Assembly: GCA_035939775.1 (NCBI GenBank) | Contig: DASZFO010000100.1 | Coordinates: forward strand, 1 to 59,505 | DNA length: 59,505 nucleotides | DNA from: Pirellulales bacterium | GTDB taxonomy: Bacteria > Planctomycetota > Planctomycetia > Pirellulales > DATAWG01 | Direction: 5' to 3' | In this document: positions 1-59,505 of the stretch, piece by piece | Layout of the letters: each line of letters starts with the position of its first letter | Position numbering within the stretch: the first letter of the stretch is position 1 | Made by a program: the position numbers and the translations under genes | Notes under the pieces: model-generated | Told to the model about the DNA's origin: nothing | The model's database searches: none | What the model saw: the letters and a program-made list of their open reading frames with translations, nothing else

Positions 1-1002
1 CGCGAACTGACCGAGAAAACGCGGCGAGTTGCTGCCGGAGATCTTGACGGCCCAGTGAATCTCCGTTCGCACGATGAATTGGCCGAACTGGGCGAGAGCC
101 TGAATCAGATGTGTTCGCGGCTCGCCGATTCACAAAACAAGATTCGCGAGGAGACCGCAGCGCGGATCGCCGCGATCGAGCAACTCCGACATACCGATCG
201 GCTCAATACGGTCGGCCGTTTGGCGGCGGGGATCGCCCACGAACTCGGCACGCCGCTCAATGTTGTCGCGGGACGCGCCGGCTTGATCCTGTCCGGGCGT
301 CTTGCTCCGGATGAAATCGGCGTGAGTGCCGCCGCAATCAAAACCGAAGCGGACAGGATGACTAAGATCATCCGCCAGCTCCTCGATTTCGCCCGCGCCG
401 GCACTCCGCGCAAGGCCACGGTCGATTTGCGTTCGGTCGCGACGCAAACGGTCGACCTGCTGCGCGGGCTCGCGGAGGAGCGAAAGGTCCAACTCTGCGT
501 TGCGGCGAGCGGCGAGCCGGCGGTGGCTGCGGTCGATGCCGAACAGATTCAACAAGTGCTGACGAACCTCGTTGTGAACGCGATCCAGGCGATGCCCGAT
601 GGTGGCGAGGTCGAGATCGGCATTGGTCGCCGCGCCGCTAGTGTTCTTGAGGAAGTGCACGGGGGACTGTCCCCGACGTCTCCCTCTCCCTTGACGGGAG
701 AGGGCCGGGGTGAGGGCGTCGCGGAAAAAAAGGGGACTGTCCCCTTCGCGGCGCGCGGTTCTCGGCCCGGTGAATACTACTGCATTAAAGTCCGCGATTC
801 GGGGGTCGGCATCTCGCCGGAGCATCGCCAACATCTCTTCGAGCCGTTTTTCACCACCAAGGGCGTCGGCGAGGGGACCGGCCTCGGGCTATCCATCGCC
901 TATGGCATCGTGCGCGAGCATGGAGGATGGATCGATGTGTCCAGCGAGCCGGGCAAAGGAAGCTGCTTCAGCGTATACTTGCCCGCGGAGACGGAATTGT
1001 GA
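1..1002 (+). CDS. Sensor histidine kinase, C-terminal part (5' end outside window)
   Basis: The reading frame is open from base 1, so the true start lies upstream; the GTG at 55 is internal. Residues encoded by about 1-130 resemble the end of a HAMP linker (AAGDLDGPV, DELAELGESLN). A HisKA dimerisation domain follows with the phospho-acceptor histidine in AHELGTPLN, then a HATPase domain with the N-box (TNLVVNAIQAMPDGG), G1 box (DSGVGI) and G2 (GTGLGLS). The overall type is NtrB/AtoS-like, a membrane-anchored kinase that phosphorylates a partner regulator. The next gene on the same strand is a sigma-54 response regulator, its likely partner. Odd feature: between the N-box and the G1 box the protein carries about 40 extra residues encoded by palindromic repeat DNA (662-744) that keeps the frame. 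Confidence 0.93.
   Translation, partial: RELTEKTRRVAAGDLDGPVNLRSHDELAELGESLNQMCSRLADSQNKIREETAARIAAIEQLRHTDRLNTVGRLAAGIAHELGTPLNVVAGRAGLILSGRLAPDEIGVSAAAIKTEADRMTKIIRQLLDFARAGTPRKATVDLRSVATQTVDLLRGLAEERKVQLCVAASGEPAVAAVDAEQIQQVLTNLVVNAIQAMPDGGEVEIGIGRRAASVLEEVHGGLSPTSPSPLTGEGRGEGVAEKKGTVPFAARGSRPGEYYCIKVRDSGVGISPEHRQHLFEPFFTTKGVGEGTGLGLSIAYGIVREHGGWIDVSSEPGKGSCFSVYLPAETEL
662..744. repeat. Composite palindromic repeat inside the kinase gene
   Basis: Two copies of the palindrome GGGGACTGTCCCC (662-674 and 732-744) flank a second palindrome at about 678-718 (CTCTCCC, 5-nt loop, GGGAGAGG, then GGGGTGAGGGC). Both motifs recur elsewhere in the window outside genes. Here the insertion is translated without a stop or frameshift. 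Confidence 0.9.
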
Positions 1003-1005
1003 AGC

Positions 1006-1058
1006 TGATCCGAAAACCGCCGGGGACTGTCCCCTTCTCCCAGGCGGTTTTGTGAGGG
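1006..1058. repeat. Short copy of the GGGGACTGTCCCC palindromic element
   Basis: An inverted repeat of the type CCGAAAACCGCC ... GGCGGTTTTGTGAGG surrounds GGGGACTGTCCCC. It fills the gap between the kinase stop and the regulator start. It is a shortened member of the ~100-bp family seen at 22553, 23464, 29313, 34641, 46069 and 53294. Confidence 0.85.
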
Positions 1059-1065
1059 GTTCTCA

Positions 1066-2454
1066 ATGCTGATCGACGCAATGAAACCGAAGGTTCTGAT
1101 CGTTGACGACGAGCGGAGCATGTGCGATCTGTTGGAGGCGGATTTGCGGCTCCGCGACTTCGTACCCGTGTGCTTCACGTCGGCGGCGGAAGGCTTTGCA
1201 GCTTTCGAGGGCGAAGATTTCGACGTCGTGCTTACCGATCTCAAGATGCCGGGAATGGACGGCATCGAGTTCTGCTCGCGGCTCGTGGCCAACCGGCCCG
1301 ATATTCCAGTCGTGGTGATGACGGCGTTCGGCAGCCTCGAGACGGCCATTGCGGCAATCCGCGCCGGCGCATACGACTTTGTCACGAAGCCAGTCGAGAT
1401 GGAATTGCTGGGCGTGATCCTCCGCCGGGCGGTCGAGCGGCGGCGGCTTCAGGAGCAGGTCCGCTCGCTCAGCGAGGCCGTCGCCCGCACGTCGCGCTTC
1501 GAGGAGCTGCTCGGCGAGAGCCCGGCGATGGCCAAGCTGTACGATCAGTTGTCGCGGATCGCCGATTCTGAGGCGTCTGTGCTGATCACTGGCGAGAGCG
1601 GCACCGGCAAGGAATTGGTTGCTCGCGCCTTGCACCAACGCAGCCGGCGAAACGAAAAACCGTTCGTCGCGGTGAATTGTGCGGCCATGCCCGACGCGCT
1701 TCTGGAAAGCGAGCTGTTCGGACACATCAAAGGGGCGTTCACCGACGCCCGCAGCGATCGCAAGGGATTATTCGTGCAGGCCGAGGGAGGCACGCTGCTG
1801 TTGGACGAGATCGGCGAAATGCCACTCTCGATGCAGGCGAAGCTGCTGCGGGCGCTCGAGGAGAACAAGGTCCGCCCGGTCGGCGGCGAGCGCGAGGTCG
1901 CGTTCGACGCGCGGATTCTGGCGGCGACGAATCGCGATTTGGAGACGGCCATCGAAGAAGGCCGCTTCCGCCAGGACCTGTTCTTCCGCATCAACGTGAT
2001 TCAGATCGAAGTCGCGCCGCTTCGCTCGCGCGGGGCCGACATTCTGCTCCTCGCCCAACATTTCATCGAGCATTTCGCCGCGCGCGGCAAAAAGGACGTC
2101 CTCGGCATCTCCGAACCGGTCGCCGACAAGTTGCTCGGCTACTCGTGGCCCGGAAATATCCGCGAGCTGCGAAACGTCGTCGAGCGCGCGGTCGCGCTCA
2201 CTCGGCGCGACAAGCTCACGCTCGACGATTTGCCAGAGAAGATTCGCGACTATCGCAGCTCGCAAGTGCTGATCGGCGGCCCCGATCCGGGCGAACTCGT
2301 GCCGCTGGAAGAACTCGAGCGCCGCTACATCCTCCACGTCCTGCACTGCCTCGGCGACAATCGCACCCTCGCCGCCCGCACCCTCGGCCTCGACCGCAAA
2401 ACTCTCTATCGCAAGCTGCGGCAATTTGGGATGCTCAGCGAGGAAGCAAACTAA
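1066..2454 (+). CDS. Sigma-54-dependent response regulator, NtrC family
   Basis: This is a 462-residue bacterial enhancer-binding protein. Residues 6-125 form a receiver domain with the acidic pair DD at 14-15, the phospho-acceptor D58 (LTDLKMPG) and a conserved K near 108. Residues 145-385 are the AAA+ domain: Walker A GESGTGKE at 175-182, the sigma-54 contact loop GAFTDA at 222-227 (a variant of GAFTGA) and Walker B LLLDEI at 243-248. A Fis-type helix-turn-helix is at the C-terminus (LGLDRKTLYRKLRQFG). It lies 63 bp downstream of the kinase and probably forms a two-component pair with it. MKPKVLIVDD at 1081 is an alternative start. Target genes cannot be read from the window. Confidence 0.95.
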   Translation: MLIDAMKPKVLIVDDERSMCDLLEADLRLRDFVPVCFTSAAEGFAAFEGEDFDVVLTDLKMPGMDGIEFCSRLVANRPDIPVVVMTAFGSLETAIAAIRAGAYDFVTKPVEMELLGVILRRAVERRRLQEQVRSLSEAVARTSRFEELLGESPAMAKLYDQLSRIADSEASVLITGESGTGKELVARALHQRSRRNEKPFVAVNCAAMPDALLESELFGHIKGAFTDARSDRKGLFVQAEGGTLLLDEIGEMPLSMQAKLLRALEENKVRPVGGEREVAFDARILAATNRDLETAIEEGRFRQDLFFRINVIQIEVAPLRSRGADILLLAQHFIEHFAARGKKDVLGISEPVADKLLGYSWPGNIRELRNVVERAVALTRRDKLTLDDLPEKIRDYRSSQVLIGGPDPGELVPLEELERRYILHVLHCLGDNRTLAARTLGLDRKTLYRKLRQFGMLSEEAN

Positions 2455-2504
2455 GGTTGTGGCACATGTCTTTTGACCGAGAGCGGCCCGCGCGGTGATC
2501 GCGA

Positions 2505-2696
2505 CTATCGTTTTGGCTTCGGCGCCAGGCGGCGCTCCAAGCAGCGGGGGCAGAGCGGGCCGATCTTGGCGGCGCGGTGTCGCGCCCTATGGCGAGATAG
2601 TTTGCCCTCGGGGGATGGCAAGAAGCTGAGATCAAACAGCGAGGCCGCGGCCTGCGAATCATCGATCTCGGTTCCGCATGACTTGCAATTGGGCAT
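2505..2696 (-). CDS. 63-residue zinc-ribbon-like protein, copy 1
   Basis: The small protein has two cysteine pairs, CKSC at 4-7 and CPRC at 49-52, suggesting a single zinc ribbon, and a basic C-terminus. It is 53/63 identical to the protein at 52066-52257. Many nucleotide differences between the two copies are silent, which supports a real coding gene. No function can be assigned. It is convergent with the response regulator; the 50 bp between them holds no recognisable element. Confidence 0.7.
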   Translation of the reverse strand: MPNCKSCGTEIDDSQAAASLFDLSFLPSPEGKLSRHRARHRAAKIGPLCPRCLERRLAPKPKR

Positions 2697-2897
2697 AATC
2701 GCCGAGAAGCAGGTTCAAAACCGCCGGCTACGGTCTGCTTATTACGCCGGCGGTGGAGCGAATTTCAATGTCCGGAATCGGAGTCGGCAGCGGTGGCGAG
2801 CGGATGGTGGCGAGGCATCGCTCATCATCGCAAATATACCTTGCAAATCGCCTTGGCGAACGATGTGGCCGAATTCCGTGCAATTTCGCGGCGGTTT

Positions 2898-3311
2898 TCA
2901 CCGCGGCGTCAAGAACAGCCAATACAAGCCGATCATCCAGGCGAAGAGGAGCAGGCCCAAGCAACCGGATCGTGACGGGGCGACGATCCCGCGATTTGCG
3001 GCAACGGCCTCGACGGCTTCTTTCGCTTCCTTAAGTCCGGCGCCGGTTCGCTCGCGATAGACTTTGATCGCCGCGATTTTTCGCCCTTGCTCCAACAGCG
3101 AAACGATTTCTTGCTCAAAGTCCGACTCGCCGCTTGCATCTGCCGGCCGCGGCGCGCCCCGCGCCAACTTCTCGATCAGCTCGTCGATCACACTCTTAGC
3201 CTCGGCCAGCCCGACCCCGGTCGCTTCCCTGTACCGCTTGATCGCCTCGATCTTTCGCCCTGCCGCGAGGAGATCGCGTAAGTCGGCAGCAAGGTTCGCG
3301 TCATCAGCCAT
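2898..3311 (-). CDS. Membrane-tethered protein with two L7/L12 C-terminal-like repeats
   Basis: I chose the ATG at 3311 (MADDANL, 137 aa) because GAGGAAA lies about 8 nt upstream; the open frame reaches back to 3365. Residues 10-50 and 69-104 are tandem repeats of a pattern known from the ribosomal protein L7/L12 C-terminal domain (KIxAIKxYRExTGxGLxEAK). In ribosomes this fold binds translation factors; here the role is unknown. A hydrophobic segment at 117-134 is a probable C-terminal membrane anchor, so the repeats would face the cytoplasm. The gene lies just downstream of the RAYT region on the same strand but is probably an independent unit. Confidence 0.8.
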   Translation of the reverse strand: MADDANLAADLRDLLAAGRKIEAIKRYREATGVGLAEAKSVIDELIEKLARGAPRPADASGESDFEQEIVSLLEQGRKIAAIKVYRERTGAGLKEAKEAVEAVAANRGIVAPSRSGCLGLLLFAWMIGLYWLFLTPR

Positions 3312-3344
3312 TTCCGATTTTCCTCGATCGAGAATACGCCCGTG

Positions 3345-3424
3345 AAATAAAGGGGACAGGCGCATATATTGGAGTATATGCGTGATATGGCAATGGATCT
3401 GGGAGAGGAAAAGGGGATAGGTCC
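3345..3424. repeat. REP-like terminus on the 3' side of the RAYT gene
   Basis: AAAGGGGACAGGCGC near 3350 runs into a perfect 8-bp stem with a 6-nt loop (CGCATATA / TATATGCG, 3361-3382). A second AAAAGGGGATAGGTCC lies at about 3409-3424, next to the RAYT stop codon. GGGGAC-type motifs next to hairpins are usual at RAYT gene borders. Confidence 0.7.
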
Positions 3425-3426
3425 AA

Positions 3427-4125
3427 TTATTTCAACTTAGCCGATGTCGCTTTGTCCGTGCGAGGTCGGCCTCGGGGCTGCAAGGTGAATTCCAGCCCGA
3501 GTCGTTTCGCGGTGCGAGTCTGCCACTTCTCGGCGCCGAACGGGCGGCCGCGGCTGACCGACAGCTGAATCGCTTCCAACTCGCGTTCGGTTTGAGGCTC
3601 GTTGACCCATGCCAGCCAATCCTTCGGCTCGGCCAACGGCCATTTCGATAGTTCCGGTGGCTCAACCACGGTTTGCTGCCCGATCCGCTGCACGAGGCTT
3701 CCCCACCGCCATCGCTCCGCCTTCTTCACGAGGTTGGCGCGCAGGGCGTTCCGCTCAATATAGCGGACGACCGTGTAGAAATGGTCGCCCTCTTGAACGG
3801 GAAACGACTTGTACGTGCCTTGATGCAAATGCCCGCGTCCTACGCTGTGACGATTCAGATGCCAGCGACGGACATGCGTTCTGGTCAAATGCTGCTTGAA
3901 GGTCGCCAGTTCGCCGTCCGCAATCGGCGAGAGGAGCAAATGCCAATGATTGGGCATCAAGCAGTAAGCGAGGACCCGCATCGCAATCCGCTGCTGCGTC
4001 GTGCGCAGCACTCGCAAAAAGGCCTCGTAGTCGCCATTGTCTTCGAAGATTTCACGCCGATCGTTGCCCCGATTCAAGAAATGAAAAACCATTCCGCCCG
4101 GGGCAATTCTCGCGGCTCTTAGCAT
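3427..4125 (-). CDS. REP-associated tyrosine transposase (RAYT, Y1/IS200-like)
   Basis: This 232-residue protein has the Y1-transposase signature of TnpA_REP proteins: the N-terminal FHFLNRGNDRREIF, the HUH-like metal-binding motif LMPNHWHLLL near residue 58, and the late segment FYTVVRYIERNALRANLV carrying the candidate catalytic tyrosine. RAYTs cut and join single-stranded DNA at REP hairpins and are normally single-copy domesticated genes. GGGGA-type motifs border the gene on both sides (3345-3424 and 4150-4172). Its 5' border cuts into a decayed Rhs fragment, so the gene appears to have inserted there. The length fits the family and the gene looks intact. Confidence 0.93.
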   Translation of the reverse strand: MLRAARIAPGGMVFHFLNRGNDRREIFEDNGDYEAFLRVLRTTQQRIAMRVLAYCLMPNHWHLLLSPIADGELATFKQHLTRTHVRRWHLNRHSVGRGHLHQGTYKSFPVQEGDHFYTVVRYIERNALRANLVKKAERWRWGSLVQRIGQQTVVEPPELSKWPLAEPKDWLAWVNEPQTERELEAIQLSVSRGRPFGAEKWQTRTAKRLGLEFTLQPRGRPRTDKATSAKLK

Positions 4126-4146
4126 CCCAAAACCGATCGCGTCCCG

Positions 4147-4506
4147 TCAACAATGGGACTTATCCCCTTTTCCTCGAGTGGTGCTCGCGCTCGTCGAGCC
4201 GCTGGCCGTCCGGTTGCCGTTGAAATCGTAGGAAAAGCTTTCGCCGGTCAGGCTGGCGCTCGTGTCCGGGCTGCCGTCGACGTTGTACGTGAAGTTCACG
4301 CTCTTGCTCGTGATCCCGCTCGCGCCGTAGCCCGAAGTGTTCTGCTGGGCGATCTGCGTCACGTCCCCCACCGCGTCATAGAGATAGCTGGTTGTCCCGC
4401 GCAGGCTGCTCAAGCTCGACAGGTCCGACTTGTCGCTCACGCTCGCCACCGTCCCGTCCGCGTTATACGTGTAGTGCAATTGCGAAAGCATGAACGACAT
4501 ATTCAT
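4147..4506 (-). pseudogene. Degenerate orphan Rhs/YD-repeat module
   Basis: The 119-residue frame reproduces two separated pieces of the large Rhs protein on the same strand. The first piece (YTYNADGT through FTYNVDGSPDT) matches the region encoded near 7690-7460. It is joined directly to a second (SASLTGESFSYDFNGNRTASGS) that matches the region near 7230-7150, so about 230 bp are missing. The frame then runs into RAYT-border sequence (TRGKGDKSHC). There is no tip domain. Its ATG overlaps the stop of the upstream putative immunity gene (ATGA). Position after the immunity gene fits an old orphan Rhs tip cassette. It is probably non-functional. Confidence 0.75.
4150..4172. repeat. RAYT 5' border motif
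   Basis: GGGACTTATCCCCTTTT (about 4153-4169) is an imperfect palindrome resembling the GGGGATAGG/GGGGACAGG motifs on the other side of the RAYT gene. It forms the junction with the Rhs fragment. Confidence 0.55.
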
Positions 4507-5330
4507 TGCTGTCGGACCAAAACGCCTTGCGACTCCAAGAGTTCCTCGGCGACGGGAAATTCGGCATCAGACAGTTCCCAGAGCCAAAGCGAACTATCGA
4601 GCTTCGAGAGCTTTCCGATGCGTTGCGGCAGGAAATCAGCTTTCTGCAAATGGGCTTCGGAAAGAATGCTCACAGGATACGCGCCGCGGAATAAACCCGT
4701 CAAATGGCGATCCTTCCCGCCGATCTCATCCTGCCAAAGGCGATCGGCGCTCTTCCGATACGTGCCAGCGCGGCGCGCTCTTGCCTCCTCTTTGAACGAT
4801 TCGAGCGTTACCGCCTCACCGCCCATGGCATACCTGCTAGGGTGCTGCGAAAGCGGCATTTTGTACGCGAAACCATAACGCACTTCAGAAATACCTTCGG
4901 CGAGCGCACACGCGCGCCGAAGCAATTCGCGCGGATCGGGAATCAGTCCGTCGTCGATTCCAAAGTACAACATCGGGAAATTGAACGTCCCAACGCCAAC
5001 GTCGGCGCGCCAATCGGATCGATCGCTAGAACCAGCGCGCGGCGAGTCGAATTTCAAGTACTCGACCTCGCCCATTCGCAATGCATGGACTAGCTCGCCC
5101 GCGCGCGCGCGCAATGCCTCGCCCCACAGGCTAATGTCATCGCCTCGTTCCGCCAGCACATAGCAATCGTCGTGCAAGAATCCGCCCCCGAATGCGGTAA
5201 ACAGAATCGGCGACAGATTAAACTCGTTGAATGTTTCAATCGCGCGATCATAAAACCGCAACGGGATCGAGCTGCCTCGATCGCCGGCGAAGAACAATGC
5301 GGCGGACGTTGTGATTTGATCGTTGCTCAT
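4503..5330 (-). CDS. Putative immunity protein for the Rhs tip
   Basis: I chose the ATG at 5330 (MSNDQITT, 275 aa), which overlaps the TGA stop of the giant Rhs protein as ATGA; an open frame extends 7 codons further. The protein is soluble, has no signal peptide or membrane segment, and is rich in aromatic and acidic residues (for example FGGGFLHDDCYVLAERGDD, WLWELSDAEF). I recognise no family with certainty. The role is inferred from position: in Rhs and other polymorphic toxin loci the gene directly after the variable tip usually encodes the cognate antitoxin. Overlapping codons suggest translational coupling, so the cell would make immunity whenever it makes toxin. Confidence 0.7.
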   Translation of the reverse strand: MSNDQITTSAALFFAGDRGSSIPLRFYDRAIETFNEFNLSPILFTAFGGGFLHDDCYVLAERGDDISLWGEALRARAGELVHALRMGEVEYLKFDSPRAGSSDRSDWRADVGVGTFNFPMLYFGIDDGLIPDPRELLRRACALAEGISEVRYGFAYKMPLSQHPSRYAMGGEAVTLESFKEEARARRAGTYRKSADRLWQDEIGGKDRHLTGLFRGAYPVSILSEAHLQKADFLPQRIGKLSKLDSSLWLWELSDAEFPVAEELLESQGVLVRQQ

Positions 5331-8300
5331 TCTGGTTGTGTGGCTCGCCAAATAAACTCTTTGGGATCGACCACATTGACCTCACCCCTCATTTCCGGCG
5401 GCAGTTGGCTTTGAGCCGTCTTGAGCTTTGTCACCAGTTCGTCGATAGTCTGCGACGGGCTTCTGAATTCGGCCATGTCGATTTGTCCGTCGGTCGTCAA
5501 CCCCATGAAGTCCGGTTCGATGTTTGGCGAATGGCTGAGGCCCGAGAACTCGCCGAGCCTGATACTGCCCTGCGAGATTCGCTTATAATTGCCGGTCTCT
5601 TGCGCCGCCTCGGCGTACGTCCGCTGGAGCAACATGTGCTCCGGCGTCCGTGGCGTGTCGATGACGCCTTCGATCGGCGGATAGCTTGCATCCAACCGGG
5701 CGATACTTCTTGGCGCGGTCGGATACTCGAAGTTCGCAAACGGCGCTCCCGTGTCGAATTGGCCGATGACTGGGGTTGGCTCGGCAACGAAGTGAATCGA
5801 ACTCAATTCCGCCGTTGCCGTGCGAGCCGCGTTCTCCACCTCCAGCGTTGCGTCTCCGGCGAGCGAATCTCCTGCGGTCAGAGCCGCGAGCGTCGCATTG
5901 AATAGGAACTCTCCCTTTCCTTCTTCCGTGCTCAACTGCTGGTTGAGTCCTTGCACAACTGCGTTGCCCGTGTCAATCGGGTGCAGGAGCGCGTTCGCGA
6001 AAGCGATGTCCGAGTCGATCGGGTGCAGCGCGTTTTGCAGCAGTCCTCCGGCCAGGTTCTTCGGGCCATCCCAGAAGTACCCCTTCAGCGTGCTGAGCAT
6101 GTTCGAGCCATAGCCCGCGTAGGGCGTCGGGCCGCCCGACACCGGCGCTCCCGAGCCGCTCGACATCAGCATTGCCAGGGACTCCTCCGCGGTTGGCGCC
6201 TGCTCCATGCCGCCCCCAACATAGTTCGCCGCCCACGCCTGGACGCTCCCCGCGCTCACGGTCGGCTCCTGCGGCGCCGTCGGAACGTCCCGCGCCACAT
6301 ATTCGTTCTGCCAATCAATCGCTGCCTGCGCGCCGGTGTCGGTGAAGGAATAGGGATTGAAGGCGGGCGAGCTGGCCAGGTCGTAGCCGGTCGTGGGAAC
6401 GTTGATGGATTGGGCGCAGGCGCCGGTCGGGTCCGTGGCGTTGCCCGGATTGTCGCCGACGTAGGCGTAGGGTTCGCTGCCGCCGAGGCCAGATTGATCG
6501 ACGCTGAGCCAGGTCGCCGAGAGAGGATCGTAAATGCGCGATTCGGATTGGTAAAGCCCCGTCGATTGGTCGTAGCGCATGCCCCCTTCGCCAACCGAGA
6601 ATGCGGCGAGGATGCTCGTGCTGCCGGTCGGCGCGCCGTAGCTCGTGAACTTGATGTGCCCGCCGCTCACCAGCGAGCCGCTGCCGTTCACGACGTCGCG
6701 CGGGGTGCCTTCGTTGTCGGCCAGGCCCCACAGCACGCTGCCGCTCGTGCCCAGGTCGTCGTCCGTGGCCAGGATTTCATCCACGGCCAACGCATACAAC
6801 TCCCGCTGCGAGATTTTCGGGGTCGTGCTCGTGCCCGCGCCGGCCAGCTTGTTCGCATCGCTGACTTGCAGATACGGATTCGCGCCGTCGTAGACCGTGT
6901 AAACCGCCGGCTGGCTCGTTTCATAGCGGGCGATCTGCCGATTCGCAGAGTCATAGCCGTAGCTCACGGTGTCGGTGACGGCCCCCGCGCTCGTCTCGGC
7001 GGTGACGCTCGTCAGCCGGTCGCGATTGTCCCAAGCGTAGACGGTGATCGTGCCGTCGGAGAGCTTCGTGCGCTTCGTCCGATTTCCTTCGGCGTCGTAT
7101 TGATACGTGTACGTGCCATCGAACGTGAGTCGGTTCGCCGCGCTGGTGCTCGCGCCCGTAGAGCCGCTGGCCGTGCGGTTGCCGTTGGAATCGTAGGAAA
7201 AACTTTCGCCGGTCAGGCTGGCGCTCGTCAGCTCGTTGGCGTTGTCGAAAGCGTAGTTCGCCGTGCCGTCGAATGAGGTCTGTTGCGTGACGTTGCCGGC
7301 CGCGTCGTATTGGAATGCATAGCTGTGCGTCGCGCCAAAGACCTGCTGCAAATTGGTGAGCCGCCCGTCGCCGTCGTACCCCGAGCCGGCCCCGCCGGAG
7401 GTTGTGCGATACTTCGTGGTCGCGGCCAAGGTGTTCGAAGTGCCGTCGTAGCGCGCGATCGTGTCCAAGCTGCCGTCGGCGTTGTAGGTGAAGTTCACCG
7501 TCTTCGGCGTGATTCCGCTCGCGCTATAGCCGCTCGTGTTCTGCTGGGCGATCTGCGTCACGTCCCCCACCGCGTCGTAGAGATAGCTGGTCGTCCCGCT
7601 CTTCGCGCTCAAGCTCGACAGGTCTGACTTATCCGTCACGCTCTTCGTCGTGCCGTCGGCATTATAGCTATAGTCCAACTCCTCCAGCGCCTTCGGCACG
7701 GCCGCGGTCACGACGCCGCCCGACGTGGTCGGCGGGTACTGCGCCACAAGATCCCCCGGCGCCATCCGCACCGAGGCGACCCGGCCGTCGAGATCATAAG
7801 CATACTGATAATTGGCCGCGTTCGAAGCGTTTTGCGTGTCGGTCTCGGTGATGCCGGTGACCTGCCCCGCCGCGTCGTACCAGGTGCGGATCGTGTGGAA
7901 AGCGCTCGTGGCGGCGGCGGTCGTGAACCAATCCTCCTCGATCTGCCGATTCAGCTTGTCATAGCCGTAAGTCGTTTTCCGGCCATCGGCGTCGATCTTC
8001 TGCGTCAAGTTGCCATCGGCGTCGTAGGAGAGCAGCGTCGAGACGGGGGCCGTTTGGGTCACGCCGGCCGGCGTGGTGTAGACCACCGCCTCGGTCTGGC
8101 TCGTCTCGCGATTCAAGTGATCGTAGCTGAAAGTCGTCGTATTGCCGGCCGGATCGGTCACGCTCGTGACGTTCCCCAGCGCGTCGTACGCGGTCGTCGT
8201 CCTCCCCACGGTGCTGGTGGGAAACACTCGTGGATCGGCCCCCAGCGCGCTGACGGAAACGGTCCGGCGGTTCAACCCGTCGTACACGCTGTACGTCGTG

Positions 8301-11300
8301 TGCTTGTCCGGATCGGTCATCGAGAGCACGTTGCCATCCGCGTCGTAGGTCCAGGAGGTCGTGGGGCGAGCGGCGCCGGATTGCGGGGCCGGGTCGATTT
8401 CGCTCAACTGTCGGCCCAGATTGTCGTAAGTGACTTGCGTGGTCCGGTTAAGCTGGTCGGTGGCGGTCGACACCCGCCCCAGCTCGTCGTACGCCGTCGC
8501 CGTGCTGCCCAGCGCGTCGGTCACGCTCACGGGCAGGTTCCAGCCATCATAGGCCGTGTCGGTCTCGTGCTGCAACGGATCGACCGCGGCCGTGACGTTG
8601 CCATCCAGATCGTAAGACCAAGTCGTCGTGGGATTCGTTTGGCTGGAAGCCGGGCCGGAGAACTGAGCGGGGGCCGGAGCGATCTCCTTGACCTTGCGGT
8701 TCAGGGCCTCGTACTGGAACTGGGTCGTTCGCCCCAGCGGATCCGTCACGCCCAGCACATTCCCGACCGCGTCGTAGAGCTTCGTGGTCATCTGGCTGGC
8801 GTCGGTCGGCCCGCTCCCCAAGGCATCGACCACCTGGGTCTGCTCCCCTTCGAGGTTGTAGCCGAAGTAGGTATTGTTGCCCAACGGATCGGTCGTTTGA
8901 CTCAACTCGCCGGTCTGGTTGTAGGTCAAGACGGTCTGGGGTCTGGGGGCTGGCGACTGGGAGTTGGGAAGGAACCCGGGACTGGGGTCGATCTCCTTCA
9001 CCTTCCGGTTCAGATTGTCGTAAACGTATGTCGTCGTGAAAAAGTGGTTCGTGTCGTTCGTGGGGGAGTTTGCATCGAGATAACCGCTCGGATTCTGATC
9101 GATGTACGGTTGATGGTTGTTCGGATACGCCGCGTTGACGACGTACTGCAAATTGCCGTTGTTGTCGTAAAAGAACTGCGTGGCCAGATCGTCGCTCGCT
9201 GAATCCACGAGGACATTGATCTCGGCCGTCTTGCGGTTTGCCTGGTCATAGACGTAATTTGTCTCGTGACCGAGCGGGTCGGTCACTGTAAGCACGTTGC
9301 GATTGTCGTCATACGTGTACACGGTGGTCGGCCGAGCCGCTCCGCTGCTCGGCGCCGGCTGGATCACGGCGACGACTTCGCCGAGATGGTTGTAGTCGGT
9401 CTCGGTCGTGTGGGCCGTGTCGGTAGAGCCGCTCCCCAGCGCATCGGTCACGAACATCTTGTCGTTCGCGTCGTCGTACTTCGTCACTGTCGTGGCGGCG
9501 GTGAGCGGCCCGCTCCCGTCCGGGTCGGGCAGAATCGTCTTGAGGTTGCGGCCCAGCGCGTCATAAGTGAACTGCGTCGTGTTTCCGTTCGGATCGGTCG
9601 TGGCGACGACGCGCGAGCCGCCGTCGTATCGCCAGGCGGAGATCGGGGTCGTCGTCGAGAGACCGGACCCAACAGTGCCGCCCGCCGCGACCAGTGGCAC
9701 GGGATCGATCTCGGCAATCTTCCGGTCTCGCGAATCATAAACATACTGCGTCACTCGGCCGAGCGCGTCGGTCGAATAGATCAGGTTCCCGGCCGGATCG
9801 AACTCGGCGGTCGTGTAGGTGCCGTCGGGATTAACCGACTTGACGGTGCGATTCAGACCGTCGTACGAGGCCGTCGTGGTCCGCAACGAAGTCGCCGGCG
9901 CCGACGCCGTGGCAAGCATGGTTTGCGTGAGATTTCCGTTGGCGTCGTAGGTGAAGTTTGTCTGCGGCTGGACCAGCGGACCGTTTGTGCCGAGGGCCGC
10001 GAGATTGTCCGGGTCCGGCTGCTGCTCGGCGATGAGGCGATCGAGCGGATCATAATTCGGATAATTCGTGACGTTCCCGTTGCCGTCGGTGCTGCTGGTG
10101 AGATTGCCGTGGCCGTCGAAGGCCCAGCTCCGCGTGATCGATAGCGACGGCGAGACTTGGGTTGTCGTCGAGGTCGTTTGCCCGGCGGAGTTATAGGCGT
10201 ACGTCGTCGTATAGCTGCTGCCGTCGGTGGCCCCATGCGCGTCGGGCGCGGTGACCGTCAGCGGCTCTCCGCGGCTTGTCGAGGGATACGTGTAGGTCGT
10301 GTAATTGCCGATATAGTTCCAGGTCGCGGAATCGTTCGCATCTTCGATGGATTGATGGAGACTGCCGTCGGAGTTGTACGAGTAGCTGGTGACGTCTCCT
10401 CCGAAGGATGACGTGTTGACGACGAGCGGCTGGCCAAACGCCGTGGTTGTGCCGTTGGCGCCGGGAGCTGAATAGGCGGTCGTCGTCGTTCGGCCGAGCC
10501 GGTCGGTGAACGACGTCACGTTTTCCGGATAATTGGGATCGCCATGAACGAACGTCTCCGTCTGCCCATACTCGTCGGTGTCGGTCTGCTTCAGATCGTT
10601 CAACCAGGTGGCGGTCGTCGTCGTCTGATCTGGATTGAGCTGCTGGAGAACGTTTCCATCCTTGTCGTAATCGTACAACGTGGTTTGGTCGTTCTCATTC
10701 GTCGCCGCCGTGCGGTTGCGGAAGAGGTTGTACGAGAAGCTCTGCGAATTGCCCAGCGTGTCGGTCACTTGGAACCCGCGGCGGTTGGCGTAGTAAGTGA
10801 ATTGCGTTTTGTTGCCGTTCGCATCGATGACGGATTGCAGCAGGTCGTGCAGCGCCGGCGAGGGACTCGCGGTCGTATCGAAGTAGGCGTACTGCGTGAC
10901 GACGGCCGCTTCGCCGCTCGCCACCGGGGCGGTGACTGAGATCAGGCGGCCGGTCGAGGCGCTCGAGTCGTAACCGTACGTCCAGGTGCGCGGCGACGTC
11001 GGAATCGTGTAATCGGTGATCGACGTGACGTGGTTTCCGGTGTACGAAAAACTGAGATAGCGGCTCGTGTCGCTGGGATGCGACGGATCGATGGCCGTGA
11101 CGGTGGAGATGGTCGCGCCGCTGCGGCTGATGTTCACGCCGTTGCCGTAGCGGTCCTTGATCTGGGTAACGTAATACGTCCCCGAGCCGCCGTTGCTGAA
11201 CGTGATTGTCGCTCCGGTCTTGTCCGTCCAGGTGTAGGTTGACGTGCTTGTGTTGAAGCCAAGCGCGCCGAAGATCGTGTCCGGCGTGATGTAGCCGGCC

Positions 11301-14300
11301 GTGGGATTGCTGGGGTTGGCGGGCTTGAACGCCAATCGCATTCCCGTATCGGTGAACCAGACCATCGTGTTCGCCGGCTGGGGACCGTCGATTGTTGTAG
11401 AGGGCGCGAGCGTGTCGCTATACATGAATGACCAGCCGTCCCCCATGCCGCGGTCCGGCAGGGCGGTTTGTCCCTGAGCAGGCGTGTCGAACGAATCGTA
11501 ATGCCGCGACATTCCCAGCGGCGCGCCGAGATTCGGGACGCTGACGTCCGTGGCGTCCTGGATCGCGTCGCCGTTGGCCGTATTGATCGGATCACCGACA
11601 ACGGCCGTGTTCGCGCTCAGCGAGACGTTGTCGGCGCTCTTTTCGTCCCCCGCGCCAGCGCCGCCGTGCGGAGCATCCCACACGCCGTTGATCGCGCCGT
11701 CGATGACGAAGCCCTGCGTTAAGCCGGCGCTATTGACGAGCATGTAGCCAATTCCCGTCCAGGGCCCCTTTGGATTTGGGGTGCCATGGGTCCCGTTGCC
11801 GACGATCACCTCGTAGGTCGGCACCCGGGCAGTAAAGCCCGAGCTGACCGCTGCCTGAATGTCGGCGATGAGGTGGGCGTTATCGGCGTTGTTAACCCCG
11901 TAGTGCAGCTCGCCGTTTAGCGTGTTCGTATCGTCGTTCGATGAGGTGATGGTCAGGAAGGTATTCTGGGCGTTTTGCTGCTGTTCCAACTGGAACGCTT
12001 TGACGGTGGAGATGCTGTCGTAGTTGGTAAGCTCCTCCCAGATGAGTCCTTCCATCGACGAGTTTTGATACCCCATCAAGAGATCACGGTTCAGGTCCTG
12101 CGAGTGGTCGTCGTTGATGGAGATGCCGGCCCACGAGTTGCTCGGCACGTCGATGCCCATGCCCGTGGGAAGATAAGGGAACTGCAACGCCGAAGCCGCG
12201 GCCGGCTGAAGCACCCAATCGCTGGTCGCGAGCCCCGAGGCGACGAGATTGTAAAACGGCACGGCGCCCGTCAATCCGGCAATTTCACTTTCCCCCGCGT
12301 CACATTGATTGAAATACTGGATCGCCGCCAATTGAAGCAGCCCGCCAATAAGGTGGTCCTTGTTCGCGGCGTTCTGATTGATCCACGTTGGCAGAGCGCT
12401 CTGGCTGTCAGCCTGGCTGATTTCCGCCGAGTTGACCGTCTGCCGGATGCTCGTCAGCATTTGCTGGGACGTCTGATTGGCGTCCAAGCCGACGGCCATA
12501 TACTTGCCGCACGGACGGCTGTACACTTTGCTGTAAGATCCATTGGAGAAACTATATCCCGCGCTGGCAAAAGCATCGGCCGGCGCGCCTCCGGCGAATA
12601 CCTGGACGATCACATTCATCGATTCCCCATAGCCCGCACGGTACCTTTGAGAACCGACGGAAAGTGAATTCGGGTCGGCCGCTCCATCCAGGTAAACATG
12701 CGGCACGAACCCGGTCGAGACCCACGACGTAACCGTGACCAAGTTGCCAAAAGAGTTGTACGTAGAAACAGTATTCCAATAGCCGGTGTCCGTGTATCCG
12801 ACGGTAAGCCGCCGCAGGCTGATGTCCGCCAGGTTCTCGCGAGCCGTGGTGAGGGAAAGGGCGACTGGGTTTCCAACGGCGGCGCCGGTCGCATCCCCGG
12901 CGACCACCAACTGATTGGGTTGCGCGGGATCATATTTGACGATTTGAAATCCTTGCTCGCCGCTGCTCTCGCCGATGAACAGCAGCGATTGATTGACAAG
13001 CGTCGAATCAAACGCGGCCACGGTGCAGGTGATCGTCGTCGTGTGCGTCGATGCGTTGTATTGACTGACGCCGGAGACCGTGCAACCCGGCACTGGATCA
13101 GCGACGGCGATCTGAACGAAATACTGGTCCTGCGACGGGATAGCTGAATTCAATGTCTTGCTGGATTGACTCCAATGCGCCGAAGCGGCCGGCAACGAAG
13201 TAAAGACGTGTTGGCGGATCAATCCGGTATATGGCACATCGGCGATCGTCTGGGCCGCACCGCTGGACGCGAGGCTTTTCCGCACCTGGTTCTCGTAATA
13301 CTCGGCCGCCGATTGTGTTTGCGGCGCCGCCAAATAGCCCGTCTGGTCGAACGCCGCGGAATTCAACATGTCGGGCAGGCCGGCTTGATAGTCGAATTGC
13401 TTCCACGTCGGATCGAGGACGACCGGATGGGCGCCGATCGTGCCTTCCAACCAGGTATGATCGAACGTCGCGTAGCTGGAAGACACCGTCGGATTGAGTC
13501 CCGCCAAGTTTAGCACGTTGTAAACGGCCGAGGAAGTCTGCACCCCCAGCCAGTTCTCGACCGCGCCAATCGGATCGGTCACCTGGCTCGTGGCATACTG
13601 CAAGCCGCTCGCGCCGGCGGCCGCCATGAGCTGGACCAAGAGCGAGTCGGTGTCCCAATCGTTACCGGCCCCGGTTTCCAGCACCGCCAACGGTCCTTTC
13701 ATGGCGCCCCGGTACGGCTGGTACTGGATCGTATTGACGAGATACTGATAGATCTCGATCGGCAGCTTGTAGAACGCGCCGGCAAGGTCTTGGTAGACCG
13801 TGTTGACAGCCGATTGATAGCTAGCGCCGCTGGCCTGCGCGGCTGCGACAATCGAAGCGGCGTTCGCGACGATGGATTGCGGATTGTTCGGGGCGATATC
13901 GACGGTGAGCAGCTTGCCGGAAAGGTTGGAGTACCAAGGCGCGCTCGTGCTCGTGGAAAGAGGATTGCCGTAGACGAACAGGCTCGTGAGCGCCGGCTCG
14001 TTGGCCACGGACGTGGGCACAGAGGAGAAGTTGTTGTATCGCAAGTCGAGCGTTTGCAAGTGCGCGAACGTCGGCAGAGCGCTAACCGGGTTGCCGAGGA
14101 CCGCGTCGGTGATCCCGCACCCTTGGAGCGTCAGGCTGGTCAATTGGGTGAGCTTCGAGAGCGGCGAGAGGTCTGGCAGACTTGCTCGCGTTGCATCCTG
14201 AGAGAAGTCGCTGGGCACGAGCGTGAGCGACTGGAGATTCGTTGCATTGGCGATCCCGTTGAGCGATGTGACATGGCTGCTGTCGACGGTGAGCGAGGTC

Positions 14301-17300
14301 AACTGCGCCCACTGGGCTGTCGTCGGGGTCGCGCTGGCGGACAGGCCGAGCGCCTGGTCGGCGGCCGCGACGATCGCCGCGTCCGGCGTGGTTGAAACGG
14401 AAGCCACGCTGAGCGTCACCGCGGTGTTCGACCGATTGAGCGTCAGCGTGTAGGGCTGGCCATTCAAGGTGCAGGAGTCCATGGTTTGCCCATCGAGAAA
14501 CACGAAATTGCCGCCGCTGTTGAGACCGCTCGACGCCGTGATGAGAGTGTACGAGGAACTCACGCTGCTGCCGATGACGTTGACGTTGACTATGTTTGTG
14601 CCGCTGACGCTGGCGATGCCCGCGACGGCCAGTTTGTCGGCGCTGCTTGCGCCGACGTCAAAGGACAAATTGGCGCCGCCGAGCGTAAGGCCCGCGGCGG
14701 AGGTGGACGACTGCTGGACGCTGAACGTTCCCGTGGCGCCGTCACTCATGCAGAACGTCGATCCGAAATCGAGCGCGAGCGTGGCGCTGCCGGTGCTCGG
14801 ATTGCCCGCGTAAATCGTTGTCGATCCGGTCTGGGCATCGAGCGTCCCACCGTATGCGACGTGGATCGCGGTGTTGCCGAGCGATGCGGCCGAGCCCATC
14901 GTCAGCGAGCCGCCGTTGTTGACGGTCGTTGCGCCGGAATAGGTGTCGTGGCTGTTGACCGTGAGCGAACCGTTGACGGCGACCGACAGCGCTCCGCCGC
15001 CGTCGGCCAAGGCGCCGGTGTTGAGGGTGTTGGTGCCGGCGAACGTGACCGTCGCGGCGCCGCTCCCCGAATTCATGCCGCCGGATACCGTCAGGTTGGA
15101 GATCGTTGCAGGGCCGCCCAACGTGATCAGGCCGCTGGCGGCGCTGCCGGCGCCAACCAGAGCGCCTCCGCCGCCGGCGCCGGTTCCAACGAGGCCGGTG
15201 ATTTGATTGGCGAGTGTTACTGAGGGGCCCAAATCCAACTCTCCGCCGCTCAAGAGCGAAACGGCGCCGGTTCCAAGCGACGTGGAGCCGTTCGCGACGA
15301 TTGTGCCCCAATTGCTTCCATACACAGTCGTTCCGCCGCTATACGTGTTTGCTCCGCTCAGGATGAGCTTCCCCGCGCCCTCCTTCCACACGCTGCCGGT
15401 GCCGCTGATCACGCCGGAATACGTCTCCGTCATACCAGCCGGAACGGCGAAGATCAGCGCCGCGCCGCTGGCAACGTATATGTTGCCGGCGACAGAGCCG
15501 ACGTTGGCGGTCCCGTCGCCGATTTCCAAATAGCCGGCGCTGATTGTGACGCCGGCGGGGCAGTCGTTTGATCCTGTAAGTGTGAGGACTCCCCCGTTCG
15601 TCTTATTCATGACGGCGCTGCCGGCGAGGACGGAACCGATCGTATCGTCGGCCGTGGCCGGGACGTCGATGTTGGCGCTTGAGTTCGCCAGATTGATTTG
15701 TCCTCCTTGAATGTTGTAGTACGCGATCTGGAAGTAGATGTCAGCAGTCGTCACCTGCGAATCGACCGTGACCGTCCCCGCGCGATCCTTAAAATAAGCG
15801 GCTGCACCGACCGCGTTCTGCGGGTAAGTCTGCTCGGTGCCGTTATACTGCCAGAGCTGCGTCAAGGTTTGCCAATGACCAGTTCCGCCGAGACCATTGG
15901 TCAGACGGTTATTCGAGACGAGTCCGTCGGCGTCCCAATCCCACTCTTGCGACAGTTGGGCGCTGGCGGGTACAACAGTGCGAACCGTGCCGCCGCCGGT
16001 GGTCGTGGATTGTGCCACTGCCAGGAATGTCGGCGAGCCCGCGAGCGCGCTGGTGTCCACTCCCGTAAGCGTCCAGCCGCCGGGCCTGAAGCTGGAGCCG
16101 GAACCCGCGCCGCCGCCGCTGCCCGAGCTGGAGCCGGAGCCCCCGTCGAAGCCGCTGCCGGTCCCGGAGTAGATGGTGTCGATCTTGTCGGCCGGAACCG
16201 CCGCGCCGAGATAGAAATCGACTTGTTGCACGTCGCCCCAAGCCGCCACGTCGTCGGCTGTCAGGGTCACGTGTGTTGGATCATAGGGAACGGGCGTGAT
16301 AATGAGCTGGCCGATGGTCACCGCGGTCGGCACGTTTCCTTCGGCGCTCGATTCGGCGGCCGTATCGAGGATGGTCACGCTCCCTTGATAAAAGAAATCC
16401 CCACCGCGCCAACCGACGCCGGAAGTGCCAATCGTGGCAACCCTGCCAGCATCGGATGAATCGACAGTCCCACGGAGCTTCGTGTCGCCGCGATAGGTGT
16501 ATTTCACGAGCGTGTCGTACTGCGTCAGGTTGGAGAAGCCGTCCCACGAATTCCAGATCGCGCTCCCGCTGTGGTCACTATTGGCGTGAGAACCGTCGTC
16601 GTTGAGGATCACGCCAAGCGCCGTCATTCCCGTCGTCGGGTTTGATGAATCCGTCTTGTGCTGCTGATCGTAGGCGGCCGTGCTGCTGGTGATTCCGCGG
16701 CCGGTCCATGAATGATCGCTCGCCTGGCCGGACCGCACCATGTCGTTGACGTCGGAATAGTCGCTCGGCGCAGTCGTCTCGCTTTGATCTGGTGGGGCGA
16801 CGATCAAATCGTTGTTCATCATGTCGAGCGTGCCGTAATACACCGTCGATCCCGGCGCCGCTTCGTTATTGTCGATCGAGATCGAGCCGAGCATGCTCGT
16901 GCGGGCCGTGTCATGGGCGACTGGCGTCTGATCACCGCGGATTTGCACCGAGCCGAACGAACTCGTGGTGCCGTGGATCGTGAGGATCGCTTGCCGAATG
17001 AAATCAGCCGTCAAACCGCTGCCCGCACTGACGGTCAAGGTGCCCGCGCCGTCGATCCCGCCGATTTTCTGGTTCGCGCCCGAGACGAGCAGCGTTCCGT
17101 CGTTCCACACAGCGACGCGATTATTCGCATCGGCAAGCATCGCGACGGAGCCGCCCAATTCCACGGTTGCTCCATGCGCGACGACTGCGCTCACTCCCAC
17201 GCCGATCGACGGGCCGGTCGACGAGTCGTTCGGATCGGCTGCAAGGTGAAGAATTCCCGGCGCGTCGACCATAATCTGACTGAATCCGCTAAGCGTGGGA

Positions 17301-20300
17301 GCGGTGTCGATGTCCAACTCTCCTTCTTTGACATCGAGCGTGGCCGAGGAGTCGAGGGTCAAGCCGCCGAGCACGAGCGTCCCCGAGTCGGCCGTGGCCA
17401 GCGTCGCGCCTCCGCCGACCACAATATTGTCGGGCACAGAGCCGGTGTTGCTCGACCCATCACCCAATTGCAGCGTGCCGCCGCTGACGGTGGTGCCGCC
17501 GGTGTATGTATTGGCGTTCGTGAGATTCAATGTCCCTGCGCCGATCTTAGTCAGACTCCCGCTGCCGCTGATCACGCCTGAATATGTCGTTGCACCGCTT
17601 GGAACGTCAAAGATCAGCGTTCCGCCGTCAACGATATTGCTTGCCACATAGCCGACTGTCGAATCGTCACCAAATTGCAACGCGCCGCCGCTGATCGTGA
17701 TGGCGCCGGCGGAATAGTTGGAACCCGTAAGAACCGTTGTACCCGTGCCGGCTTTCGTTAAGGCGACGGAGCCCGAGCCGTTATAGATATTTCCTCCGAA
17801 GGTCGTGGAGGACGAGTTGTCGGTTCCGACGGTTAACGTCGCAGGGGCTGAGGCCGAATTCGAAATTGACCCTGCGCTGCCTGCCAAATCGCCAAAGCTC
17901 GCGTTGTGGCCGTTCAAATCGAACGTGCCGCTGTTGAGAGTCACGCTCGATGAGACTTCAATCGACGTATTCAGTTGAAGCGTTCCAGATTCTATATCGA
18001 GGCTCTCGATCGGCGCGTTGCTATTGCCACCGAGGTTCACCGTGTCGTAGCCAGCATCGAGCGCAATCGTCAAATTGGCTTGGCTCATATTGCCGTCGAG
18101 CGTGATGCCGCCGCTCCCTGCAAACGTAAAGCTGCCCAAGATGGCTCCGCTGATCGTCACGGGAGCGCTACTGTTGATCAAGGTGCCATATCCGTCGATT
18201 GGCGACGCAAGATTTACGCCGTGGAGATCGAGCGTTCCTCCGCTGAGATGGATAGTCGTCGTTGAAGCCAGGGTCTGGTTCAACTGAAACGTGCCCCCGC
18301 CAACGTAGACTCCTGAAGGAACATCGATCTGCGAATTCAACTGCACGTGGCCATTGTCCACGTCGAGACCGCCCAGCGACGCAGTGCTGCCGCCGAGAGT
18401 CGAGATACTGGCTCCGTCGGCGGAGAAAGTAAGATTCGCTTGGCTGAGGTCGCCGTCGAACCCGATGTTTGCCGCGCTGCCTGCCACGGTGAAGCCGCCA
18501 TAGACCGGCCCATGGATGTGAGCGGCGCTTCCGCTATTGGTCAGCGTGCCGTATCCGCTGATGGGCGAACTCAGATCAGCTCCGTTGAGATCCAGCGTGC
18601 CTCCCCGACAGTAGATCGAGGTATCGCTCGCTAAATGGCCGTTCAACTCGATCGTGCCGCCGTTGGCGCGCACGCCCGAGTTGACGCTTGTATTCATGTT
18701 GAAGGCAACGACGCCGGACTCAATGTCGAGACCGGCGATTTCATCGACTGTTGTGCCCGCGGGGAGCAATCCGCCGTTGATGTCCGCCTCTCCGTTTGAG
18801 ATGACCGACAGATTGGCTTGATGAAGATCGCCGTCGAAGACGATATGGCCTTGCTCGACGGTGACCGAGCCGGCGACCGTGGCAGCCAAGTGCATGCTTG
18901 CGCCGCTGTTGATCAGCGTGCCGCTGCCTGTGATCGAGTCGGAGACGGAGATTCCTTGACCGGCGAGGTCAAGCGTCCCGCCATCCAAGCTCACGGTCAT
19001 GTTGCTGCCGATCGCGTTGCTGCCGCCGAGCTTGAGCGTGCCTGAGACGACGGTGACGCCGTGCAACGTGCTTCCGACGCCGAGGAGCACCCTGTTGCTT
19101 GACTTGAACGTCAAGTTGGCGGAACTGAGGTTCCCATCGAGCGTGATGGCGTTGCTTCCGGCGACCATGCCGTTCCCAGATATTGGGCCGTCGACAATTG
19201 CGGTCGCGGTGTTGCTGTTTATGAGCGCGCCGCTGCTGGAACCGCTCGTCGGGAACGCTAGGGCGATCGTGGAGTCGAGGTGTTGGCCGTCCAGGTCCAA
19301 GGTTCCGTTGTCAGAAATGGTCGTGCCGTCGGCAATGGCTTGTGCGTTGGCGAGCGTGAGCGATCCCCCGTTGATCCAGGTGCCCCCGGTGTATGTATTG
19401 CTGCCGCTGAGGATTTCCGAGCCATTGATCTTCAAGGCCAGGGTTCGGCCCGAGCCGCCATTTTGCAGGGTTCCGCCGAATGTGCCGGAACCGTTGGAGG
19501 TCAATGCGATGTTCGTCGAACCAACGGAGTTGGTGACCGTTCCCGAACCGGAAAGCGCCCCGATCGTCTCGTTGTGGCCTGCCAAGTCAAGCGATGCCGC
19601 GGAGGCGACTGAAACCGCCGAATTCGCGCTCCACGCGCTATCGGTGCCGCCCTTGAGCGACCCAGCCGAGACGGTCGTCGCGCCGGCGTACGTGCTCGAT
19701 CCCGACAAGGTCAACGCGCCGCTGCCCGTCTTGGTCAAGCTCCCGCTACCGCTGATTGCCCCTGAGAACGTTTGCGTCGAGGAATCGGCGAAGATCAGGG
19801 ACCCGTTGTCTGCAATATCGCCGCCGACGGACCCATTGATCGAAGTCCCATCTCCCAGTTGCAGCGTTCCAGCGGTGATTGTCGTCACGCCGGTGTAAGA
19901 ATTCGTGCCGAGCAGGGTCAGCGAGCCGCCGCCGGCGACCGTCAGCGTCGTGCTGCCACCAATGCTCGATGAACTGACGTCGGTAATGGTCAACGCGTGC
20001 GATGAGTCGTTTTGAAACAGGAGCGTCGATGGAGTAACGTTGCCCGACACGGTGACGCTCGTGCGCGTCGCGCGATTGTCGAAGATGACGGCGTCGCCGT
20101 CGCTGTATAGCACGTTCGCCGGCCCGCCGGAGGTTGAAGACCAGTTGGCCGTTGTCGTGTTCCAATTCGCCGAACCTGCAGTTCCGACCCAGTAAATCGC
20201 GCCGTTGGAGACGGTCAGTAATTCCACCGAGGCCGAGTTGGTCAGAGTCAGCGTGTAGGCTTGCCGATTAACAACGACGGTCTCGGAGGTTGCACCGTTA

Positions 20301-22162
20301 GAGAACACGAAACTGCCGCTAAGTCCTGAAGCGGCCGTGATGAGCTGATAGTTTTGGCCTACCGATAGGCTCGAGCCGAGCGGGGTGATGTTGATCGTGT
20401 TAGTCCCGCTGACGGCGGCCGCGCCGGTGGTTGCGAGCAAGTCGGCGTGAGTGCTATTTAGATCGAAATTGAACGTAGCGCCCGAGATTCCGAGCGATGT
20501 GCCCGAGAAACTAGATTGATGATTGAACTGGAACGTACCGGTGGCGCCGTCGTTCATGCTGAAGGTTGAACCGGCGTCGAGCGACAGCGTGGCCCCGGCC
20601 GTGCCGGTGCCGGTGCTGCCGGCGGAGATCGTGGCTGAGCCGGGATTGGCGGCAAGCGTCGCGCCGCCGGTTACCTCGATGGCCGTGTTGCCGAGCGAGG
20701 CATCGCCGGCTAGGACGAGGGAGCCCGTGCTGACGGTCGTCGGACCGTCGTAGACGTTCGCGCCGCTCAAGGTCGCCGTGCCCGCGCCGGACTTGGCGAG
20801 GCTCATGTGGCCGGCGTTGCTCGAGGTGATCGGGCCGGCACCGCCAACGAAGGTGTTGTTGCCCGAGGTCAGGGTGACGTTTCCGGAGGCATCGGCGTTG
20901 ACGCCGAGCGCGATCGATTCCGCGGCGTTGTTGGTGAGATTGTAGCCGCTGCCGGAGCCGGTGATGCTGATGCCCGAGGGGGAATAGAGCGTGCCGCAGC
21001 CATAAAGCGTATTATTCCCGCCACCGGCGTTGAGGATGTTCGTGCCGCCTGCGTTGCCGTAGAGCGTGTTGGTTCCCGATTGCGCGTTGAGCGTGTTCAA
21101 GCCGCCGCCGTCCTTCAAGATGTTCGTCCCACCTCCATCATTCAAGATGTTCGTCGACGGACTGCCGTTAAGTGTGTTGGTTCCATGACTGCCGTTCAGC
21201 GTATTCGTGCCGGACCCGCCGTAGAGAACGTTGGTCCCACCGCCATCGTTGAGGACGTTGGTGTTGGAGCCGCCGTAAAGAGTTTCGTTCCCCGAGCCGC
21301 CGTTGAGCGTGTTGTAGCCGCCGCCGGTTCCCACTGACCCGCCTGACCCGTCTCCCGCGCCGTTGAGAATATCGGTCCCACTGCCACCGTTGAGTGTGTT
21401 CGTGCCCCCGCCGTCTACGAGCGTGTTCGAGCCAGTCGTGCCATCGAGGATATTAAATCCGGTCGCGCCAAAGAGGGTGTTCGTGCCGCCGCCGTCGATC
21501 AAGATGCCGTTGCCGTCCTGCGTAGAGCCGCTGGAGCCGTTTGGGTTGTAAACGTGGCCGGCACCGTGGGCATCGAGGACATTTTGCCCTGAAAGCCCGT
21601 CGAGCAAGAAGGTAATCCCAGCACCACCATCGTCGACGACAGCGTTTGCACCACAACCGGTCGGGTCATCGAGGACGAGTTCTATCGAGCCAAGCGAAGA
21701 GAAAGCTGAGGTGTCCACATAAAAGAAATTGCCACCGGACGAACTGTCTGCGCCAAATCCACTGCCCATTTCGAGCTTGATCGTCTGAACTGCCGATGCG
21801 GAAACAGTTTGGCCGTCCGAGGTCCCGGTTTGGGAGTTAACCGCAACAAGACCTAGCCCATCCTGGCCGACCGAGACACCAAACGAGTCGCCTCCGTAGC
21901 CTACGACGTATAAGCAGCTCGCGGCCGAATCGAACCAAAAAGATGCGACATCCATGCGCGGCTCAAGGAATTCGAAGCCGGCGGACCGATAGGGCGGGCG
22001 GCCGGAGCGCGTCGTTGGTCGCTTGCGGTGGGAGGAGCGGTGATTTCGATGCCGCGCGCGAACGGCGCGACGCTTCGACTTTTCATCGCCGCGCTCCTTC
22101 CGCCCAAGAGTCGCCAATACTTCTGCTACCGCCTCTTTCCACGCCCGTAGAGGAAGCTTCAC
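5327..22162 (-). CDS. Giant chimeric Rhs surface protein (about 5,600 aa)
   Basis: I prefer the GTG at 22162 (VKLPLRAW), which has AGGAG 9 nt upstream; the frame stays open to 22219 (5630 aa; residue numbers below use that longer frame). Order: an arginine-rich leader with EFLEPRM at 83-89; GGGTNTLxG glycine-rich RTX-like repeats at about 230-403; autotransporter-associated beta-strand repeats (GSGSLTKTGSGALTLSG type) at about 470-2500 with a dockerin-like patch near 1910; leucine-rich repeats at about 2626-2766; a transglutaminase-like domain at about 2843-2946; a DUF6531-like Rhs entry at about 3546-3640; many YD repeats to about 5100; the Rhs core motif YAYVGDNPGNATDPTG near 5265; and a ~350-residue tip. 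The likely role is a secreted, surface-exposed toxin carrier. The YD shell would enclose the tip. The tip contains EPDF-x(n)-DMAEFRS, loosely like a PD-(D/E)xK nuclease (inference). Confidence 0.9.
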   Translation of the reverse strand: MKLPLRAWKEAVAEVLATLGRKERGDEKSKRRAVRARHRNHRSSHRKRPTTRSGRPPYRSAGFEFLEPRMDVASFWFDSAASCLYVVGYGGDSFGVSVGQDGLGLVAVNSQTGTSDGQTVSASAVQTIKLEMGSGFGADSSSGGNFFYVDTSAFSSLGSIELVLDDPTGCGANAVVDDGGAGITFLLDGLSGQNVLDAHGAGHVYNPNGSSGSTQDGNGILIDGGGTNTLFGATGFNILDGTTGSNTLVDGGGTNTLNGGSGTDILNGAGDGSGGSVGTGGGYNTLNGGSGNETLYGGSNTNVLNDGGGTNVLYGGSGTNTLNGSHGTNTLNGSPSTNILNDGGGTNILKDGGGLNTLNAQSGTNTLYGNAGGTNILNAGGGNNTLYGCGTLYSPSGISITGSGSGYNLTNNAAESIALGVNADASGNVTLTSGNNTFVGGAGPITSSNAGHMSLAKSGAGTATLSGANVYDGPTTVSTGSLVLAGDASLGNTAIEVTGGATLAANPGSATISAGSTGTGTAGATLSLDAGSTFSMNDGATGTFQFNHQSSFSGTSLGISGATFNFDLNSTHADLLATTGAAAVSGTNTINITPLGSSLSVGQNYQLITAASGLSGSFVFSNGATSETVVVNRQAYTLTLTNSASVELLTVSNGAIYWVGTAGSANWNTTTANWSSTSGGPANVLYSDGDAVIFDNRATRTSVTVSGNVTPSTLLFQNDSSHALTITDVSSSSIGGSTTLTVAGGGSLTLLGTNSYTGVTTITAGTLQLGDGTSINGSVGGDIADNGSLIFADSSTQTFSGAISGSGSLTKTGSGALTLSGSSTYAGATTVSAGSLKGGTDSAWSANSAVSVASAASLDLAGHNETIGALSGSGTVTNSVGSTNIALTSNGSGTFGGTLQNGGSGRTLALKINGSEILSGSNTYTGGTWINGGSLTLANAQAIADGTTISDNGTLDLDGQHLDSTIALAFPTSGSSSGALINSNTATAIVDGPISGNGMVAGSNAITLDGNLSSANLTFKSSNRVLLGVGSTLHGVTVVSGTLKLGGSNAIGSNMTVSLDGGTLDLAGQGISVSDSITGSGTLINSGASMHLAATVAGSVTVEQGHIVFDGDLHQANLSVISNGEADINGGLLPAGTTVDEIAGLDIESGVVAFNMNTSVNSGVRANGGTIELNGHLASDTSIYCRGGTLDLNGADLSSPISGYGTLTNSGSAAHIHGPVYGGFTVAGSAANIGFDGDLSQANLTFSADGASISTLGGSTASLGGLDVDNGHVQLNSQIDVPSGVYVGGGTFQLNQTLASTTTIHLSGGTLDLHGVNLASPIDGYGTLINSSAPVTISGAILGSFTFAGSGGITLDGNMSQANLTIALDAGYDTVNLGGNSNAPIESLDIESGTLQLNTSIEVSSSVTLNSGTFDLNGHNASFGDLAGSAGSISNSASAPATLTVGTDNSSSTTFGGNIYNGSGSVALTKAGTGTTVLTGSNYSAGAITISGGALQFGDDSTVGYVASNIVDGGTLIFDVPSGATTYSGVISGSGSLTKIGAGTLNLTNANTYTGGTTVSGGTLQLGDGSSNTGSVPDNIVVGGGATLATADSGTLVLGGLTLDSSATLDVKEGELDIDTAPTLSGFSQIMVDAPGILHLAADPNDSSTGPSIGVGVSAVVAHGATVELGGSVAMLADANNRVAVWNDGTLLVSGANQKIGGIDGAGTLTVSAGSGLTADFIRQAILTIHGTTSSFGSVQIRGDQTPVAHDTARTSMLGSISIDNNEAAPGSTVYYGTLDMMNNDLIVAPPDQSETTAPSDYSDVNDMVRSGQASDHSWTGRGITSSTAAYDQQHKTDSSNPTTGMTALGVILNDDGSHANSDHSGSAIWNSWDGFSNLTQYDTLVKYTYRGDTKLRGTVDSSDAGRVATIGTSGVGWRGGDFFYQGSVTILDTAAESSAEGNVPTAVTIGQLIITPVPYDPTHVTLTADDVAAWGDVQQVDFYLGAAVPADKIDTIYSGTGSGFDGGSGSSSGSGGGAGSGSSFRPGGWTLTGVDTSALAGSPTFLAVAQSTTTGGGTVRTVVPASAQLSQEWDWDADGLVSNNRLTNGLGGTGHWQTLTQLWQYNGTEQTYPQNAVGAAAYFKDRAGTVTVDSQVTTADIYFQIAYYNIQGGQINLANSSANIDVPATADDTIGSVLAGSAVMNKTNGGVLTLTGSNDCPAGVTISAGYLEIGDGTANVGSVAGNIYVASGAALIFAVPAGMTETYSGVISGTGSVWKEGAGKLILSGANTYSGGTTVYGSNWGTIVANGSTSLGTGAVSLLSGGELDLGPSVTLANQITGLVGTGAGGGGALVGAGSAASGLITLGGPATISNLTVSGGMNSGSGAATVTFAGTNTLNTGALADGGGALSVAVNGSLTVNSHDTYSGATTVNNGGSLTMGSAASLGNTAIHVAYGGTLDAQTGSTTIYAGNPSTGSATLALDFGSTFCMSDGATGTFSVQQSSTSAAGLTLGGANLSFDVGASSADKLAVAGIASVSGTNIVNVNVIGSSVSSSYTLITASSGLNSGGNFVFLDGQTMDSCTLNGQPYTLTLNRSNTAVTLSVASVSTTPDAAIVAAADQALGLSASATPTTAQWAQLTSLTVDSSHVTSLNGIANATNLQSLTLVPSDFSQDATRASLPDLSPLSKLTQLTSLTLQGCGITDAVLGNPVSALPTFAHLQTLDLRYNNFSSVPTSVANEPALTSLFVYGNPLSTSTSAPWYSNLSGKLLTVDIAPNNPQSIVANAASIVAAAQASGASYQSAVNTVYQDLAGAFYKLPIEIYQYLVNTIQYQPYRGAMKGPLAVLETGAGNDWDTDSLLVQLMAAAGASGLQYATSQVTDPIGAVENWLGVQTSSAVYNVLNLAGLNPTVSSSYATFDHTWLEGTIGAHPVVLDPTWKQFDYQAGLPDMLNSAAFDQTGYLAAPQTQSAAEYYENQVRKSLASSGAAQTIADVPYTGLIRQHVFTSLPAASAHWSQSSKTLNSAIPSQDQYFVQIAVADPVPGCTVSGVSQYNASTHTTTITCTVAAFDSTLVNQSLLFIGESSGEQGFQIVKYDPAQPNQLVVAGDATGAAVGNPVALSLTTARENLADISLRRLTVGYTDTGYWNTVSTYNSFGNLVTVTSWVSTGFVPHVYLDGAADPNSLSVGSQRYRAGYGESMNVIVQVFAGGAPADAFASAGYSFSNGSYSKVYSRPCGKYMAVGLDANQTSQQMLTSIRQTVNSAEISQADSQSALPTWINQNAANKDHLIGGLLQLAAIQYFNQCDAGESEIAGLTGAVPFYNLVASGLATSDWVLQPAAASALQFPYLPTGMGIDVPSNSWAGISINDDHSQDLNRDLLMGYQNSSMEGLIWEELTNYDSISTVKAFQLEQQQNAQNTFLTITSSNDDTNTLNGELHYGVNNADNAHLIADIQAAVSSGFTARVPTYEVIVGNGTHGTPNPKGPWTGIGYMLVNSAGLTQGFVIDGAINGVWDAPHGGAGAGDEKSADNVSLSANTAVVGDPINTANGDAIQDATDVSVPNLGAPLGMSRHYDSFDTPAQGQTALPDRGMGDGWSFMYSDTLAPSTTIDGPQPANTMVWFTDTGMRLAFKPANPSNPTAGYITPDTIFGALGFNTSTSTYTWTDKTGATITFSNGGSGTYYVTQIKDRYGNGVNISRSGATISTVTAIDPSHPSDTSRYLSFSYTGNHVTSITDYTIPTSPRTWTYGYDSSASTGRLISVTAPVASGEAAVVTQYAYFDTTASPSPALHDLLQSVIDANGNKTQFTYYANRRGFQVTDTLGNSQSFSYNLFRNRTAATNENDQTTLYDYDKDGNVLQQLNPDQTTTTATWLNDLKQTDTDEYGQTETFVHGDPNYPENVTSFTDRLGRTTTTAYSAPGANGTTTAFGQPLVVNTSSFGGDVTSYSYNSDGSLHQSIEDANDSATWNYIGNYTTYTYPSTSRGEPLTVTAPDAHGATDGSSYTTTYAYNSAGQTTSTTTQVSPSLSITRSWAFDGHGNLTSSTDGNGNVTNYPNYDPLDRLIAEQQPDPDNLAALGTNGPLVQPQTNFTYDANGNLTQTMLATASAPATSLRTTTASYDGLNRTVKSVNPDGTYTTAEFDPAGNLIYSTDALGRVTQYVYDSRDRKIAEIDPVPLVAAGGTVGSGLSTTTPISAWRYDGGSRVVATTDPNGNTTQFTYDALGRNLKTILPDPDGSGPLTAATTVTKYDDANDKMFVTDALGSGSTDTAHTTETDYNHLGEVVAVIQPAPSSGAARPTTVYTYDDNRNVLTVTDPLGHETNYVYDQANRKTAEINVLVDSASDDLATQFFYDNNGNLQYVVNAAYPNNHQPYIDQNPSGYLDANSPTNDTNHFFTTTYVYDNLNRKVKEIDPSPGFLPNSQSPAPRPQTVLTYNQTGELSQTTDPLGNNTYFGYNLEGEQTQVVDALGSGPTDASQMTTKLYDAVGNVLGVTDPLGRTTQFQYEALNRKVKEIAPAPAQFSGPASSQTNPTTTWSYDLDGNVTAAVDPLQHETDTAYDGWNLPVSVTDALGSTATAYDELGRVSTATDQLNRTTQVTYDNLGRQLSEIDPAPQSGAARPTTSWTYDADGNVLSMTDPDKHTTYSVYDGLNRRTVSVSALGADPRVFPTSTVGRTTTAYDALGNVTSVTDPAGNTTTFSYDHLNRETSQTEAVVYTTPAGVTQTAPVSTLLSYDADGNLTQKIDADGRKTTYGYDKLNRQIEEDWFTTAAATSAFHTIRTWYDAAGQVTGITETDTQNASNAANYQYAYDLDGRVASVRMAPGDLVAQYPPTTSGGVVTAAVPKALEELDYSYNADGTTKSVTDKSDLSSLSAKSGTTSYLYDAVGDVTQIAQQNTSGYSASGITPKTVNFTYNADGSLDTIARYDGTSNTLAATTKYRTTSGGAGSGYDGDGRLTNLQQVFGATHSYAFQYDAAGNVTQQTSFDGTANYAFDNANELTSASLTGESFSYDSNGNRTASGSTGASTSAANRLTFDGTYTYQYDAEGNRTKRTKLSDGTITVYAWDNRDRLTSVTAETSAGAVTDTVSYGYDSANRQIARYETSQPAVYTVYDGANPYLQVSDANKLAGAGTSTTPKISQRELYALAVDEILATDDDLGTSGSVLWGLADNEGTPRDVVNGSGSLVSGGHIKFTSYGAPTGSTSILAAFSVGEGGMRYDQSTGLYQSESRIYDPLSATWLSVDQSGLGGSEPYAYVGDNPGNATDPTGACAQSINVPTTGYDLASSPAFNPYSFTDTGAQAAIDWQNEYVARDVPTAPQEPTVSAGSVQAWAANYVGGGMEQAPTAEESLAMLMSSGSGAPVSGGPTPYAGYGSNMLSTLKGYFWDGPKNLAGGLLQNALHPIDSDIAFANALLHPIDTGNAVVQGLNQQLSTEEGKGEFLFNATLAALTAGDSLAGDATLEVENAARTATAELSSIHFVAEPTPVIGQFDTGAPFANFEYPTAPRSIARLDASYPPIEGVIDTPRTPEHMLLQRTYAEAAQETGNYKRISQGSIRLGEFSGLSHSPNIEPDFMGLTTDGQIDMAEFRSPSQTIDELVTKLKTAQSQLPPEMRGEVNVVDPKEFIWRATQPE
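21010..21530 (-). repeat. Glycine-rich RTX-like coding repeats
   Basis: About twenty short units of the form GG(G/S)xTNTLNG are encoded in tandem. They resemble calcium-binding RTX nonapeptides but most carry N instead of the canonical D, so calcium binding is uncertain. The DNA repeats vary between units, so this is a protein repeat and not a CRISPR or satellite. Confidence 0.8.
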
Positions 22163-22552
22163 GTTCGATCGCTCCTGGCCTTGAGAGCGGCAAATGGGTT
22201 TCCGGAAACGCTGCCGCACGCGTTCGCTGAAACAGGTTTTGCAGCACTACAGGATGCTGACGGATGAACTGGCGACGATTGCCACAAATAGACGACCCGC
22301 TGGCTGCCGGGGGAGCCCCCCACAAATCCAGCGGTTCGTCGGAGTATAGGGATCGCGCGATGAATTGCAAGCAAATTCTTGGGCCACTTTCTAATTCTCT
22401 CCAACGCGCTTCAACACCGTGGTTCGCCTGCTCACACGAAACTCATCGCAGTCTCGCGATTCCACGACCGTGAGCGAGCCGTTGAGAGAGCGGTCTCGGT
22501 GCCAGAGCTAGAGAGCATTGCCCTTATTTCGACGATCGCCGACACAGTTAGT
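22163..22552. other. Intergenic region upstream of the giant gene
   Basis: About 390 bp without a supported gene. It should hold the promoter of the giant gene (reading leftwards), with the Shine-Dalgarno AGGAG just before the GTG. I see no convincing promoter boxes. Confidence 0.5.
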
Positions 22553-22649
22553 GCCTATCCGAATACCGCCTGCGGAGAGGGGGACAGTCCCATTTTGTTC
22601 CGAAGACTCCACAAAATGGGACAGTCCCCGGCGGAATTCGGATAGGCTC
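22553..22649. repeat. GGGGACAGTCCC palindromic element, copy 3
   Basis: GCCTATCCGAATACCGCC at the left end pairs with GGCGGAATTCGGATAGGC at the right. Inside are two inverted units (GGGGACAGTCCCATTTTG and CAAAATGGGACAGTCCCC). It directly touches the stop codon of the glycosyltransferase gene at 22650 and could act as its transcript end. Confidence 0.9.
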
Positions 22650-23348
22650 TTATTCCTCGGCGTCGAGTACGCGATAGAGATAGCTGGCAAAACGCTGATT
22701 GGACCCCCCGGCGTCTTCCCAGCTATAAGCATGGCGACCGATGTGCCCGAGGCGAATCGTCGTATCGGCGAAGATTTTGAAGCCGGCCTCGCGCGCCCGA
22801 TGCGAAAACGCAAAATCGTCCCCCAAGTACCACGGTCCCCGTTCGGTCTCGATCACCATCGGCATGAAATAAGGGACGGTGGGCTTTCGCCATTGCTTGT
22901 TGCAGATCGGCAAGTTCAATTGCCGCTGGATTGTTTCGTACACTTCGCGCCGCGTGTGCAGAAATCCGGTCGCTGTATACAGGATCTCGATCACGCTTCC
23001 CCCCGCGCCGAATAGGATCTCTTTCGTCTCGGGAAACAAACGAGAGGCCAGGGATCGCTGGGATTTTTTGGGATAGATACCCGAAACGAGCGGGAGGTTG
23101 TGCGTGCGAAGTTGGTCCACCGCGTCCGGATGAAACGCGACATCCGCGTCGATCCAGAAGAGTTCTTCGAAGTCGCGGGCCAGGGCGTCGGTTGCCGCTT
23201 CGTTCCGGCATTGGTCGATATTGGCAAAGCCGCGAATTCGCCAAACGGGATAGCCGCGCCGTTCGAGCTGCACGAGCGACCGCTCACATTCCGGCTCGAT
23301 TCCGTAGTTCGCCGGCACCAGCACGACGCATTTCGCGCGATCGTTCAT
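22650..23348 (-). CDS. GT-A-like glycosyltransferase
   Basis: I chose the ATG at 23348 (MNDRAKCVVLVPAN, 232 aa), which is preceded by AGGAAGAG; the open frame extends to 23435. The N-terminal beta strand CVVLVPANYGIEPECERSL and the motif FWIDADVAF (a DxD-like metal and nucleotide-sugar site) fit a GT-A fold. The later segment GPWYLGDDFAFSHRAREAGFKIFADTTIRLGHIG resembles the acceptor-side ED motif of GT2-type enzymes and the closing histidine of such enzymes. No signal peptide or membrane segment is seen, so it is probably cytoplasmic. The substrate is unknown. It lies upstream of the giant protein on the same strand, so a role in glycosylating surface proteins is conceivable but unproven. Confidence 0.75.
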   Translation of the reverse strand: MNDRAKCVVLVPANYGIEPECERSLVQLERRGYPVWRIRGFANIDQCRNEAATDALARDFEELFWIDADVAFHPDAVDQLRTHNLPLVSGIYPKKSQRSLASRLFPETKEILFGAGGSVIEILYTATGFLHTRREVYETIQRQLNLPICNKQWRKPTVPYFMPMVIETERGPWYLGDDFAFSHRAREAGFKIFADTTIRLGHIGRHAYSWEDAGGSNQRFASYLYRVLDAEE

Positions 23349-23463
23349 CGCTCGTCTCTTCCTGTCGCGGTCCAAGCATTCTGCTAACTTGCCGGAGTAT
23401 AAGAGCCGTATCGAACGCAAGCAAATCGCTGGCATCTCCTCCGGCAGTCTGCTGGCGAATCTA

Positions 23464-23584
23464 AGAGCCTATCCGAGAACCGCCTGAGGAGGGGGGGACA
23501 GTCCCCTTTTGTTCCCGACCATCGCGGCGATGGTGCCCGCTCCACAAAGGGGACTGTCCTCGGCGGTTCTCGGATAGGCTCTAA
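23464..23584. repeat. GGGGACTGTCC palindromic element, copy 4 (most complete)
   Basis: TAAGAGCCTATCCGAGAACC at the left pairs with GGTTCTCGGATAGGCTC-like sequence (GGCGGTTCTCGGATAGGCT) at the right. Inside are GGGGGACAGTCCCC and GGGGACTGTCC around a central inverted motif with ATCGCGGCGATGG. Confidence 0.92.
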
Positions 23585-23905
23585 GCGAGAGGTCGATCAC
23601 CCCACTCCCCTCACCAGAATGCGAAGCCCGGCGATTGACTTTGACCGGCGAACGGGTCAATCTAACAGACGGTGGCAATTGGCGAGTGCCTCGGTCCAGG
23701 GCCCGCATGGCATCGTCAAGAAATCGTCGACCTCCCGTTCTCGGGCGAGCCGGCCTTCCGCTGGAATCCGAGGCGGCGGCTTATCGGCAGCGATTCAAGG
23801 CTGGCTCATTGTCGGCGGGTTGCACCGCGCTCGTTTCAATCGGTTTCATCGCGCGCCCCTTTTTCGCGCGCCAGATAGTTAGCGGCTCATTCAAGGAGAG
23901 TTACC
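23585..23905. other. Intergenic region before the 1800-aa surface protein
   Basis: About 320 bp without a supported gene. It must hold the promoter of the downstream gene. AAGGAGAG at 23893-23900 is its ribosome binding site. Confidence 0.5.
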
Positions 23906-26900
23906 TTGGCACGAACATGGAAGCGCGGCTCGCGGCGGCATCGATCTTCAAGGAGCAAGTCCCGCAGGCTCGCGCCCGAACGTCTCGAAGGGCGCTGGAT
24001 GTTGTCCGCCACCAACATCCTCACCTATCTTAACGACTTGGCCGGCACGGGGGCGAACACCAACGAAACGGCGCTCACCCCGGCGGACGTCAATGCCAGC
24101 CAATTTGGCAAGCTGTTCAGCTCGAGCGTCGATGGGCAGGTTTTTGCCCAGCCGCTCTTCATGGCCAACGTCAACATTACGACGGGGGCCAATCAAGGCG
24201 TTCACAACGTCGTGTTCGTCGCCACGGCGCACGACAGCCTCTACGCCTTTGACGCCGGCAATGGCGCGGTGCTTTGGCACACGAGCTTTATCAATAACAC
24301 CAATGCCGGCGTGCTCGACGTCAATCCAAACATCAACGCCAGCACCGTCGTCACATCGGTCCCCAGCGCCGACGTTAACTCGACCGACATCAATCCCGAG
24401 GTCGGAGTCATCGCCACCCCAGTGATCGACCCATCGACGGGAACGATCTACTTGACCGCGAAGACCAAGGACGTCGTCAACGGCAACACGAGCGCTCCCG
24501 ACTACGTGTATCAGTTGTATGCGATCGACATCGAGAACGGGCGCTTGCAGACGTCGATGGGCGGAGGGGTGATGCAGTTTGCCGACACCGTCTACAGCGG
24601 CGGAAACTACACCAACACGACTTCGATTTCGGTCGCCGCGACCACGCCGTCGGCCATCGGACAATCGGGGGGCGTCATCAAGTTCAACACGCTCCGGGCG
24701 ATGGATCGGACCGGCTTGACGCTCTACAGCGGCCAGATTTACATCGGCTTCGCCTCGCACGGCGACAATAATCCGTACCACGGCTGGGTCGTCGCCTTTA
24801 ATGCCAACAATTTGCAGCTCAACGGGGTTTTCTGCACTACTCCAGGCGATCAGGAGGGCGGCATCTGGCAAAGCGGCGGACGAATCGAGATCGGTTCCAG
24901 TGGGGCCTTGTATTTCGAGACCGGCAACGGTGGGTTCGCCGGCGTCACGTTGAATGGAACCAATCCCACTCCGGCCCTAAACTCCAACGGGTTTCCGGTC
25001 GACGGCGATTACGGCGATGCCGTGGTGAAACTCGTGGTGGATCCGACGACGACGCCCGCCAGTCCCGGCCAAAACGGTTGGGGCCTCAAGGTGTCGGATT
25101 ATTTCGCGCCGTCGAATCAGCAGACTCTCGACAATAACGACACTGATATGGCCTCGTCCGGCCTGGTGATTCTGCCGAATTCCCTGGGCGATGCCGCGCA
25201 TCCCCACTTGCTGCTCGCCCGCGGCAAATCGGGCGTGATCTATTTGATCGACCGAGACAACATGGGCAAGTACAACTCGAGCACCGACCTCGTGGTTCAA
25301 GAGTTCACCGACGCCGGCGGTTTCTGGAGTTCGCCGACGCTGTTTCTAACCAACGCCGGCGGAACGACCGCGAATTTCTATGGTACTTACTACGGCGGCG
25401 CTTTGCAGCAATGGTCGATCAGCAACGCCGCATTTTCCACGAGCGTGGTGCACACCGGCCCAGACACATACAATTTTCCCGGCGCCACGGGATTCATCTC
25501 GGCCAACGGCACGTCCAACGGAATCGTTTGGGAGGTGGAAAAGAACAGCGGTCAACTGCGGGCCTATAGCGCTGCCAACGTGAGCACGGAACTTTATACG
25601 AGCAACCAAAACAGCGCCCGCGACTCGATTAGCGGCAACGGCGTCATCAAGTTCAGCGTGCCGATCGTTGACAACGGAGAGGTCTTCGTGGGGACCGGCA
25701 ACGCGCTCGTGGTCTTCGGCGAATTGACGGCCGTGACGCAGGCCCCCGCGGCCCCGACGAATCTGGCCGCCAGCGCCTTGAGCGCTTCGCAAGTCCAGTT
25801 GACTTGGACGCGAAACTCGACGAACGAATCCGGTTTCGACGTCGAACGCTCGACCGACGGCGTCAATTTCGCTCAAGTCGGACTGGGGGACGCCGGCGCG
25901 ACGGCATTCATCGATTCGAACGGTCTGCAACCGGACACGAAATACTATTATCGCATTCGCGCCATCAATAAGATCGGCAATTCGGCATACTCGAACATCA
26001 CCAGCACCACGACTTTGTTTGGCATCGTGGGGCTTTGGGCCGATTCCGATGTCGGCGCACCCGGCGCAACTGGCGGCGCCAGCTTCGCCAACAACACCTA
26101 CACAGTGTCCGGCTCCGGCAACGACATCTTCAACGCCAGCGACAACTTCCACTACATCTATCAGCCGCTCAATGGCGATGGCACGATCATCGCCCAGATC
26201 CTCACGCAAGCAAACACCAGCGGCGGGGCCAAGGCGGGCGTGATGATCCGCGCCACGCTCAACGGCAATTCAGCCTTCGCCGACGTGGTGACCACTCCGG
26301 CCGACGGAGTGCTGTTTCAGGACCGCACAACGACCGGCGCAGCCGCCGCTACCGTCGGAAGCATTAGCGGGTCCGCGCCCGAATGGGTCATGCTGGTGCG
26401 CTCTGGCAATGTGATTACCGGATATGCTTCGGCCAACGGGCAAAGTTTCACGCAACTCGGTTCGACGACGATCAGCATGGCGTCGTCCGTGTTCGTCGGC
26501 CTGGCCGTCACCAGCAACAATGACGGAGCGCTTAGCACCGCCACGTTCAACAACGTGCTGGTCGCGCCGCCGCAGACTTACGCAAGCGATCTGAGTTGGA
26601 CGTCCGCGACCGACGGTGGATCGCTTTCCGTGCAGAAGGACAAAAGCCAAAATGGCAATTCGATCATGCTGGGAGGCATCGCCTATGCCAAGGGCCTGGG
26701 AGTTCGCGCGAATTCCGACGTCGTTTACGCCCTCAACGGTCAATACACCAATTTTATCTCCGACATTGGGATCGACGCCGAGGTGGGCAACAGCGGCGCG
26801 GCCGATTTTCAGGTCTATGGCGACGGCCATCTCTTGTACGACAGTGGGACTCTCACCGGCGGTGGCACGATCGGGCATATCGTGGTGAACGTCGCCAATG

Positions 26901-29308
26901 TCAATTCGCTCGACTTGCGCGTTACCGACGGTGCATCTGGCGCTGGCAGCGACCATGCCGATTGGGCCGGCGCCCGCCTGGTCAACGGCCTGCCGGCTGC
27001 CCCCAGCAACCTCGCCGCGCAGATTGCCAGCGGCAGCCAGGTGAACCTCACCTGGACGGACAACTCGTCCAACGAAAGCGCCTTCCTGATTCTTCGCGAA
27101 GACCCCAACAGCAGCACGTACAACGTGATCGGTTCGGCACCGGCCAAAGCGACCAGTTACATCGACCCGCAGCTCCTGAACGGGAAAACCTATTCGTATG
27201 AGGTGGTCGCGTCGAACACCGTGGGAAATTCCGCGGATTCCAACCTGGCGACGGTGTCCGTGCCGACCGTGCCCACCCCGCCCACCAATCTTCACCTGAC
27301 GCAGTTGACCTCGAGCACGGTCGGCCTGGCCTGGAACATTTCGCCGACGGACAACCAGACCGGGATCCGAATCTATCGCCGCGACACGACCACGAGCCTC
27401 TATTCTCTGATCGCGACCCTTCCGGCCACCGCCACTTCCTACACTGACATCGGCTTGCCCCCCGGCTCGCTCCACGACTACGACGTCAATGCGTACAATA
27501 TCGGCGGCTATTCGGGTCCGGCGTCGATCGAGGTCACGCTGCTGACCGATGCTCCGACCAATCCGGCGGCGGTTTCCGCTAGCGGCCACATCCAATTGAA
27601 TTGGACGGCGGCGAGCGGCGCGGTCACTTACAACGTCTACCGCGGCACATCCACCGGCGGCGAAAACGCCACGGCGCTGGCAACCGGAATCTCGACCAAC
27701 TCGTATTCCGACGCGAACGTCGCGATCGGCGCGACGTATTACTATCAAGTGACGGCGGTCGGCGCCGGCGGCGAAAGCGCGCGGTCGAGCGAAGTGCACG
27801 CCACGTATCTTGCCCCGGTAGCCACGATCGTCTCGCCGATCCCCAATCCCAGCGTCGTGCCGATTGGTTCGCTGCAAATCGCATTCAATGAGGCAGTATC
27901 CGGCTTCACGCGATCTTCACTGTCGCTATCGTATAGCGGCGGCTCGAACCTGCTTACTCCCTCGCAAACGCTCACAACCAGCGACAACACGACGTTCACG
28001 CTCAATAACCTTTCATCGCTCACGACGCCGGTCGGCAGTTACACGCTCACGTTCACCGCCGCTGGCTCCGGCGTAATCGATGCGGCCGGGAATATCGCGG
28101 CATCGAACGCGAGCATGACGTTCGTCATTACACATGCTCCGCCGCAGGTCACGGCCGTTTACGTCAGCGGCAGCGCCTGGCAGCAGAATTTCTTGAACTA
28201 CTTGGCCTCGAGCGGCCAGGGAGATGCCCAGTTGGGCTATCGGGTTCAGGCCGGCGCAAACCAGCTTGGCTCTCTTCCCTGGACGAATATCAACATTATT
28301 ACCGTGCAGTTCACGGAGGATGTGACGATCAATTCGGCGCAAGCCGGGCTGGCGTTAGTCGGTTCGCCCGATCTGCCTTCGCCGCCCGCCTTGAGCGCGG
28401 CTTCGTTCAGCTATTCGAGCGCCACCCGGGCCGCCACTTGGATTTATTCTTCCGCGCTGCCGCTCGATAAGTATTTGATCAGCATTCCTTCAGCCGCAGT
28501 GACCAACGGCCTGGGCGCCGCGCTCGACGGCGAATGGACCACTTCGACGAGCAGCTATCCTTCGGGTAACGGCACGGCGGGGGGCGACTTCGACTTCCGC
28601 TTCAACATTCTCCCCGGCGACGTCGATCAGAATGGCGTCGTCACCGGCGTGGACGGCGGCGATGTTCGCCAGCATTTCCTTCAATTCCCGTCCTCGCCGA
28701 GCTATGTCTCGCTTTACGACACGTCAGGCAAGGGAGCGATCACGGGATTGGATTTGCTCGCCGTGCAGAGCGCGCTGCTCACGCAGTTGCCCGCGACCGA
28801 TCCGACTCCTCCGGGGCAAGGGGGTGGCGGAGGTGATGCGCCAGCGACTAGCGGTTCCGCGGTTGCCTCTGCGGTCGCGAGGTCGCCGATGGTCGTCGCG
28901 GCACCGTCCGCGGCCGAGACGAACGCTCCGACGACGACTTTCTCGACGAGCGGACCGCCGAAAACGATTTCACTCGCGAGCGCCCCGATCACCACAAGCC
29001 CGATGGTCGCCGCAGCGACCGCGACCGTCAGGGCCGCCCCGTCGCCATCCGTCATTCCCGCCGCACAGCCCGCGAATGCCGTTGTGCACGATCTCTTGTT
29101 GGAAGGCTTTGAGGCCAAATCGGGCAACCCCGCGACGAGATTGTCGTCGATTCTAGATAGCGTGACGTCGCTCGACTCGCTGTCGCTTTCGTCGGCGGCG
29201 CATCATGGCGGCTGGTTGCTCGCCCACGACTCGCTGTTCGCGGAATTCGATTATGGCGGTCTCCTCTCCACCACAAAACGATCTCCGTCCGGCAGACGAG
29301 TGAAATGA
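23906..29308 (+). CDS. Large secreted multidomain protein with dockerin (1800 aa)
   Basis: The TTG start at 23906 is preceded by AAGGAGAG at 5 nt. The N-terminus is arginine-rich and ends in PERLEGRWML (residues 24-33), the planctomycete LExR leader motif also seen in the giant Rhs protein. Order: PQQ/WD-like beta-propeller about 40-605; FN3 about 610-700; concanavalin-like/DUF1349-like domain about 705-888; NPCBM-like domain about 892-1026 (ending GSDHADWAGARLV); three FN3 domains about 1030-1300; a bacterial Ig-like domain about 1305-1410; a type I dockerin-like pair (PGDVDQNGVVTGVDGGDV and KGAITGLDLLAVQSALL) about 1568-1632; and a low-complexity Ser/Ala/Pro tail. It is probably an exported carbohydrate-associated scaffold or adhesin. 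No catalytic residues can be named. Confidence 0.85.
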   Translation: MARTWKRGSRRHRSSRSKSRRLAPERLEGRWMLSATNILTYLNDLAGTGANTNETALTPADVNASQFGKLFSSSVDGQVFAQPLFMANVNITTGANQGVHNVVFVATAHDSLYAFDAGNGAVLWHTSFINNTNAGVLDVNPNINASTVVTSVPSADVNSTDINPEVGVIATPVIDPSTGTIYLTAKTKDVVNGNTSAPDYVYQLYAIDIENGRLQTSMGGGVMQFADTVYSGGNYTNTTSISVAATTPSAIGQSGGVIKFNTLRAMDRTGLTLYSGQIYIGFASHGDNNPYHGWVVAFNANNLQLNGVFCTTPGDQEGGIWQSGGRIEIGSSGALYFETGNGGFAGVTLNGTNPTPALNSNGFPVDGDYGDAVVKLVVDPTTTPASPGQNGWGLKVSDYFAPSNQQTLDNNDTDMASSGLVILPNSLGDAAHPHLLLARGKSGVIYLIDRDNMGKYNSSTDLVVQEFTDAGGFWSSPTLFLTNAGGTTANFYGTYYGGALQQWSISNAAFSTSVVHTGPDTYNFPGATGFISANGTSNGIVWEVEKNSGQLRAYSAANVSTELYTSNQNSARDSISGNGVIKFSVPIVDNGEVFVGTGNALVVFGELTAVTQAPAAPTNLAASALSASQVQLTWTRNSTNESGFDVERSTDGVNFAQVGLGDAGATAFIDSNGLQPDTKYYYRIRAINKIGNSAYSNITSTTTLFGIVGLWADSDVGAPGATGGASFANNTYTVSGSGNDIFNASDNFHYIYQPLNGDGTIIAQILTQANTSGGAKAGVMIRATLNGNSAFADVVTTPADGVLFQDRTTTGAAAATVGSISGSAPEWVMLVRSGNVITGYASANGQSFTQLGSTTISMASSVFVGLAVTSNNDGALSTATFNNVLVAPPQTYASDLSWTSATDGGSLSVQKDKSQNGNSIMLGGIAYAKGLGVRANSDVVYALNGQYTNFISDIGIDAEVGNSGAADFQVYGDGHLLYDSGTLTGGGTIGHIVVNVANVNSLDLRVTDGASGAGSDHADWAGARLVNGLPAAPSNLAAQIASGSQVNLTWTDNSSNESAFLILREDPNSSTYNVIGSAPAKATSYIDPQLLNGKTYSYEVVASNTVGNSADSNLATVSVPTVPTPPTNLHLTQLTSSTVGLAWNISPTDNQTGIRIYRRDTTTSLYSLIATLPATATSYTDIGLPPGSLHDYDVNAYNIGGYSGPASIEVTLLTDAPTNPAAVSASGHIQLNWTAASGAVTYNVYRGTSTGGENATALATGISTNSYSDANVAIGATYYYQVTAVGAGGESARSSEVHATYLAPVATIVSPIPNPSVVPIGSLQIAFNEAVSGFTRSSLSLSYSGGSNLLTPSQTLTTSDNTTFTLNNLSSLTTPVGSYTLTFTAAGSGVIDAAGNIAASNASMTFVITHAPPQVTAVYVSGSAWQQNFLNYLASSGQGDAQLGYRVQAGANQLGSLPWTNINIITVQFTEDVTINSAQAGLALVGSPDLPSPPALSAASFSYSSATRAATWIYSSALPLDKYLISIPSAAVTNGLGAALDGEWTTSTSSYPSGNGTAGGDFDFRFNILPGDVDQNGVVTGVDGGDVRQHFLQFPSSPSYVSLYDTSGKGAITGLDLLAVQSALLTQLPATDPTPPGQGGGGGDAPATSGSAVASAVARSPMVVAAPSAAETNAPTTTFSTSGPPKTISLASAPITTSPMVAAATATVRAAPSPSVIPAAQPANAVVHDLLLEGFEAKSGNPATRLSSILDSVTSLDSLSLSSAAHHGGWLLAHDSLFAEFDYGGLLSTTKRSPSGRRVK

Positions 29309-29312
29309 CTTC

Positions 29313-29430
29313 GAGCCTATCCGAATGCCGCCGGGGACTGTCCCCCTTTTGCGCGGGCACCATCGCAGCGATGGTCGGCGGAGCAAAACGGGGACTGTCC
29401 CCTTTGCCCAGGCGGTTTTTGGATAGGCTC
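29313..29430. repeat. GGGGACTGTCCCC palindromic element, copy 5
   Basis: GAGCCTATCCGAATGCCGCC on the left pairs with GGCGGTTTTTGGATAGGCTC on the right, with two GGGGACTGTCCCC motifs and a central ACCATCGCAGCGATGGT palindrome. It starts 4 bp after the stop of the upstream gene. Confidence 0.92.
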
Positions 29431-29488
29431 TTCGCGCGGACGAGACGAGATTTAATGGTTTCAGAATTCCCTCCGGTGTAAAGACCAC

Positions 29489-32400
29489 GTGAGTCAACCC
29501 ATTTCTCGAGCGAGCCGGTCTCCGTGTTTCCAGCGGCGAGGTCGCGCGCTTGGGTGGCCGCGCAGTCGCTCTCTTCAAGCGGCCGTGGTTCGGCTGGTTC
29601 TCAGCGCCGCGGCAGTTCTCGCACTGGGCCGGATCGGCGCCGCCGCCGATATCGTCTGGTCGGTCTCCAGCGGCAATTGGAATACGCCGGCGAATTGGAC
29701 CGGCGGTCATCTGCCCGGCCCAGCAGACAATTCGTATATCGGGAACGGCGAGGCCGCGAACATCACCGGCAATCTTGCTAATCCGACGGTTACGGCGATC
29801 TACGTCGGCGGCACGACGGATCAAGGGGGGCCCGTCGGCGGCAATGGCACTCTTAACATGAGTGCCGGGAGCATTGCCGCTTCGAATTGGTTTATCGTCG
29901 GCGATCTGGCAGGCACGACGGGCACGTTCAATCTCTCCGGCGGTTCGGTCAATGTCACCAGCGGCGATGTTTTCGACGTCGGCGACTATGGGACAGGCGT
30001 TTTCAATTTGAGTGGGACCGGCAGCGTGAGCGTCGCGGGGGGCACGTTGGTCGTCGGTCGCTGGGGAGACGGCACGGCCGCCGCCAGCGGAGCGGTCTCG
30101 CAAACCGGCGCCGCAACCAGTGTGGTGGCCAACGAAATGGATATTGGAGCGGTCGGGCGTCAAGGAACCAGCTTGCAGACACAGGCCGTCTACACGCAGA
30201 ACAACGGCAAAGTCGCGACCAACAACGGTTTCCATGTCGGCCCGATCGCGAACTCGAACGGTTTGTACACCATCCGCAACGGCAGCCTCACGGTCGGCGC
30301 TCAAATGGACGTCGGACTCGGCGGGACCGGCGCTTTCGTGCAACAGGGCGGCGCCGTGACCGTGACGGGAAACGGCAACACTTGGCTATATATCGGCACC
30401 AATGCCGGCTCGCACGGCTCGTACACGATTTCGGGAGGCTCGCTCAACGTCAACAATCGAATGATCGTCGGCGAGGACGGATTCGGCACGGTGACGCAAA
30501 CCGGCGCGACGACATCCGTGAACATCGGTCAAGACATCAGTGTCGGCGACCATCTTGGCAGCAGCACGGCGGCCACCCCCGACGCTTATAACATCGGCGC
30601 GGGAACGATCACCACCGGCAACGGTTTCCTTTTGGGATGGAGCGGTTACGGCACGGTCAATCAGACGGGCGGCGCCGTGACCGCCAACGGCAACGGCATT
30701 CAGTTCGGCGGCAACAACGGAACCGGCCAAGGAATCTACAATTTGTCCGGCGGGACATTGACCGTTTCGCAGGTCTTCCAGGGTGCCGCCGGAGTCGCTG
30801 CGCATCAGTTCAATTTCACCGGCGGCACGCTGCAAATCGGCGAGTACAATTTCGGCGACTTGATTCAATCGGCCACGTCCAATCCGAGCGTGCTCGATGT
30901 GACTCAGAACGACACGCTGCTCGCCGGGCGCTACATCCTGTCGTCCGGCGCCGCGCTCGTCGACAACGGCCACACGCTCGATATCGCCGGTGATGCCCAT
31001 GTTGGCGACACCGGCGGCACGGCCAACATGACTCAAAACAGCGGCACGGTCACGATCGATAACGGCTCGTGGCTTTATCTGGGCATGACTGCCGGGTCCA
31101 ATGGCACGTATAACCTCGCCGGCGGAACGCTCCTTCCCTCCGCCCGCGAAATCGTCGGCAACGACGGACTGGCGACCTTCAACCAATCGGGCGGCAGCAA
31201 CGTCGTGCCGATGGATATCAGCGTTGCCGACCACATCGGCAACTCCACCGCCGCCCAGCCGGACACCTACAATCTCTCCGGTGGAACGCTCTCGACCAGC
31301 GGCACCGGCATTCAATCGGGATTACTGGTCGGATGGAATGGCTATGGATTATTCAATCAGACCGGCGGCACGGCGTCGTTCGGCGGCAACGGCATTCAGC
31401 TTTCTGGCAACGGTGGCTTCGGCACTTACGCGCTCAGCGGAGGCACGGTGTCCACCTCGCAAATCTTCGTGAACGGCGGTCAGACGAACAACGCCGGCGG
31501 CGGCGGATTCTTCTTGTTCAACGGCGGCACCCTCATGCCCACCGGCAGCTCGACCACGTTCCTGCAAACTCTCACTGGGGCCAAAGTGCAGGCCGGCGGG
31601 GCAATCATCGATACCAGCGGATTCAACATCACGGTGGCGCAACCACTGGTCCACGATGTCGCCCTCGGCCCGTCGCTCGACGGCGGCCTGACCAAGGCGG
31701 GCGCAGGCACGCTCACCCTCACTGGCGGCAATCTTTATACCGGCCCCACCAAGATCACTGCCGGCACTCTGCAGGTCCTTCCTGGCGCGGCGTCCCAGCC
31801 CGGCCTGTTCGAGGGCCGCGTCAATGGTGCTTTCAACACGTACACGCTCAATCCGCAAACGTCGATCCAAACGACCACCCGCTATGCGAACATCGCCGAC
31901 AACAGCAACGGCAACACCTATCCGGCCACCGCAGGCGCCTGGCAGGACAATACCACGTTCGCTTACACCGGCTACCTCAAAAACAACAGCAACGGAAATG
32001 TTACCTGGACGTTCGCCGAGAATTTCGACGACAACGTGCTGTTGCAGATCGATGGCAATGTCGTGCTGAACGACAACCAGCCGACCGTCCCAACTCTGGC
32101 GAACTACACGCTCACTCCCGGTCTCCATACGTTCGAGCTGCGGCTCGGACAAGTTGGCGGTGCCGTTGGCCCGTCGAACCAAGGCTGGTTTAACAATGGG
32201 CTTGGCCTCGGCGTCGATACGCAAGGGCGCGGGCAGCAGGTTGCGGCCAACTATGTCGCCTTAACTGATCCGGGCAACGGTTCGCTGCTCGTCACCAGTG
32301 TACCGGTCTTGCCACCCACCACGCCCGTCGTCATGTCGAGCAACTCGACGCTCGATATTACCGGCGCGAGCATGACGATTGGCTCGCTCGCCGACGCCCC

Positions 32401-34534
32401 GGGGAGCCCGACCGGGCATCAGGTGCTGTTGGGCAATGCCACGCTCACCACGGGCAACGACAATACGAACACGACTTTTTCGGGCGTCATTTCCGGAACC
32501 GGCGGCGCCCTGACGAAGATCGGCGCCGGCATTTTCACTCTCGCCGGCGCGAACGCGTACACTGGCCCGACCGCGGTTAGTAACGGCACGCTCCGCATCG
32601 CCGGCTCGCTCGCCGGAGGCGCCGTGACTATCGGCGATCAATCGGCTGGCCACGCCGCGACGCTGACGGGCACCGGCACAATCAACGGCGCGGTCACGGT
32701 CAACGGCCCTGGCGCCGCCGGCACGGGGGGCACGATTGCCGGCGCAACCGGCGCAACGCTCCATTTGGCAGGCGGACTGGCGCTCGCGGGCGGCTCGATC
32801 TCGACCTTCACGCTCGCCGCCCCCAACGGATCGAGTGATGTTACCCAAGCGATGGTCAACATCACCGGCGGTAGCTTGACCGGCCCGGCGAGCGGCCTCC
32901 ACACGATCAATCTCTCCGGATCTCCGCAACCGGGCACGTACGATCTGTACGCGTTCACCGGCACGGCGCCATCGCTCGCCGGCTTCACCCTCGGCGCGCA
33001 GCCCGCGGGTTTCCGTTACTCACTCAGCCTGCTGAGCAATCAACTCGACCTGATTGCCTCCGAATCTTCCGCTTGGAATTTCGCCGGCAACGGCAATTAC
33101 GGCGACAACTCGAAATGGGACCAAAGTATTCTTCCCAATGCGGCGGGCCAAACCGCCGCTTTCGGCAACGGAACGACGAACAATATCGGCAGTCCTCCCG
33201 TGGTGGCGGCGAACGTCACGATCGACGGCAACTACACCGTTGGCGCCCTGGAGTTCAACAACAATCAGGCGACGACGTTCGACCTCAGCTATGGCGGCGC
33301 CGCCACCGGCTTGACGCTGAATGGCAGCGGCTTCGGCGCGACGGTCACGGTTAGCAATTCCAACAACAATCCGACGATCTACACGAATCTCACGCTCGCC
33401 GATAGCACGACATTCAACATCGCCGCCAGCAGCAGCCTGACGCTGACTATCGGCGGCGCCGGCGTCGCGCTGACTGAGATCGGCGGAAGCCACACTCTGA
33501 CGAAAACGGGCGCCGGCACGCTCATCCTCGACCGCACGAGTTCCTACTCGGGATCCACGACGGTCAACGCCGGCGTGCTCACCGTCACCGCGACCGGTGC
33601 GCTGGGCGGCGGTCCGCTGATCGTCAATGGCGCCAGCGTCTCGTCGGTAGTGAATCTGAACAACAATCAAACGCTGGCCAGCCTGGCAGGCGCCGTGTCG
33701 GGTGGCGGCTCGGCGAGAGTGAATGTCGCGTCAGGCACGACCCTTGGGATCAACGAACCGCCCGGAAGTGTCAGCTACGGCGGATTACTCGCCCTGGCGT
33801 CGGGCGGCGCACCCGGCGCCGGGGCCGCGCTGGCGAAGTCCGGCAGCGGCGCTGAGATTCTCACCGCCGCGCCGGTGCTCGGCAACAACACAACCCTGAA
33901 CGTCAGCGGCGGAACGCTCAAGCTCAACGTCAGTTCTGGTTCGGCCAGCGTCGGAACCGGCGTAACGGCCAACATCACCGGCAGCGGTGTCTTGGAATTG
34001 GCTGGTTCGGTCTCGGCCTTGGGCACGGCGACACCGCCCAATCGGGTCGCAATCACCAACAACAGCAACGCCGCGGCCGGCCTGTTGATCTCCGCCGGCA
34101 ATCAGCAAGTCGGCGGCATCGGCGGCGCGGGCAACACGCAGGTCAGCGCGGGCAGCGATCTCACGGCCGACCACATCATTCAGAATTCGCTGATCATCGG
34201 CGGCACGGCCGGATCCCCGGCCCTCGTGACGATTGACGCGTCAGACTCCGGCGGCAATCCGCTGGCCGAGTCGAATGGCTTCGCGCTCGCCAGCTCGATT
34301 GAACCCAGCGATCCGTTCGCTGTTGGATCGCTTACTTCCTCGAACTTGGTGGTCAGCGACGGATCAACATTGGGCGATTCGGCACTGCTCGGCAGGACTC
34401 CCGGCGGCGGCACTCTCGGCGGCAACACCGCGGTCCCCGAAACCACGACGCTGCTGCTGATGTTGATCGGCCTATCGTGTGTGCTTGGCCGGAGGATCGC
34501 CCAAAGACGCCATGCCGGCCGCGACGGGATCTAA
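29489..34534 (+). CDS. Beta-strand-repeat surface protein with PEP-CTERM anchor (1681 aa)
   Basis: The start is GTG at 29489; no strong Shine-Dalgarno is visible. A signal peptide spans about residues 28-53 (basic stretch, VLSAAAVLALGRIGAAA). Residues about 60-760 consist of repeated short glycine-rich beta strands (NLSGGTLTVS, QTGGAVTANGNG). A PA14/GLEYA-like domain lies at about 771-913. Autotransporter-associated beta-strand repeats (GVISGTGGALTKIGAGIFTL) fill about 985-1620. The C-terminus has VPETTTLLLMLIGL followed by a basic tail, a PEP-CTERM sorting signal processed by exosortase in other bacteria. It is probably a cell-surface adhesin or matrix protein. No exosortase gene is in the window. 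Confidence 0.88.
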   Translation: MSQPISRASRSPCFQRRGRALGWPRSRSLQAAVVRLVLSAAAVLALGRIGAAADIVWSVSSGNWNTPANWTGGHLPGPADNSYIGNGEAANITGNLANPTVTAIYVGGTTDQGGPVGGNGTLNMSAGSIAASNWFIVGDLAGTTGTFNLSGGSVNVTSGDVFDVGDYGTGVFNLSGTGSVSVAGGTLVVGRWGDGTAAASGAVSQTGAATSVVANEMDIGAVGRQGTSLQTQAVYTQNNGKVATNNGFHVGPIANSNGLYTIRNGSLTVGAQMDVGLGGTGAFVQQGGAVTVTGNGNTWLYIGTNAGSHGSYTISGGSLNVNNRMIVGEDGFGTVTQTGATTSVNIGQDISVGDHLGSSTAATPDAYNIGAGTITTGNGFLLGWSGYGTVNQTGGAVTANGNGIQFGGNNGTGQGIYNLSGGTLTVSQVFQGAAGVAAHQFNFTGGTLQIGEYNFGDLIQSATSNPSVLDVTQNDTLLAGRYILSSGAALVDNGHTLDIAGDAHVGDTGGTANMTQNSGTVTIDNGSWLYLGMTAGSNGTYNLAGGTLLPSAREIVGNDGLATFNQSGGSNVVPMDISVADHIGNSTAAQPDTYNLSGGTLSTSGTGIQSGLLVGWNGYGLFNQTGGTASFGGNGIQLSGNGGFGTYALSGGTVSTSQIFVNGGQTNNAGGGGFFLFNGGTLMPTGSSTTFLQTLTGAKVQAGGAIIDTSGFNITVAQPLVHDVALGPSLDGGLTKAGAGTLTLTGGNLYTGPTKITAGTLQVLPGAASQPGLFEGRVNGAFNTYTLNPQTSIQTTTRYANIADNSNGNTYPATAGAWQDNTTFAYTGYLKNNSNGNVTWTFAENFDDNVLLQIDGNVVLNDNQPTVPTLANYTLTPGLHTFELRLGQVGGAVGPSNQGWFNNGLGLGVDTQGRGQQVAANYVALTDPGNGSLLVTSVPVLPPTTPVVMSSNSTLDITGASMTIGSLADAPGSPTGHQVLLGNATLTTGNDNTNTTFSGVISGTGGALTKIGAGIFTLAGANAYTGPTAVSNGTLRIAGSLAGGAVTIGDQSAGHAATLTGTGTINGAVTVNGPGAAGTGGTIAGATGATLHLAGGLALAGGSISTFTLAAPNGSSDVTQAMVNITGGSLTGPASGLHTINLSGSPQPGTYDLYAFTGTAPSLAGFTLGAQPAGFRYSLSLLSNQLDLIASESSAWNFAGNGNYGDNSKWDQSILPNAAGQTAAFGNGTTNNIGSPPVVAANVTIDGNYTVGALEFNNNQATTFDLSYGGAATGLTLNGSGFGATVTVSNSNNNPTIYTNLTLADSTTFNIAASSSLTLTIGGAGVALTEIGGSHTLTKTGAGTLILDRTSSYSGSTTVNAGVLTVTATGALGGGPLIVNGASVSSVVNLNNNQTLASLAGAVSGGGSARVNVASGTTLGINEPPGSVSYGGLLALASGGAPGAGAALAKSGSGAEILTAAPVLGNNTTLNVSGGTLKLNVSSGSASVGTGVTANITGSGVLELAGSVSALGTATPPNRVAITNNSNAAAGLLISAGNQQVGGIGGAGNTQVSAGSDLTADHIIQNSLIIGGTAGSPALVTIDASDSGGNPLAESNGFALASSIEPSDPFAVGSLTSSNLVVSDGSTLGDSALLGRTPGGGTLGGNTAVPETTTLLLMLIGLSCVLGRRIAQRRHAGRDGI

Positions 34535-34849
34535 CGCCTTTTCAGTTTGCGGACACCCGCGCGGTATCGCAGCCGTTCCAGGATGCATCACGGCTGGACA
34601 ATTGAGAGTTTGATTGCTGGCGAGGATGGCCTAGGCTTTAAGAGCCTATCCGAGAACCGCCGGGGACTGTCCACCATTTGCGCAGTCCTCGGAGCAAAAC
34701 GGGGACTGTCCCCTTTGCCCAGGCGGTTCTCGGATAGGCTCCAATTGGCAAAGCCTGTTGCCTAGCCAATGGGATTCCACGTAACAACCCGGAGGCGTGC
34801 TGGGCAAATTGTCTAGGGTGTCCCGTCGCGAAAACGAAAGGTCCGCAAG
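34535..34849. other. Intergenic region with palindromic element
   Basis: About 315 bp. The centre is element copy 6 (34641-34742). The rest shows no gene. GAAAGG near 34836 is a weak ribosome binding site for the next frame. Confidence 0.5.
34641..34742. repeat. GGGGACTGTCC palindromic element, copy 6
   Basis: GAGCCTATCCGAGAACCGCC pairs with GGCGGTTCTCGGATAGGCTC. Inside are GGGGACTGTCC, a shortened centre and a second GGGGACTGTCCCC. Confidence 0.92.
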
Positions 34850-35107
34850 ATGACTATCGACGAATTGAGGAGAGAGATAGTGTCGTATCGCAAAGCTCTC
34901 ACCGAAAAGGGCAAGGCAGGTCACATGGTGAGATTCACATCGACCGGTCCTGTTGGCATGCCCCTAATCGACAAACTTGTAGAAGTCATGGAGATGCAGC
35001 AGCGACAAATCGACGATCTTCGAGCAAAGATCAATCCAAGAGGCGAAACGGATGGCGCCGACGGCAATAAAGGTCGTCCCATGTCAACAATTGGCGCCGC
35101 CTACTGA
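34850..35107 (+). CDS. Small hypothetical protein (85 aa)
   Basis: The ATG at 34850 has GAAAGG about 8 nt upstream. The protein is hydrophilic and largely helical (MTIDELRREIVSYRKAL, LVEVMEMQQRQIDDLRAK) and may form a short coiled coil. I recognise no family. Codon use and helix periodicity suggest it is real, but there is no paralog in the window to confirm it. It is convergent with the ThuA/propeller gene. Confidence 0.5.
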   Translation: MTIDELRREIVSYRKALTEKGKAGHMVRFTSTGPVGMPLIDKLVEVMEMQQRQIDDLRAKINPRGETDGADGNKGRPMSTIGAAY

Positions 35108-35301
35108 ATTCCGCCCCGATCATCGTCCGCTATTCTCGCACAGCGTTTTTGCCAGCCTCGGGGATAGGCTCTATCGCCGGGGCCATCGCGCCAGCTCCCG
35201 TCGCGGCTACGCGGCCGCGCGCGGCAGCCGACAGCGGCGGAGGAGGTGGTTATGGGGGTACGGCCAGCCGGACGAATGAACGCGGCTCGCTGCCATCCGC
35301 G

Positions 35302-37104
35302 CTATTTGAGATCTCCGAAGATCACGTCTTCGGGAACGTCGTGTTCATCGAGGATTTGTAGCGTGGTGGCGGGACCGAGATCGGGATCGGACCAGGAACG
35401 CAATGCCCATACGACCTTCTTATCGGGAGTCAGTACGAGCGCCTGTATGGGCGCGGCGGTTTTATCAACCGGACCGTTCCATTGGTTAACCCAGTTGTTG
35501 ATGAGCGTGTTTCCGTTTGACAGCCGCCACGCGAGCTGCAGGCTCAGCGGCTTGTATTCCGCCAGGTCCGCGCGCGAGACTTTCCACACCGTCTCGTTCT
35601 TCCTGCTCACTTCGCGAACGCCGGAGCGATCGACGAGCAAGACGTTTCCGTTTTTCAGAGGCGTCACTCCCCAAACACCTTCGGCTGGAATGGACCACAA
35701 TTCCTTCCCCGTCGCGTCATATTCGGAGACCTTGCCGAGGTCCATGTGCCCAACCATGAGCGTGCCCGCAGCCGTGAGCCGGGCGTGACGGAACTGGCCA
35801 TGGACGCTCTTTGCATTCTTCACGGGAATCGGGAATTCCTTTACGGTCTCCTTCGTGTTGATGTTGACCACTTTGACCAGGGCCGGGTTGCCATTTTGAA
35901 GAAAGACGACGTGATCCCTGCCAATGGGCTGGGCCGTGTGGATCTCGCACCCCTGCGGAGCATCGTAGTTCCAAAGCACTTTCTTCTCCGGAGAGATCTT
36001 CTTCACCGCGAATTGGTGAGCGAGAACCACATCGCCGTTTGAAAGCAGAACGGCGTCGCTGATTTCGCCCTTGCCATCGGGATCGTCGTAGGTCCAGACG
36101 ATCTGACCCTTCTTCACGATGAACATCTTGCGTTGTTTCGATTCGCCCGCGTAAAAGAAGTCGTGCTCGGCCAATCCCTTTCCGGGCAAGACGAGCGCGG
36201 CGGCTGACACGTCCACGCGGGGCACGGCCTTTTCCGGCGCGGTAGCGATGGTGCGATGGTCGTCGGCCTGCGCGAGTCCGCCGCAACCTGGCAATGGATG
36301 CCCGTCTGTTCCAAGCTTATCGCAAGCCCAGAGCAGTCCGAAGGCAAGCAGCCGTTGGTAATCCGGGTCGGCCCCGGTTTTCATATCGTGGCCGAGTGTG
36401 GTGCCGAAGACGCGCGCCTTGCCGTAGTGGTTGACCCAGGCGACGATGTGCGTCTTGCCGCTGGACGGGCTCTTGGCGGTCAGCAGCGGCTCGGCGGTGG
36501 CCATCAACTTCACCGTGTTGTACAGCTCGTCGCCAGCCGTCTTCCAGTCATCGGGGAAATTCTTGAGGATCGGCTGATCCCTTTCGCCGGCCGCCTTTTC
36601 GGTGGAGAACGACCTGTATGGATCGTGGACCCGAGTGTCCATGCCAACCAGCGCGTGCCACTTGGCGTCAGCGATCGCCTCGCGCTGCTTCAGGTCCGGC
36701 GCTTTTGGGTCGCGGGGAGGCCGGTAGGTGTGTGCCGAACAGTGAATGAACACGGCCGGCTTGCCCGCCTCGGCCGCCTCGAGCGCACCGTCGTAGTCGC
36801 CGTCCTTCCACTTCTCGCCGAAGCAGATGTCGTAGATTACCGCGTCGTAGCCATTAGCGAATTTTGGGTTTTTGAAGATATCGGCCATTTCCTCGGCCGT
36901 GGCGACCGGTTTGACGTCGATTTTGACGTTGGCCAGTTCCTCGATTTTTTTCGCCAACACCCGCGGCATCTGCTTGTAGTCGTGGTAGCCGCCGCCGACG
37001 AACATGACGACCTTCAGCGGCTCATTCTGCGCCGCGCGAGCTGGCCATGCGGCCGAATTGGAAAACAGCAGGAGAGCCGCGAGAGTCAGAAGGAACTTAC
37101 TCAT
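35302..37104 (-). CDS. Secreted ThuA-domain protein fused to a beta-propeller (600 aa)
   Basis: The start ATG at 37104 is followed by a signal peptide (LLTLAALLLFSNSAAWPARA, cleavage near residue 25). Residues about 30-265 form a ThuA-like class I glutamine-amidotransferase fold (VVMFVGGGYHDYKQMP, AVFIHCSAHTY, ARVFGTTLGHD). ThuA proteins are linked to sugar utilisation, and in planctomycetes they accompany membrane-bound sugar oxidation genes. Residues about 300-600 are PQQ/WD-like propeller blades with repeated WTYDDPDGKGE and LLSNGDV units. The two parts are probably periplasmic. It is transcribed away from tRNA-Arg. The catalytic activity of ThuA proteins is still debated. Confidence 0.88.
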   Translation of the reverse strand: MSKFLLTLAALLLFSNSAAWPARAAQNEPLKVVMFVGGGYHDYKQMPRVLAKKIEELANVKIDVKPVATAEEMADIFKNPKFANGYDAVIYDICFGEKWKDGDYDGALEAAEAGKPAVFIHCSAHTYRPPRDPKAPDLKQREAIADAKWHALVGMDTRVHDPYRSFSTEKAAGERDQPILKNFPDDWKTAGDELYNTVKLMATAEPLLTAKSPSSGKTHIVAWVNHYGKARVFGTTLGHDMKTGADPDYQRLLAFGLLWACDKLGTDGHPLPGCGGLAQADDHRTIATAPEKAVPRVDVSAAALVLPGKGLAEHDFFYAGESKQRKMFIVKKGQIVWTYDDPDGKGEISDAVLLSNGDVVLAHQFAVKKISPEKKVLWNYDAPQGCEIHTAQPIGRDHVVFLQNGNPALVKVVNINTKETVKEFPIPVKNAKSVHGQFRHARLTAAGTLMVGHMDLGKVSEYDATGKELWSIPAEGVWGVTPLKNGNVLLVDRSGVREVSRKNETVWKVSRADLAEYKPLSLQLAWRLSNGNTLINNWVNQWNGPVDKTAAPIQALVLTPDKKVVWALRSWSDPDLGPATTLQILDEHDVPEDVIFGDLK

Positions 37105-37311
37105 CAGAATCTCCGCAAACGTAGTGTCACTTCTCGAAGTGATCCGTCAATACTCTTTCCAATCCGAGGAAATAGGGCGGCCAGTGGCTCTTCCGGGCGC
37201 CAACAAGCTGATTGCATTGTAGCTCAGCCGCCGATCAAGCGGCCAGCATCCCGCCCCCTGGGATTTCCGGCCCCGCGTATCTCTTTCTCCGGCTGCACGC
37301 GGACGGGGATA

Positions 37312-37392
37312 ATGCGGCTGCAAAACGAGACGCCCAAAACTGACCCGCCGAAGCGCAATCGCCGCTGGTTTCAGTTCAGCCTGACCGACTGA
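37312..37392 (+). pseudogene. Truncated N-terminus of the LRR membrane protein family
   Basis: Twenty-six codons from ATG 37312 encode ETPKTDPPKRNRRWFQFSL and then stop. The PPKR-x-RRWFQFSL part matches the start of the LRR proteins at 37844 and 47404, where a transmembrane helix follows. Here the frame ends before the helix. It is a relic, roughly 530 bp upstream of an intact paralog. Confidence 0.7.
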
Positions 37393-37504
37393 CGACAATG
37401 CCCGACGACGACGTAGATTGAGCCCCGACAACTCCGGGCCGGAGAATCGATGGCCTCATGGTAGGTTTATGGTAGGTCGGCGACCAAGCGTCGTAGCAAG
37501 TCAA

Positions 37505-37578
37505 TACGCCCGGCAGGAATCGAACCTGCAACCTGCGGATTAGAAGTCCGCTGCTCTATCCAATTGAGCTACGGGCGC
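37505..37578 (-). tRNA. tRNA-Arg (anticodon TCT)
   Basis: The minus strand folds into a full cloverleaf: acceptor GCGCCCG with CGGGCGT, D stem GCTC/GAGC, anticodon stem GCGGA/TCCGC with loop CTTCTAA (anticodon TCT, reading AGA), T arm GCAGG-TTCGATT-CCTGC and discriminator A. The closing acceptor pair is a G-U wobble. CCA is not encoded. Confidence 0.96.
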
Positions 37579-37843
37579 ACGTGCGTCGGTAGTCTGAATT
37601 GTGGCCGGAAAGCCCGGCGGAATAAAGGGCAGGGCGATGCCGCTAAGACGAGAACTTGTATTTGTCGCGTAACCCGACCGCGCTATACAGGCCGCAGCCG
37701 GCGAGCCGCTGGCGCGAACGAAAACGGCCGCGCCGATGAAGCCGATCGACCGTCCAGACGACCTTCGAGACGGTCTGGCGGCCAGCGTCAGGGCGGCCCC
37801 AATTCTGTTGCTTCGAGCAGCCGCAGTGCGCGATAATACCGCC

Positions 37844-38632
37844 ATGGAATCCGAGCCACCCAAAATCATTCCGCCGAAACGCAAGCGCCGCTGGTTTCAG
37901 TTCAGCCTAGGCTCGCTGCTGATTTTCGTGATCGCTACCGCCGTATTTTGCGGATGGCTGGGAAAACGAATTGAGCAAAAACGCAAAGAGCGCGAGGCAG
38001 CGGAGACGCTTGTCAAGTTTGGCGGCAGCGCGATGTACGACTACGAGAAGGGGACGAATAGCACTCCCCCTGGACCAGATTGGCTCCGAAAGCTGTTCGG
38101 CGAGAATCTATTCAGCGAAGTCAGTGCGGTCTATTTCATACGAGTGAGCGTGTCCGATCGTGGACTGACAAATCTCGAAGCGCTGACCCGGCTCCAAAAT
38201 CTGTCACTTTATGGGTGCAATTTCACCGACGATGGGCTTGCGCACATCAAAGGCTTAACCCAGCTCAAGCATCTGTCGCTTGCTGAAACCAACGTCACCG
38301 ACGCAGGGCTAGAACATCTCGAGCGATTGGCTGAGTTGCAAAAGCTGCTCTTGGCCGATAGCAACATCAGTGACGCCGGTATAGAGCACCTCAAAGGGTT
38401 GACGCAGCTTCAAGAGTTAGACCTCACGGGAACCGACGTTACCGATGCGGGATTGGAAAATCTCAAACGATTGACCAACCTTCAATCACTGGGCCTTGAC
38501 GGAGCGAATGTCACGGACGCCGGAATAGCCGGCCTTCAGAAGGCGCTACCGAATTGCCAGATCAGCTACATCCATGCAAATGCGCCGCCTCGGCCGATCC
38601 GCGGCAAAATGGCATCTGGCCGCGGGAAATGA
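37844..38632 (+). CDS. Membrane-anchored leucine-rich-repeat protein, paralog 1
   Basis: I chose the ATG at 37844 (MESEPPKIIPPKRKRRWFQF, 262 aa) since it aligns with the start of the paralog at 47404. A basic motif is followed by one transmembrane helix (LGSLLIFVIATAVFCGWLG, about residues 22-40), a short coiled segment (EQKRKEREAAETLVK), and six or seven leucine-rich repeats of 24 residues (LxxLxLxxTxVTDAGLEHL). The type resembles bacterial cysteine-containing or RNase-inhibitor-like LRRs. The repeats probably face the periplasm and bind other proteins. Function is unknown. A truncated third copy is at 37312. Confidence 0.85.
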   Translation: MESEPPKIIPPKRKRRWFQFSLGSLLIFVIATAVFCGWLGKRIEQKRKEREAAETLVKFGGSAMYDYEKGTNSTPPGPDWLRKLFGENLFSEVSAVYFIRVSVSDRGLTNLEALTRLQNLSLYGCNFTDDGLAHIKGLTQLKHLSLAETNVTDAGLEHLERLAELQKLLLADSNISDAGIEHLKGLTQLQELDLTGTDVTDAGLENLKRLTNLQSLGLDGANVTDAGIAGLQKALPNCQISYIHANAPPRPIRGKMASGRGK

Positions 38633-38696
38633 GCGGCGTCGGATTCCCCGGGCGCAAGCCGGGAACGCCTCAGAATCGCCATGGCCGCTCGTCAGA

Positions 38697-39626
38697 TCAC
38701 GGTGTCGGCTCTTTGTCCAGGTACGGCTGCTTGGCAGGCTTGAGATGCGCGTCGTCGAGTTTGTCGACGGCCCACAGCAGGCCGCGGGTGACCAGGTCGA
38801 GGTAGCGTGGATCGGACACGGTTTCGTTGTTGTGGCCGATCGTAGTCGCGAAGACGCGGGTTTTCTCGTTGTAGATATTGGTCCAGGCGACGATGTTGTC
38901 GGCGACTTTTTCCTTGCCGCCGGCGGGTTGGTCGGCTTCCGGAGTTTTTTCATCGGGATTGGCGGCGGCCTTCTTCTTGGGTGGGGATTGCTTGACTATT
39001 TGCGTTCCGCGGGCCAGTGCGTGCGCCGTGTCGAGCAGCTTGCCGACCGCGTTGTTGTATAACTCCTCGTGAATCGTCGTCCAATCCTCGAGCCCGCCGA
39101 CGATCGGGCTCTTCGGGTCGATGAAATGGATTGAGATCGGAAACTGCGCGCCGTGGCCGGTGGTTTGCAGGCCCGTGAACTCGAACCAGGGAGTGACGGC
39201 CTTCGGCCAGCCTTCGGTCCGAAAGGCGTGCATTCCGGTGTGCAGCACGACGGCGGGCAGGCCGTCGCGGTGCGGCTTGAGGGCTCGACGAACGACGCCG
39301 AGATCGGTCACTCCGCCGCTGCATTCGTCGTGCACCACCACGTCGAAACCATCGGCCCAATTCGGATTGTCGTAGACCGGGTTTGGATGCGTTCGATCGC
39401 CGGCCGGATCGTAGGCGATTTTCCACCGGACGTTTGCGCGGGCCGAGATGCCGTTGACGAGGATGTCTTTCTGGTGAGCGAAGTCGTGGAACGCGCCGCC
39501 GATCACCAACAGCGCCCTGATGGGCCGGTCGCCAGCGGGCTCGGCGGCATGCGAGCTCACCGGCGCGCCGATCGCCGCGCAGACCGCCGCCAGTGCCAGA
39601 CAGAATCGGATGGAAAATCGAGTCAT
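38697..39626 (-). CDS. Secreted ThuA-domain protein (309 aa)
   Basis: I chose the ATG at 39626 (MTRFSIRFCLALAAVCAAIG), which begins a clear signal peptide with cleavage after HAA; the frame is open to 39692. The mature protein is one ThuA-like domain (IRALLVIGGAFHDFAHQ, VVVHDECSGG, AVVLHTGMHAF, RVFATTIGHNNETV). An insertion rich in Lys, Pro and Ala (KQSPPKKKAAANPDEKT) interrupts it near residue 235. It lies downstream of the Tat-type oxidoreductase on the same strand, and a palindromic repeat separates them. The ThuA plus Gfo/Idh/MocA pairing suggests periplasmic sugar oxidation. Confidence 0.9.
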   Translation of the reverse strand: MTRFSIRFCLALAAVCAAIGAPVSSHAAEPAGDRPIRALLVIGGAFHDFAHQKDILVNGISARANVRWKIAYDPAGDRTHPNPVYDNPNWADGFDVVVHDECSGGVTDLGVVRRALKPHRDGLPAVVLHTGMHAFRTEGWPKAVTPWFEFTGLQTTGHGAQFPISIHFIDPKSPIVGGLEDWTTIHEELYNNAVGKLLDTAHALARGTQIVKQSPPKKKAAANPDEKTPEADQPAGGKEKVADNIVAWTNIYNEKTRVFATTIGHNNETVSDPRYLDLVTRGLLWAVDKLDDAHLKPAKQPYLDKEPTP

Positions 39627-39704
39627 TGAAAATCCCCCAGTTACATTTTTAAGCGCCCATCGAAGAACCGTTGGCGGAGGAGGCGGCCCCATCCTGTTCC
39701 GCGG

Positions 39705-39746
39705 ACACCCTCACCCCGGCCCTCTCCCGTCGAGGGAGAGGGAGAT
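39705..39746. repeat. CCCTCACCCC...GGGAGAGGGAGA palindromic repeat
   Basis: CCTCACCCCGGCCCTCTCCC, a 5-nt loop and GGGAGAGGGAGA form a strong hairpin. It lies between the oxidoreductase and the ThuA gene. Copies occur at 678-718, 57803-57843 and 58003-58044. Confidence 0.9.
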
Positions 39747-39789
39747 GCAAGAACCGTCCGCGACGGATGTCCCCGACTCTCCGGTCTCA

Positions 39790-41145
39790 TTACACAACTC
39801 GCGTCTTGCCGGGGATCGCTAAGGCGTAAAAGCCGTCGGCGTCGGGAAGCGTCGGGGGCGTGGCTTGGAACGAATACTCCTTGGGCATGACGCTGATCTT
39901 CGAACTGATCGCGGAATCCCAGGTCAATTCCTGGCCGGAGTAGGTACACATCCGGCCGAGGATGCCCATCATCGTGCTGTTGGCACCGTATTCGGCCTCG
40001 TTGTACGGCTCGCTGCGGCGGATGGCGGCGAATAAGTCGTCGTGCTCGACCTGATAGGCATTCTTGACCTTGGCACCGTGCTTCCACGTGGGCTTCCCCT
40101 TGACGTCGATCGTGCCCGAAACAATCGCCGTGCCGTTCGTCCCGTGTGCGTGTTCGGAGACGTTGGTCCAGCAGTCGTTGATCCGGCGGCATTGGCTGTA
40201 GACTCGGGAGCCATCGGCGTATTCGAATTCAACGGCGTGATGATCGTAGATTTCGCCGTGGTCCTTGTTTCTGACGCCTTGATGGCCCCCCATGCCGTTG
40301 GCCCGAATCGGCAATGCTCGTTTGACCCAGTGGGCCACGTCGATATTGTGGACGTGCTGCTCGACGATGTGATCGCCGCAAGTCCAGACGAAGTCGTACC
40401 AATTGCGCATCTGGTACTCCATTTCCGTCAACTCCGGACTTTGCCGGCGAAGGGAATCGCGGGGCATGACCCGGAACAGCGGGACTGCACCACCGTTCCA
40501 ATAGATGCGCATTGAGAGAATGTCGCCGATCGCGCCGTCGTGCAGCCGCTTGACGGTTTCGATGTAGCCCGCGTCATGGTGCCGTTGCAAGCCGACGCCG
40601 ACCTTCAGGTCCTTGGCCTTGGCGTCGGCGGCTGTGGCCAGCACGCGCCGAACGCCGACCGCGTCGGTCGCGACCGGCTTTTCCATGAACACGTGCTTGC
40701 CCGCCCGGACGGCCGCCTCGAAATGGATCGGCCGGAAGCCGGGGGGAGTGGCCAGCAGCACCACGTCGATTCCGGCGTCGAGCGCCTTTTGATAGGCGTC
40801 GAATCCGACGAATCTCCGCTCCTCGGGCACATCGACCCGCTCGGCGTGGCTCTTGCTCAACTGCCTGAAGCTCTGAGCGAGTCGATCGGCGAAGGCGTCC
40901 GCCATCGCGACTAACTTGATCGGCCCGGCGGTGCTCAGCGCCTGCTGGCAGGCCCCGGTTCCGCGGCCGCCGCAACCGACCAGGGCGATCTTGATCGTCT
41001 CGTCGCCGGCGGCGTGCGCCGAGCGCGCGATGCCCAACGTGCCGGCCAGCGCGCCGCCGGCGGCGAGCATGGACGACGTCGTTAAAAACTCGCGGCGCGT
41101 GGCGCTGCGCGAATCGATGGTGCGATCGGTCAATATGTCGCTCAT
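39790..41145 (-). CDS. Tat-exported Gfo/Idh/MocA-family oxidoreductase
   Basis: The 451-residue protein starts with a twin-arginine signal (TRREFLTTSSMLAAGGALAG, R17-R18) and an AHAA cleavage site. The Rossmann fold begins at about residue 50 (IKIALVGCGGRGTGACQQAL). The conserved EKP motif (HVFMEKPVATDA) supplies the catalytic lysine, and WTCGDHIVEQHVHNIDVAHW is the typical C-terminal active-site region of the planctomycete subfamily. Family members oxidise or dehydrate sugars with NAD(P). Being Tat-exported it would fold with cofactor in the cytoplasm and then cross the membrane. It belongs to a probable sugar cluster with the genes at 38697, 41257 and 42622. Confidence 0.93.
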   Translation of the reverse strand: MSDILTDRTIDSRSATRREFLTTSSMLAAGGALAGTLGIARSAHAAGDETIKIALVGCGGRGTGACQQALSTAGPIKLVAMADAFADRLAQSFRQLSKSHAERVDVPEERRFVGFDAYQKALDAGIDVVLLATPPGFRPIHFEAAVRAGKHVFMEKPVATDAVGVRRVLATAADAKAKDLKVGVGLQRHHDAGYIETVKRLHDGAIGDILSMRIYWNGGAVPLFRVMPRDSLRRQSPELTEMEYQMRNWYDFVWTCGDHIVEQHVHNIDVAHWVKRALPIRANGMGGHQGVRNKDHGEIYDHHAVEFEYADGSRVYSQCRRINDCWTNVSEHAHGTNGTAIVSGTIDVKGKPTWKHGAKVKNAYQVEHDDLFAAIRRSEPYNEAEYGANSTMMGILGRMCTYSGQELTWDSAISSKISVMPKEYSFQATPPTLPDADGFYALAIPGKTRVV

Positions 41146-41256
41146 CGGACTTTTTCCAATCTCAAAATAAATGGGTGGAAGAAGGGAACGCTGTAAATCG
41201 CTGAGTCGTGGAGGGAGGAAACGCCCGGTCCGCGGCGGCAGAACCAGAGCCGAGAA

Positions 41257-42618
41257 TCACTCGGGCAGGGGGCGGCCTTTCGTTTCCGGCAAGAAGCCCA
41301 AGAGCAGGACACCCACTAAGAATAACAAGCTCAGCAAGCTGATTGCAAGCTGCAGATCCAGATTTGGCAGCCCTTTGATCCAGCCCGAAAGCCAGAGCAT
41401 CGGCGCCGCCAGCAGCCGGCCTCCGTTGAAACAAAAACCGGCCCCCGTCGCCCGTAGATGGGCCGGAAACAACTCGGGAAAGTAAATCGCGAATCCAGCG
41501 TGGATGCCCAGCGTGAAAAAGCCGAACAGCGGCAAGATCGCCAGCAATTCGCCGTAGGTCTGCGGCAAATAGCAAGTCGCTGGAACGATCGCCAGCGCGA
41601 GGAGCTGCATCAAGGCAAATGCCTTCCGGCGGCCCAAGCGCTCGGCCAGCGGGCCGAAACTAAGCAAACCCAACCCGCCACCGGCCGTTGCGACCACGCC
41701 ATAAGCGAAGCGGGCCTTATTCTCGGCCTCGCTGATTTCGCTGTGGGAAACGCCGGCCGTTAGCAGCGCTTTTGGATCGATGGCAGGCGCCGTGGCGTGC
41801 GAATGCTCGGCAAGGAGATTGCGAAACAGCAATTCGCGGGCAAGGTCCTGACCGGCTACCGTGACGCCCCAAAATGTCGCCAGGCCCACGGCCGCCAGCC
41901 CCAAGCCGGCCAACGCGTGCCGCGCCCAGCGCGGATTGGCGAGCAACTCGCGAAAGCTGCCGCGGGGCCGCGCCGCCGCTTCCGCGCGCCGCCAGCTCTC
42001 GGGCTCGCGAACGCGGCGGCGAATGAACAGCACCAATAGTGCAGGCGCCAAGCCGATCGCGTAGGCCAACCGCCACTGCGTGCCAACGGCCATCCCCACC
42101 AACATCGCCAACCAGGTGCCGAGCACGCTCGTGGCATGGAAGATGCCCGAGGCGCGGGCCCGAGCCCGCTGCGGAAAGACCTCGGCGACGAGCGACGCCG
42201 CCACGGCCCATTCGCCGCCGACCCCCATCGCGACGAGGAACCGCAACGCTGCGATCTGCCACACGGAGGTGGCGAAATAGGTGAGCCCTGCGAAGAGCGA
42301 ATAACAGAGGATCGTCACCGTCAACAGCGGTTTGCGGCCGAACCGATCGGCCAGACTGCCGAAGAGCAGCCCGCCAACGGCGCCGCCCACCAAGAACACC
42401 GCCAAAACCAAGTCGCCCAGATATTTGGCCGAGCCGCCGCTCGCCCCCGGGCCGATCAAATCGGCAAGCGCATCGCTTCGAGTGATGTTGAAAACCTGTC
42501 CCTCGAACGTGTCGAACACCCAGCCAGCCGAGGCCAGCGCCAGCACCATCCATTGGTAGGTCGAGACGCCGGCGTACCAAGTCCGCGTTTCATCCGGCGC
42601 TGAACCCGGCTCGACCAC
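41257..42618 (-). CDS. MFS transporter, sugar/organic-acid type
   Basis: The 453-residue protein has the twelve hydrophobic segments of the major facilitator superfamily. The loop-2 signature GSLADRFGRKPLL and its half-repeat GPLAERLGRRKAF are present, and the first helix starts at YQWMVLALASAGWVFDTFEG, a pattern of the sialate/acid symporter branch. An extra soluble loop (about residues 245-280) separates helices 6 and 7. It is separated from the upstream Gfo/Idh/MocA gene by only 3 bp, so the two are likely co-transcribed and the substrate is probably a sugar, uronate or polyol. The exact substrate cannot be read from the sequence. Confidence 0.92.
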   Translation of the reverse strand: MVEPGSAPDETRTWYAGVSTYQWMVLALASAGWVFDTFEGQVFNITRSDALADLIGPGASGGSAKYLGDLVLAVFLVGGAVGGLLFGSLADRFGRKPLLTVTILCYSLFAGLTYFATSVWQIAALRFLVAMGVGGEWAVAASLVAEVFPQRARARASGIFHATSVLGTWLAMLVGMAVGTQWRLAYAIGLAPALLVLFIRRRVREPESWRRAEAAARPRGSFRELLANPRWARHALAGLGLAAVGLATFWGVTVAGQDLARELLFRNLLAEHSHATAPAIDPKALLTAGVSHSEISEAENKARFAYGVVATAGGGLGLLSFGPLAERLGRRKAFALMQLLALAIVPATCYLPQTYGELLAILPLFGFFTLGIHAGFAIYFPELFPAHLRATGAGFCFNGGRLLAAPMLWLSGWIKGLPNLDLQLAISLLSLLFLVGVLLLGFLPETKGRPLPE

Positions 42619-42621
42619 GAT

Positions 42622-43656
42622 TCAATTCTCCTCAAACCCGACGGGCCGGCCCAGCGAGATCGATTCCTCGGCTTTCAGGCACATCGCGACCGACCAGCGG
42701 CCGTCTTCGCCCGTGCAGCCGGGGAGCGCGCCCTTTCGGATGGCCTGGGTCACCATTCGCATCTCTTCGACCAGCTCGTAGACCTCGCCCGGCGTGCCGC
42801 CGAGCGGCACTTCGACCACCTCTTCCTGCTTGAGCATCTGCAAGCGGAAAGTCGGTTGAAACGTGCGGTCCAGCGCTCCGCTCCACGTGGCCCACAACGC
42901 GCCGGTCGTTCCAGTCACTTTAACGATCTGGTGGTGCTCCCAACCGGCGAGCGTCTGCGAGATGACGGCATAGGCCCCGCCGGGAAACGCCATCAGCGCG
43001 GAGAAGTTGTCGGTCAGCTCAGGACGATCCGGCTGCCGGCCGATCGCGCGGGCGTAAACGCTGGTCGGATTTCCGGCCGCGGAAAAGCACCATCGCGCGA
43101 GATCGAAGAAATGAATCGGTTCCTCGAGCGTCCAATTGCCGACGCGGCGGATGTCGTAGCGCCAGCCCCCCGATCCGAGCCGATAAGGCTGCCGCCATAA
43201 CTCGATCAGCATGTATTGCGGCTGGCCGACGGCGCCGGCATCGATCAATTCCTTCACCTTGCCCCACAGCGGCGAAAACCGGAATTCGTGACCGACGGCG
43301 ATCCACCGCCCGCGCGCGGCCGCTAAGTCGATCAGCGCGCTGCAATCGGCCACGCTCAAGGCCATGGGCTTTTCGAGCAGTAGATGCCGGCCGGACTCCA
43401 GCACCGCCCGGCCAACCTCATAATGCAGGTCGGATGGCAGCACGACGGACACGACGTCGAACTGCTCTTGGGCCAGCATCTGCCGATAATCGGCGTGCAG
43501 CCGGGCACGCGGATGCGCGGCCGCGGCGGCCTGACGATTGACTTCCGAGCGGGCGCAGATTGCCATTAATTCGGCGTCTTCGACGGCCGCGATCGCCCGA
43601 GCATGATGCGAGCCCCACGCGCCATAGCCGATCAACCCAAATCGGACTGAAGCCAT
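42622..43656 (-). CDS. Gfo/Idh/MocA-family oxidoreductase, cytoplasmic
   Basis: This 344-residue enzyme has no signal peptide. The N-terminal Rossmann motif is VRFGLIGYGAWGSHHARAIA, and the EKP motif appears as HLLLEKPMALSVADC. The segment EEPIHFFDLARWCF is the family's active-site helix with its histidine. It would oxidise a sugar or inositol-type substrate with NAD(P) in the cytoplasm. It is the first gene of a leftward unit with the MFS transporter. The start ATG at 43656 faces the divergent ROK regulator gene across about 190 bp, so this promoter region may be controlled by that regulator. Confidence 0.93.
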   Translation of the reverse strand: MASVRFGLIGYGAWGSHHARAIAAVEDAELMAICARSEVNRQAAAAAHPRARLHADYRQMLAQEQFDVVSVVLPSDLHYEVGRAVLESGRHLLLEKPMALSVADCSALIDLAAARGRWIAVGHEFRFSPLWGKVKELIDAGAVGQPQYMLIELWRQPYRLGSGGWRYDIRRVGNWTLEEPIHFFDLARWCFSAAGNPTSVYARAIGRQPDRPELTDNFSALMAFPGGAYAVISQTLAGWEHHQIVKVTGTTGALWATWSGALDRTFQPTFRLQMLKQEEVVEVPLGGTPGEVYELVEEMRMVTQAIRKGALPGCTGEDGRWSVAMCLKAEESISLGRPVGFEEN

Positions 43657-43752
43657 TTGGCTCCCCTGTTAGACCACAATACGGGCCAGCTTACCGGCCG
43701 CGAACTTGACTTGCAAGGAAAAAACCGGTCCTGCATCGGGCCATCGCTTGAT

Positions 43753-43776
43753 ATTTATTTTGAAATCGCAATAAAT
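43753..43776. promoter_or_regulatory. Candidate ROK operator, AT-rich inverted repeat
   Basis: ATTTATT and AATAAAT form a perfect 7-bp inverted repeat with a 10-nt spacer (TTGAAATCGC). It lies in the divergent region between the Gfo/Idh/MocA gene and the ROK regulator and stands out from GC-rich surroundings. It resembles the A/T-rich operators bound by NagC/Mlc-type ROK repressors (inference). Confidence 0.55.
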
Positions 43777-43847
43777 CGGTCGCCGGGCGATCGCGAAAGT
43801 GTTGGCTTGCCGACCTTGGTCGTGTATCATGGCGGTTTCCGAACATC

Positions 43848-45068
43848 ATGAAAAAGACCGTCATTAAGCCGACCGCCGTGGCGGACTTGGAATCCACGAT
43901 GATCCGCGCCGTGCGGACGCGCGGCGCCACCTCGCGCGTCGAGCTGGCCCGCGACTTGTCGCTCGTCGCATCCACCGCCGGGCTGTATGTCGACCGCTTG
44001 ATCCAGCGCGGTTACCTCGTGGAATCGACGCGAACCACGCGCGGGCTCGGGCGGCCGCCCGTGCTCGTCGAGCTGAATCCGGCGGGGGGACGGTTCATTG
44101 GCCTGGACTTCGACGCCCGGCAAATGATGGTCGCCACGGTCGATTTGGCGCAGCAGCCGCAGGAGCAAATCCGCCGCAAGATTCCGGCCCGAGCGGCCGC
44201 CGACCGTGTGCTAACCATGATCGAGGACTTGCTCGACGAAGTGTTGGGCTCCCGACGGCGGGACGTGCAGGGAATCGGCCTCGGCGTGCCCGGCAAGATC
44301 GATTACCAGCGCGGCGTTTCTTTGCAGTACGATTTTATTCCCGGTTGGCAAAACATCGCGATCGGGCCGCGGATCGCCAAGCGGTTTCGCTTGCCCGTGT
44401 TCGTCGAAAACAACGTGCGCTCGATGGCCATCGGAGAATTATGGAGCGGACCGAGGCGCGGGCTGCGCGACTTGGTCTGCCTGGGGATCCGCAGTGGCAT
44501 CGGCACCGGAATCATTGCCGGCAAGAAACTGCTTGGCGGCGCGAACAACCTCGCGGGCGAAATCGGGCGGTGGGCCTGCCCCGGATTGCCGGCCGGCCGC
44601 CGCCGCGCCAGCGTCCTCCGGTCTCCCCATCGCCCGCAAGAGACGATCGAGGACGTCGCGTCGCTGACCGCCATGCTCCAGGCCACCTCGGAACAGCTCG
44701 GGCGCGGACGAAAGAGCATTTTGGGTCGGCCGGGCAACACGCCGACGGCCGGCGAACTGGTGGCTGCCGCCAACGAGGACGACGAATTGGCGCTGGCAAT
44801 CATTCGCGAGGCCGCCCAGATCCACGGCTGGATCGTGCATCAATTGACCCTGCTCTTGGATCCCGAGAGAGTTTTCATCGCCGGACCGCTGATCGAGGCC
44901 AGGAACTATATCGAGACCGTGCGCCGCGCCGCGATCAAGCTGGGCAGCACCGTTCGAGAGGACGGCGCCGCCTTGGGGACGCGAATCGTGGCTTCCACGT
45001 TAGGGCCCTTTGGCGGCGCGCTGGGCGCCGCGGCCCTGGCATTTCATCATTGGACGCCGCGGCGGTAA
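43848..45068 (+). CDS. ROK-family transcriptional regulator
   Basis: The 406-residue protein begins with a winged helix-turn-helix of MarR-like shape (residues about 12-75; SRVELARDLSLVASTAGLYVDRLIQRG). A ROK domain follows (about 85-400) with the sugar-kinase-like phosphate motif FIGLDFDARQMMVATVDL, GIGLGVPGKID and the segment VENNVRSMAIGELWSG. The usual ROK zinc motif CxCGxxGCxE is missing: the corresponding segment reads GRWACPGLPAGRRRA. Regulators of this kind (NagC, XylR, Mlc) bind DNA and respond to sugars. It is divergent from the Gfo/Idh/MocA-MFS unit and is followed 13 bp later by the aldo/keto reductase. Confidence 0.9.
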   Translation: MKKTVIKPTAVADLESTMIRAVRTRGATSRVELARDLSLVASTAGLYVDRLIQRGYLVESTRTTRGLGRPPVLVELNPAGGRFIGLDFDARQMMVATVDLAQQPQEQIRRKIPARAAADRVLTMIEDLLDEVLGSRRRDVQGIGLGVPGKIDYQRGVSLQYDFIPGWQNIAIGPRIAKRFRLPVFVENNVRSMAIGELWSGPRRGLRDLVCLGIRSGIGTGIIAGKKLLGGANNLAGEIGRWACPGLPAGRRRASVLRSPHRPQETIEDVASLTAMLQATSEQLGRGRKSILGRPGNTPTAGELVAAANEDDELALAIIREAAQIHGWIVHQLTLLLDPERVFIAGPLIEARNYIETVRRAAIKLGSTVREDGAALGTRIVASTLGPFGGALGAAALAFHHWTPRR

Positions 45069-45081
45069 GCCCGTCTTTCAA

Positions 45082-46065
45082 ATGGCCACAGACTGCATTC
45101 GATCGCCGAACGGGACCACGCTGCCCGCAGTCGGCTTCGGGCTTTGGAAAATCGAGCGCCCCGCCGCCGCGGGCTTGGTGCGCGAAGCGATTCGCGCCGG
45201 TTATCGTCATTTCGATAGCGCCTGCGATTACGGCAACGAATCGGAGGTTGGCGAGGGTTTGGCCACCGCGGTGGAAACGGGCTTGTGCCGTCGCGACGAT
45301 CTGTGGATCACGTCGAAACTATGGAACAACTTTCATCGCCGCGAGCGCGTGCGGCCGGCGCTCGAGCGAACGCTCCGCGATTTGCGGCTGGAATACCTCG
45401 ATCTCTACTTGATCCACTTTCCCATTGCGCTCGAGTATGTGCCGCCGGAAGTGCGCTACCCACCGGGCTGGTTTGGCGATCCGGACGCCGCGCAGCCGCG
45501 GATGGCGCCCGCTCGCGTTCCCCTGGCCGAAACGTGGCAGGGAATGGAAGACGTGCTGAAGGCCGGGTTGGTCCGCAAGATCGGGGTCTGCAATTACAAT
45601 TGCGCCTTGCTTCGCGACCTGCTGGCCTATGCGTCGATTCGGCCTGCCGTGTTGCAGGTCGAATTGCACCCCTTCCTGGCACAGGAAAAGCTGCTGCGGT
45701 TTTGCCGAGAGGAAGGGATCATCGTCACCGGGTTCTCGCCGCTCGGCGCAGCGTCGTACGTGTCGATCGGCATGGCGACGGCGCGCGACTCGGTCCTCGA
45801 GCAACCGGCGGTCGTTGACGCGGCGCGGCGGCACGGCAAGACCCCGGCCCAAATCGTCTTGCGGTGGGGAGTTCAACGCGGCACGGCAGTGGTTCCCAAG
45901 ACGTCGCGGATCGAGCGATTGGCCGAGAACCTCGCGTTGTTCGATTTCGAGTTGTCGGCCGATGAGATGCAGACGGTCGGCGCGCTCGATCGCGGCCGAC
46001 GGTTCAACGATCCGGGTGTGTTCGGCGAAGCTGCCTTTCACACGTTCATGCCAATTTACGATTAG
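45082..46065 (+). CDS. Aldo/keto reductase
   Basis: I chose the ATG at 45082 (MATDCIRSPNGTTLPAVGFG, 327 aa), which sits 13 bp after the ROK stop; the open frame overlaps the ROK gene. The catalytic tetrad of the superfamily is visible: D45 and Y50 (FDSACDYGNE), K79 (ITSKLWN) and H112 (LIHFPI). The NADPH-binding end has VVPKTSRIERLAENL. The family reduces aldehydes and ketoses to alcohols in the cytoplasm, and this sequence is closest in shape to xylose or aldose reductases. It probably shares a transcript with the ROK regulator, which fits a role in sugar/polyol conversion. Confidence 0.94.
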   Translation: MATDCIRSPNGTTLPAVGFGLWKIERPAAAGLVREAIRAGYRHFDSACDYGNESEVGEGLATAVETGLCRRDDLWITSKLWNNFHRRERVRPALERTLRDLRLEYLDLYLIHFPIALEYVPPEVRYPPGWFGDPDAAQPRMAPARVPLAETWQGMEDVLKAGLVRKIGVCNYNCALLRDLLAYASIRPAVLQVELHPFLAQEKLLRFCREEGIIVTGFSPLGAASYVSIGMATARDSVLEQPAVVDAARRHGKTPAQIVLRWGVQRGTAVVPKTSRIERLAENLALFDFELSADEMQTVGALDRGRRFNDPGVFGEAAFHTFMPIYD

Positions 46066-46068
46066 GTG

Positions 46069-46165
46069 CGCCTCACAAAACCGCCGGGGACTGTCCCCAT
46101 TTTGCGCAGTCCGCGAAGCAAAACTGGGGACTGTCCGCTTCTCCCAGGCGGTTTTGTGAGACGCT
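46069..46165. repeat. GGGGACTGTCCCC palindromic element, copy 7
   Basis: GCGCCTCACAAAACCGCC on the left pairs with GGCGGTTTTGTGAGACGC on the right. Two GGGGACTGTCC motifs lie inside. The ends differ from the GCCTATCCGA type and match the short copy at 1006-1058. Confidence 0.9.
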
Positions 46166-46191
46166 CAAAGGTTATTTCGATGAGGAGTTCG

Positions 46192-47175
46192 ATGATCCGA
46201 AGCGCTTTGCAGGTTGCTCCCGTCGCGGTCGCCGGCCAGCAGTCTTACGATGGCGATCCGTTTCCGCAGGTGCTCGAATGCCAGACGCCCGGCATCGACT
46301 TGGAGACCGCCGCGCAGTGGGTGACCGAGCGGAGCGAGCAACTGATCGGCGACGCCGAGCGCTACGGCGCCGTCCTCTTTCGCGGCTTTCCCTTGCGGAC
46401 CGCCGAGCAATTCGATCGCTTCGTGACGGCCTTCGGCTTGCCGGCCTTCACTTATGAAGATTCGCTCTCGAATGCCGTGCGCGTCAACCGCACGCCACGC
46501 GTGTTCACGGCCAATGAGGCGCCCCCGACGGCCGAGATTTTCTTCCACCATGAAATGGCCCAGACGCCCTACTATCCCAGCAAGTTGTTCTTTTTCTGCG
46601 AGCATCCGGCCGATTTCGGCGGGGCGACGCCATTGCTCCGATCCGACGTTCTCTGGCAGCGCCTCGCGCAGAGTTGCCCTCATTTCGCCGACGACTGCGC
46701 GGCGAAAGGGCTGCGTTATACGAACGTGATGCCGGGTGCGAGCGATCTGGCCTCGGGCATGGGCCGAAGCTGGCAAAACACGCTCAAGGCCGCGACGCCG
46801 GAGGCCGCCGAACAGCGGCTTCGCGGCTTGGGTTACTCTTGGGAATGGTTGCCCGACGGTTCGCTGAAAGCGACCACGCCGGTGCTGCCGGCGGTGTACG
46901 ATCCGCCCGCGGGACGACGCACATTTTTTAACCAATTGATCGCGGCTTTCCGCGGCTGGAAAGATGCCCGGAACGATCCGTCGAAAGCCGTCGCCTTTGG
47001 CGACGGTGCCCCGATCGATCGCGACGCGATGAAGGTCGTGATCCAACTCTCGGAAGAGTTGGCGATCGACGTCCCCTGGCAAACGGGCGACGTCGCGCTG
47101 GTCGACAACTTCCTCACGATGCACGCCCGCCGCCCCTTCGCCGGCACGCGCAAGATCCTCGCCGCGATGGTCTGA
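46192..47175 (+). CDS. TauD/TfdA-like Fe(II)/2-oxoglutarate dioxygenase
   Basis: I chose the ATG at 46192 (MIRSALQVAP, 327 aa) because GAGGAG lies just upstream; 46180 is possible too, and the open frame continues through the palindromic element. The family's iron-binding facial triad is HxE...H: FFHHEMAQ at 118-125 and a distal FLTMHARRPF, with the 2-oxoglutarate-binding arginine in GTRKI. The shape resembles SyrP/TauD-type hydroxylases, which oxidise amino acids or sulfonates. The substrate cannot be told. It is downstream of the aldo/keto reductase, with an intervening hairpin element that may end the upstream transcript. Confidence 0.9.
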   Translation: MIRSALQVAPVAVAGQQSYDGDPFPQVLECQTPGIDLETAAQWVTERSEQLIGDAERYGAVLFRGFPLRTAEQFDRFVTAFGLPAFTYEDSLSNAVRVNRTPRVFTANEAPPTAEIFFHHEMAQTPYYPSKLFFFCEHPADFGGATPLLRSDVLWQRLAQSCPHFADDCAAKGLRYTNVMPGASDLASGMGRSWQNTLKAATPEAAEQRLRGLGYSWEWLPDGSLKATTPVLPAVYDPPAGRRTFFNQLIAAFRGWKDARNDPSKAVAFGDGAPIDRDAMKVVIQLSEELAIDVPWQTGDVALVDNFLTMHARRPFAGTRKILAAMV

Positions 47176-47213
47176 GCGGGCCGGAAGGCAGTGGGCATGA
47201 AGCAGTGGGCGGG

Positions 47214-47245
47214 GTGGCACTGGCCAGCGCAGCCGGCCAGTGCCG
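47214..47245. repeat. CACTGGCC...GGCCAGTG palindrome, copy 1
   Basis: GTGGCACTGGCC, a short loop AGCGCAGCC and GGCCAGTGCC form a hairpin. Related copies are at 47324, 53248 and 53513. Confidence 0.85.
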
Positions 47246-47323
47246 AGCCCGACCTCAGCGCTGACCTGATGAATCGCCCTGCCTCGATGGGCGATGGGCG
47301 AGACGTAGATTGATTGGCACTCC

Positions 47324-47355
47324 AGCACTGGCCGACGTTGCTGGCCAGTGCCACA
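47324..47355. repeat. CACTGGCC...GGCCAGTG palindrome, copy 2
   Basis: AGCACTGGCC, a GACGTTGCT loop and GGCCAGTGCC form the same hairpin in the opposite orientation. It precedes the LRR gene by about 50 bp. Confidence 0.85.
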
Positions 47356-47403
47356 CAGCCGCTAACCTTGCAACGGCTGGCCACGGTCGGCGACAATGCG
47401 TTA

Positions 47404-48567
47404 ATGCAAACCGAGCCGCAAAAGGCTGCCCCGCTGAAGCACAAGCGTCGCTGGCTTCAATTCAGCCTCCGCTCGCTGCTGATCTTTACGCTCGTTTGCG
47501 CGGTCGTGTCCGCTTGGTTGGGGAGCAAGATCGAGCAGAAACGCAAGGAGCGGGAAGCGGTCGAGGCGATTGTCAAATTGGGTGGCAGCGTTCGGTACGA
47601 CTACGAGGACGGAACCAGCAAGCAACCACCCGGACCATACTGGCTGCGAAACCTATTCGGGGAGAATATCTTCAGCGAAGTCGTTGAGGTGAATCTGCGG
47701 GCCGCCAGCAACGTCACGGACGCCGATCTGAAGTACCTCAAAGGGTTCGCTCATCTCCAAAGTCTGAACCTAACGGGGGCCAAAATCACCGACGCGGGAT
47801 TAGTGAACCTCGAAGGATTGACCGAGTTGCAAGATCTAGTCCTTTATAAAACCAACGTCACTGATGACGGATTGGTTCACTTCAAAGGGTTGGCGCAACT
47901 TGAATCATTGAATCTGGAAGGTACTAACGTCAGCGATGTCGGACTGAAAGAACTGAAGGGGTTCACCCGACTTCACGAGCTAATTCTAGATCGCACCAAG
48001 ATTACCGACGCCGGACTCGTAAACATCAAACCGTTGACCCAGCTAAAAAACCTTTATTTGAGCAAGACCCGAATCACCAACGCCGGATTGGAAAACCTCG
48101 ATGGGTTGAGTCAACTTGTCGTGCTGGACCTTTGTTACACCAATACAACCGACGCTGGGCTGGCAAAACTCAAAGGGCTGGACAAACTTCGCGGCCTGTT
48201 CCTCAACGGAACCAAATTCGGCGACGTTGGAATGAACGATCTCAAGGAGTTCCACCGTCTCACGATGCTGCTTCTGGACGACAATGAAATCACCGACGCC
48301 GGACTGGCATTTCTCAAAGGGTTTTCGAGTCTCCGGGTGCTGTACATCGGCAAAACCAAAGTCACCGATGCCGGATTGAATCATCTCAATAATCTGACGC
48401 AGCTCCGTAGGCTCGATCTGCATGACACGAACATCACCGACGCCGGATTGGCAAACCTCAAAACCCTAACGCAACTCGTTTTTCTCGACCTGCAGCACAC
48501 GAACGTCACCGACGCCGGCGTGAAAGACCTTCAGAAGGCATTGCCGAGTTGTCAGATCAAGCACTGA
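47404..48567 (+). CDS. Membrane-anchored leucine-rich-repeat protein, paralog 2
   Basis: I chose the ATG at 47404 (MQTEPQKAAPLKHKRRWLQF, 387 aa), matching the paralog at 37844. A basic motif KHKRRWLQFSLRS is followed by one transmembrane helix (LLIFTLVCAVVSAWLG), a short polar segment and about eleven 24-residue leucine-rich repeats (LQSLNLTGAKITDAGLVNL and similar). It is longer than paralog 1 by about five repeats. The repeats probably face the periplasm. The family of planctomycete LRR proteins is large and its function is not known. Confidence 0.88.
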   Translation: MQTEPQKAAPLKHKRRWLQFSLRSLLIFTLVCAVVSAWLGSKIEQKRKEREAVEAIVKLGGSVRYDYEDGTSKQPPGPYWLRNLFGENIFSEVVEVNLRAASNVTDADLKYLKGFAHLQSLNLTGAKITDAGLVNLEGLTELQDLVLYKTNVTDDGLVHFKGLAQLESLNLEGTNVSDVGLKELKGFTRLHELILDRTKITDAGLVNIKPLTQLKNLYLSKTRITNAGLENLDGLSQLVVLDLCYTNTTDAGLAKLKGLDKLRGLFLNGTKFGDVGMNDLKEFHRLTMLLLDDNEITDAGLAFLKGFSSLRVLYIGKTKVTDAGLNHLNNLTQLRRLDLHDTNITDAGLANLKTLTQLVFLDLQHTNVTDAGVKDLQKALPSCQIKH

Positions 48568-48810
48568 GAATCGACGCGCCCGGCGTCCGGCCGTGGCAAG
48601 CGACCGCAGGAGGCATTCGATTTCCATTTCCCTTGATTTCGAGCAAGTGCCGCATTATCATCCGGGAGAAGTCGTTGAATTGGCAAGCGCGGACTTCACG
48701 GCAGGAAGATGCGGGCATTTCGGTCGAGGCATCGTGCCGCTCCAGGGCGAGATTCAATACGCGATTGGGAGAGGGCGACCGTCCTGTATTGCCCCGAGGA
48801 CTTGGCAAGA
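48568..48810. other. Intergenic region before the lipoprotein
   Basis: About 240 bp without a supported gene. Frames crossing it lead into the lipoprotein start and show no family features. Confidence 0.4.
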
Positions 48811-49269
48811 ATGGGAAAGTCCCAGGCGGTGTCGAAACTGATTCTTTTGTTGTTCGCGGTTTTGCCGCTGATCGTCACGGCGGGTTGCGGCCGCGGCGAT
48901 GCGAATCTGCCGCCGCGGGCGAAGGTCACTGGCTTGGTCACGCTCGACGGCCGGCCGCTGGCGACTGGCATGGTGATGTTCGTGCCCGACGCGGACCGGC
49001 AAACGAACGGTCCTCCGGCAGTCGGCGGCATCGACGCGACTGGGCACTACGAACTCACGACCGACCGTCAGTCCTCCGGCGATGGAGCGATTATCGGTTT
49101 CCATCGCGTGCGGATCGTGGCCAGTGAGAAGCCGCGCAATTCCATGCAGAGCATGTCTCCTTCGCTGATCCCGCTCAAGTACAACGACGAGGCGAAATCC
49201 GGTCTCGCGTTTGAGGTGAAGGCCAACCGGGAAAATGTGTTCGACTTAAAGTTGTCGGCCGAGCCCTAA
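48811..49269 (+). CDS. Small lipoprotein with a transthyretin-like/carboxypeptidase-regulatory-like domain
   Basis: I chose the ATG at 48811 (MGKSQAVSKLILLLF, 152 aa) because it begins a lipoprotein signal peptide with the lipobox TAGC (C near residue 25). The mature part (KVTGLVTLDGRPLATGMVMFVPD, GIDATGHYEL) is the beta-sandwich seen in many planctomycete lipoproteins. It ends 1 bp before the DUF1559 gene starts, a pairing frequent in planctomycetes. It is probably anchored in a membrane and exposed to the periplasm. Its partner is likely the DUF1559 protein. Confidence 0.88.
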   Translation: MGKSQAVSKLILLLFAVLPLIVTAGCGRGDANLPPRAKVTGLVTLDGRPLATGMVMFVPDADRQTNGPPAVGGIDATGHYELTTDRQSSGDGAIIGFHRVRIVASEKPRNSMQSMSPSLIPLKYNDEAKSGLAFEVKANRENVFDLKLSAEP

Positions 49270-49270
49270 A

Positions 49271-50371
49271 ATGACTGCGAATTCTAATCCGCGTCAGAGC
49301 AATTGCAGGCGAAAGCCGCGTTGGCCGAGGGTTTGTCGTTGTTGCCTCGGCCATTTGTTTCGCGTGCCACGGCGTGCGCCGATCGCCGCGTGCGGCGCGT
49401 CCGGCGAGGCAATCGACGAAGAGTTCGCGGCGGACGGCCTCGCGGCGCGGCGGTCCGCCTTCACATTGGTCGAACTCCTGGTGGTGATCGCGATCATCGG
49501 GATTTTGATCGGTCTCTTGTTGCCGGCGGTGCAGGCGGCCCGGGAAGCGGCGCGGCGCACCGGGTGCCTGAACCACCTCAAGCAACTCGCGCTGGCCATG
49601 CAGAATTATCATACCCAATTCACGCGGTTCCCCGCCGGCGAGACGCATGGCGGCTACTGGCATTGTGACTGGGACGGCCAAATCGGGATGTGGATGACAT
49701 GCGTGCTGCCGTTTGCCGAGGAGCTGCCCTCGTATAGCATGTTGGACTTCAGAGCCCATCCGCAATGGACGTCACAGAACAACCAGACCGTGATGAAAAA
49801 ACTGTTCCCGATTTTCCTTTGTCCGAGCGATCCCTACACGGGTTTGACCACGCCGTGGGGACCGCCGGGCGACACCAACGTCGCCCGCATCTGTCATTAT
49901 TTCGGCGTGGCCGGCTCCAGCGAATTCAGCGCGATGCCTCATCCCAACGGCGCCGTGAATTACGTCGGCGGGGTTCCCTATGGCCATTGCAACGCGAACG
50001 ACGGCATCTTCTTCAACGACTCGAGCACACGGATCCGCGACATTCGCGACGGCACCAGCAAGACGGCGATGTTCTTCGAAAGCTGGGGGCGTATCTGGGC
50101 CGATCATGTCGCCCCGAGCAATCCCCCCCCGGGTTACCCCGACTTCGAATCGAGCCGCGGCATGAATTTGCACACCGTGGTGTATCTCGATTGGACGCCC
50201 AACAGCAACCACACCAATCCTTGGAAGACCAACAGCTTTCATCGCGGCGGCGTCCATGCGGCGATGGCCGACGGATCGGTTCGCTTCGTGTCGGACTTGA
50301 TCGATCTGCGGATCATGAAGGGATTGGCCACGATTCGCGGCGGCGAAACGATCGATGTCACGAAGTTCTGA
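49271..50371 (+). CDS. DUF1559 family pseudopilin-like protein
   Basis: The 366-residue protein has a type IV prepilin-like N-methylation region at about residues 60-95 (RSAFTLVELLVVIAIIG, then LLLPAVQAAREAARR). The DUF1559 body follows with CPSDPYTG, and the C-terminal signature GGVHAAMADGSVRFVSDLI. The residue before F is A instead of the usual G, and the leader before the cleavage site is unusually long (about 60 residues, with CRRK and CRCC clusters); a GTG at 49364 could shorten it. These proteins are abundant in planctomycetes and probably form or decorate surface pili. Confidence 0.93.
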   Translation: MTANSNPRQSNCRRKPRWPRVCRCCLGHLFRVPRRAPIAACGASGEAIDEEFAADGLAARRSAFTLVELLVVIAIIGILIGLLLPAVQAAREAARRTGCLNHLKQLALAMQNYHTQFTRFPAGETHGGYWHCDWDGQIGMWMTCVLPFAEELPSYSMLDFRAHPQWTSQNNQTVMKKLFPIFLCPSDPYTGLTTPWGPPGDTNVARICHYFGVAGSSEFSAMPHPNGAVNYVGGVPYGHCNANDGIFFNDSSTRIRDIRDGTSKTAMFFESWGRIWADHVAPSNPPPGYPDFESSRGMNLHTVVYLDWTPNSNHTNPWKTNSFHRGGVHAAMADGSVRFVSDLIDLRIMKGLATIRGGETIDVTKF

Positions 50372-50516
50372 GATGCGCGGCCGGGCGGGGGACTCGCGCC
50401 GCAACGTAAAGCGCCCGCGTTTAGCGGCTCAGCCAAATCAACGGCCAGTGCCGCTGAGTCACGACGATAGCCGCGTTGCCGCCGAAACATTCAACGAGCT
50501 AAGATGTAGTCTGCAG
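50372..50516. other. Convergent intergenic region
   Basis: About 145 bp between convergent genes. It contains a half copy of the GGCCAGTGCC motif near 50441 and no gene. Confidence 0.4.
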
Positions 50517-51041
50517 TCACGCAAACACCCAAGTCGGATCGTCCGCCGTGTTGAAATACACGGTCGGCACGGCGACGTTGAGCAGCCGCAGATAGAGGCA
50601 GAGCTGGGCGCGATGGTGAATCAAATGGTTCACGCACCAGACACGGTAGACCAACGCCCGCGGGCGAGTCACCATCACCTGCTCGCCGTTGCGCATCGTC
50701 CAGGGTTGATTGAGCGTCGCCGCGTCAAACCGCGCCACCGCCTCGCGCAGCGCGGCAACGTTCCGATCGAACCGCCCCAGCAATTCCTGGCGATCCTTCA
50801 ACACCGCGGGCGGTCGCGGGGCGTTGGCGGCGTCGAGTTCGTCTTGGGCGATCGCGACGCGCGTCCAGTCGGGCAGGTCCGCAACATGCAGCGCGAGTTG
50901 GCCCAGGCTCATCGACTTTTCGTGCGGCTTCCAATCGTAGCGGTCCTCCGGTAGCCGCTCCAGCACAGGCCGAGTTGCATCCAGCTCGCGATCGAGATCG
51001 TAGAATGCGATTTGCTTCGGTGACAATGACGGCTCATTCAT
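50517..51041 (-). CDS. DinB-like metal-binding protein
   Basis: The 174-residue protein fits the DinB/YfiT four-helix bundle. The metal-binding histidines are visible: H52 (LALHVADLPDW) and H139/H143 (VNHLIHHRAQL). Other members are thiol-S-transferases or damage-induced proteins of unknown substrate. The ATG at 51041 overlaps the stop of the Clp-N gene as ATGA, so the two genes are translationally coupled. It is likely cytoplasmic. Confidence 0.9.
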   Translation of the reverse strand: MNEPSLSPKQIAFYDLDRELDATRPVLERLPEDRYDWKPHEKSMSLGQLALHVADLPDWTRVAIAQDELDAANAPRPPAVLKDRQELLGRFDRNVAALREAVARFDAATLNQPWTMRNGEQVMVTRPRALVYRVWCVNHLIHHRAQLCLYLRLLNVAVPTVYFNTADDPTWVFA

Positions 51042-51910
51042 TGGGTTTCTCCTTGATTTTTTAGCAACTCCGCGATGATAGGCGATATTTGCTCCCGCAA
51101 TGTGACTTGAGCATCTCTGTGCTCGGCGGCTAGTTCAAAGTTTTTGCGAAGGATTGCTTCCTCCTTGTCCATTTGCAATTGGTAAACCTGCATCGCAATG
51201 CGATGGACATCAACCCATCCAGGCGCACATTGTACGCAGACCCAAGGCGGCCGCGAAATGCCGGCAGGGGAAACCGAGCAAAGTATCGCTGTTCCTGCAT
51301 TGATTTCGTCCGTGTTTGTTTTCGAAAGATGAGTTGCCTGCCACACCACACGAACGACCCGAGGTTCTCCACACCTTGGACACATCGCAGGAAGTGGTTC
51401 GGGGGCCTTCTCCACCATATCAGGCCCGTCGGCCTTCGACGCGGATGGAGGCAATCCGCTTGTTTCTCCGCGAGCCTGAGCCAGCACATTTAGAACCTCG
51501 TTACGGACGACCTCAAGCTTCAGCCCGAGTTTCATCAATATCTGCGCGGCGACAGTTTCCTCTTCGCGGAGCAGGCCGAGGAGGAGGTGCTCAGTGCCGA
51601 CATAGCCGTGTTTCAAATTGCGGGCCTCTTCGAACGCGTATTCGATCACTTTCTTGACCCGCGGCGTTTGAGGCAACTTGCCGATCGTGACGAGGTCGGG
51701 TCCGGTTTGAACGAGTTTCGCAATCTGGCGTCGGATCACATTCGGGTCGACGACGAGGTTTTCGAACACTTTGGCAGCCGCGCCACTTCCTACGTTGACG
51801 AGGCCCAACAAAATATGCTCAGTGCCGATGTATTCGTGATTGAAGCTCCGGGCTGCGTGACTAGCGAGTTGGATCGCTTTTCTCGCCCGATCTGTGAATC
51901 GTTCGTACAC
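51038..51910 (-). CDS. Stand-alone ClpC-like N-domain protein with zinc ribbon and UVR motif
   Basis: I chose the GTG at 51910 (VYERFTDRARKAIQLASH, 290 aa), which matches the conserved ClpC start and has GGGAG about 6 nt upstream; the frame is open to 51976. Two Clp-N repeats cover about 3-75 and 80-150 (HEYIGTEHILLGLV and HGYVGTEHLLLGLL). There is no AAA+ module. A cysteine cluster (MCPRCGEP, then WVCVQCAP) suggests a zinc ribbon. A UVR-like helix (LQMDKEEAILRKNFELAAEHRDA) ends the protein. It may be an adaptor or substrate-recognition subunit for a Clp protease; that is inferred. Confidence 0.88.
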   Translation of the reverse strand: MYERFTDRARKAIQLASHAARSFNHEYIGTEHILLGLVNVGSGAAAKVFENLVVDPNVIRRQIAKLVQTGPDLVTIGKLPQTPRVKKVIEYAFEEARNLKHGYVGTEHLLLGLLREEETVAAQILMKLGLKLEVVRNEVLNVLAQARGETSGLPPSASKADGPDMVEKAPEPLPAMCPRCGEPRVVRVVWQATHLSKTNTDEINAGTAILCSVSPAGISRPPWVCVQCAPGWVDVHRIAMQVYQLQMDKEEAILRKNFELAAEHRDAQVTLREQISPIIAELLKNQGETQ

Positions 51911-52065
51911 GAATTCGCTCCCGTTGCCCGCGCCGGGGGAATTAGATTTCGGAAGAATCCTTGAACATCCCAGCATTGTAGCGGAGGAAGGCGAGAGAAT
52001 CCGCCGCGTTCAGCCTTCCGGTAGGCGCACCAGCCAGCGAAGATTGCCCGTGTGGACCCGCAAGC

Positions 52066-52257
52066 TCATCGCTTGGGATTCGGCCCCAGACGGCGCTTCA
52101 AGCAGGGAAGGCACAGCGGCCCAATCTTGGCTGCGCGGAATTTCGCCCTGGGGCGCGATAACTTGCCTTCGATTGATGGCAAGAAGCTGAGATCGAAGAG
52201 TGAGGCCGCTGCCTGCGAGTCGTCAATTTCAGTCCCGCATGACTTGCACTTGGGCAT
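52066..52257 (-). CDS. 63-residue zinc-ribbon-like protein, copy 2
   Basis: It is 53/63 identical to the protein at 2505-2696. The first pair CKSC at 4-7 is kept; the second is C49 and C52 (CLPC), so both zinc pairs remain. No known family is recognised. Together with the other copy it forms a small local gene family. Its start is the ATG on the minus strand at 52257. Confidence 0.7.
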   Translation of the reverse strand: MPKCKSCGTEIDDSQAAASLFDLSFLPSIEGKLSRPRAKFRAAKIGPLCLPCLKRRLGPNPKR

Positions 52258-52398
52258 AGATGCGTGAACGCAGTTTCAAACGGTCGGAGATGGTCCGCTT
52301 GTCGCGGCGCGACCGACTCCGATGATGCGAGCGAATAGAAGAGATGCGCCGCCCGCCATTGCAAGTATAGCTCACGAATCGCCAGACGGCTTTTCGAT

Positions 52399-53211
52399 TT
52401 ACTCAAGTCGAAAGCGACGCATTGCATAGCCGCCGGTCAGAAAGACAACCGTCGCGAGCACCGTGCTTGAGAGTCCCCCGGACCACTCTTGTCCGGTAAC
52501 GGCGAACAGTGCGCTAATGCCGAGGAGCAGCACTCCGAGGACAGTGGAGACCCAACCCAGCCCGCGCAACAATCGCGCCCCGATCTTTTCCTTTCGCGAC
52601 GGTTGAGCCGCCGCAGCTAGTTCGGTGGGCAGTTCGTCAAGCGACTGCGCAATCGTGCCGCCGATGCGCTTCGCGATCGCGGCGGCCATTTGCTCGGGAT
52701 GCGGCCAGACGACGCTGGAAAACACGAAGTCTCCCTGGCTCGTGTACAGAATGTAATTTTGCTGCTCACCCCCCGGCGCGAGATTGTTCGGAACCCGCCA
52801 TAATCGGATCCCCTTGATTTCGTCCCAGCGGAGCCGGACTTCCCGAATGCCCCACGGGTTCCATAAGAACCATTCGTAAAGGCTGGTGGTGAGATGCAGC
52901 CCGTCGCTACTCAGCTCCATTTGCATCCGGCGGCACCGCGCGGCCAGCAAGAACAACCAACTTGCTAAAAGCCCGAGAAAGAGCGCAAGAGCCATAAGCA
53001 CGGCAGCGACGACAACCGCTCCCGACGATGGCTTGTCCGCCGGCACCGTAACGCGCGCCCAGGCGATGAGAACGGCAATTCCGCCGAGCGGCAGAGCAAA
53101 CGCAGCGAGGATGCTCGCCCCCACGATCATGCCGATGATTCGGCCCCGCAGCGGCCGGAAAACCGTGGCGGAGTTGGCGGTTGGGGGCGAGGTGTTGCTT
53201 TTGTCCAGCAT
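52399..53211 (-). CDS. Membrane protein with PH-like domain (270 aa)
   Basis: Hydrophobic segments occur at about residues 26-50, 67-92, 211-232 and 241-260, so four transmembrane helices are likely. Between them, about 100-170 (LSSDGLHLTTSLYEWFLWN, RWDEIKGIRLWRVP) resembles the bacterial PH-like domain of small membrane proteins and would be cytoplasmic or membrane-associated. No catalytic motif is seen and function is unknown. It is an isolated minus-strand gene between palindromic repeats. Confidence 0.75.
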   Translation of the reverse strand: MLDKSNTSPPTANSATVFRPLRGRIIGMIVGASILAAFALPLGGIAVLIAWARVTVPADKPSSGAVVVAAVLMALALFLGLLASWLFLLAARCRRMQMELSSDGLHLTTSLYEWFLWNPWGIREVRLRWDEIKGIRLWRVPNNLAPGGEQQNYILYTSQGDFVFSSVVWPHPEQMAAAIAKRIGGTIAQSLDELPTELAAAAQPSRKEKIGARLLRGLGWVSTVLGVLLLGISALFAVTGQEWSGGLSSTVLATVVFLTGGYAMRRFRLE

Positions 53212-53247
53212 TGATGGGCTCGGTATGTGACGATGATGCTGAGGACG

Positions 53248-53280
53248 TGTGGCACTGGCCAGCGAAGTCGGCCAGTGCCG
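53248..53280. repeat. CACTGGCC...GGCCAGTG palindrome, copy 3
   Basis: GTGGCACTGGCC, loop AGCGAAGTC and GGCCAGTGCC, as in the copies at 47214, 47324 and 53513. Confidence 0.85.
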
Positions 53281-53293
53281 GCGTGGGCCACCC

Positions 53294-53414
53294 TAAGAGC
53301 CTATCCGAAAACCGCCGGGGACTGTCCACCTTTTGCGCGGGCACCATCGCCGCGATGGTCGGCGGAGCAAAACGGGGACTGTCCCCTTTGCCCAAGCGGT
53401 TTTCGGGTAGGCTC
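53294..53414. repeat. GGGGACTGTCC palindromic element, copy 8
   Basis: GAGCCTATCCGAAAACCGCC pairs with GCGGTTTTCGGGTAGGCTC. It holds GGGGACTGTCC and GGGGACTGTCCCC and the central ACCATCGCCGCGATGGT palindrome. Confidence 0.92.
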
Positions 53415-53512
53415 AAAGCTCTATTCGCGTTGTGTTCTTCGTGCGATCCGCGCGGAACCTTTCCGCGACAAAGATTCCTGGGCGATGTGCGCCGCCAACG
53501 TGACTGGCAAGT

Positions 53513-53546
53513 CAGCACTGGCCGACTTCGCTGGCCAGTGCCACAC
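53513..53546. repeat. CACTGGCC...GGCCAGTG palindrome, copy 4
   Basis: GCACTGGCC, loop GACTTCGCT and GGCCAGTGCC, in the opposite orientation to copy 3. The two copies flank palindromic element 53294-53414. Confidence 0.85.
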
Positions 53547-53766
53547 ACCGGGCGATCGTGCAAATACGAGCGCGCGTAAATCGGAACTCGCCGAAATCAT
53601 AGCCGCGTGACCGACGCTCAGCAATGCCGACAGGCTGGGCTTCCTCGCGGCGTTGACGCTTTAACAAAACTCGGGGCCGGCGGTCAAATGGGCGGTCCGG
53701 AGTGCCATTCGACTGGCCGCCGAGCTAGAATGCTCGGATGGTCGAACGCCCAATCGAGTTGATGCG
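53547..53766. other. Intergenic region before the TPR gene
   Basis: About 220 bp. The stretch at 53578-53610 reads KSELAEIIAA before a stop, reminiscent of an integrase-tail sequence, but is too short to call. No other gene is seen. Confidence 0.35.
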
Positions 53767-54513
53767 ATGAACACGATGAAAACGTCAAACCGCGGCTGCT
53801 CGAATTGCGGACGAAATCGACTGTCGGTTTTCGACAGACGAACGCGCCAATGGATTAAGGTCTGCCTTCTCACAACAACGGCCCTTTCGCTCGTGAACTC
53901 CTCACGTCTTGCAATAGGGTTTGACAAGGCCGCAGACGCGATGCGCAGCGGATATGTTGCTTTCAAGAATAAAGATTTCGATCTGGCCATCAAATGCTAC
54001 ACCGAAGCGATCCAACTCGACCCTATTGACTCGGCGGCGTTCTCGGAGCGGGGATTGTCGAATCTCGAGAAGGGCTACTACGAAAAGGCATTCGCGGATG
54101 AAACGGAAGCCATCCGACTTGACCCTAATAATGCCAACGCGTACTCCGCGCGGGGTTCTGTGTATCAGGACAAGGGCAACTTAGATAAGGCCATTGCCGA
54201 CGAATCTGAGGCGATCCGACTCAACCAAAAGAATGCCTTTGCTTACTGCAACCGAGGTATGGCGTATGCGCATCAGGGCAAATTCGACAAAGCGATCGCT
54301 GACGAAACTGAGGCGATCCGGCTCGACCCCCATAACGCGGCGGCGTATTCCGCGCGGGGAGCCGCTCACGAGTCGATGAACGAATACGACGAAGCCATCG
54401 TCGATCATACGGAGGTGATCCGGCTCGAACCTAATAACGCGCGGGCTTACAACATCCGGGGTTTCGCGTACCATCGCAACGCGGAGCTAGCTAAGACGAA
54501 TATCAGATTATGA
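53767..54513 (+). CDS. TPR-repeat protein, probably C-terminally frameshifted
   Basis: The 248-residue protein begins with a short N-terminus containing a CSNC pair, a hydrophobic segment at about 32-50 (VCLLTTTALSLVNSSRLAIG) that may be a signal anchor, and then about five TPR repeats (SAFSERGLSNLEKGYYEKAF, AFADETEAIRLDPNNANAYSARG and so on). TPRs form scaffolds for protein contacts. After the stop at 54513 another frame continues as SDYDRASQEQAKAQSDYDRA up to a stop at 54600. That is a plausible missing tail, so a one-base indel near 54490-54510 may have truncated the protein. Confidence 0.8.
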   Translation: MNTMKTSNRGCSNCGRNRLSVFDRRTRQWIKVCLLTTTALSLVNSSRLAIGFDKAADAMRSGYVAFKNKDFDLAIKCYTEAIQLDPIDSAAFSERGLSNLEKGYYEKAFADETEAIRLDPNNANAYSARGSVYQDKGNLDKAIADESEAIRLNQKNAFAYCNRGMAYAHQGKFDKAIADETEAIRLDPHNAAAYSARGAAHESMNEYDEAIVDHTEVIRLEPNNARAYNIRGFAYHRNAELAKTNIRL

Positions 54514-54719
54514 TCGGGCGAGCCAGGAACAGGCGAAGGCACAATCAGACTATGATCGAGCCGCACAACTGAATCTCGAATCGAGATCAAAGGCGAAATG
54601 AATCATGCGCCCGGCATCTCGCTCGAGCCTATGCCCAATCGGGATTGGAGTCAATTCGGGCGAACAAAGCTCCACGAAACGCAACTCGCCTCCCGATCCG
54701 CGAACCGAATCGTCGAGCG

Positions 54720-55331
54720 ATGTCCATGACCGTCGTCATTCTGGTCCTTCGACTCCTCGCCGAAGCCGGCGCACTTTCCGCGCCGCTCCTCGTCTCGCTC
54801 TCGCGTCGTCGGGCCACGCAGCCGGAAGCTGTGATGATTCACTCTACTGACGGTCCGATTCAGTCGACCAGCCGGGCCCCGCTCATTTCCAACTTGCTGG
54901 CGATCCTGGCATTTTTCTGCTGTCTCTGGGGCCCATTCGAGCTGCCGGGTTTGTCGGAGAGTGCCAACATCAGCCTGGCGGCGCTCGGTCTCGCTGTCGT
55001 GATTGCCGGCATGGTAATCATGTTGCGGGCGAGAGCCGCTCTGGGGGACTCTTGGAGTTTCGCCCCAAAGGCCAGCCACGGCACAGGGTTGGCAACGTCC
55101 GGTCTCTACGGCCATGTGCGGCACCCCATTTATCTGGGCATGGCGCTCTTGTTTTTCGGGACCGCCGTTGCCTTTGCCAACTGGTTGTCGATCCTATTCG
55201 CTCTGCTGCTGATCGTACCGACGCTCGTGTGGCGCGCGCTAGTCGAAGAACGATTGCTAGTGCACGTTTTTGGCGATCAGTACGTTGCCTACCGCCGCCA
55301 GACGAAGATGTTCGTTCCTTATCTATTGTGA
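54720..55331 (+). CDS. Isoprenylcysteine carboxyl methyltransferase-like membrane protein
   Basis: I chose the ATG at 54720 (MSMTVVILVLRLLAEAG, 203 aa); the frame is open to 54645. Four or five hydrophobic segments are present. The C-terminal half has the family signature: GLYGHVRHPIYLGMALLFFG and VEERLLVHVFGDQYVAYRRQ, the cofactor-binding helix region of ICMT/PEMT-type enzymes that use SAM at membranes. In bacteria the substrate is usually unknown. It stands alone on the plus strand. Confidence 0.88.
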   Translation: MSMTVVILVLRLLAEAGALSAPLLVSLSRRRATQPEAVMIHSTDGPIQSTSRAPLISNLLAILAFFCCLWGPFELPGLSESANISLAALGLAVVIAGMVIMLRARAALGDSWSFAPKASHGTGLATSGLYGHVRHPIYLGMALLFFGTAVAFANWLSILFALLLIVPTLVWRALVEERLLVHVFGDQYVAYRRQTKMFVPYLL

Positions 55332-55385
55332 CCCCCGTCACCGGTGTCACCCGGGATTCAAGAACATTGCGACGATCTGGCGGCG

Positions 55386-55485
55386 GTTCGTCCATCGTGT
55401 CCGCGGCAGTGAAGATCGACTCGCCGAGGGCGCGGGCCGTGAAACCCCTTTCGGCAGCGTCTTCGATGAGAAAGGAGATCTCGTT
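55386..55485 (-). pseudogene. Truncated hicB copy
   Basis: The minus strand encodes NEISFLIEDAAERGFTARAL and following GESIFTAADTMDE, matching residues 2-35 of the HicB at 57439-57645. The frame then leaves the family. It is part of a gap-free 195-bp direct repeat (55386-55580 and 57543-57737). Confidence 0.8.
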
Positions 55486-55540
55486 CGCGGTCTGAACTGC
55501 TGGGCGACACGGCTGCCGGATTCAGCGGGAAACCGAAAGA

Positions 55541-55580
55541 GGCACCGGTGGGAGTCGAACCCACGATGGCGGATTTGCAA
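55541..55580 (-). pseudogene. 3' half of tRNA-Cys (truncated copy)
   Basis: Forty bases match the tRNA-Cys at 57697-57768 from the anticodon to the acceptor end, with one change (GGCACC for GGCGCC). Beyond the anticodon the sequence is unrelated. This half-tRNA resembles the attachment-site duplications left by integration at tRNA genes. Confidence 0.8.
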
Positions 55581-55585
55581 GCAGA

Positions 55586-55735
55586 AGCCATCAACGAAAT
55601 CCGCCGAGAAAAACGATGATTCTCAAATGGGCGCTGCACCTGCCGCAGCAGTTGAAGCAGGCTTGCCGAAAATCATGGCCGCGTGGCCCAATCTTCCCGA
55701 ACCCATCCGCCGCGCGATGCTCGCCTAAATCGGCT
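55586..55735 (+). other. Integrase-tail-like coding fragment
   Basis: Immediately after the half tRNA the frame reads EAGLPKIMAAWPNLPEPIRR and AMLA then stop. This AWPxLPExIRxxILA pattern is familiar from C-terminal tails of planctomycete tyrosine recombinases and small proteins near them (memory-based, not verified). It is only about 50 codons and has no catalytic part. Confidence 0.4.
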
Positions 55736-55941
55736 AGGCAAGAGCGGCCCGATGTCGTGCTGCCGTGTCACTTTACGCACAATCTAGCGCTGTAGTGACT
55801 AGAATCGAGTGTTTTGCTGGATTCGCCCAGCGGTGTTGGCTCGGCAATTCTTGGTCGTGCGAAATATGCTAGGTTTTCAAAGCGGGTAGGGCAGCGAGAT
55901 TTCACCGCTCCAATATTTGAGACGATGAAAACGAGGAACTC
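55736..55941. other. Intergenic region before the small membrane protein
   Basis: About 205 bp without a gene. GAGGAACTC before ATG 55942 is a ribosome binding site. Confidence 0.4.
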
Positions 55942-56202
55942 ATGGGCAAGACGATCCTGTTCGGCGTTGTATGGTTTGTTGTCATTTACTTCGTCCTCTG
56001 CCTGATCATCGGCGGCGTGGCTGGCTATTCCGCCGGCTCCCACTATCCCGACAGCTCTGAGGCGGGCATCGAGGCGGCGAGAATGGCCGGCTACCGAATA
56101 GGGCGCCAATACGGCGTTTTGATTCTTGCCGGCGCCGCGTTGTTGTCCGCCATGGGCAGTGTCGCCGGCGTTTTGCCCGGAACGAAACAGCGCAGTGCCT
56201 GA
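55942..56202 (+). CDS. Small membrane protein (86 aa)
   Basis: The ATG at 55942 has GAGG about 7 nt upstream. Two hydrophobic segments (about 4-29, LFGVVWFVVIYFVLCLIIGG; and 58-76, YGVLILAGAALLSAMGSVAG) are separated by a polar helix (SSEAGIEAARMAGYRIGRQ). It is probably an inner-membrane protein of unknown function. It lies inside the segment flanked by the 195-bp direct repeats. Confidence 0.72.
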   Translation: MGKTILFGVVWFVVIYFVLCLIIGGVAGYSAGSHYPDSSEAGIEAARMAGYRIGRQYGVLILAGAALLSAMGSVAGVLPGTKQRSA

Positions 56203-56342
56203 CAAGGTTCAGGGGACGGGCGGGAGTGTCGGCCATGCCCCCGTGATTCCCGGCGCGCATTGATGGGTCCCTTTATCATTTCCCCCGTCCGGCGGGTTAG
56301 GGAACAGACGGGGGCCGCGACTCTCTTTCTTTCGCCATCGGA

Positions 56343-56495
56343 TCAAGCCAGTTTCATCGCGATTTGCTCGTCAAGAATTTCCCGGACGGTCAGGGCCACG
56401 ATGACCTTGCCCGTCCGTTTGAAAAACCCTTGAACCTCGCGCGTGGCGTCGGTCGAATAGTCGAACGACACAAAGAATCCTTGGGGCCGATCGGC
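56343..56495 (-). pseudogene. C-terminal remnant resembling a DNA methyltransferase
   Basis: The minus strand has 50 codons without a start. They read GFFVSFDYSTDATREVQGFF and KRTGKVIVALTVREILDEQI before the stop. I recall similar endings in planctomycete site-specific DNA methyltransferases (memory-based). An in-frame TGA lies just upstream, so only the tail is left. Confidence 0.45.
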
Positions 56496-56520
56496 TCACA
56501 TCATTGCAGCCTCGAATGAA

Positions 56521-56697
56521 TCAACGTCGGGCCAACATGGCGATCATGCTCGCGGCGGCATTCCACCCGTGGCCGGAGCCGGCTTGATCGGCCAACGCAT
56601 CGCCGGGCGGGATTCTCAATTCCCACGGTTGCCGCGGCGGGACGCGGGTGGCTGACTTCCAAGGGGCCAATTCATCGGTGGTGTTGTCCCGCGGAAT
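56521..56697 (-). other. Unrecognised coding-like fragment
   Basis: 58 open codons follow the TAG stop of the membrane protein at 56698 in the same frame and read, for example, PPRQPWELRIPPGDALADQA and GSGHGWNAAASMIAMLARR before the stop at 56521. There is no start codon with a ribosome site. It may be a gene relic or a stop-codon-interrupted extension. Confidence 0.3.
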
Positions 56698-56994
56698 CTA
56701 CGGCTCGCGCGTTTCGTTTCTGTGATTACTCCGATCACGCAAAGCCACCCCGCACACCCCGATCATCAGGAGGACATATACTGCCATCGCCATTGGAGTA
56801 ATCCTTCCAACGAATGTTGTCAAGCCAAAACCGTAAGCGCAAAAAACGCCAAATTCAATCCTGCCCACAACCGACATGGGCGGACCCTCACCGCGGCTGT
56901 GTTTGCCGCCCCATCGCACCGGCCAAGACGGAAAGAATGCGGATACGAAAAGGACCAAGGCGCTGATTAAAAAGATCGTCGGTAACACCCACAT
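56698..56994 (-). CDS. Small membrane protein (98 aa)
   Basis: Two or three hydrophobic segments are present: residues about 3-22 (VLPTIFLISALVLFVSAFF), 47-64 (FGVFCAYGFGLTTFVG) and 68-84 (PMAMAVYVLLMIGVCGVAL), with a polar charged tail. No family is recognised. It lies between hicA and the DNA methyltransferase remnant. It could belong to the element bounded by the 195-bp repeats. Confidence 0.6.
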   Translation of the reverse strand: MWVLPTIFLISALVLFVSAFFPSWPVRWGGKHSRGEGPPMSVVGRIEFGVFCAYGFGLTTFVGRITPMAMAVYVLLMIGVCGVALRDRSNHRNETREP

Positions 56995-57190
56995 TTTTGT
57001 TCGTTTACGTTAGGGTCTAGTTGCAAGCATGGCCGCACGGCGAAGGCGGCGCTCTCGCTTCAACGGTTCATCGCCGCATTATCCCCGACCGCGGGCAGCC
57101 GGAGCAAGCGATAGTTCGGCGCGTGATTTCGTGGCCAAAATGGCACGCGGATCGAATTGGGGCTGAGTCGCGTTCTCGATGCTGCCGCCG

Positions 57191-57442
57191 TTACGCACCA
57201 GATCCGAAGAGTTCATTCACGACAATGGCGCGATCGACTCCTCGATGCGCCGCCACGTCCGACAGAATTGAACCGAGTGTGCCGACGCGCAACGGATCGT
57301 GGTTGGGGATAGTGACATGATGTTCCCCGCCGACTTGCGTTGTCAATCGGATGTGGGAACCGCGCTGCCGTGTGACCGTGTACCCGTAGCGGGTCAGCGC
57401 TTTGATCAGGTCCGACGCCGATAGGTCGCGAGGCAGCTTCAC
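57191..57442 (-). CDS. hicA: HicA-like toxin (mRNA interferase)
   Basis: The 83-residue protein has the HicA/YcfA signature: ASDLIKALTRYGYTVTRQRG and GSHIRLTT, with the catalytic histidine H30 in the GSH motif. HicA toxins are double-stranded-RNA-binding-fold nucleases that cleave mRNA. Its ATG at 57442 overlaps the stop of the upstream hicB gene (ATGA), so antitoxin and toxin are translated together. This hicB-hicA order is less common than hicA-hicB. Confidence 0.9.
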   Translation of the reverse strand: MKLPRDLSASDLIKALTRYGYTVTRQRGSHIRLTTQVGGEHHVTIPNHDPLRVGTLGSILSDVAAHRGVDRAIVVNELFGSGA

Positions 57443-57645
57443 GCCGGCAGCACTTCCTCGTGAACGTAGTGCAGGCGGATTACTTTTGGCCCCAGACCGT
57501 TTTCAAAGTGGCAATCGACGGCTTCGCGGATGTTTTGCCGCAGTTCGTCCATCGTGTCCGCGTCAGTGAAGATCGACTCGCCGAGGGCACGGGCAGTAAA
57601 TCCCCCTTCGGCAGCGTCTTCGATGAGAAAGATGATTTCGTTCAC
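57439..57645 (-). CDS. hicB: HicB-like antitoxin
   Basis: The 68-residue protein has the partial RNase-H-like HicB fold (IIFLIEDAAEGGFTARALGE, TMDELRQNIREAVDCHFE). It has no C-terminal DNA-binding domain, so it is the short form. It should neutralise the HicA encoded by the overlapping downstream gene. Its 5' end lies within the 195-bp direct repeat whose other copy carries a truncated hicB at 55386-55485. Confidence 0.88.
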   Translation of the reverse strand: MNEIIFLIEDAAEGGFTARALGESIFTDADTMDELRQNIREAVDCHFENGLGPKVIRLHYVHEEVLPA

Positions 57646-57696
57646 AGCATGAACTGTTGGATGGGACGGCTGCTGGATGCAGCGGGAAACCGAAAG

Positions 57697-57768
57697 AGGC
57701 GCCGGTGGGAGTCGAACCCACGATGGCGGATTTGCAATCCGCTGCCTTAGCCTCTTGGCGACGGCGCC
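57697..57768 (-). tRNA. tRNA-Cys (anticodon GCA)
   Basis: A full cloverleaf on the minus strand: acceptor GGCGCC(G), D arm with GCCAAGAGGCTAAGGC, anticodon stem GCGGA/TCCGC with loop TTGCAAA, T arm GTGGG-TTCGACT-CCCAC and discriminator T, as is usual for tRNA-Cys. CCA is not encoded. It lies just upstream of hicB on the same strand. Confidence 0.96.
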
Positions 57769-57802
57769 TTGGAAAACGGGTCAAAACTGCCGGGAGACGG
57801 AG

Positions 57803-57843
57803 ACACCCTCACCCCGACCCTCTCCCAAAGGGAGAAGGAGACG
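57803..57843. repeat. CCCTCACCCC...GGGAGAAGGAGA palindromic repeat, copy 3
   Basis: ACCCTCACCCCGACCCTCTC, a short loop and GGGAGAAGGAGA form the same hairpin as at 39705 and 58003. Confidence 0.9.
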
Positions 57844-58002
57844 TCGGTACAGACCCCGCAGTTTCGAGCATCGTTCTACTGGCGATAACTTAGGAAAACA
57901 TTGAGGTTGGGTCAAGAGAAGCATTCTCGGCGAGCGGGATTGGAGTTTGAGCCGCCGCGATTCGATCTTGCTCTCTGGCGGAACGCGCCGGGCGAATGAA
58001 GG

Positions 58003-58044
58003 GCACCCTCACCCCGGCCCTCTCCCAAAGGGAGAGGGAGACGA
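58003..58044. repeat. CCCTCACCCC...GGGAGAGGGAGA palindromic repeat, copy 4
   Basis: ACCCTCACCCCGGCCCTCTC, CCAAA loop and GGGAGAGGGAGA. It is 160 bp from copy 3 in the same orientation. Confidence 0.9.
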
Positions 58045-58152
58045 CGCGGCGGTCCCTGCCGGAATTGCGACGATGATCGCGGGCGACTCGGTCTGTCACG
58101 GATAAAGACAGTGGCGGGCGGCAGAAGGTTCTGGGTTGCTGGAAAGGATGCC

Positions 58153-58488
58153 ATGCGCTTTCTCGAAAACTTCTTCCCAGTCAACCTGCGGCGGCAACTG
58201 GCACAGCTTGCCACGGAGATCGCCCGCCGCAGTCAGCCCGCGGTGGTTGCCGTGGTCGGCGACCGCGTTCGTCAAATCAGCATCGCCGAGGCTCGCGGAT
58301 ATGTCCGAGCCCGCGCGCGGCGCGTGATCGAAGAGGAAATCGACGAGCTGACGGCGACCGCGCCGGCGATTCGCAATGTGCCGCGCGGGCCGCTCGTCGA
58401 GGAGACGCTCGAGCGGATCATCGTGTGGGTGATCGCCGAGAGCGTGAAGAACTCGTCGCGAGCTGGGATGCAGCGGCGCGCGGCGTGA
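58153..58488 (+). CDS. Hypothetical protein (111 aa)
   Basis: I chose the ATG at 58153 (MRFLENFFPVNLRRQLAQLA), with GGAAAGGA a few bases upstream; the open frame starts at 58111. The protein is soluble, arginine-rich and mostly helical. I recognise no domain. The middle (PAVVAVVGDRVRQISIAEARG) looks like a beta-alpha unit. It is isolated between palindromic repeats. Confidence 0.6.
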   Translation: MRFLENFFPVNLRRQLAQLATEIARRSQPAVVAVVGDRVRQISIAEARGYVRARARRVIEEEIDELTATAPAIRNVPRGPLVEETLERIIVWVIAESVKNSSRAGMQRRAA

Positions 58489-58599
58489 CGTCGGCCGGGC
58501 GGATGCTCCGAGCTTAGGGCATGCAGTGCATGCCGATTCGATCGCAAACCGATCGGTGAATGCCGGCAAAAAGGGTTCCCTAGTCGGCTGATTCGACGG

Positions 58600-58685
58600 G
58601 TTGGGTGCCATGCCCACGGCCCTGCGTGGGCATGGGGCAGATTTGGCGCACGGCCACTCAAAGCAGTGGCCATGGCACCCGCCAA
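58600..58685. repeat. GTGCCATGCCCAC / GTGGCCATGGCACC palindromic pair
   Basis: Two hairpins: GCCCACGGCCCTGCGTGGGC, and GGCCACTCAAAGCAGTGGCC, flanked by GGTGCCATG and CATGGCACCC, which are inverted copies of each other. It lies in the ~340-bp gap before the cytochrome gene. It is a further repeat family with one copy in the window. Confidence 0.8.
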
Positions 58686-58829
58686 ATCGCATCCGGCGCG
58701 GCGTATCTCACCCGTCAATCAGTACGGGATCGCCACTAGCCTTTTCTCCGCGGGCGCGACTACAATGGGATGACCTGCCGATCGTCTTCCCGCCTCGCTC
58801 TTCCCGCCGCCGTCCAAGAGAGCCGCGTT

Positions 58830-59505
58830 ATGTTCAACCGATTCGGGTTGTTCGTTGTCGCGCTCACGGCACTCGCCGCGGCGCGACCAGCGGCCGCCAC
58901 CGAACCGTCGCCAGCAGCAGCCGATTTCTTTGAATCGCAAGTTCGCCCGGTGTTGGCGGCCAATTGTTTCGAGTGTCACGGGCCGAAGAAGCAGGAATCC
59001 GATCTCCGGCTCGACAGCCGCGAGGCGATGCTCATCGGCAATTCGGACGGCCCTGTGATCGTGCCGGGCGATGCGGAAAAGAGCCGTCTGGTGAAGGCGA
59101 TTCGCCGGCAGGGCGAGATCAAGATGCCGCCCAAGACGAAGCTGCCCGGTCCGGCGGTCGAAGCGCTGGCGACGTGGATCCAAGGCGGCGCGCCGTGGCC
59201 GGAGCAGAAGCTCGACGCGGCCGCGCCCACGGTCGCCGAAGCGATTGCGGCGGCGGCCAGGCGGCATTGGGCGTTTCAGCCGGTACGAGAACCACCGCTG
59301 CCGACCGTGAAGAATGAGGCGTGGGTGAAGAACCCCGTGGATGCGTTCATCCTGGCGCGACTGGAAGCGGCCCATATTGGGCCGGCCCCGCCTGCTAATC
59401 GCCGAACGTTGATCCGCCGAGCGACGTTCGATTTGATCGGCCTGCCACCGACGCCCGCCGAGGTCGAGGATTTTGTCCGCGATGCTTCGCCGGACGCCTT
59501 CCCCC
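58830..59505 (+). CDS. Planctomycete cytochrome C (PSCyt1)/DUF1549 protein, N-terminal part (runs off window)
   Basis: The frame from ATG 58830 (MFNRFGLFVVALTALAAAR) is open to the window edge. A signal peptide is followed by a c-type haem-binding motif CFECH (about residues 50-54) in a PSCyt1 domain (FFESQVRPVLAANCFECHGP, then KMPPKTKL giving the candidate methionine ligand). After a linker, VDAFILARLEAAHIGPAPPA and RRATFDLIGLPPTPAEVEDF begin the DUF1549 domain. Full-length members also have DUF1553 and often pair with DUF1501 proteins. They are periplasmic and probably redox-linked. It is not complete here. Confidence 0.93.
   Translation, partial: MFNRFGLFVVALTALAAARPAAATEPSPAAADFFESQVRPVLAANCFECHGPKKQESDLRLDSREAMLIGNSDGPVIVPGDAEKSRLVKAIRRQGEIKMPPKTKLPGPAVEALATWIQGGAPWPEQKLDAAAPTVAEAIAAAARRHWAFQPVREPPLPTVKNEAWVKNPVDAFILARLEAAHIGPAPPANRRTLIRRATFDLIGLPPTPAEVEDFVRDASPDAFP

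Follow-up and report, generated by a model that had tools for sequence, protein, structure and literature searches.

The sensor histidine kinase gene at the 5′ end of the window (the whole stretch of 59,505 nucleotides analysed here) carries a dispersed palindromic element in frame, and the open reading frame (1-1002) stays open across the whole of it. Very probably, the insert is a copy of a high-copy, non-autonomous palindromic element, a selfish but frame-compatible sequence that the kinase tolerates as a disordered loop. As the earlier note had described, the insert contains two exact GGGGACTGTCCCC palindromes and a CCCTCTCCC/GGGAGAGGG hairpin (Table 1). The same note had credited the element with roughly 40 residues; the in-frame reading holds, but the core accounts for 28 (residues 221-248). 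Translation of such inserts would give the peptide stretch KGTVPLSAGGSR. Contig C100 breaks off at its 5′ end within the gene, which leaves the N-terminus of the kinase outside the view. The remainder matches PF00672 (4.4e-10), PF00512 (3e-13) and PF02518 (2.3e-27) and comprises a DHp and a Bergerat-fold domain with intact, invariant N, G1 and G2 boxes; HK853 and ZraS are fold matches of its model (Z about 24). The response regulator encoded downstream is likely the partner of the kinase. A second copy of the element lies in the gap that separates the kinase stop (1002) from the regulator start (1066), where it could serve as a hairpin within a transcript common to both genes.

Table 1 Positions of the kinase, its inserted element and neighbouring features in the window
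Feature	Position	Strand	Basis and remarks
Sensor histidine kinase (HAMP, HisKA, HATPase_c)	1..1002	+	Pfam; 5′ end cut by contig edge
First core palindrome GGGGACTGTCCCC	662..674	+	Exact match; translated (G)GLSP
Inner hairpin CCCTCTCCC-TTGAC-GGGAGAGGG plus CCGGGGTGAGGG	682..716	+	Sequence; translated SPSPLTGEGRGEG; specific to 70-spacing variant
Second core palindrome GGGGACTGTCCCC	732..744	+	Exact match; translated KGTVP
Right terminal inverted repeat remnant, GCGGTTCTCGG of consensus GGCGGTTCTCGGATAGGCTC	755..765	+	Identity to consensus right arm
Second copy, single palindrome, right arm of GAACCCCTCAC type	1013..1060	+	Sequence
NtrC-type sigma-54 response regulator	1066..2454	+	PF00072, PF00158, PF02954
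Y1 tyrosine transposase (RAYT-like)	3427..4125	-	PF01797 8.2e-13; flanked by AAAAGGGGATAGGTCC and GGGACTTATCCCCTTTT

Comparison with orthologs, which the earlier note had proposed, confirmed that the insert is additional sequence: it is absent from six orthologs (48-54% identity) and from the relative L085. The distance from G202 to the G1 aspartate (Asp266) is 65 residues in the kinase. The six orthologs from the order span 31-40 residues and L085 spans 26, which makes the excess 25-39 residues. Equally long loops of non-repeat sequence, which in orthologs the note had held to speak against its reading, do occur at the insert site in L010 and L011 (69 and 64 residues, unrelated in sequence), but these are distant paralogs (32-38% identity), and in every one of the nearest homologs the loop is short. 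The paralogs thus point to an insertion site that is tolerant of length.

In the AlphaFold model of the kinase (mean pLDDT 79.5), the insert has a pLDDT of about 40-46 and links strand 202-212 to strand 258-266, the far end of which carries the G1 aspartate. The model therefore places the insert in a β-hairpin that follows the N-box helix and precedes the G1 strand, and not in the ATP lid as had been supposed, since the lid region (about 285-293) forms a separate low-confidence stretch. Because strand 258-266 ends at the G1 aspartate, the turn should lie at its opposite end and thus some eight residues away from the nucleotide site, a distance that we infer from strand order. The insert is most likely a disordered, roughly neutral loop.

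The kinase insert belongs to a family with a high copy number in its host. The 6.39-Mb genome, a draft of 384 contigs in which several copies lie near contig ends, contains 385 exact copies of the GGGGACTGTCCCC palindrome and none of the reversed control; with one mismatch allowed, the window alone has 24 strand-matches, against 0.08 expected in shuffles. Across 196 other genomes of the order, the count is 0-46 palindromes each and zero in most. The complete element occurs in G030 and G111 at up to 87-88% identity, and G001 has mostly the core alone, without outer repeats; in G121 (C1:512843-513795 and 1052560-1053247) the palindrome stands in tight arrays and is not dispersed. A search of Rfam with positions 600-1100 gave no match, and a text search for the palindrome sequence in one literature library retrieved no paper. 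The RNA fold of the insert is strong (z -4.9), but this is expected of palindromes and was given no weight toward an RNA role.

To define the architecture, we used a sample of 647 kb around copies, in which the 37/55 type is over-represented. It yielded 167 elements, and two palindromes are present in 148 of these. A complete unit reads terminal inverted repeat (TIR), palindrome, inner hairpin, palindrome, linker of 8-9 bp and TIR, and mostly forms a hairpin of 99, 117 or 132 bp, or of 100 or 118 bp. The TIRs are ~20 bp long and of three types, the outer repeat being GAGCCTATCCGAGAACCGCC or related. The inner module differs with the spacing of the palindromes: a TTCG stem at 37, a GGCACCATCG hairpin at 55/57 and the CCCTCTCCC hairpin at 70. 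Both TIRs (≤2 mismatches) were found in 83 of the 167 elements, and in 39 of these 83 the 3-bp flanks are identical, mainly TAA or TTA, and in only two inverted, a signature of transposition. The REP insertion proposed in the earlier note therefore stands in part: the core is REPIN-like, but the TIRs and target duplications rule out a plain REP, and the kinase insert is a variant of a MITE-like element that bears both. Its arms are eroded, and it belongs to a rare variant with 70 spacing, a pattern found at six sites in the genome, that in RecG among them; the 70-spacing copies L041 and L072 have the same module. The CCCTCTCCC/GGGAGAGGG hairpin occurs without GGGGACTGTCCCC palindromes at about 39749, 57842 and 58044 (minus strand), and so seems to be a repeat family of its own that the 70-spacing variant has captured. 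Elsewhere in the window, complete copies at 22580, 23494, 29333 and 34662 lie in the gaps beside very long open frames (5327-22219, minus strand, 5630 aa; 23906-29308, plus strand, 1800 aa; 29489-34534, plus strand, 1681 aa).

The kinase is one of many genes with such an insert. About 39 of the 148 sampled paired units lie in frame inside coding sequence, as called from a hexamer coding score computed for each flank, and the product of their translation is probably an additional loop in the protein. Pfam and PDB alignments continue across the inserts in KdpA, RecG, LpdA, NadE, PolX and an FGE-sulfatase, as well as in HD hydrolases, an ABC ATPase and an altronate dehydratase. The RecG segment, a net insertion of 111 bp, is absent from 11 relatives; a 7-bp repeat, spaced by exactly the length of the insertion, bounds it. 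In L190 there is a 9-bp repeat, but direct repeats flanking in-gene copies show no clear overall excess. Two in-gene copies, L065 (around 2987) and L184 (around 3724), have an extra small left-arm hairpin read as RRVEHPP, a further module. In-gene copies retain a recognisable left TIR in 12 of 45 cases and a right one in 27 of 45. The kinase copy lacks a recognisable left arm when compared with the consensus, its right arm is partial and its flanks show no clear target duplication. With left TIRs mostly unrecognisable, the route of insertion is uncertain for the in-gene copies, that in the kinase included.

The in-gene copies are marked by their compatibility with the reading frame. Among copies with coding flanks on one strand, any frame being allowed, 33 keep the frame and one shifts it, a result that is stable at other thresholds. 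The spacing classes differ as well, 37/55/70 having 33 copies in genes and 47 not and 39/57 having 2 and 38 (Fisher p 1.4e-5), a contrast that is partly circular because the in-gene calls demanded one frame, whereas the 33-versus-1 test is not. All ten two-armed in-gene copies measure 99, 117 or 132 bp, two of them with 39 spacing, whereas lengths of 100 and 118 bp are common among intergenic two-armed copies. Together with a 3-bp duplication, the former lengths add 102, 120 or 135 bp and preserve the frame; the 100- and 118-bp classes shift it. Copies inserted in the same orientation use one reading frame in 24 of 24 cases. TTA targets leave a second frame open as well, but this alternative (GTVPFCG...GDCPP) is used by none of the 24.

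In order to rationalise this distribution, we propose that a trans-acting transposase probably moves the element through its outer repeats, and that the core might also move separately as a REPIN. Units of 99, 117 and 132 bp, which keep the frame and contain no stop in some frames, would survive at tolerant sites in genes; frame-breaking insertions would be purged, and the tolerated, disordered loops would remain. A parent IS would be recognised by its GAGCCTATCCGA ends. An IS5-type parent was sought through PF13586 and PF01609 and not found: PF13586 transposases are absent from the genome, and none of the four PF01609 matches has matching ends.

A tentative alternative with some support is that the core alone is mobile through a Y1 transposase, as in REPIN/RAYT systems, such that the TIR-bearing form is a MITE with a captured core and the kinase copy a bare REPIN. 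The genome has four Y1_Tnp genes, one of them in the window and a possible mobiliser of the core; two are flanked by related GGGGAY repeats. The Y1 gene of L034 has GGGGACATTCTAC and its complement GTAGAATGTCCCC on its flanks. The predominance of the core without outer repeats in G001, and the missing outer TIRs of the kinase and RecG copies, also favour this alternative. Against it, no exact GGGGACTGTCCCC was found in the 1.5-kb flanks of any of the four Y1 genes, and complete units carry 3-bp direct duplications at their outer TIRs, a product that is not known from RAYT/IS200-type chemistry. We regard it as possible but rather doubtful that the family as a whole has been selected for gene compatibility through its class lengths, its stop-free frames and the favoured frame RGLSP...KGTVP, the peptide being selected as harmless or useful.

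The domestication suggested in the earlier note is taken here to mean that the insert was selected to tune the kinase by way of nucleotide exchange, partner choice or stability. This we consider improbable, even though the frame and catalytic boxes are intact and erosion of the outer arms has left the frame open. About 38 other, unrelated genes have such inserts, the loop is predicted to lie outside the ATP lid and to be disordered, and the paralogs L010 and L011 have equally long unrelated loops, which together leave the suggestion that the insert could alter kinase activity unsupported. Moreover, the palindromes of the kinase copy are still exact, suggesting a young insertion and not a long adaptation, and no insert-bearing relative of the kinase was found that could show conservation. 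It is very improbable that the insert reflects a repeat-induced mis-assembly or that the gene is an untranslated pseudogene, despite the fragmented draft with copies near contig ends and the kinase gene cut at an edge, as both kinase flanks match one ortholog along their full length, the sequences on either side of the RecG insert share 74-76% identity with a single contiguous G001 gene, and chimeras or dead genes should retain the frame by chance alone, yet 33 of the 34 copies with coding flanks keep it.

Returning to a frame-compatible selfish element as the preferred explanation, its closest parallel in behaviour is provided by the Rickettsia palindromic elements (RPE), especially RPE-1, which are dispersed palindromes of ~100-150 bp found within unrelated conserved genes, where they keep the frame and contribute an extra peptide (PMC10969869). 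Insertion in frame into many unrelated genes is common to both, which we take as a likeness of behaviour and not as membership, no sequence relation being evident. The present family differs in its TIRs, its 3-bp TAA/TTA duplications, its modular core, its sister lengths that keep or break the frame and its GC-rich, planctomycete-like host. GTAG/CGTC-tagged REPs and their dimers likewise occur in coding regions in Opitutus terrae, Thauera and R. conorii, often adding 20-30 residues, many of them in DNA repair and replication genes (PMC3733652). RecG and PolX are among the genes interrupted here too, but our complete units have long TIRs and target duplications, and no unpaired GTAG or CGTC tag lies beside GGGGACTGTCCCC in the aligned copies or the consensus. 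With REPINs and their RAYTs the family shares two palindromes and a conserved spacer as a dispersed unit, in a genome that has Y1 transposases; unlike REPINs, however, its palindromes are direct copies of a near-palindrome, the exact palindrome flanks no Y1 gene and the TIR ends come with duplications. The IS5/IS1031 group has ends that start with GAG and makes a 3-bp TNA-type duplication. Judged by these general group traits, the family resembles IS5/IS1031-type MITEs in both respects and in being short and non-coding, but its interior is a REPIN-like core and not an IS remnant, and the search through PF13586 and PF01609 found no parent IS with such ends in the genome. The family is best read as a separate composite, MITE-like with TIRs and target site duplications around a REPIN-like core, in which length classes split gene-invading from intergenic copies.

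The best-known cases of in-frame mobile palindromes come from Rickettsia and from a small number of REP-rich genomes. As the sister length classes of one element in one genome differ here by one base modulo three, the acceptance of selfish DNA as limited by frame and stop codons becomes directly testable, and the choice of encoded peptide for tolerance likewise becomes testable in a single genome. For annotation, the family calls for caution: where a predicted protein from such a genome contains SPSPLTGEG or KGTVPF, the segment can stem from mobile DNA that is translated and not from native sequence.
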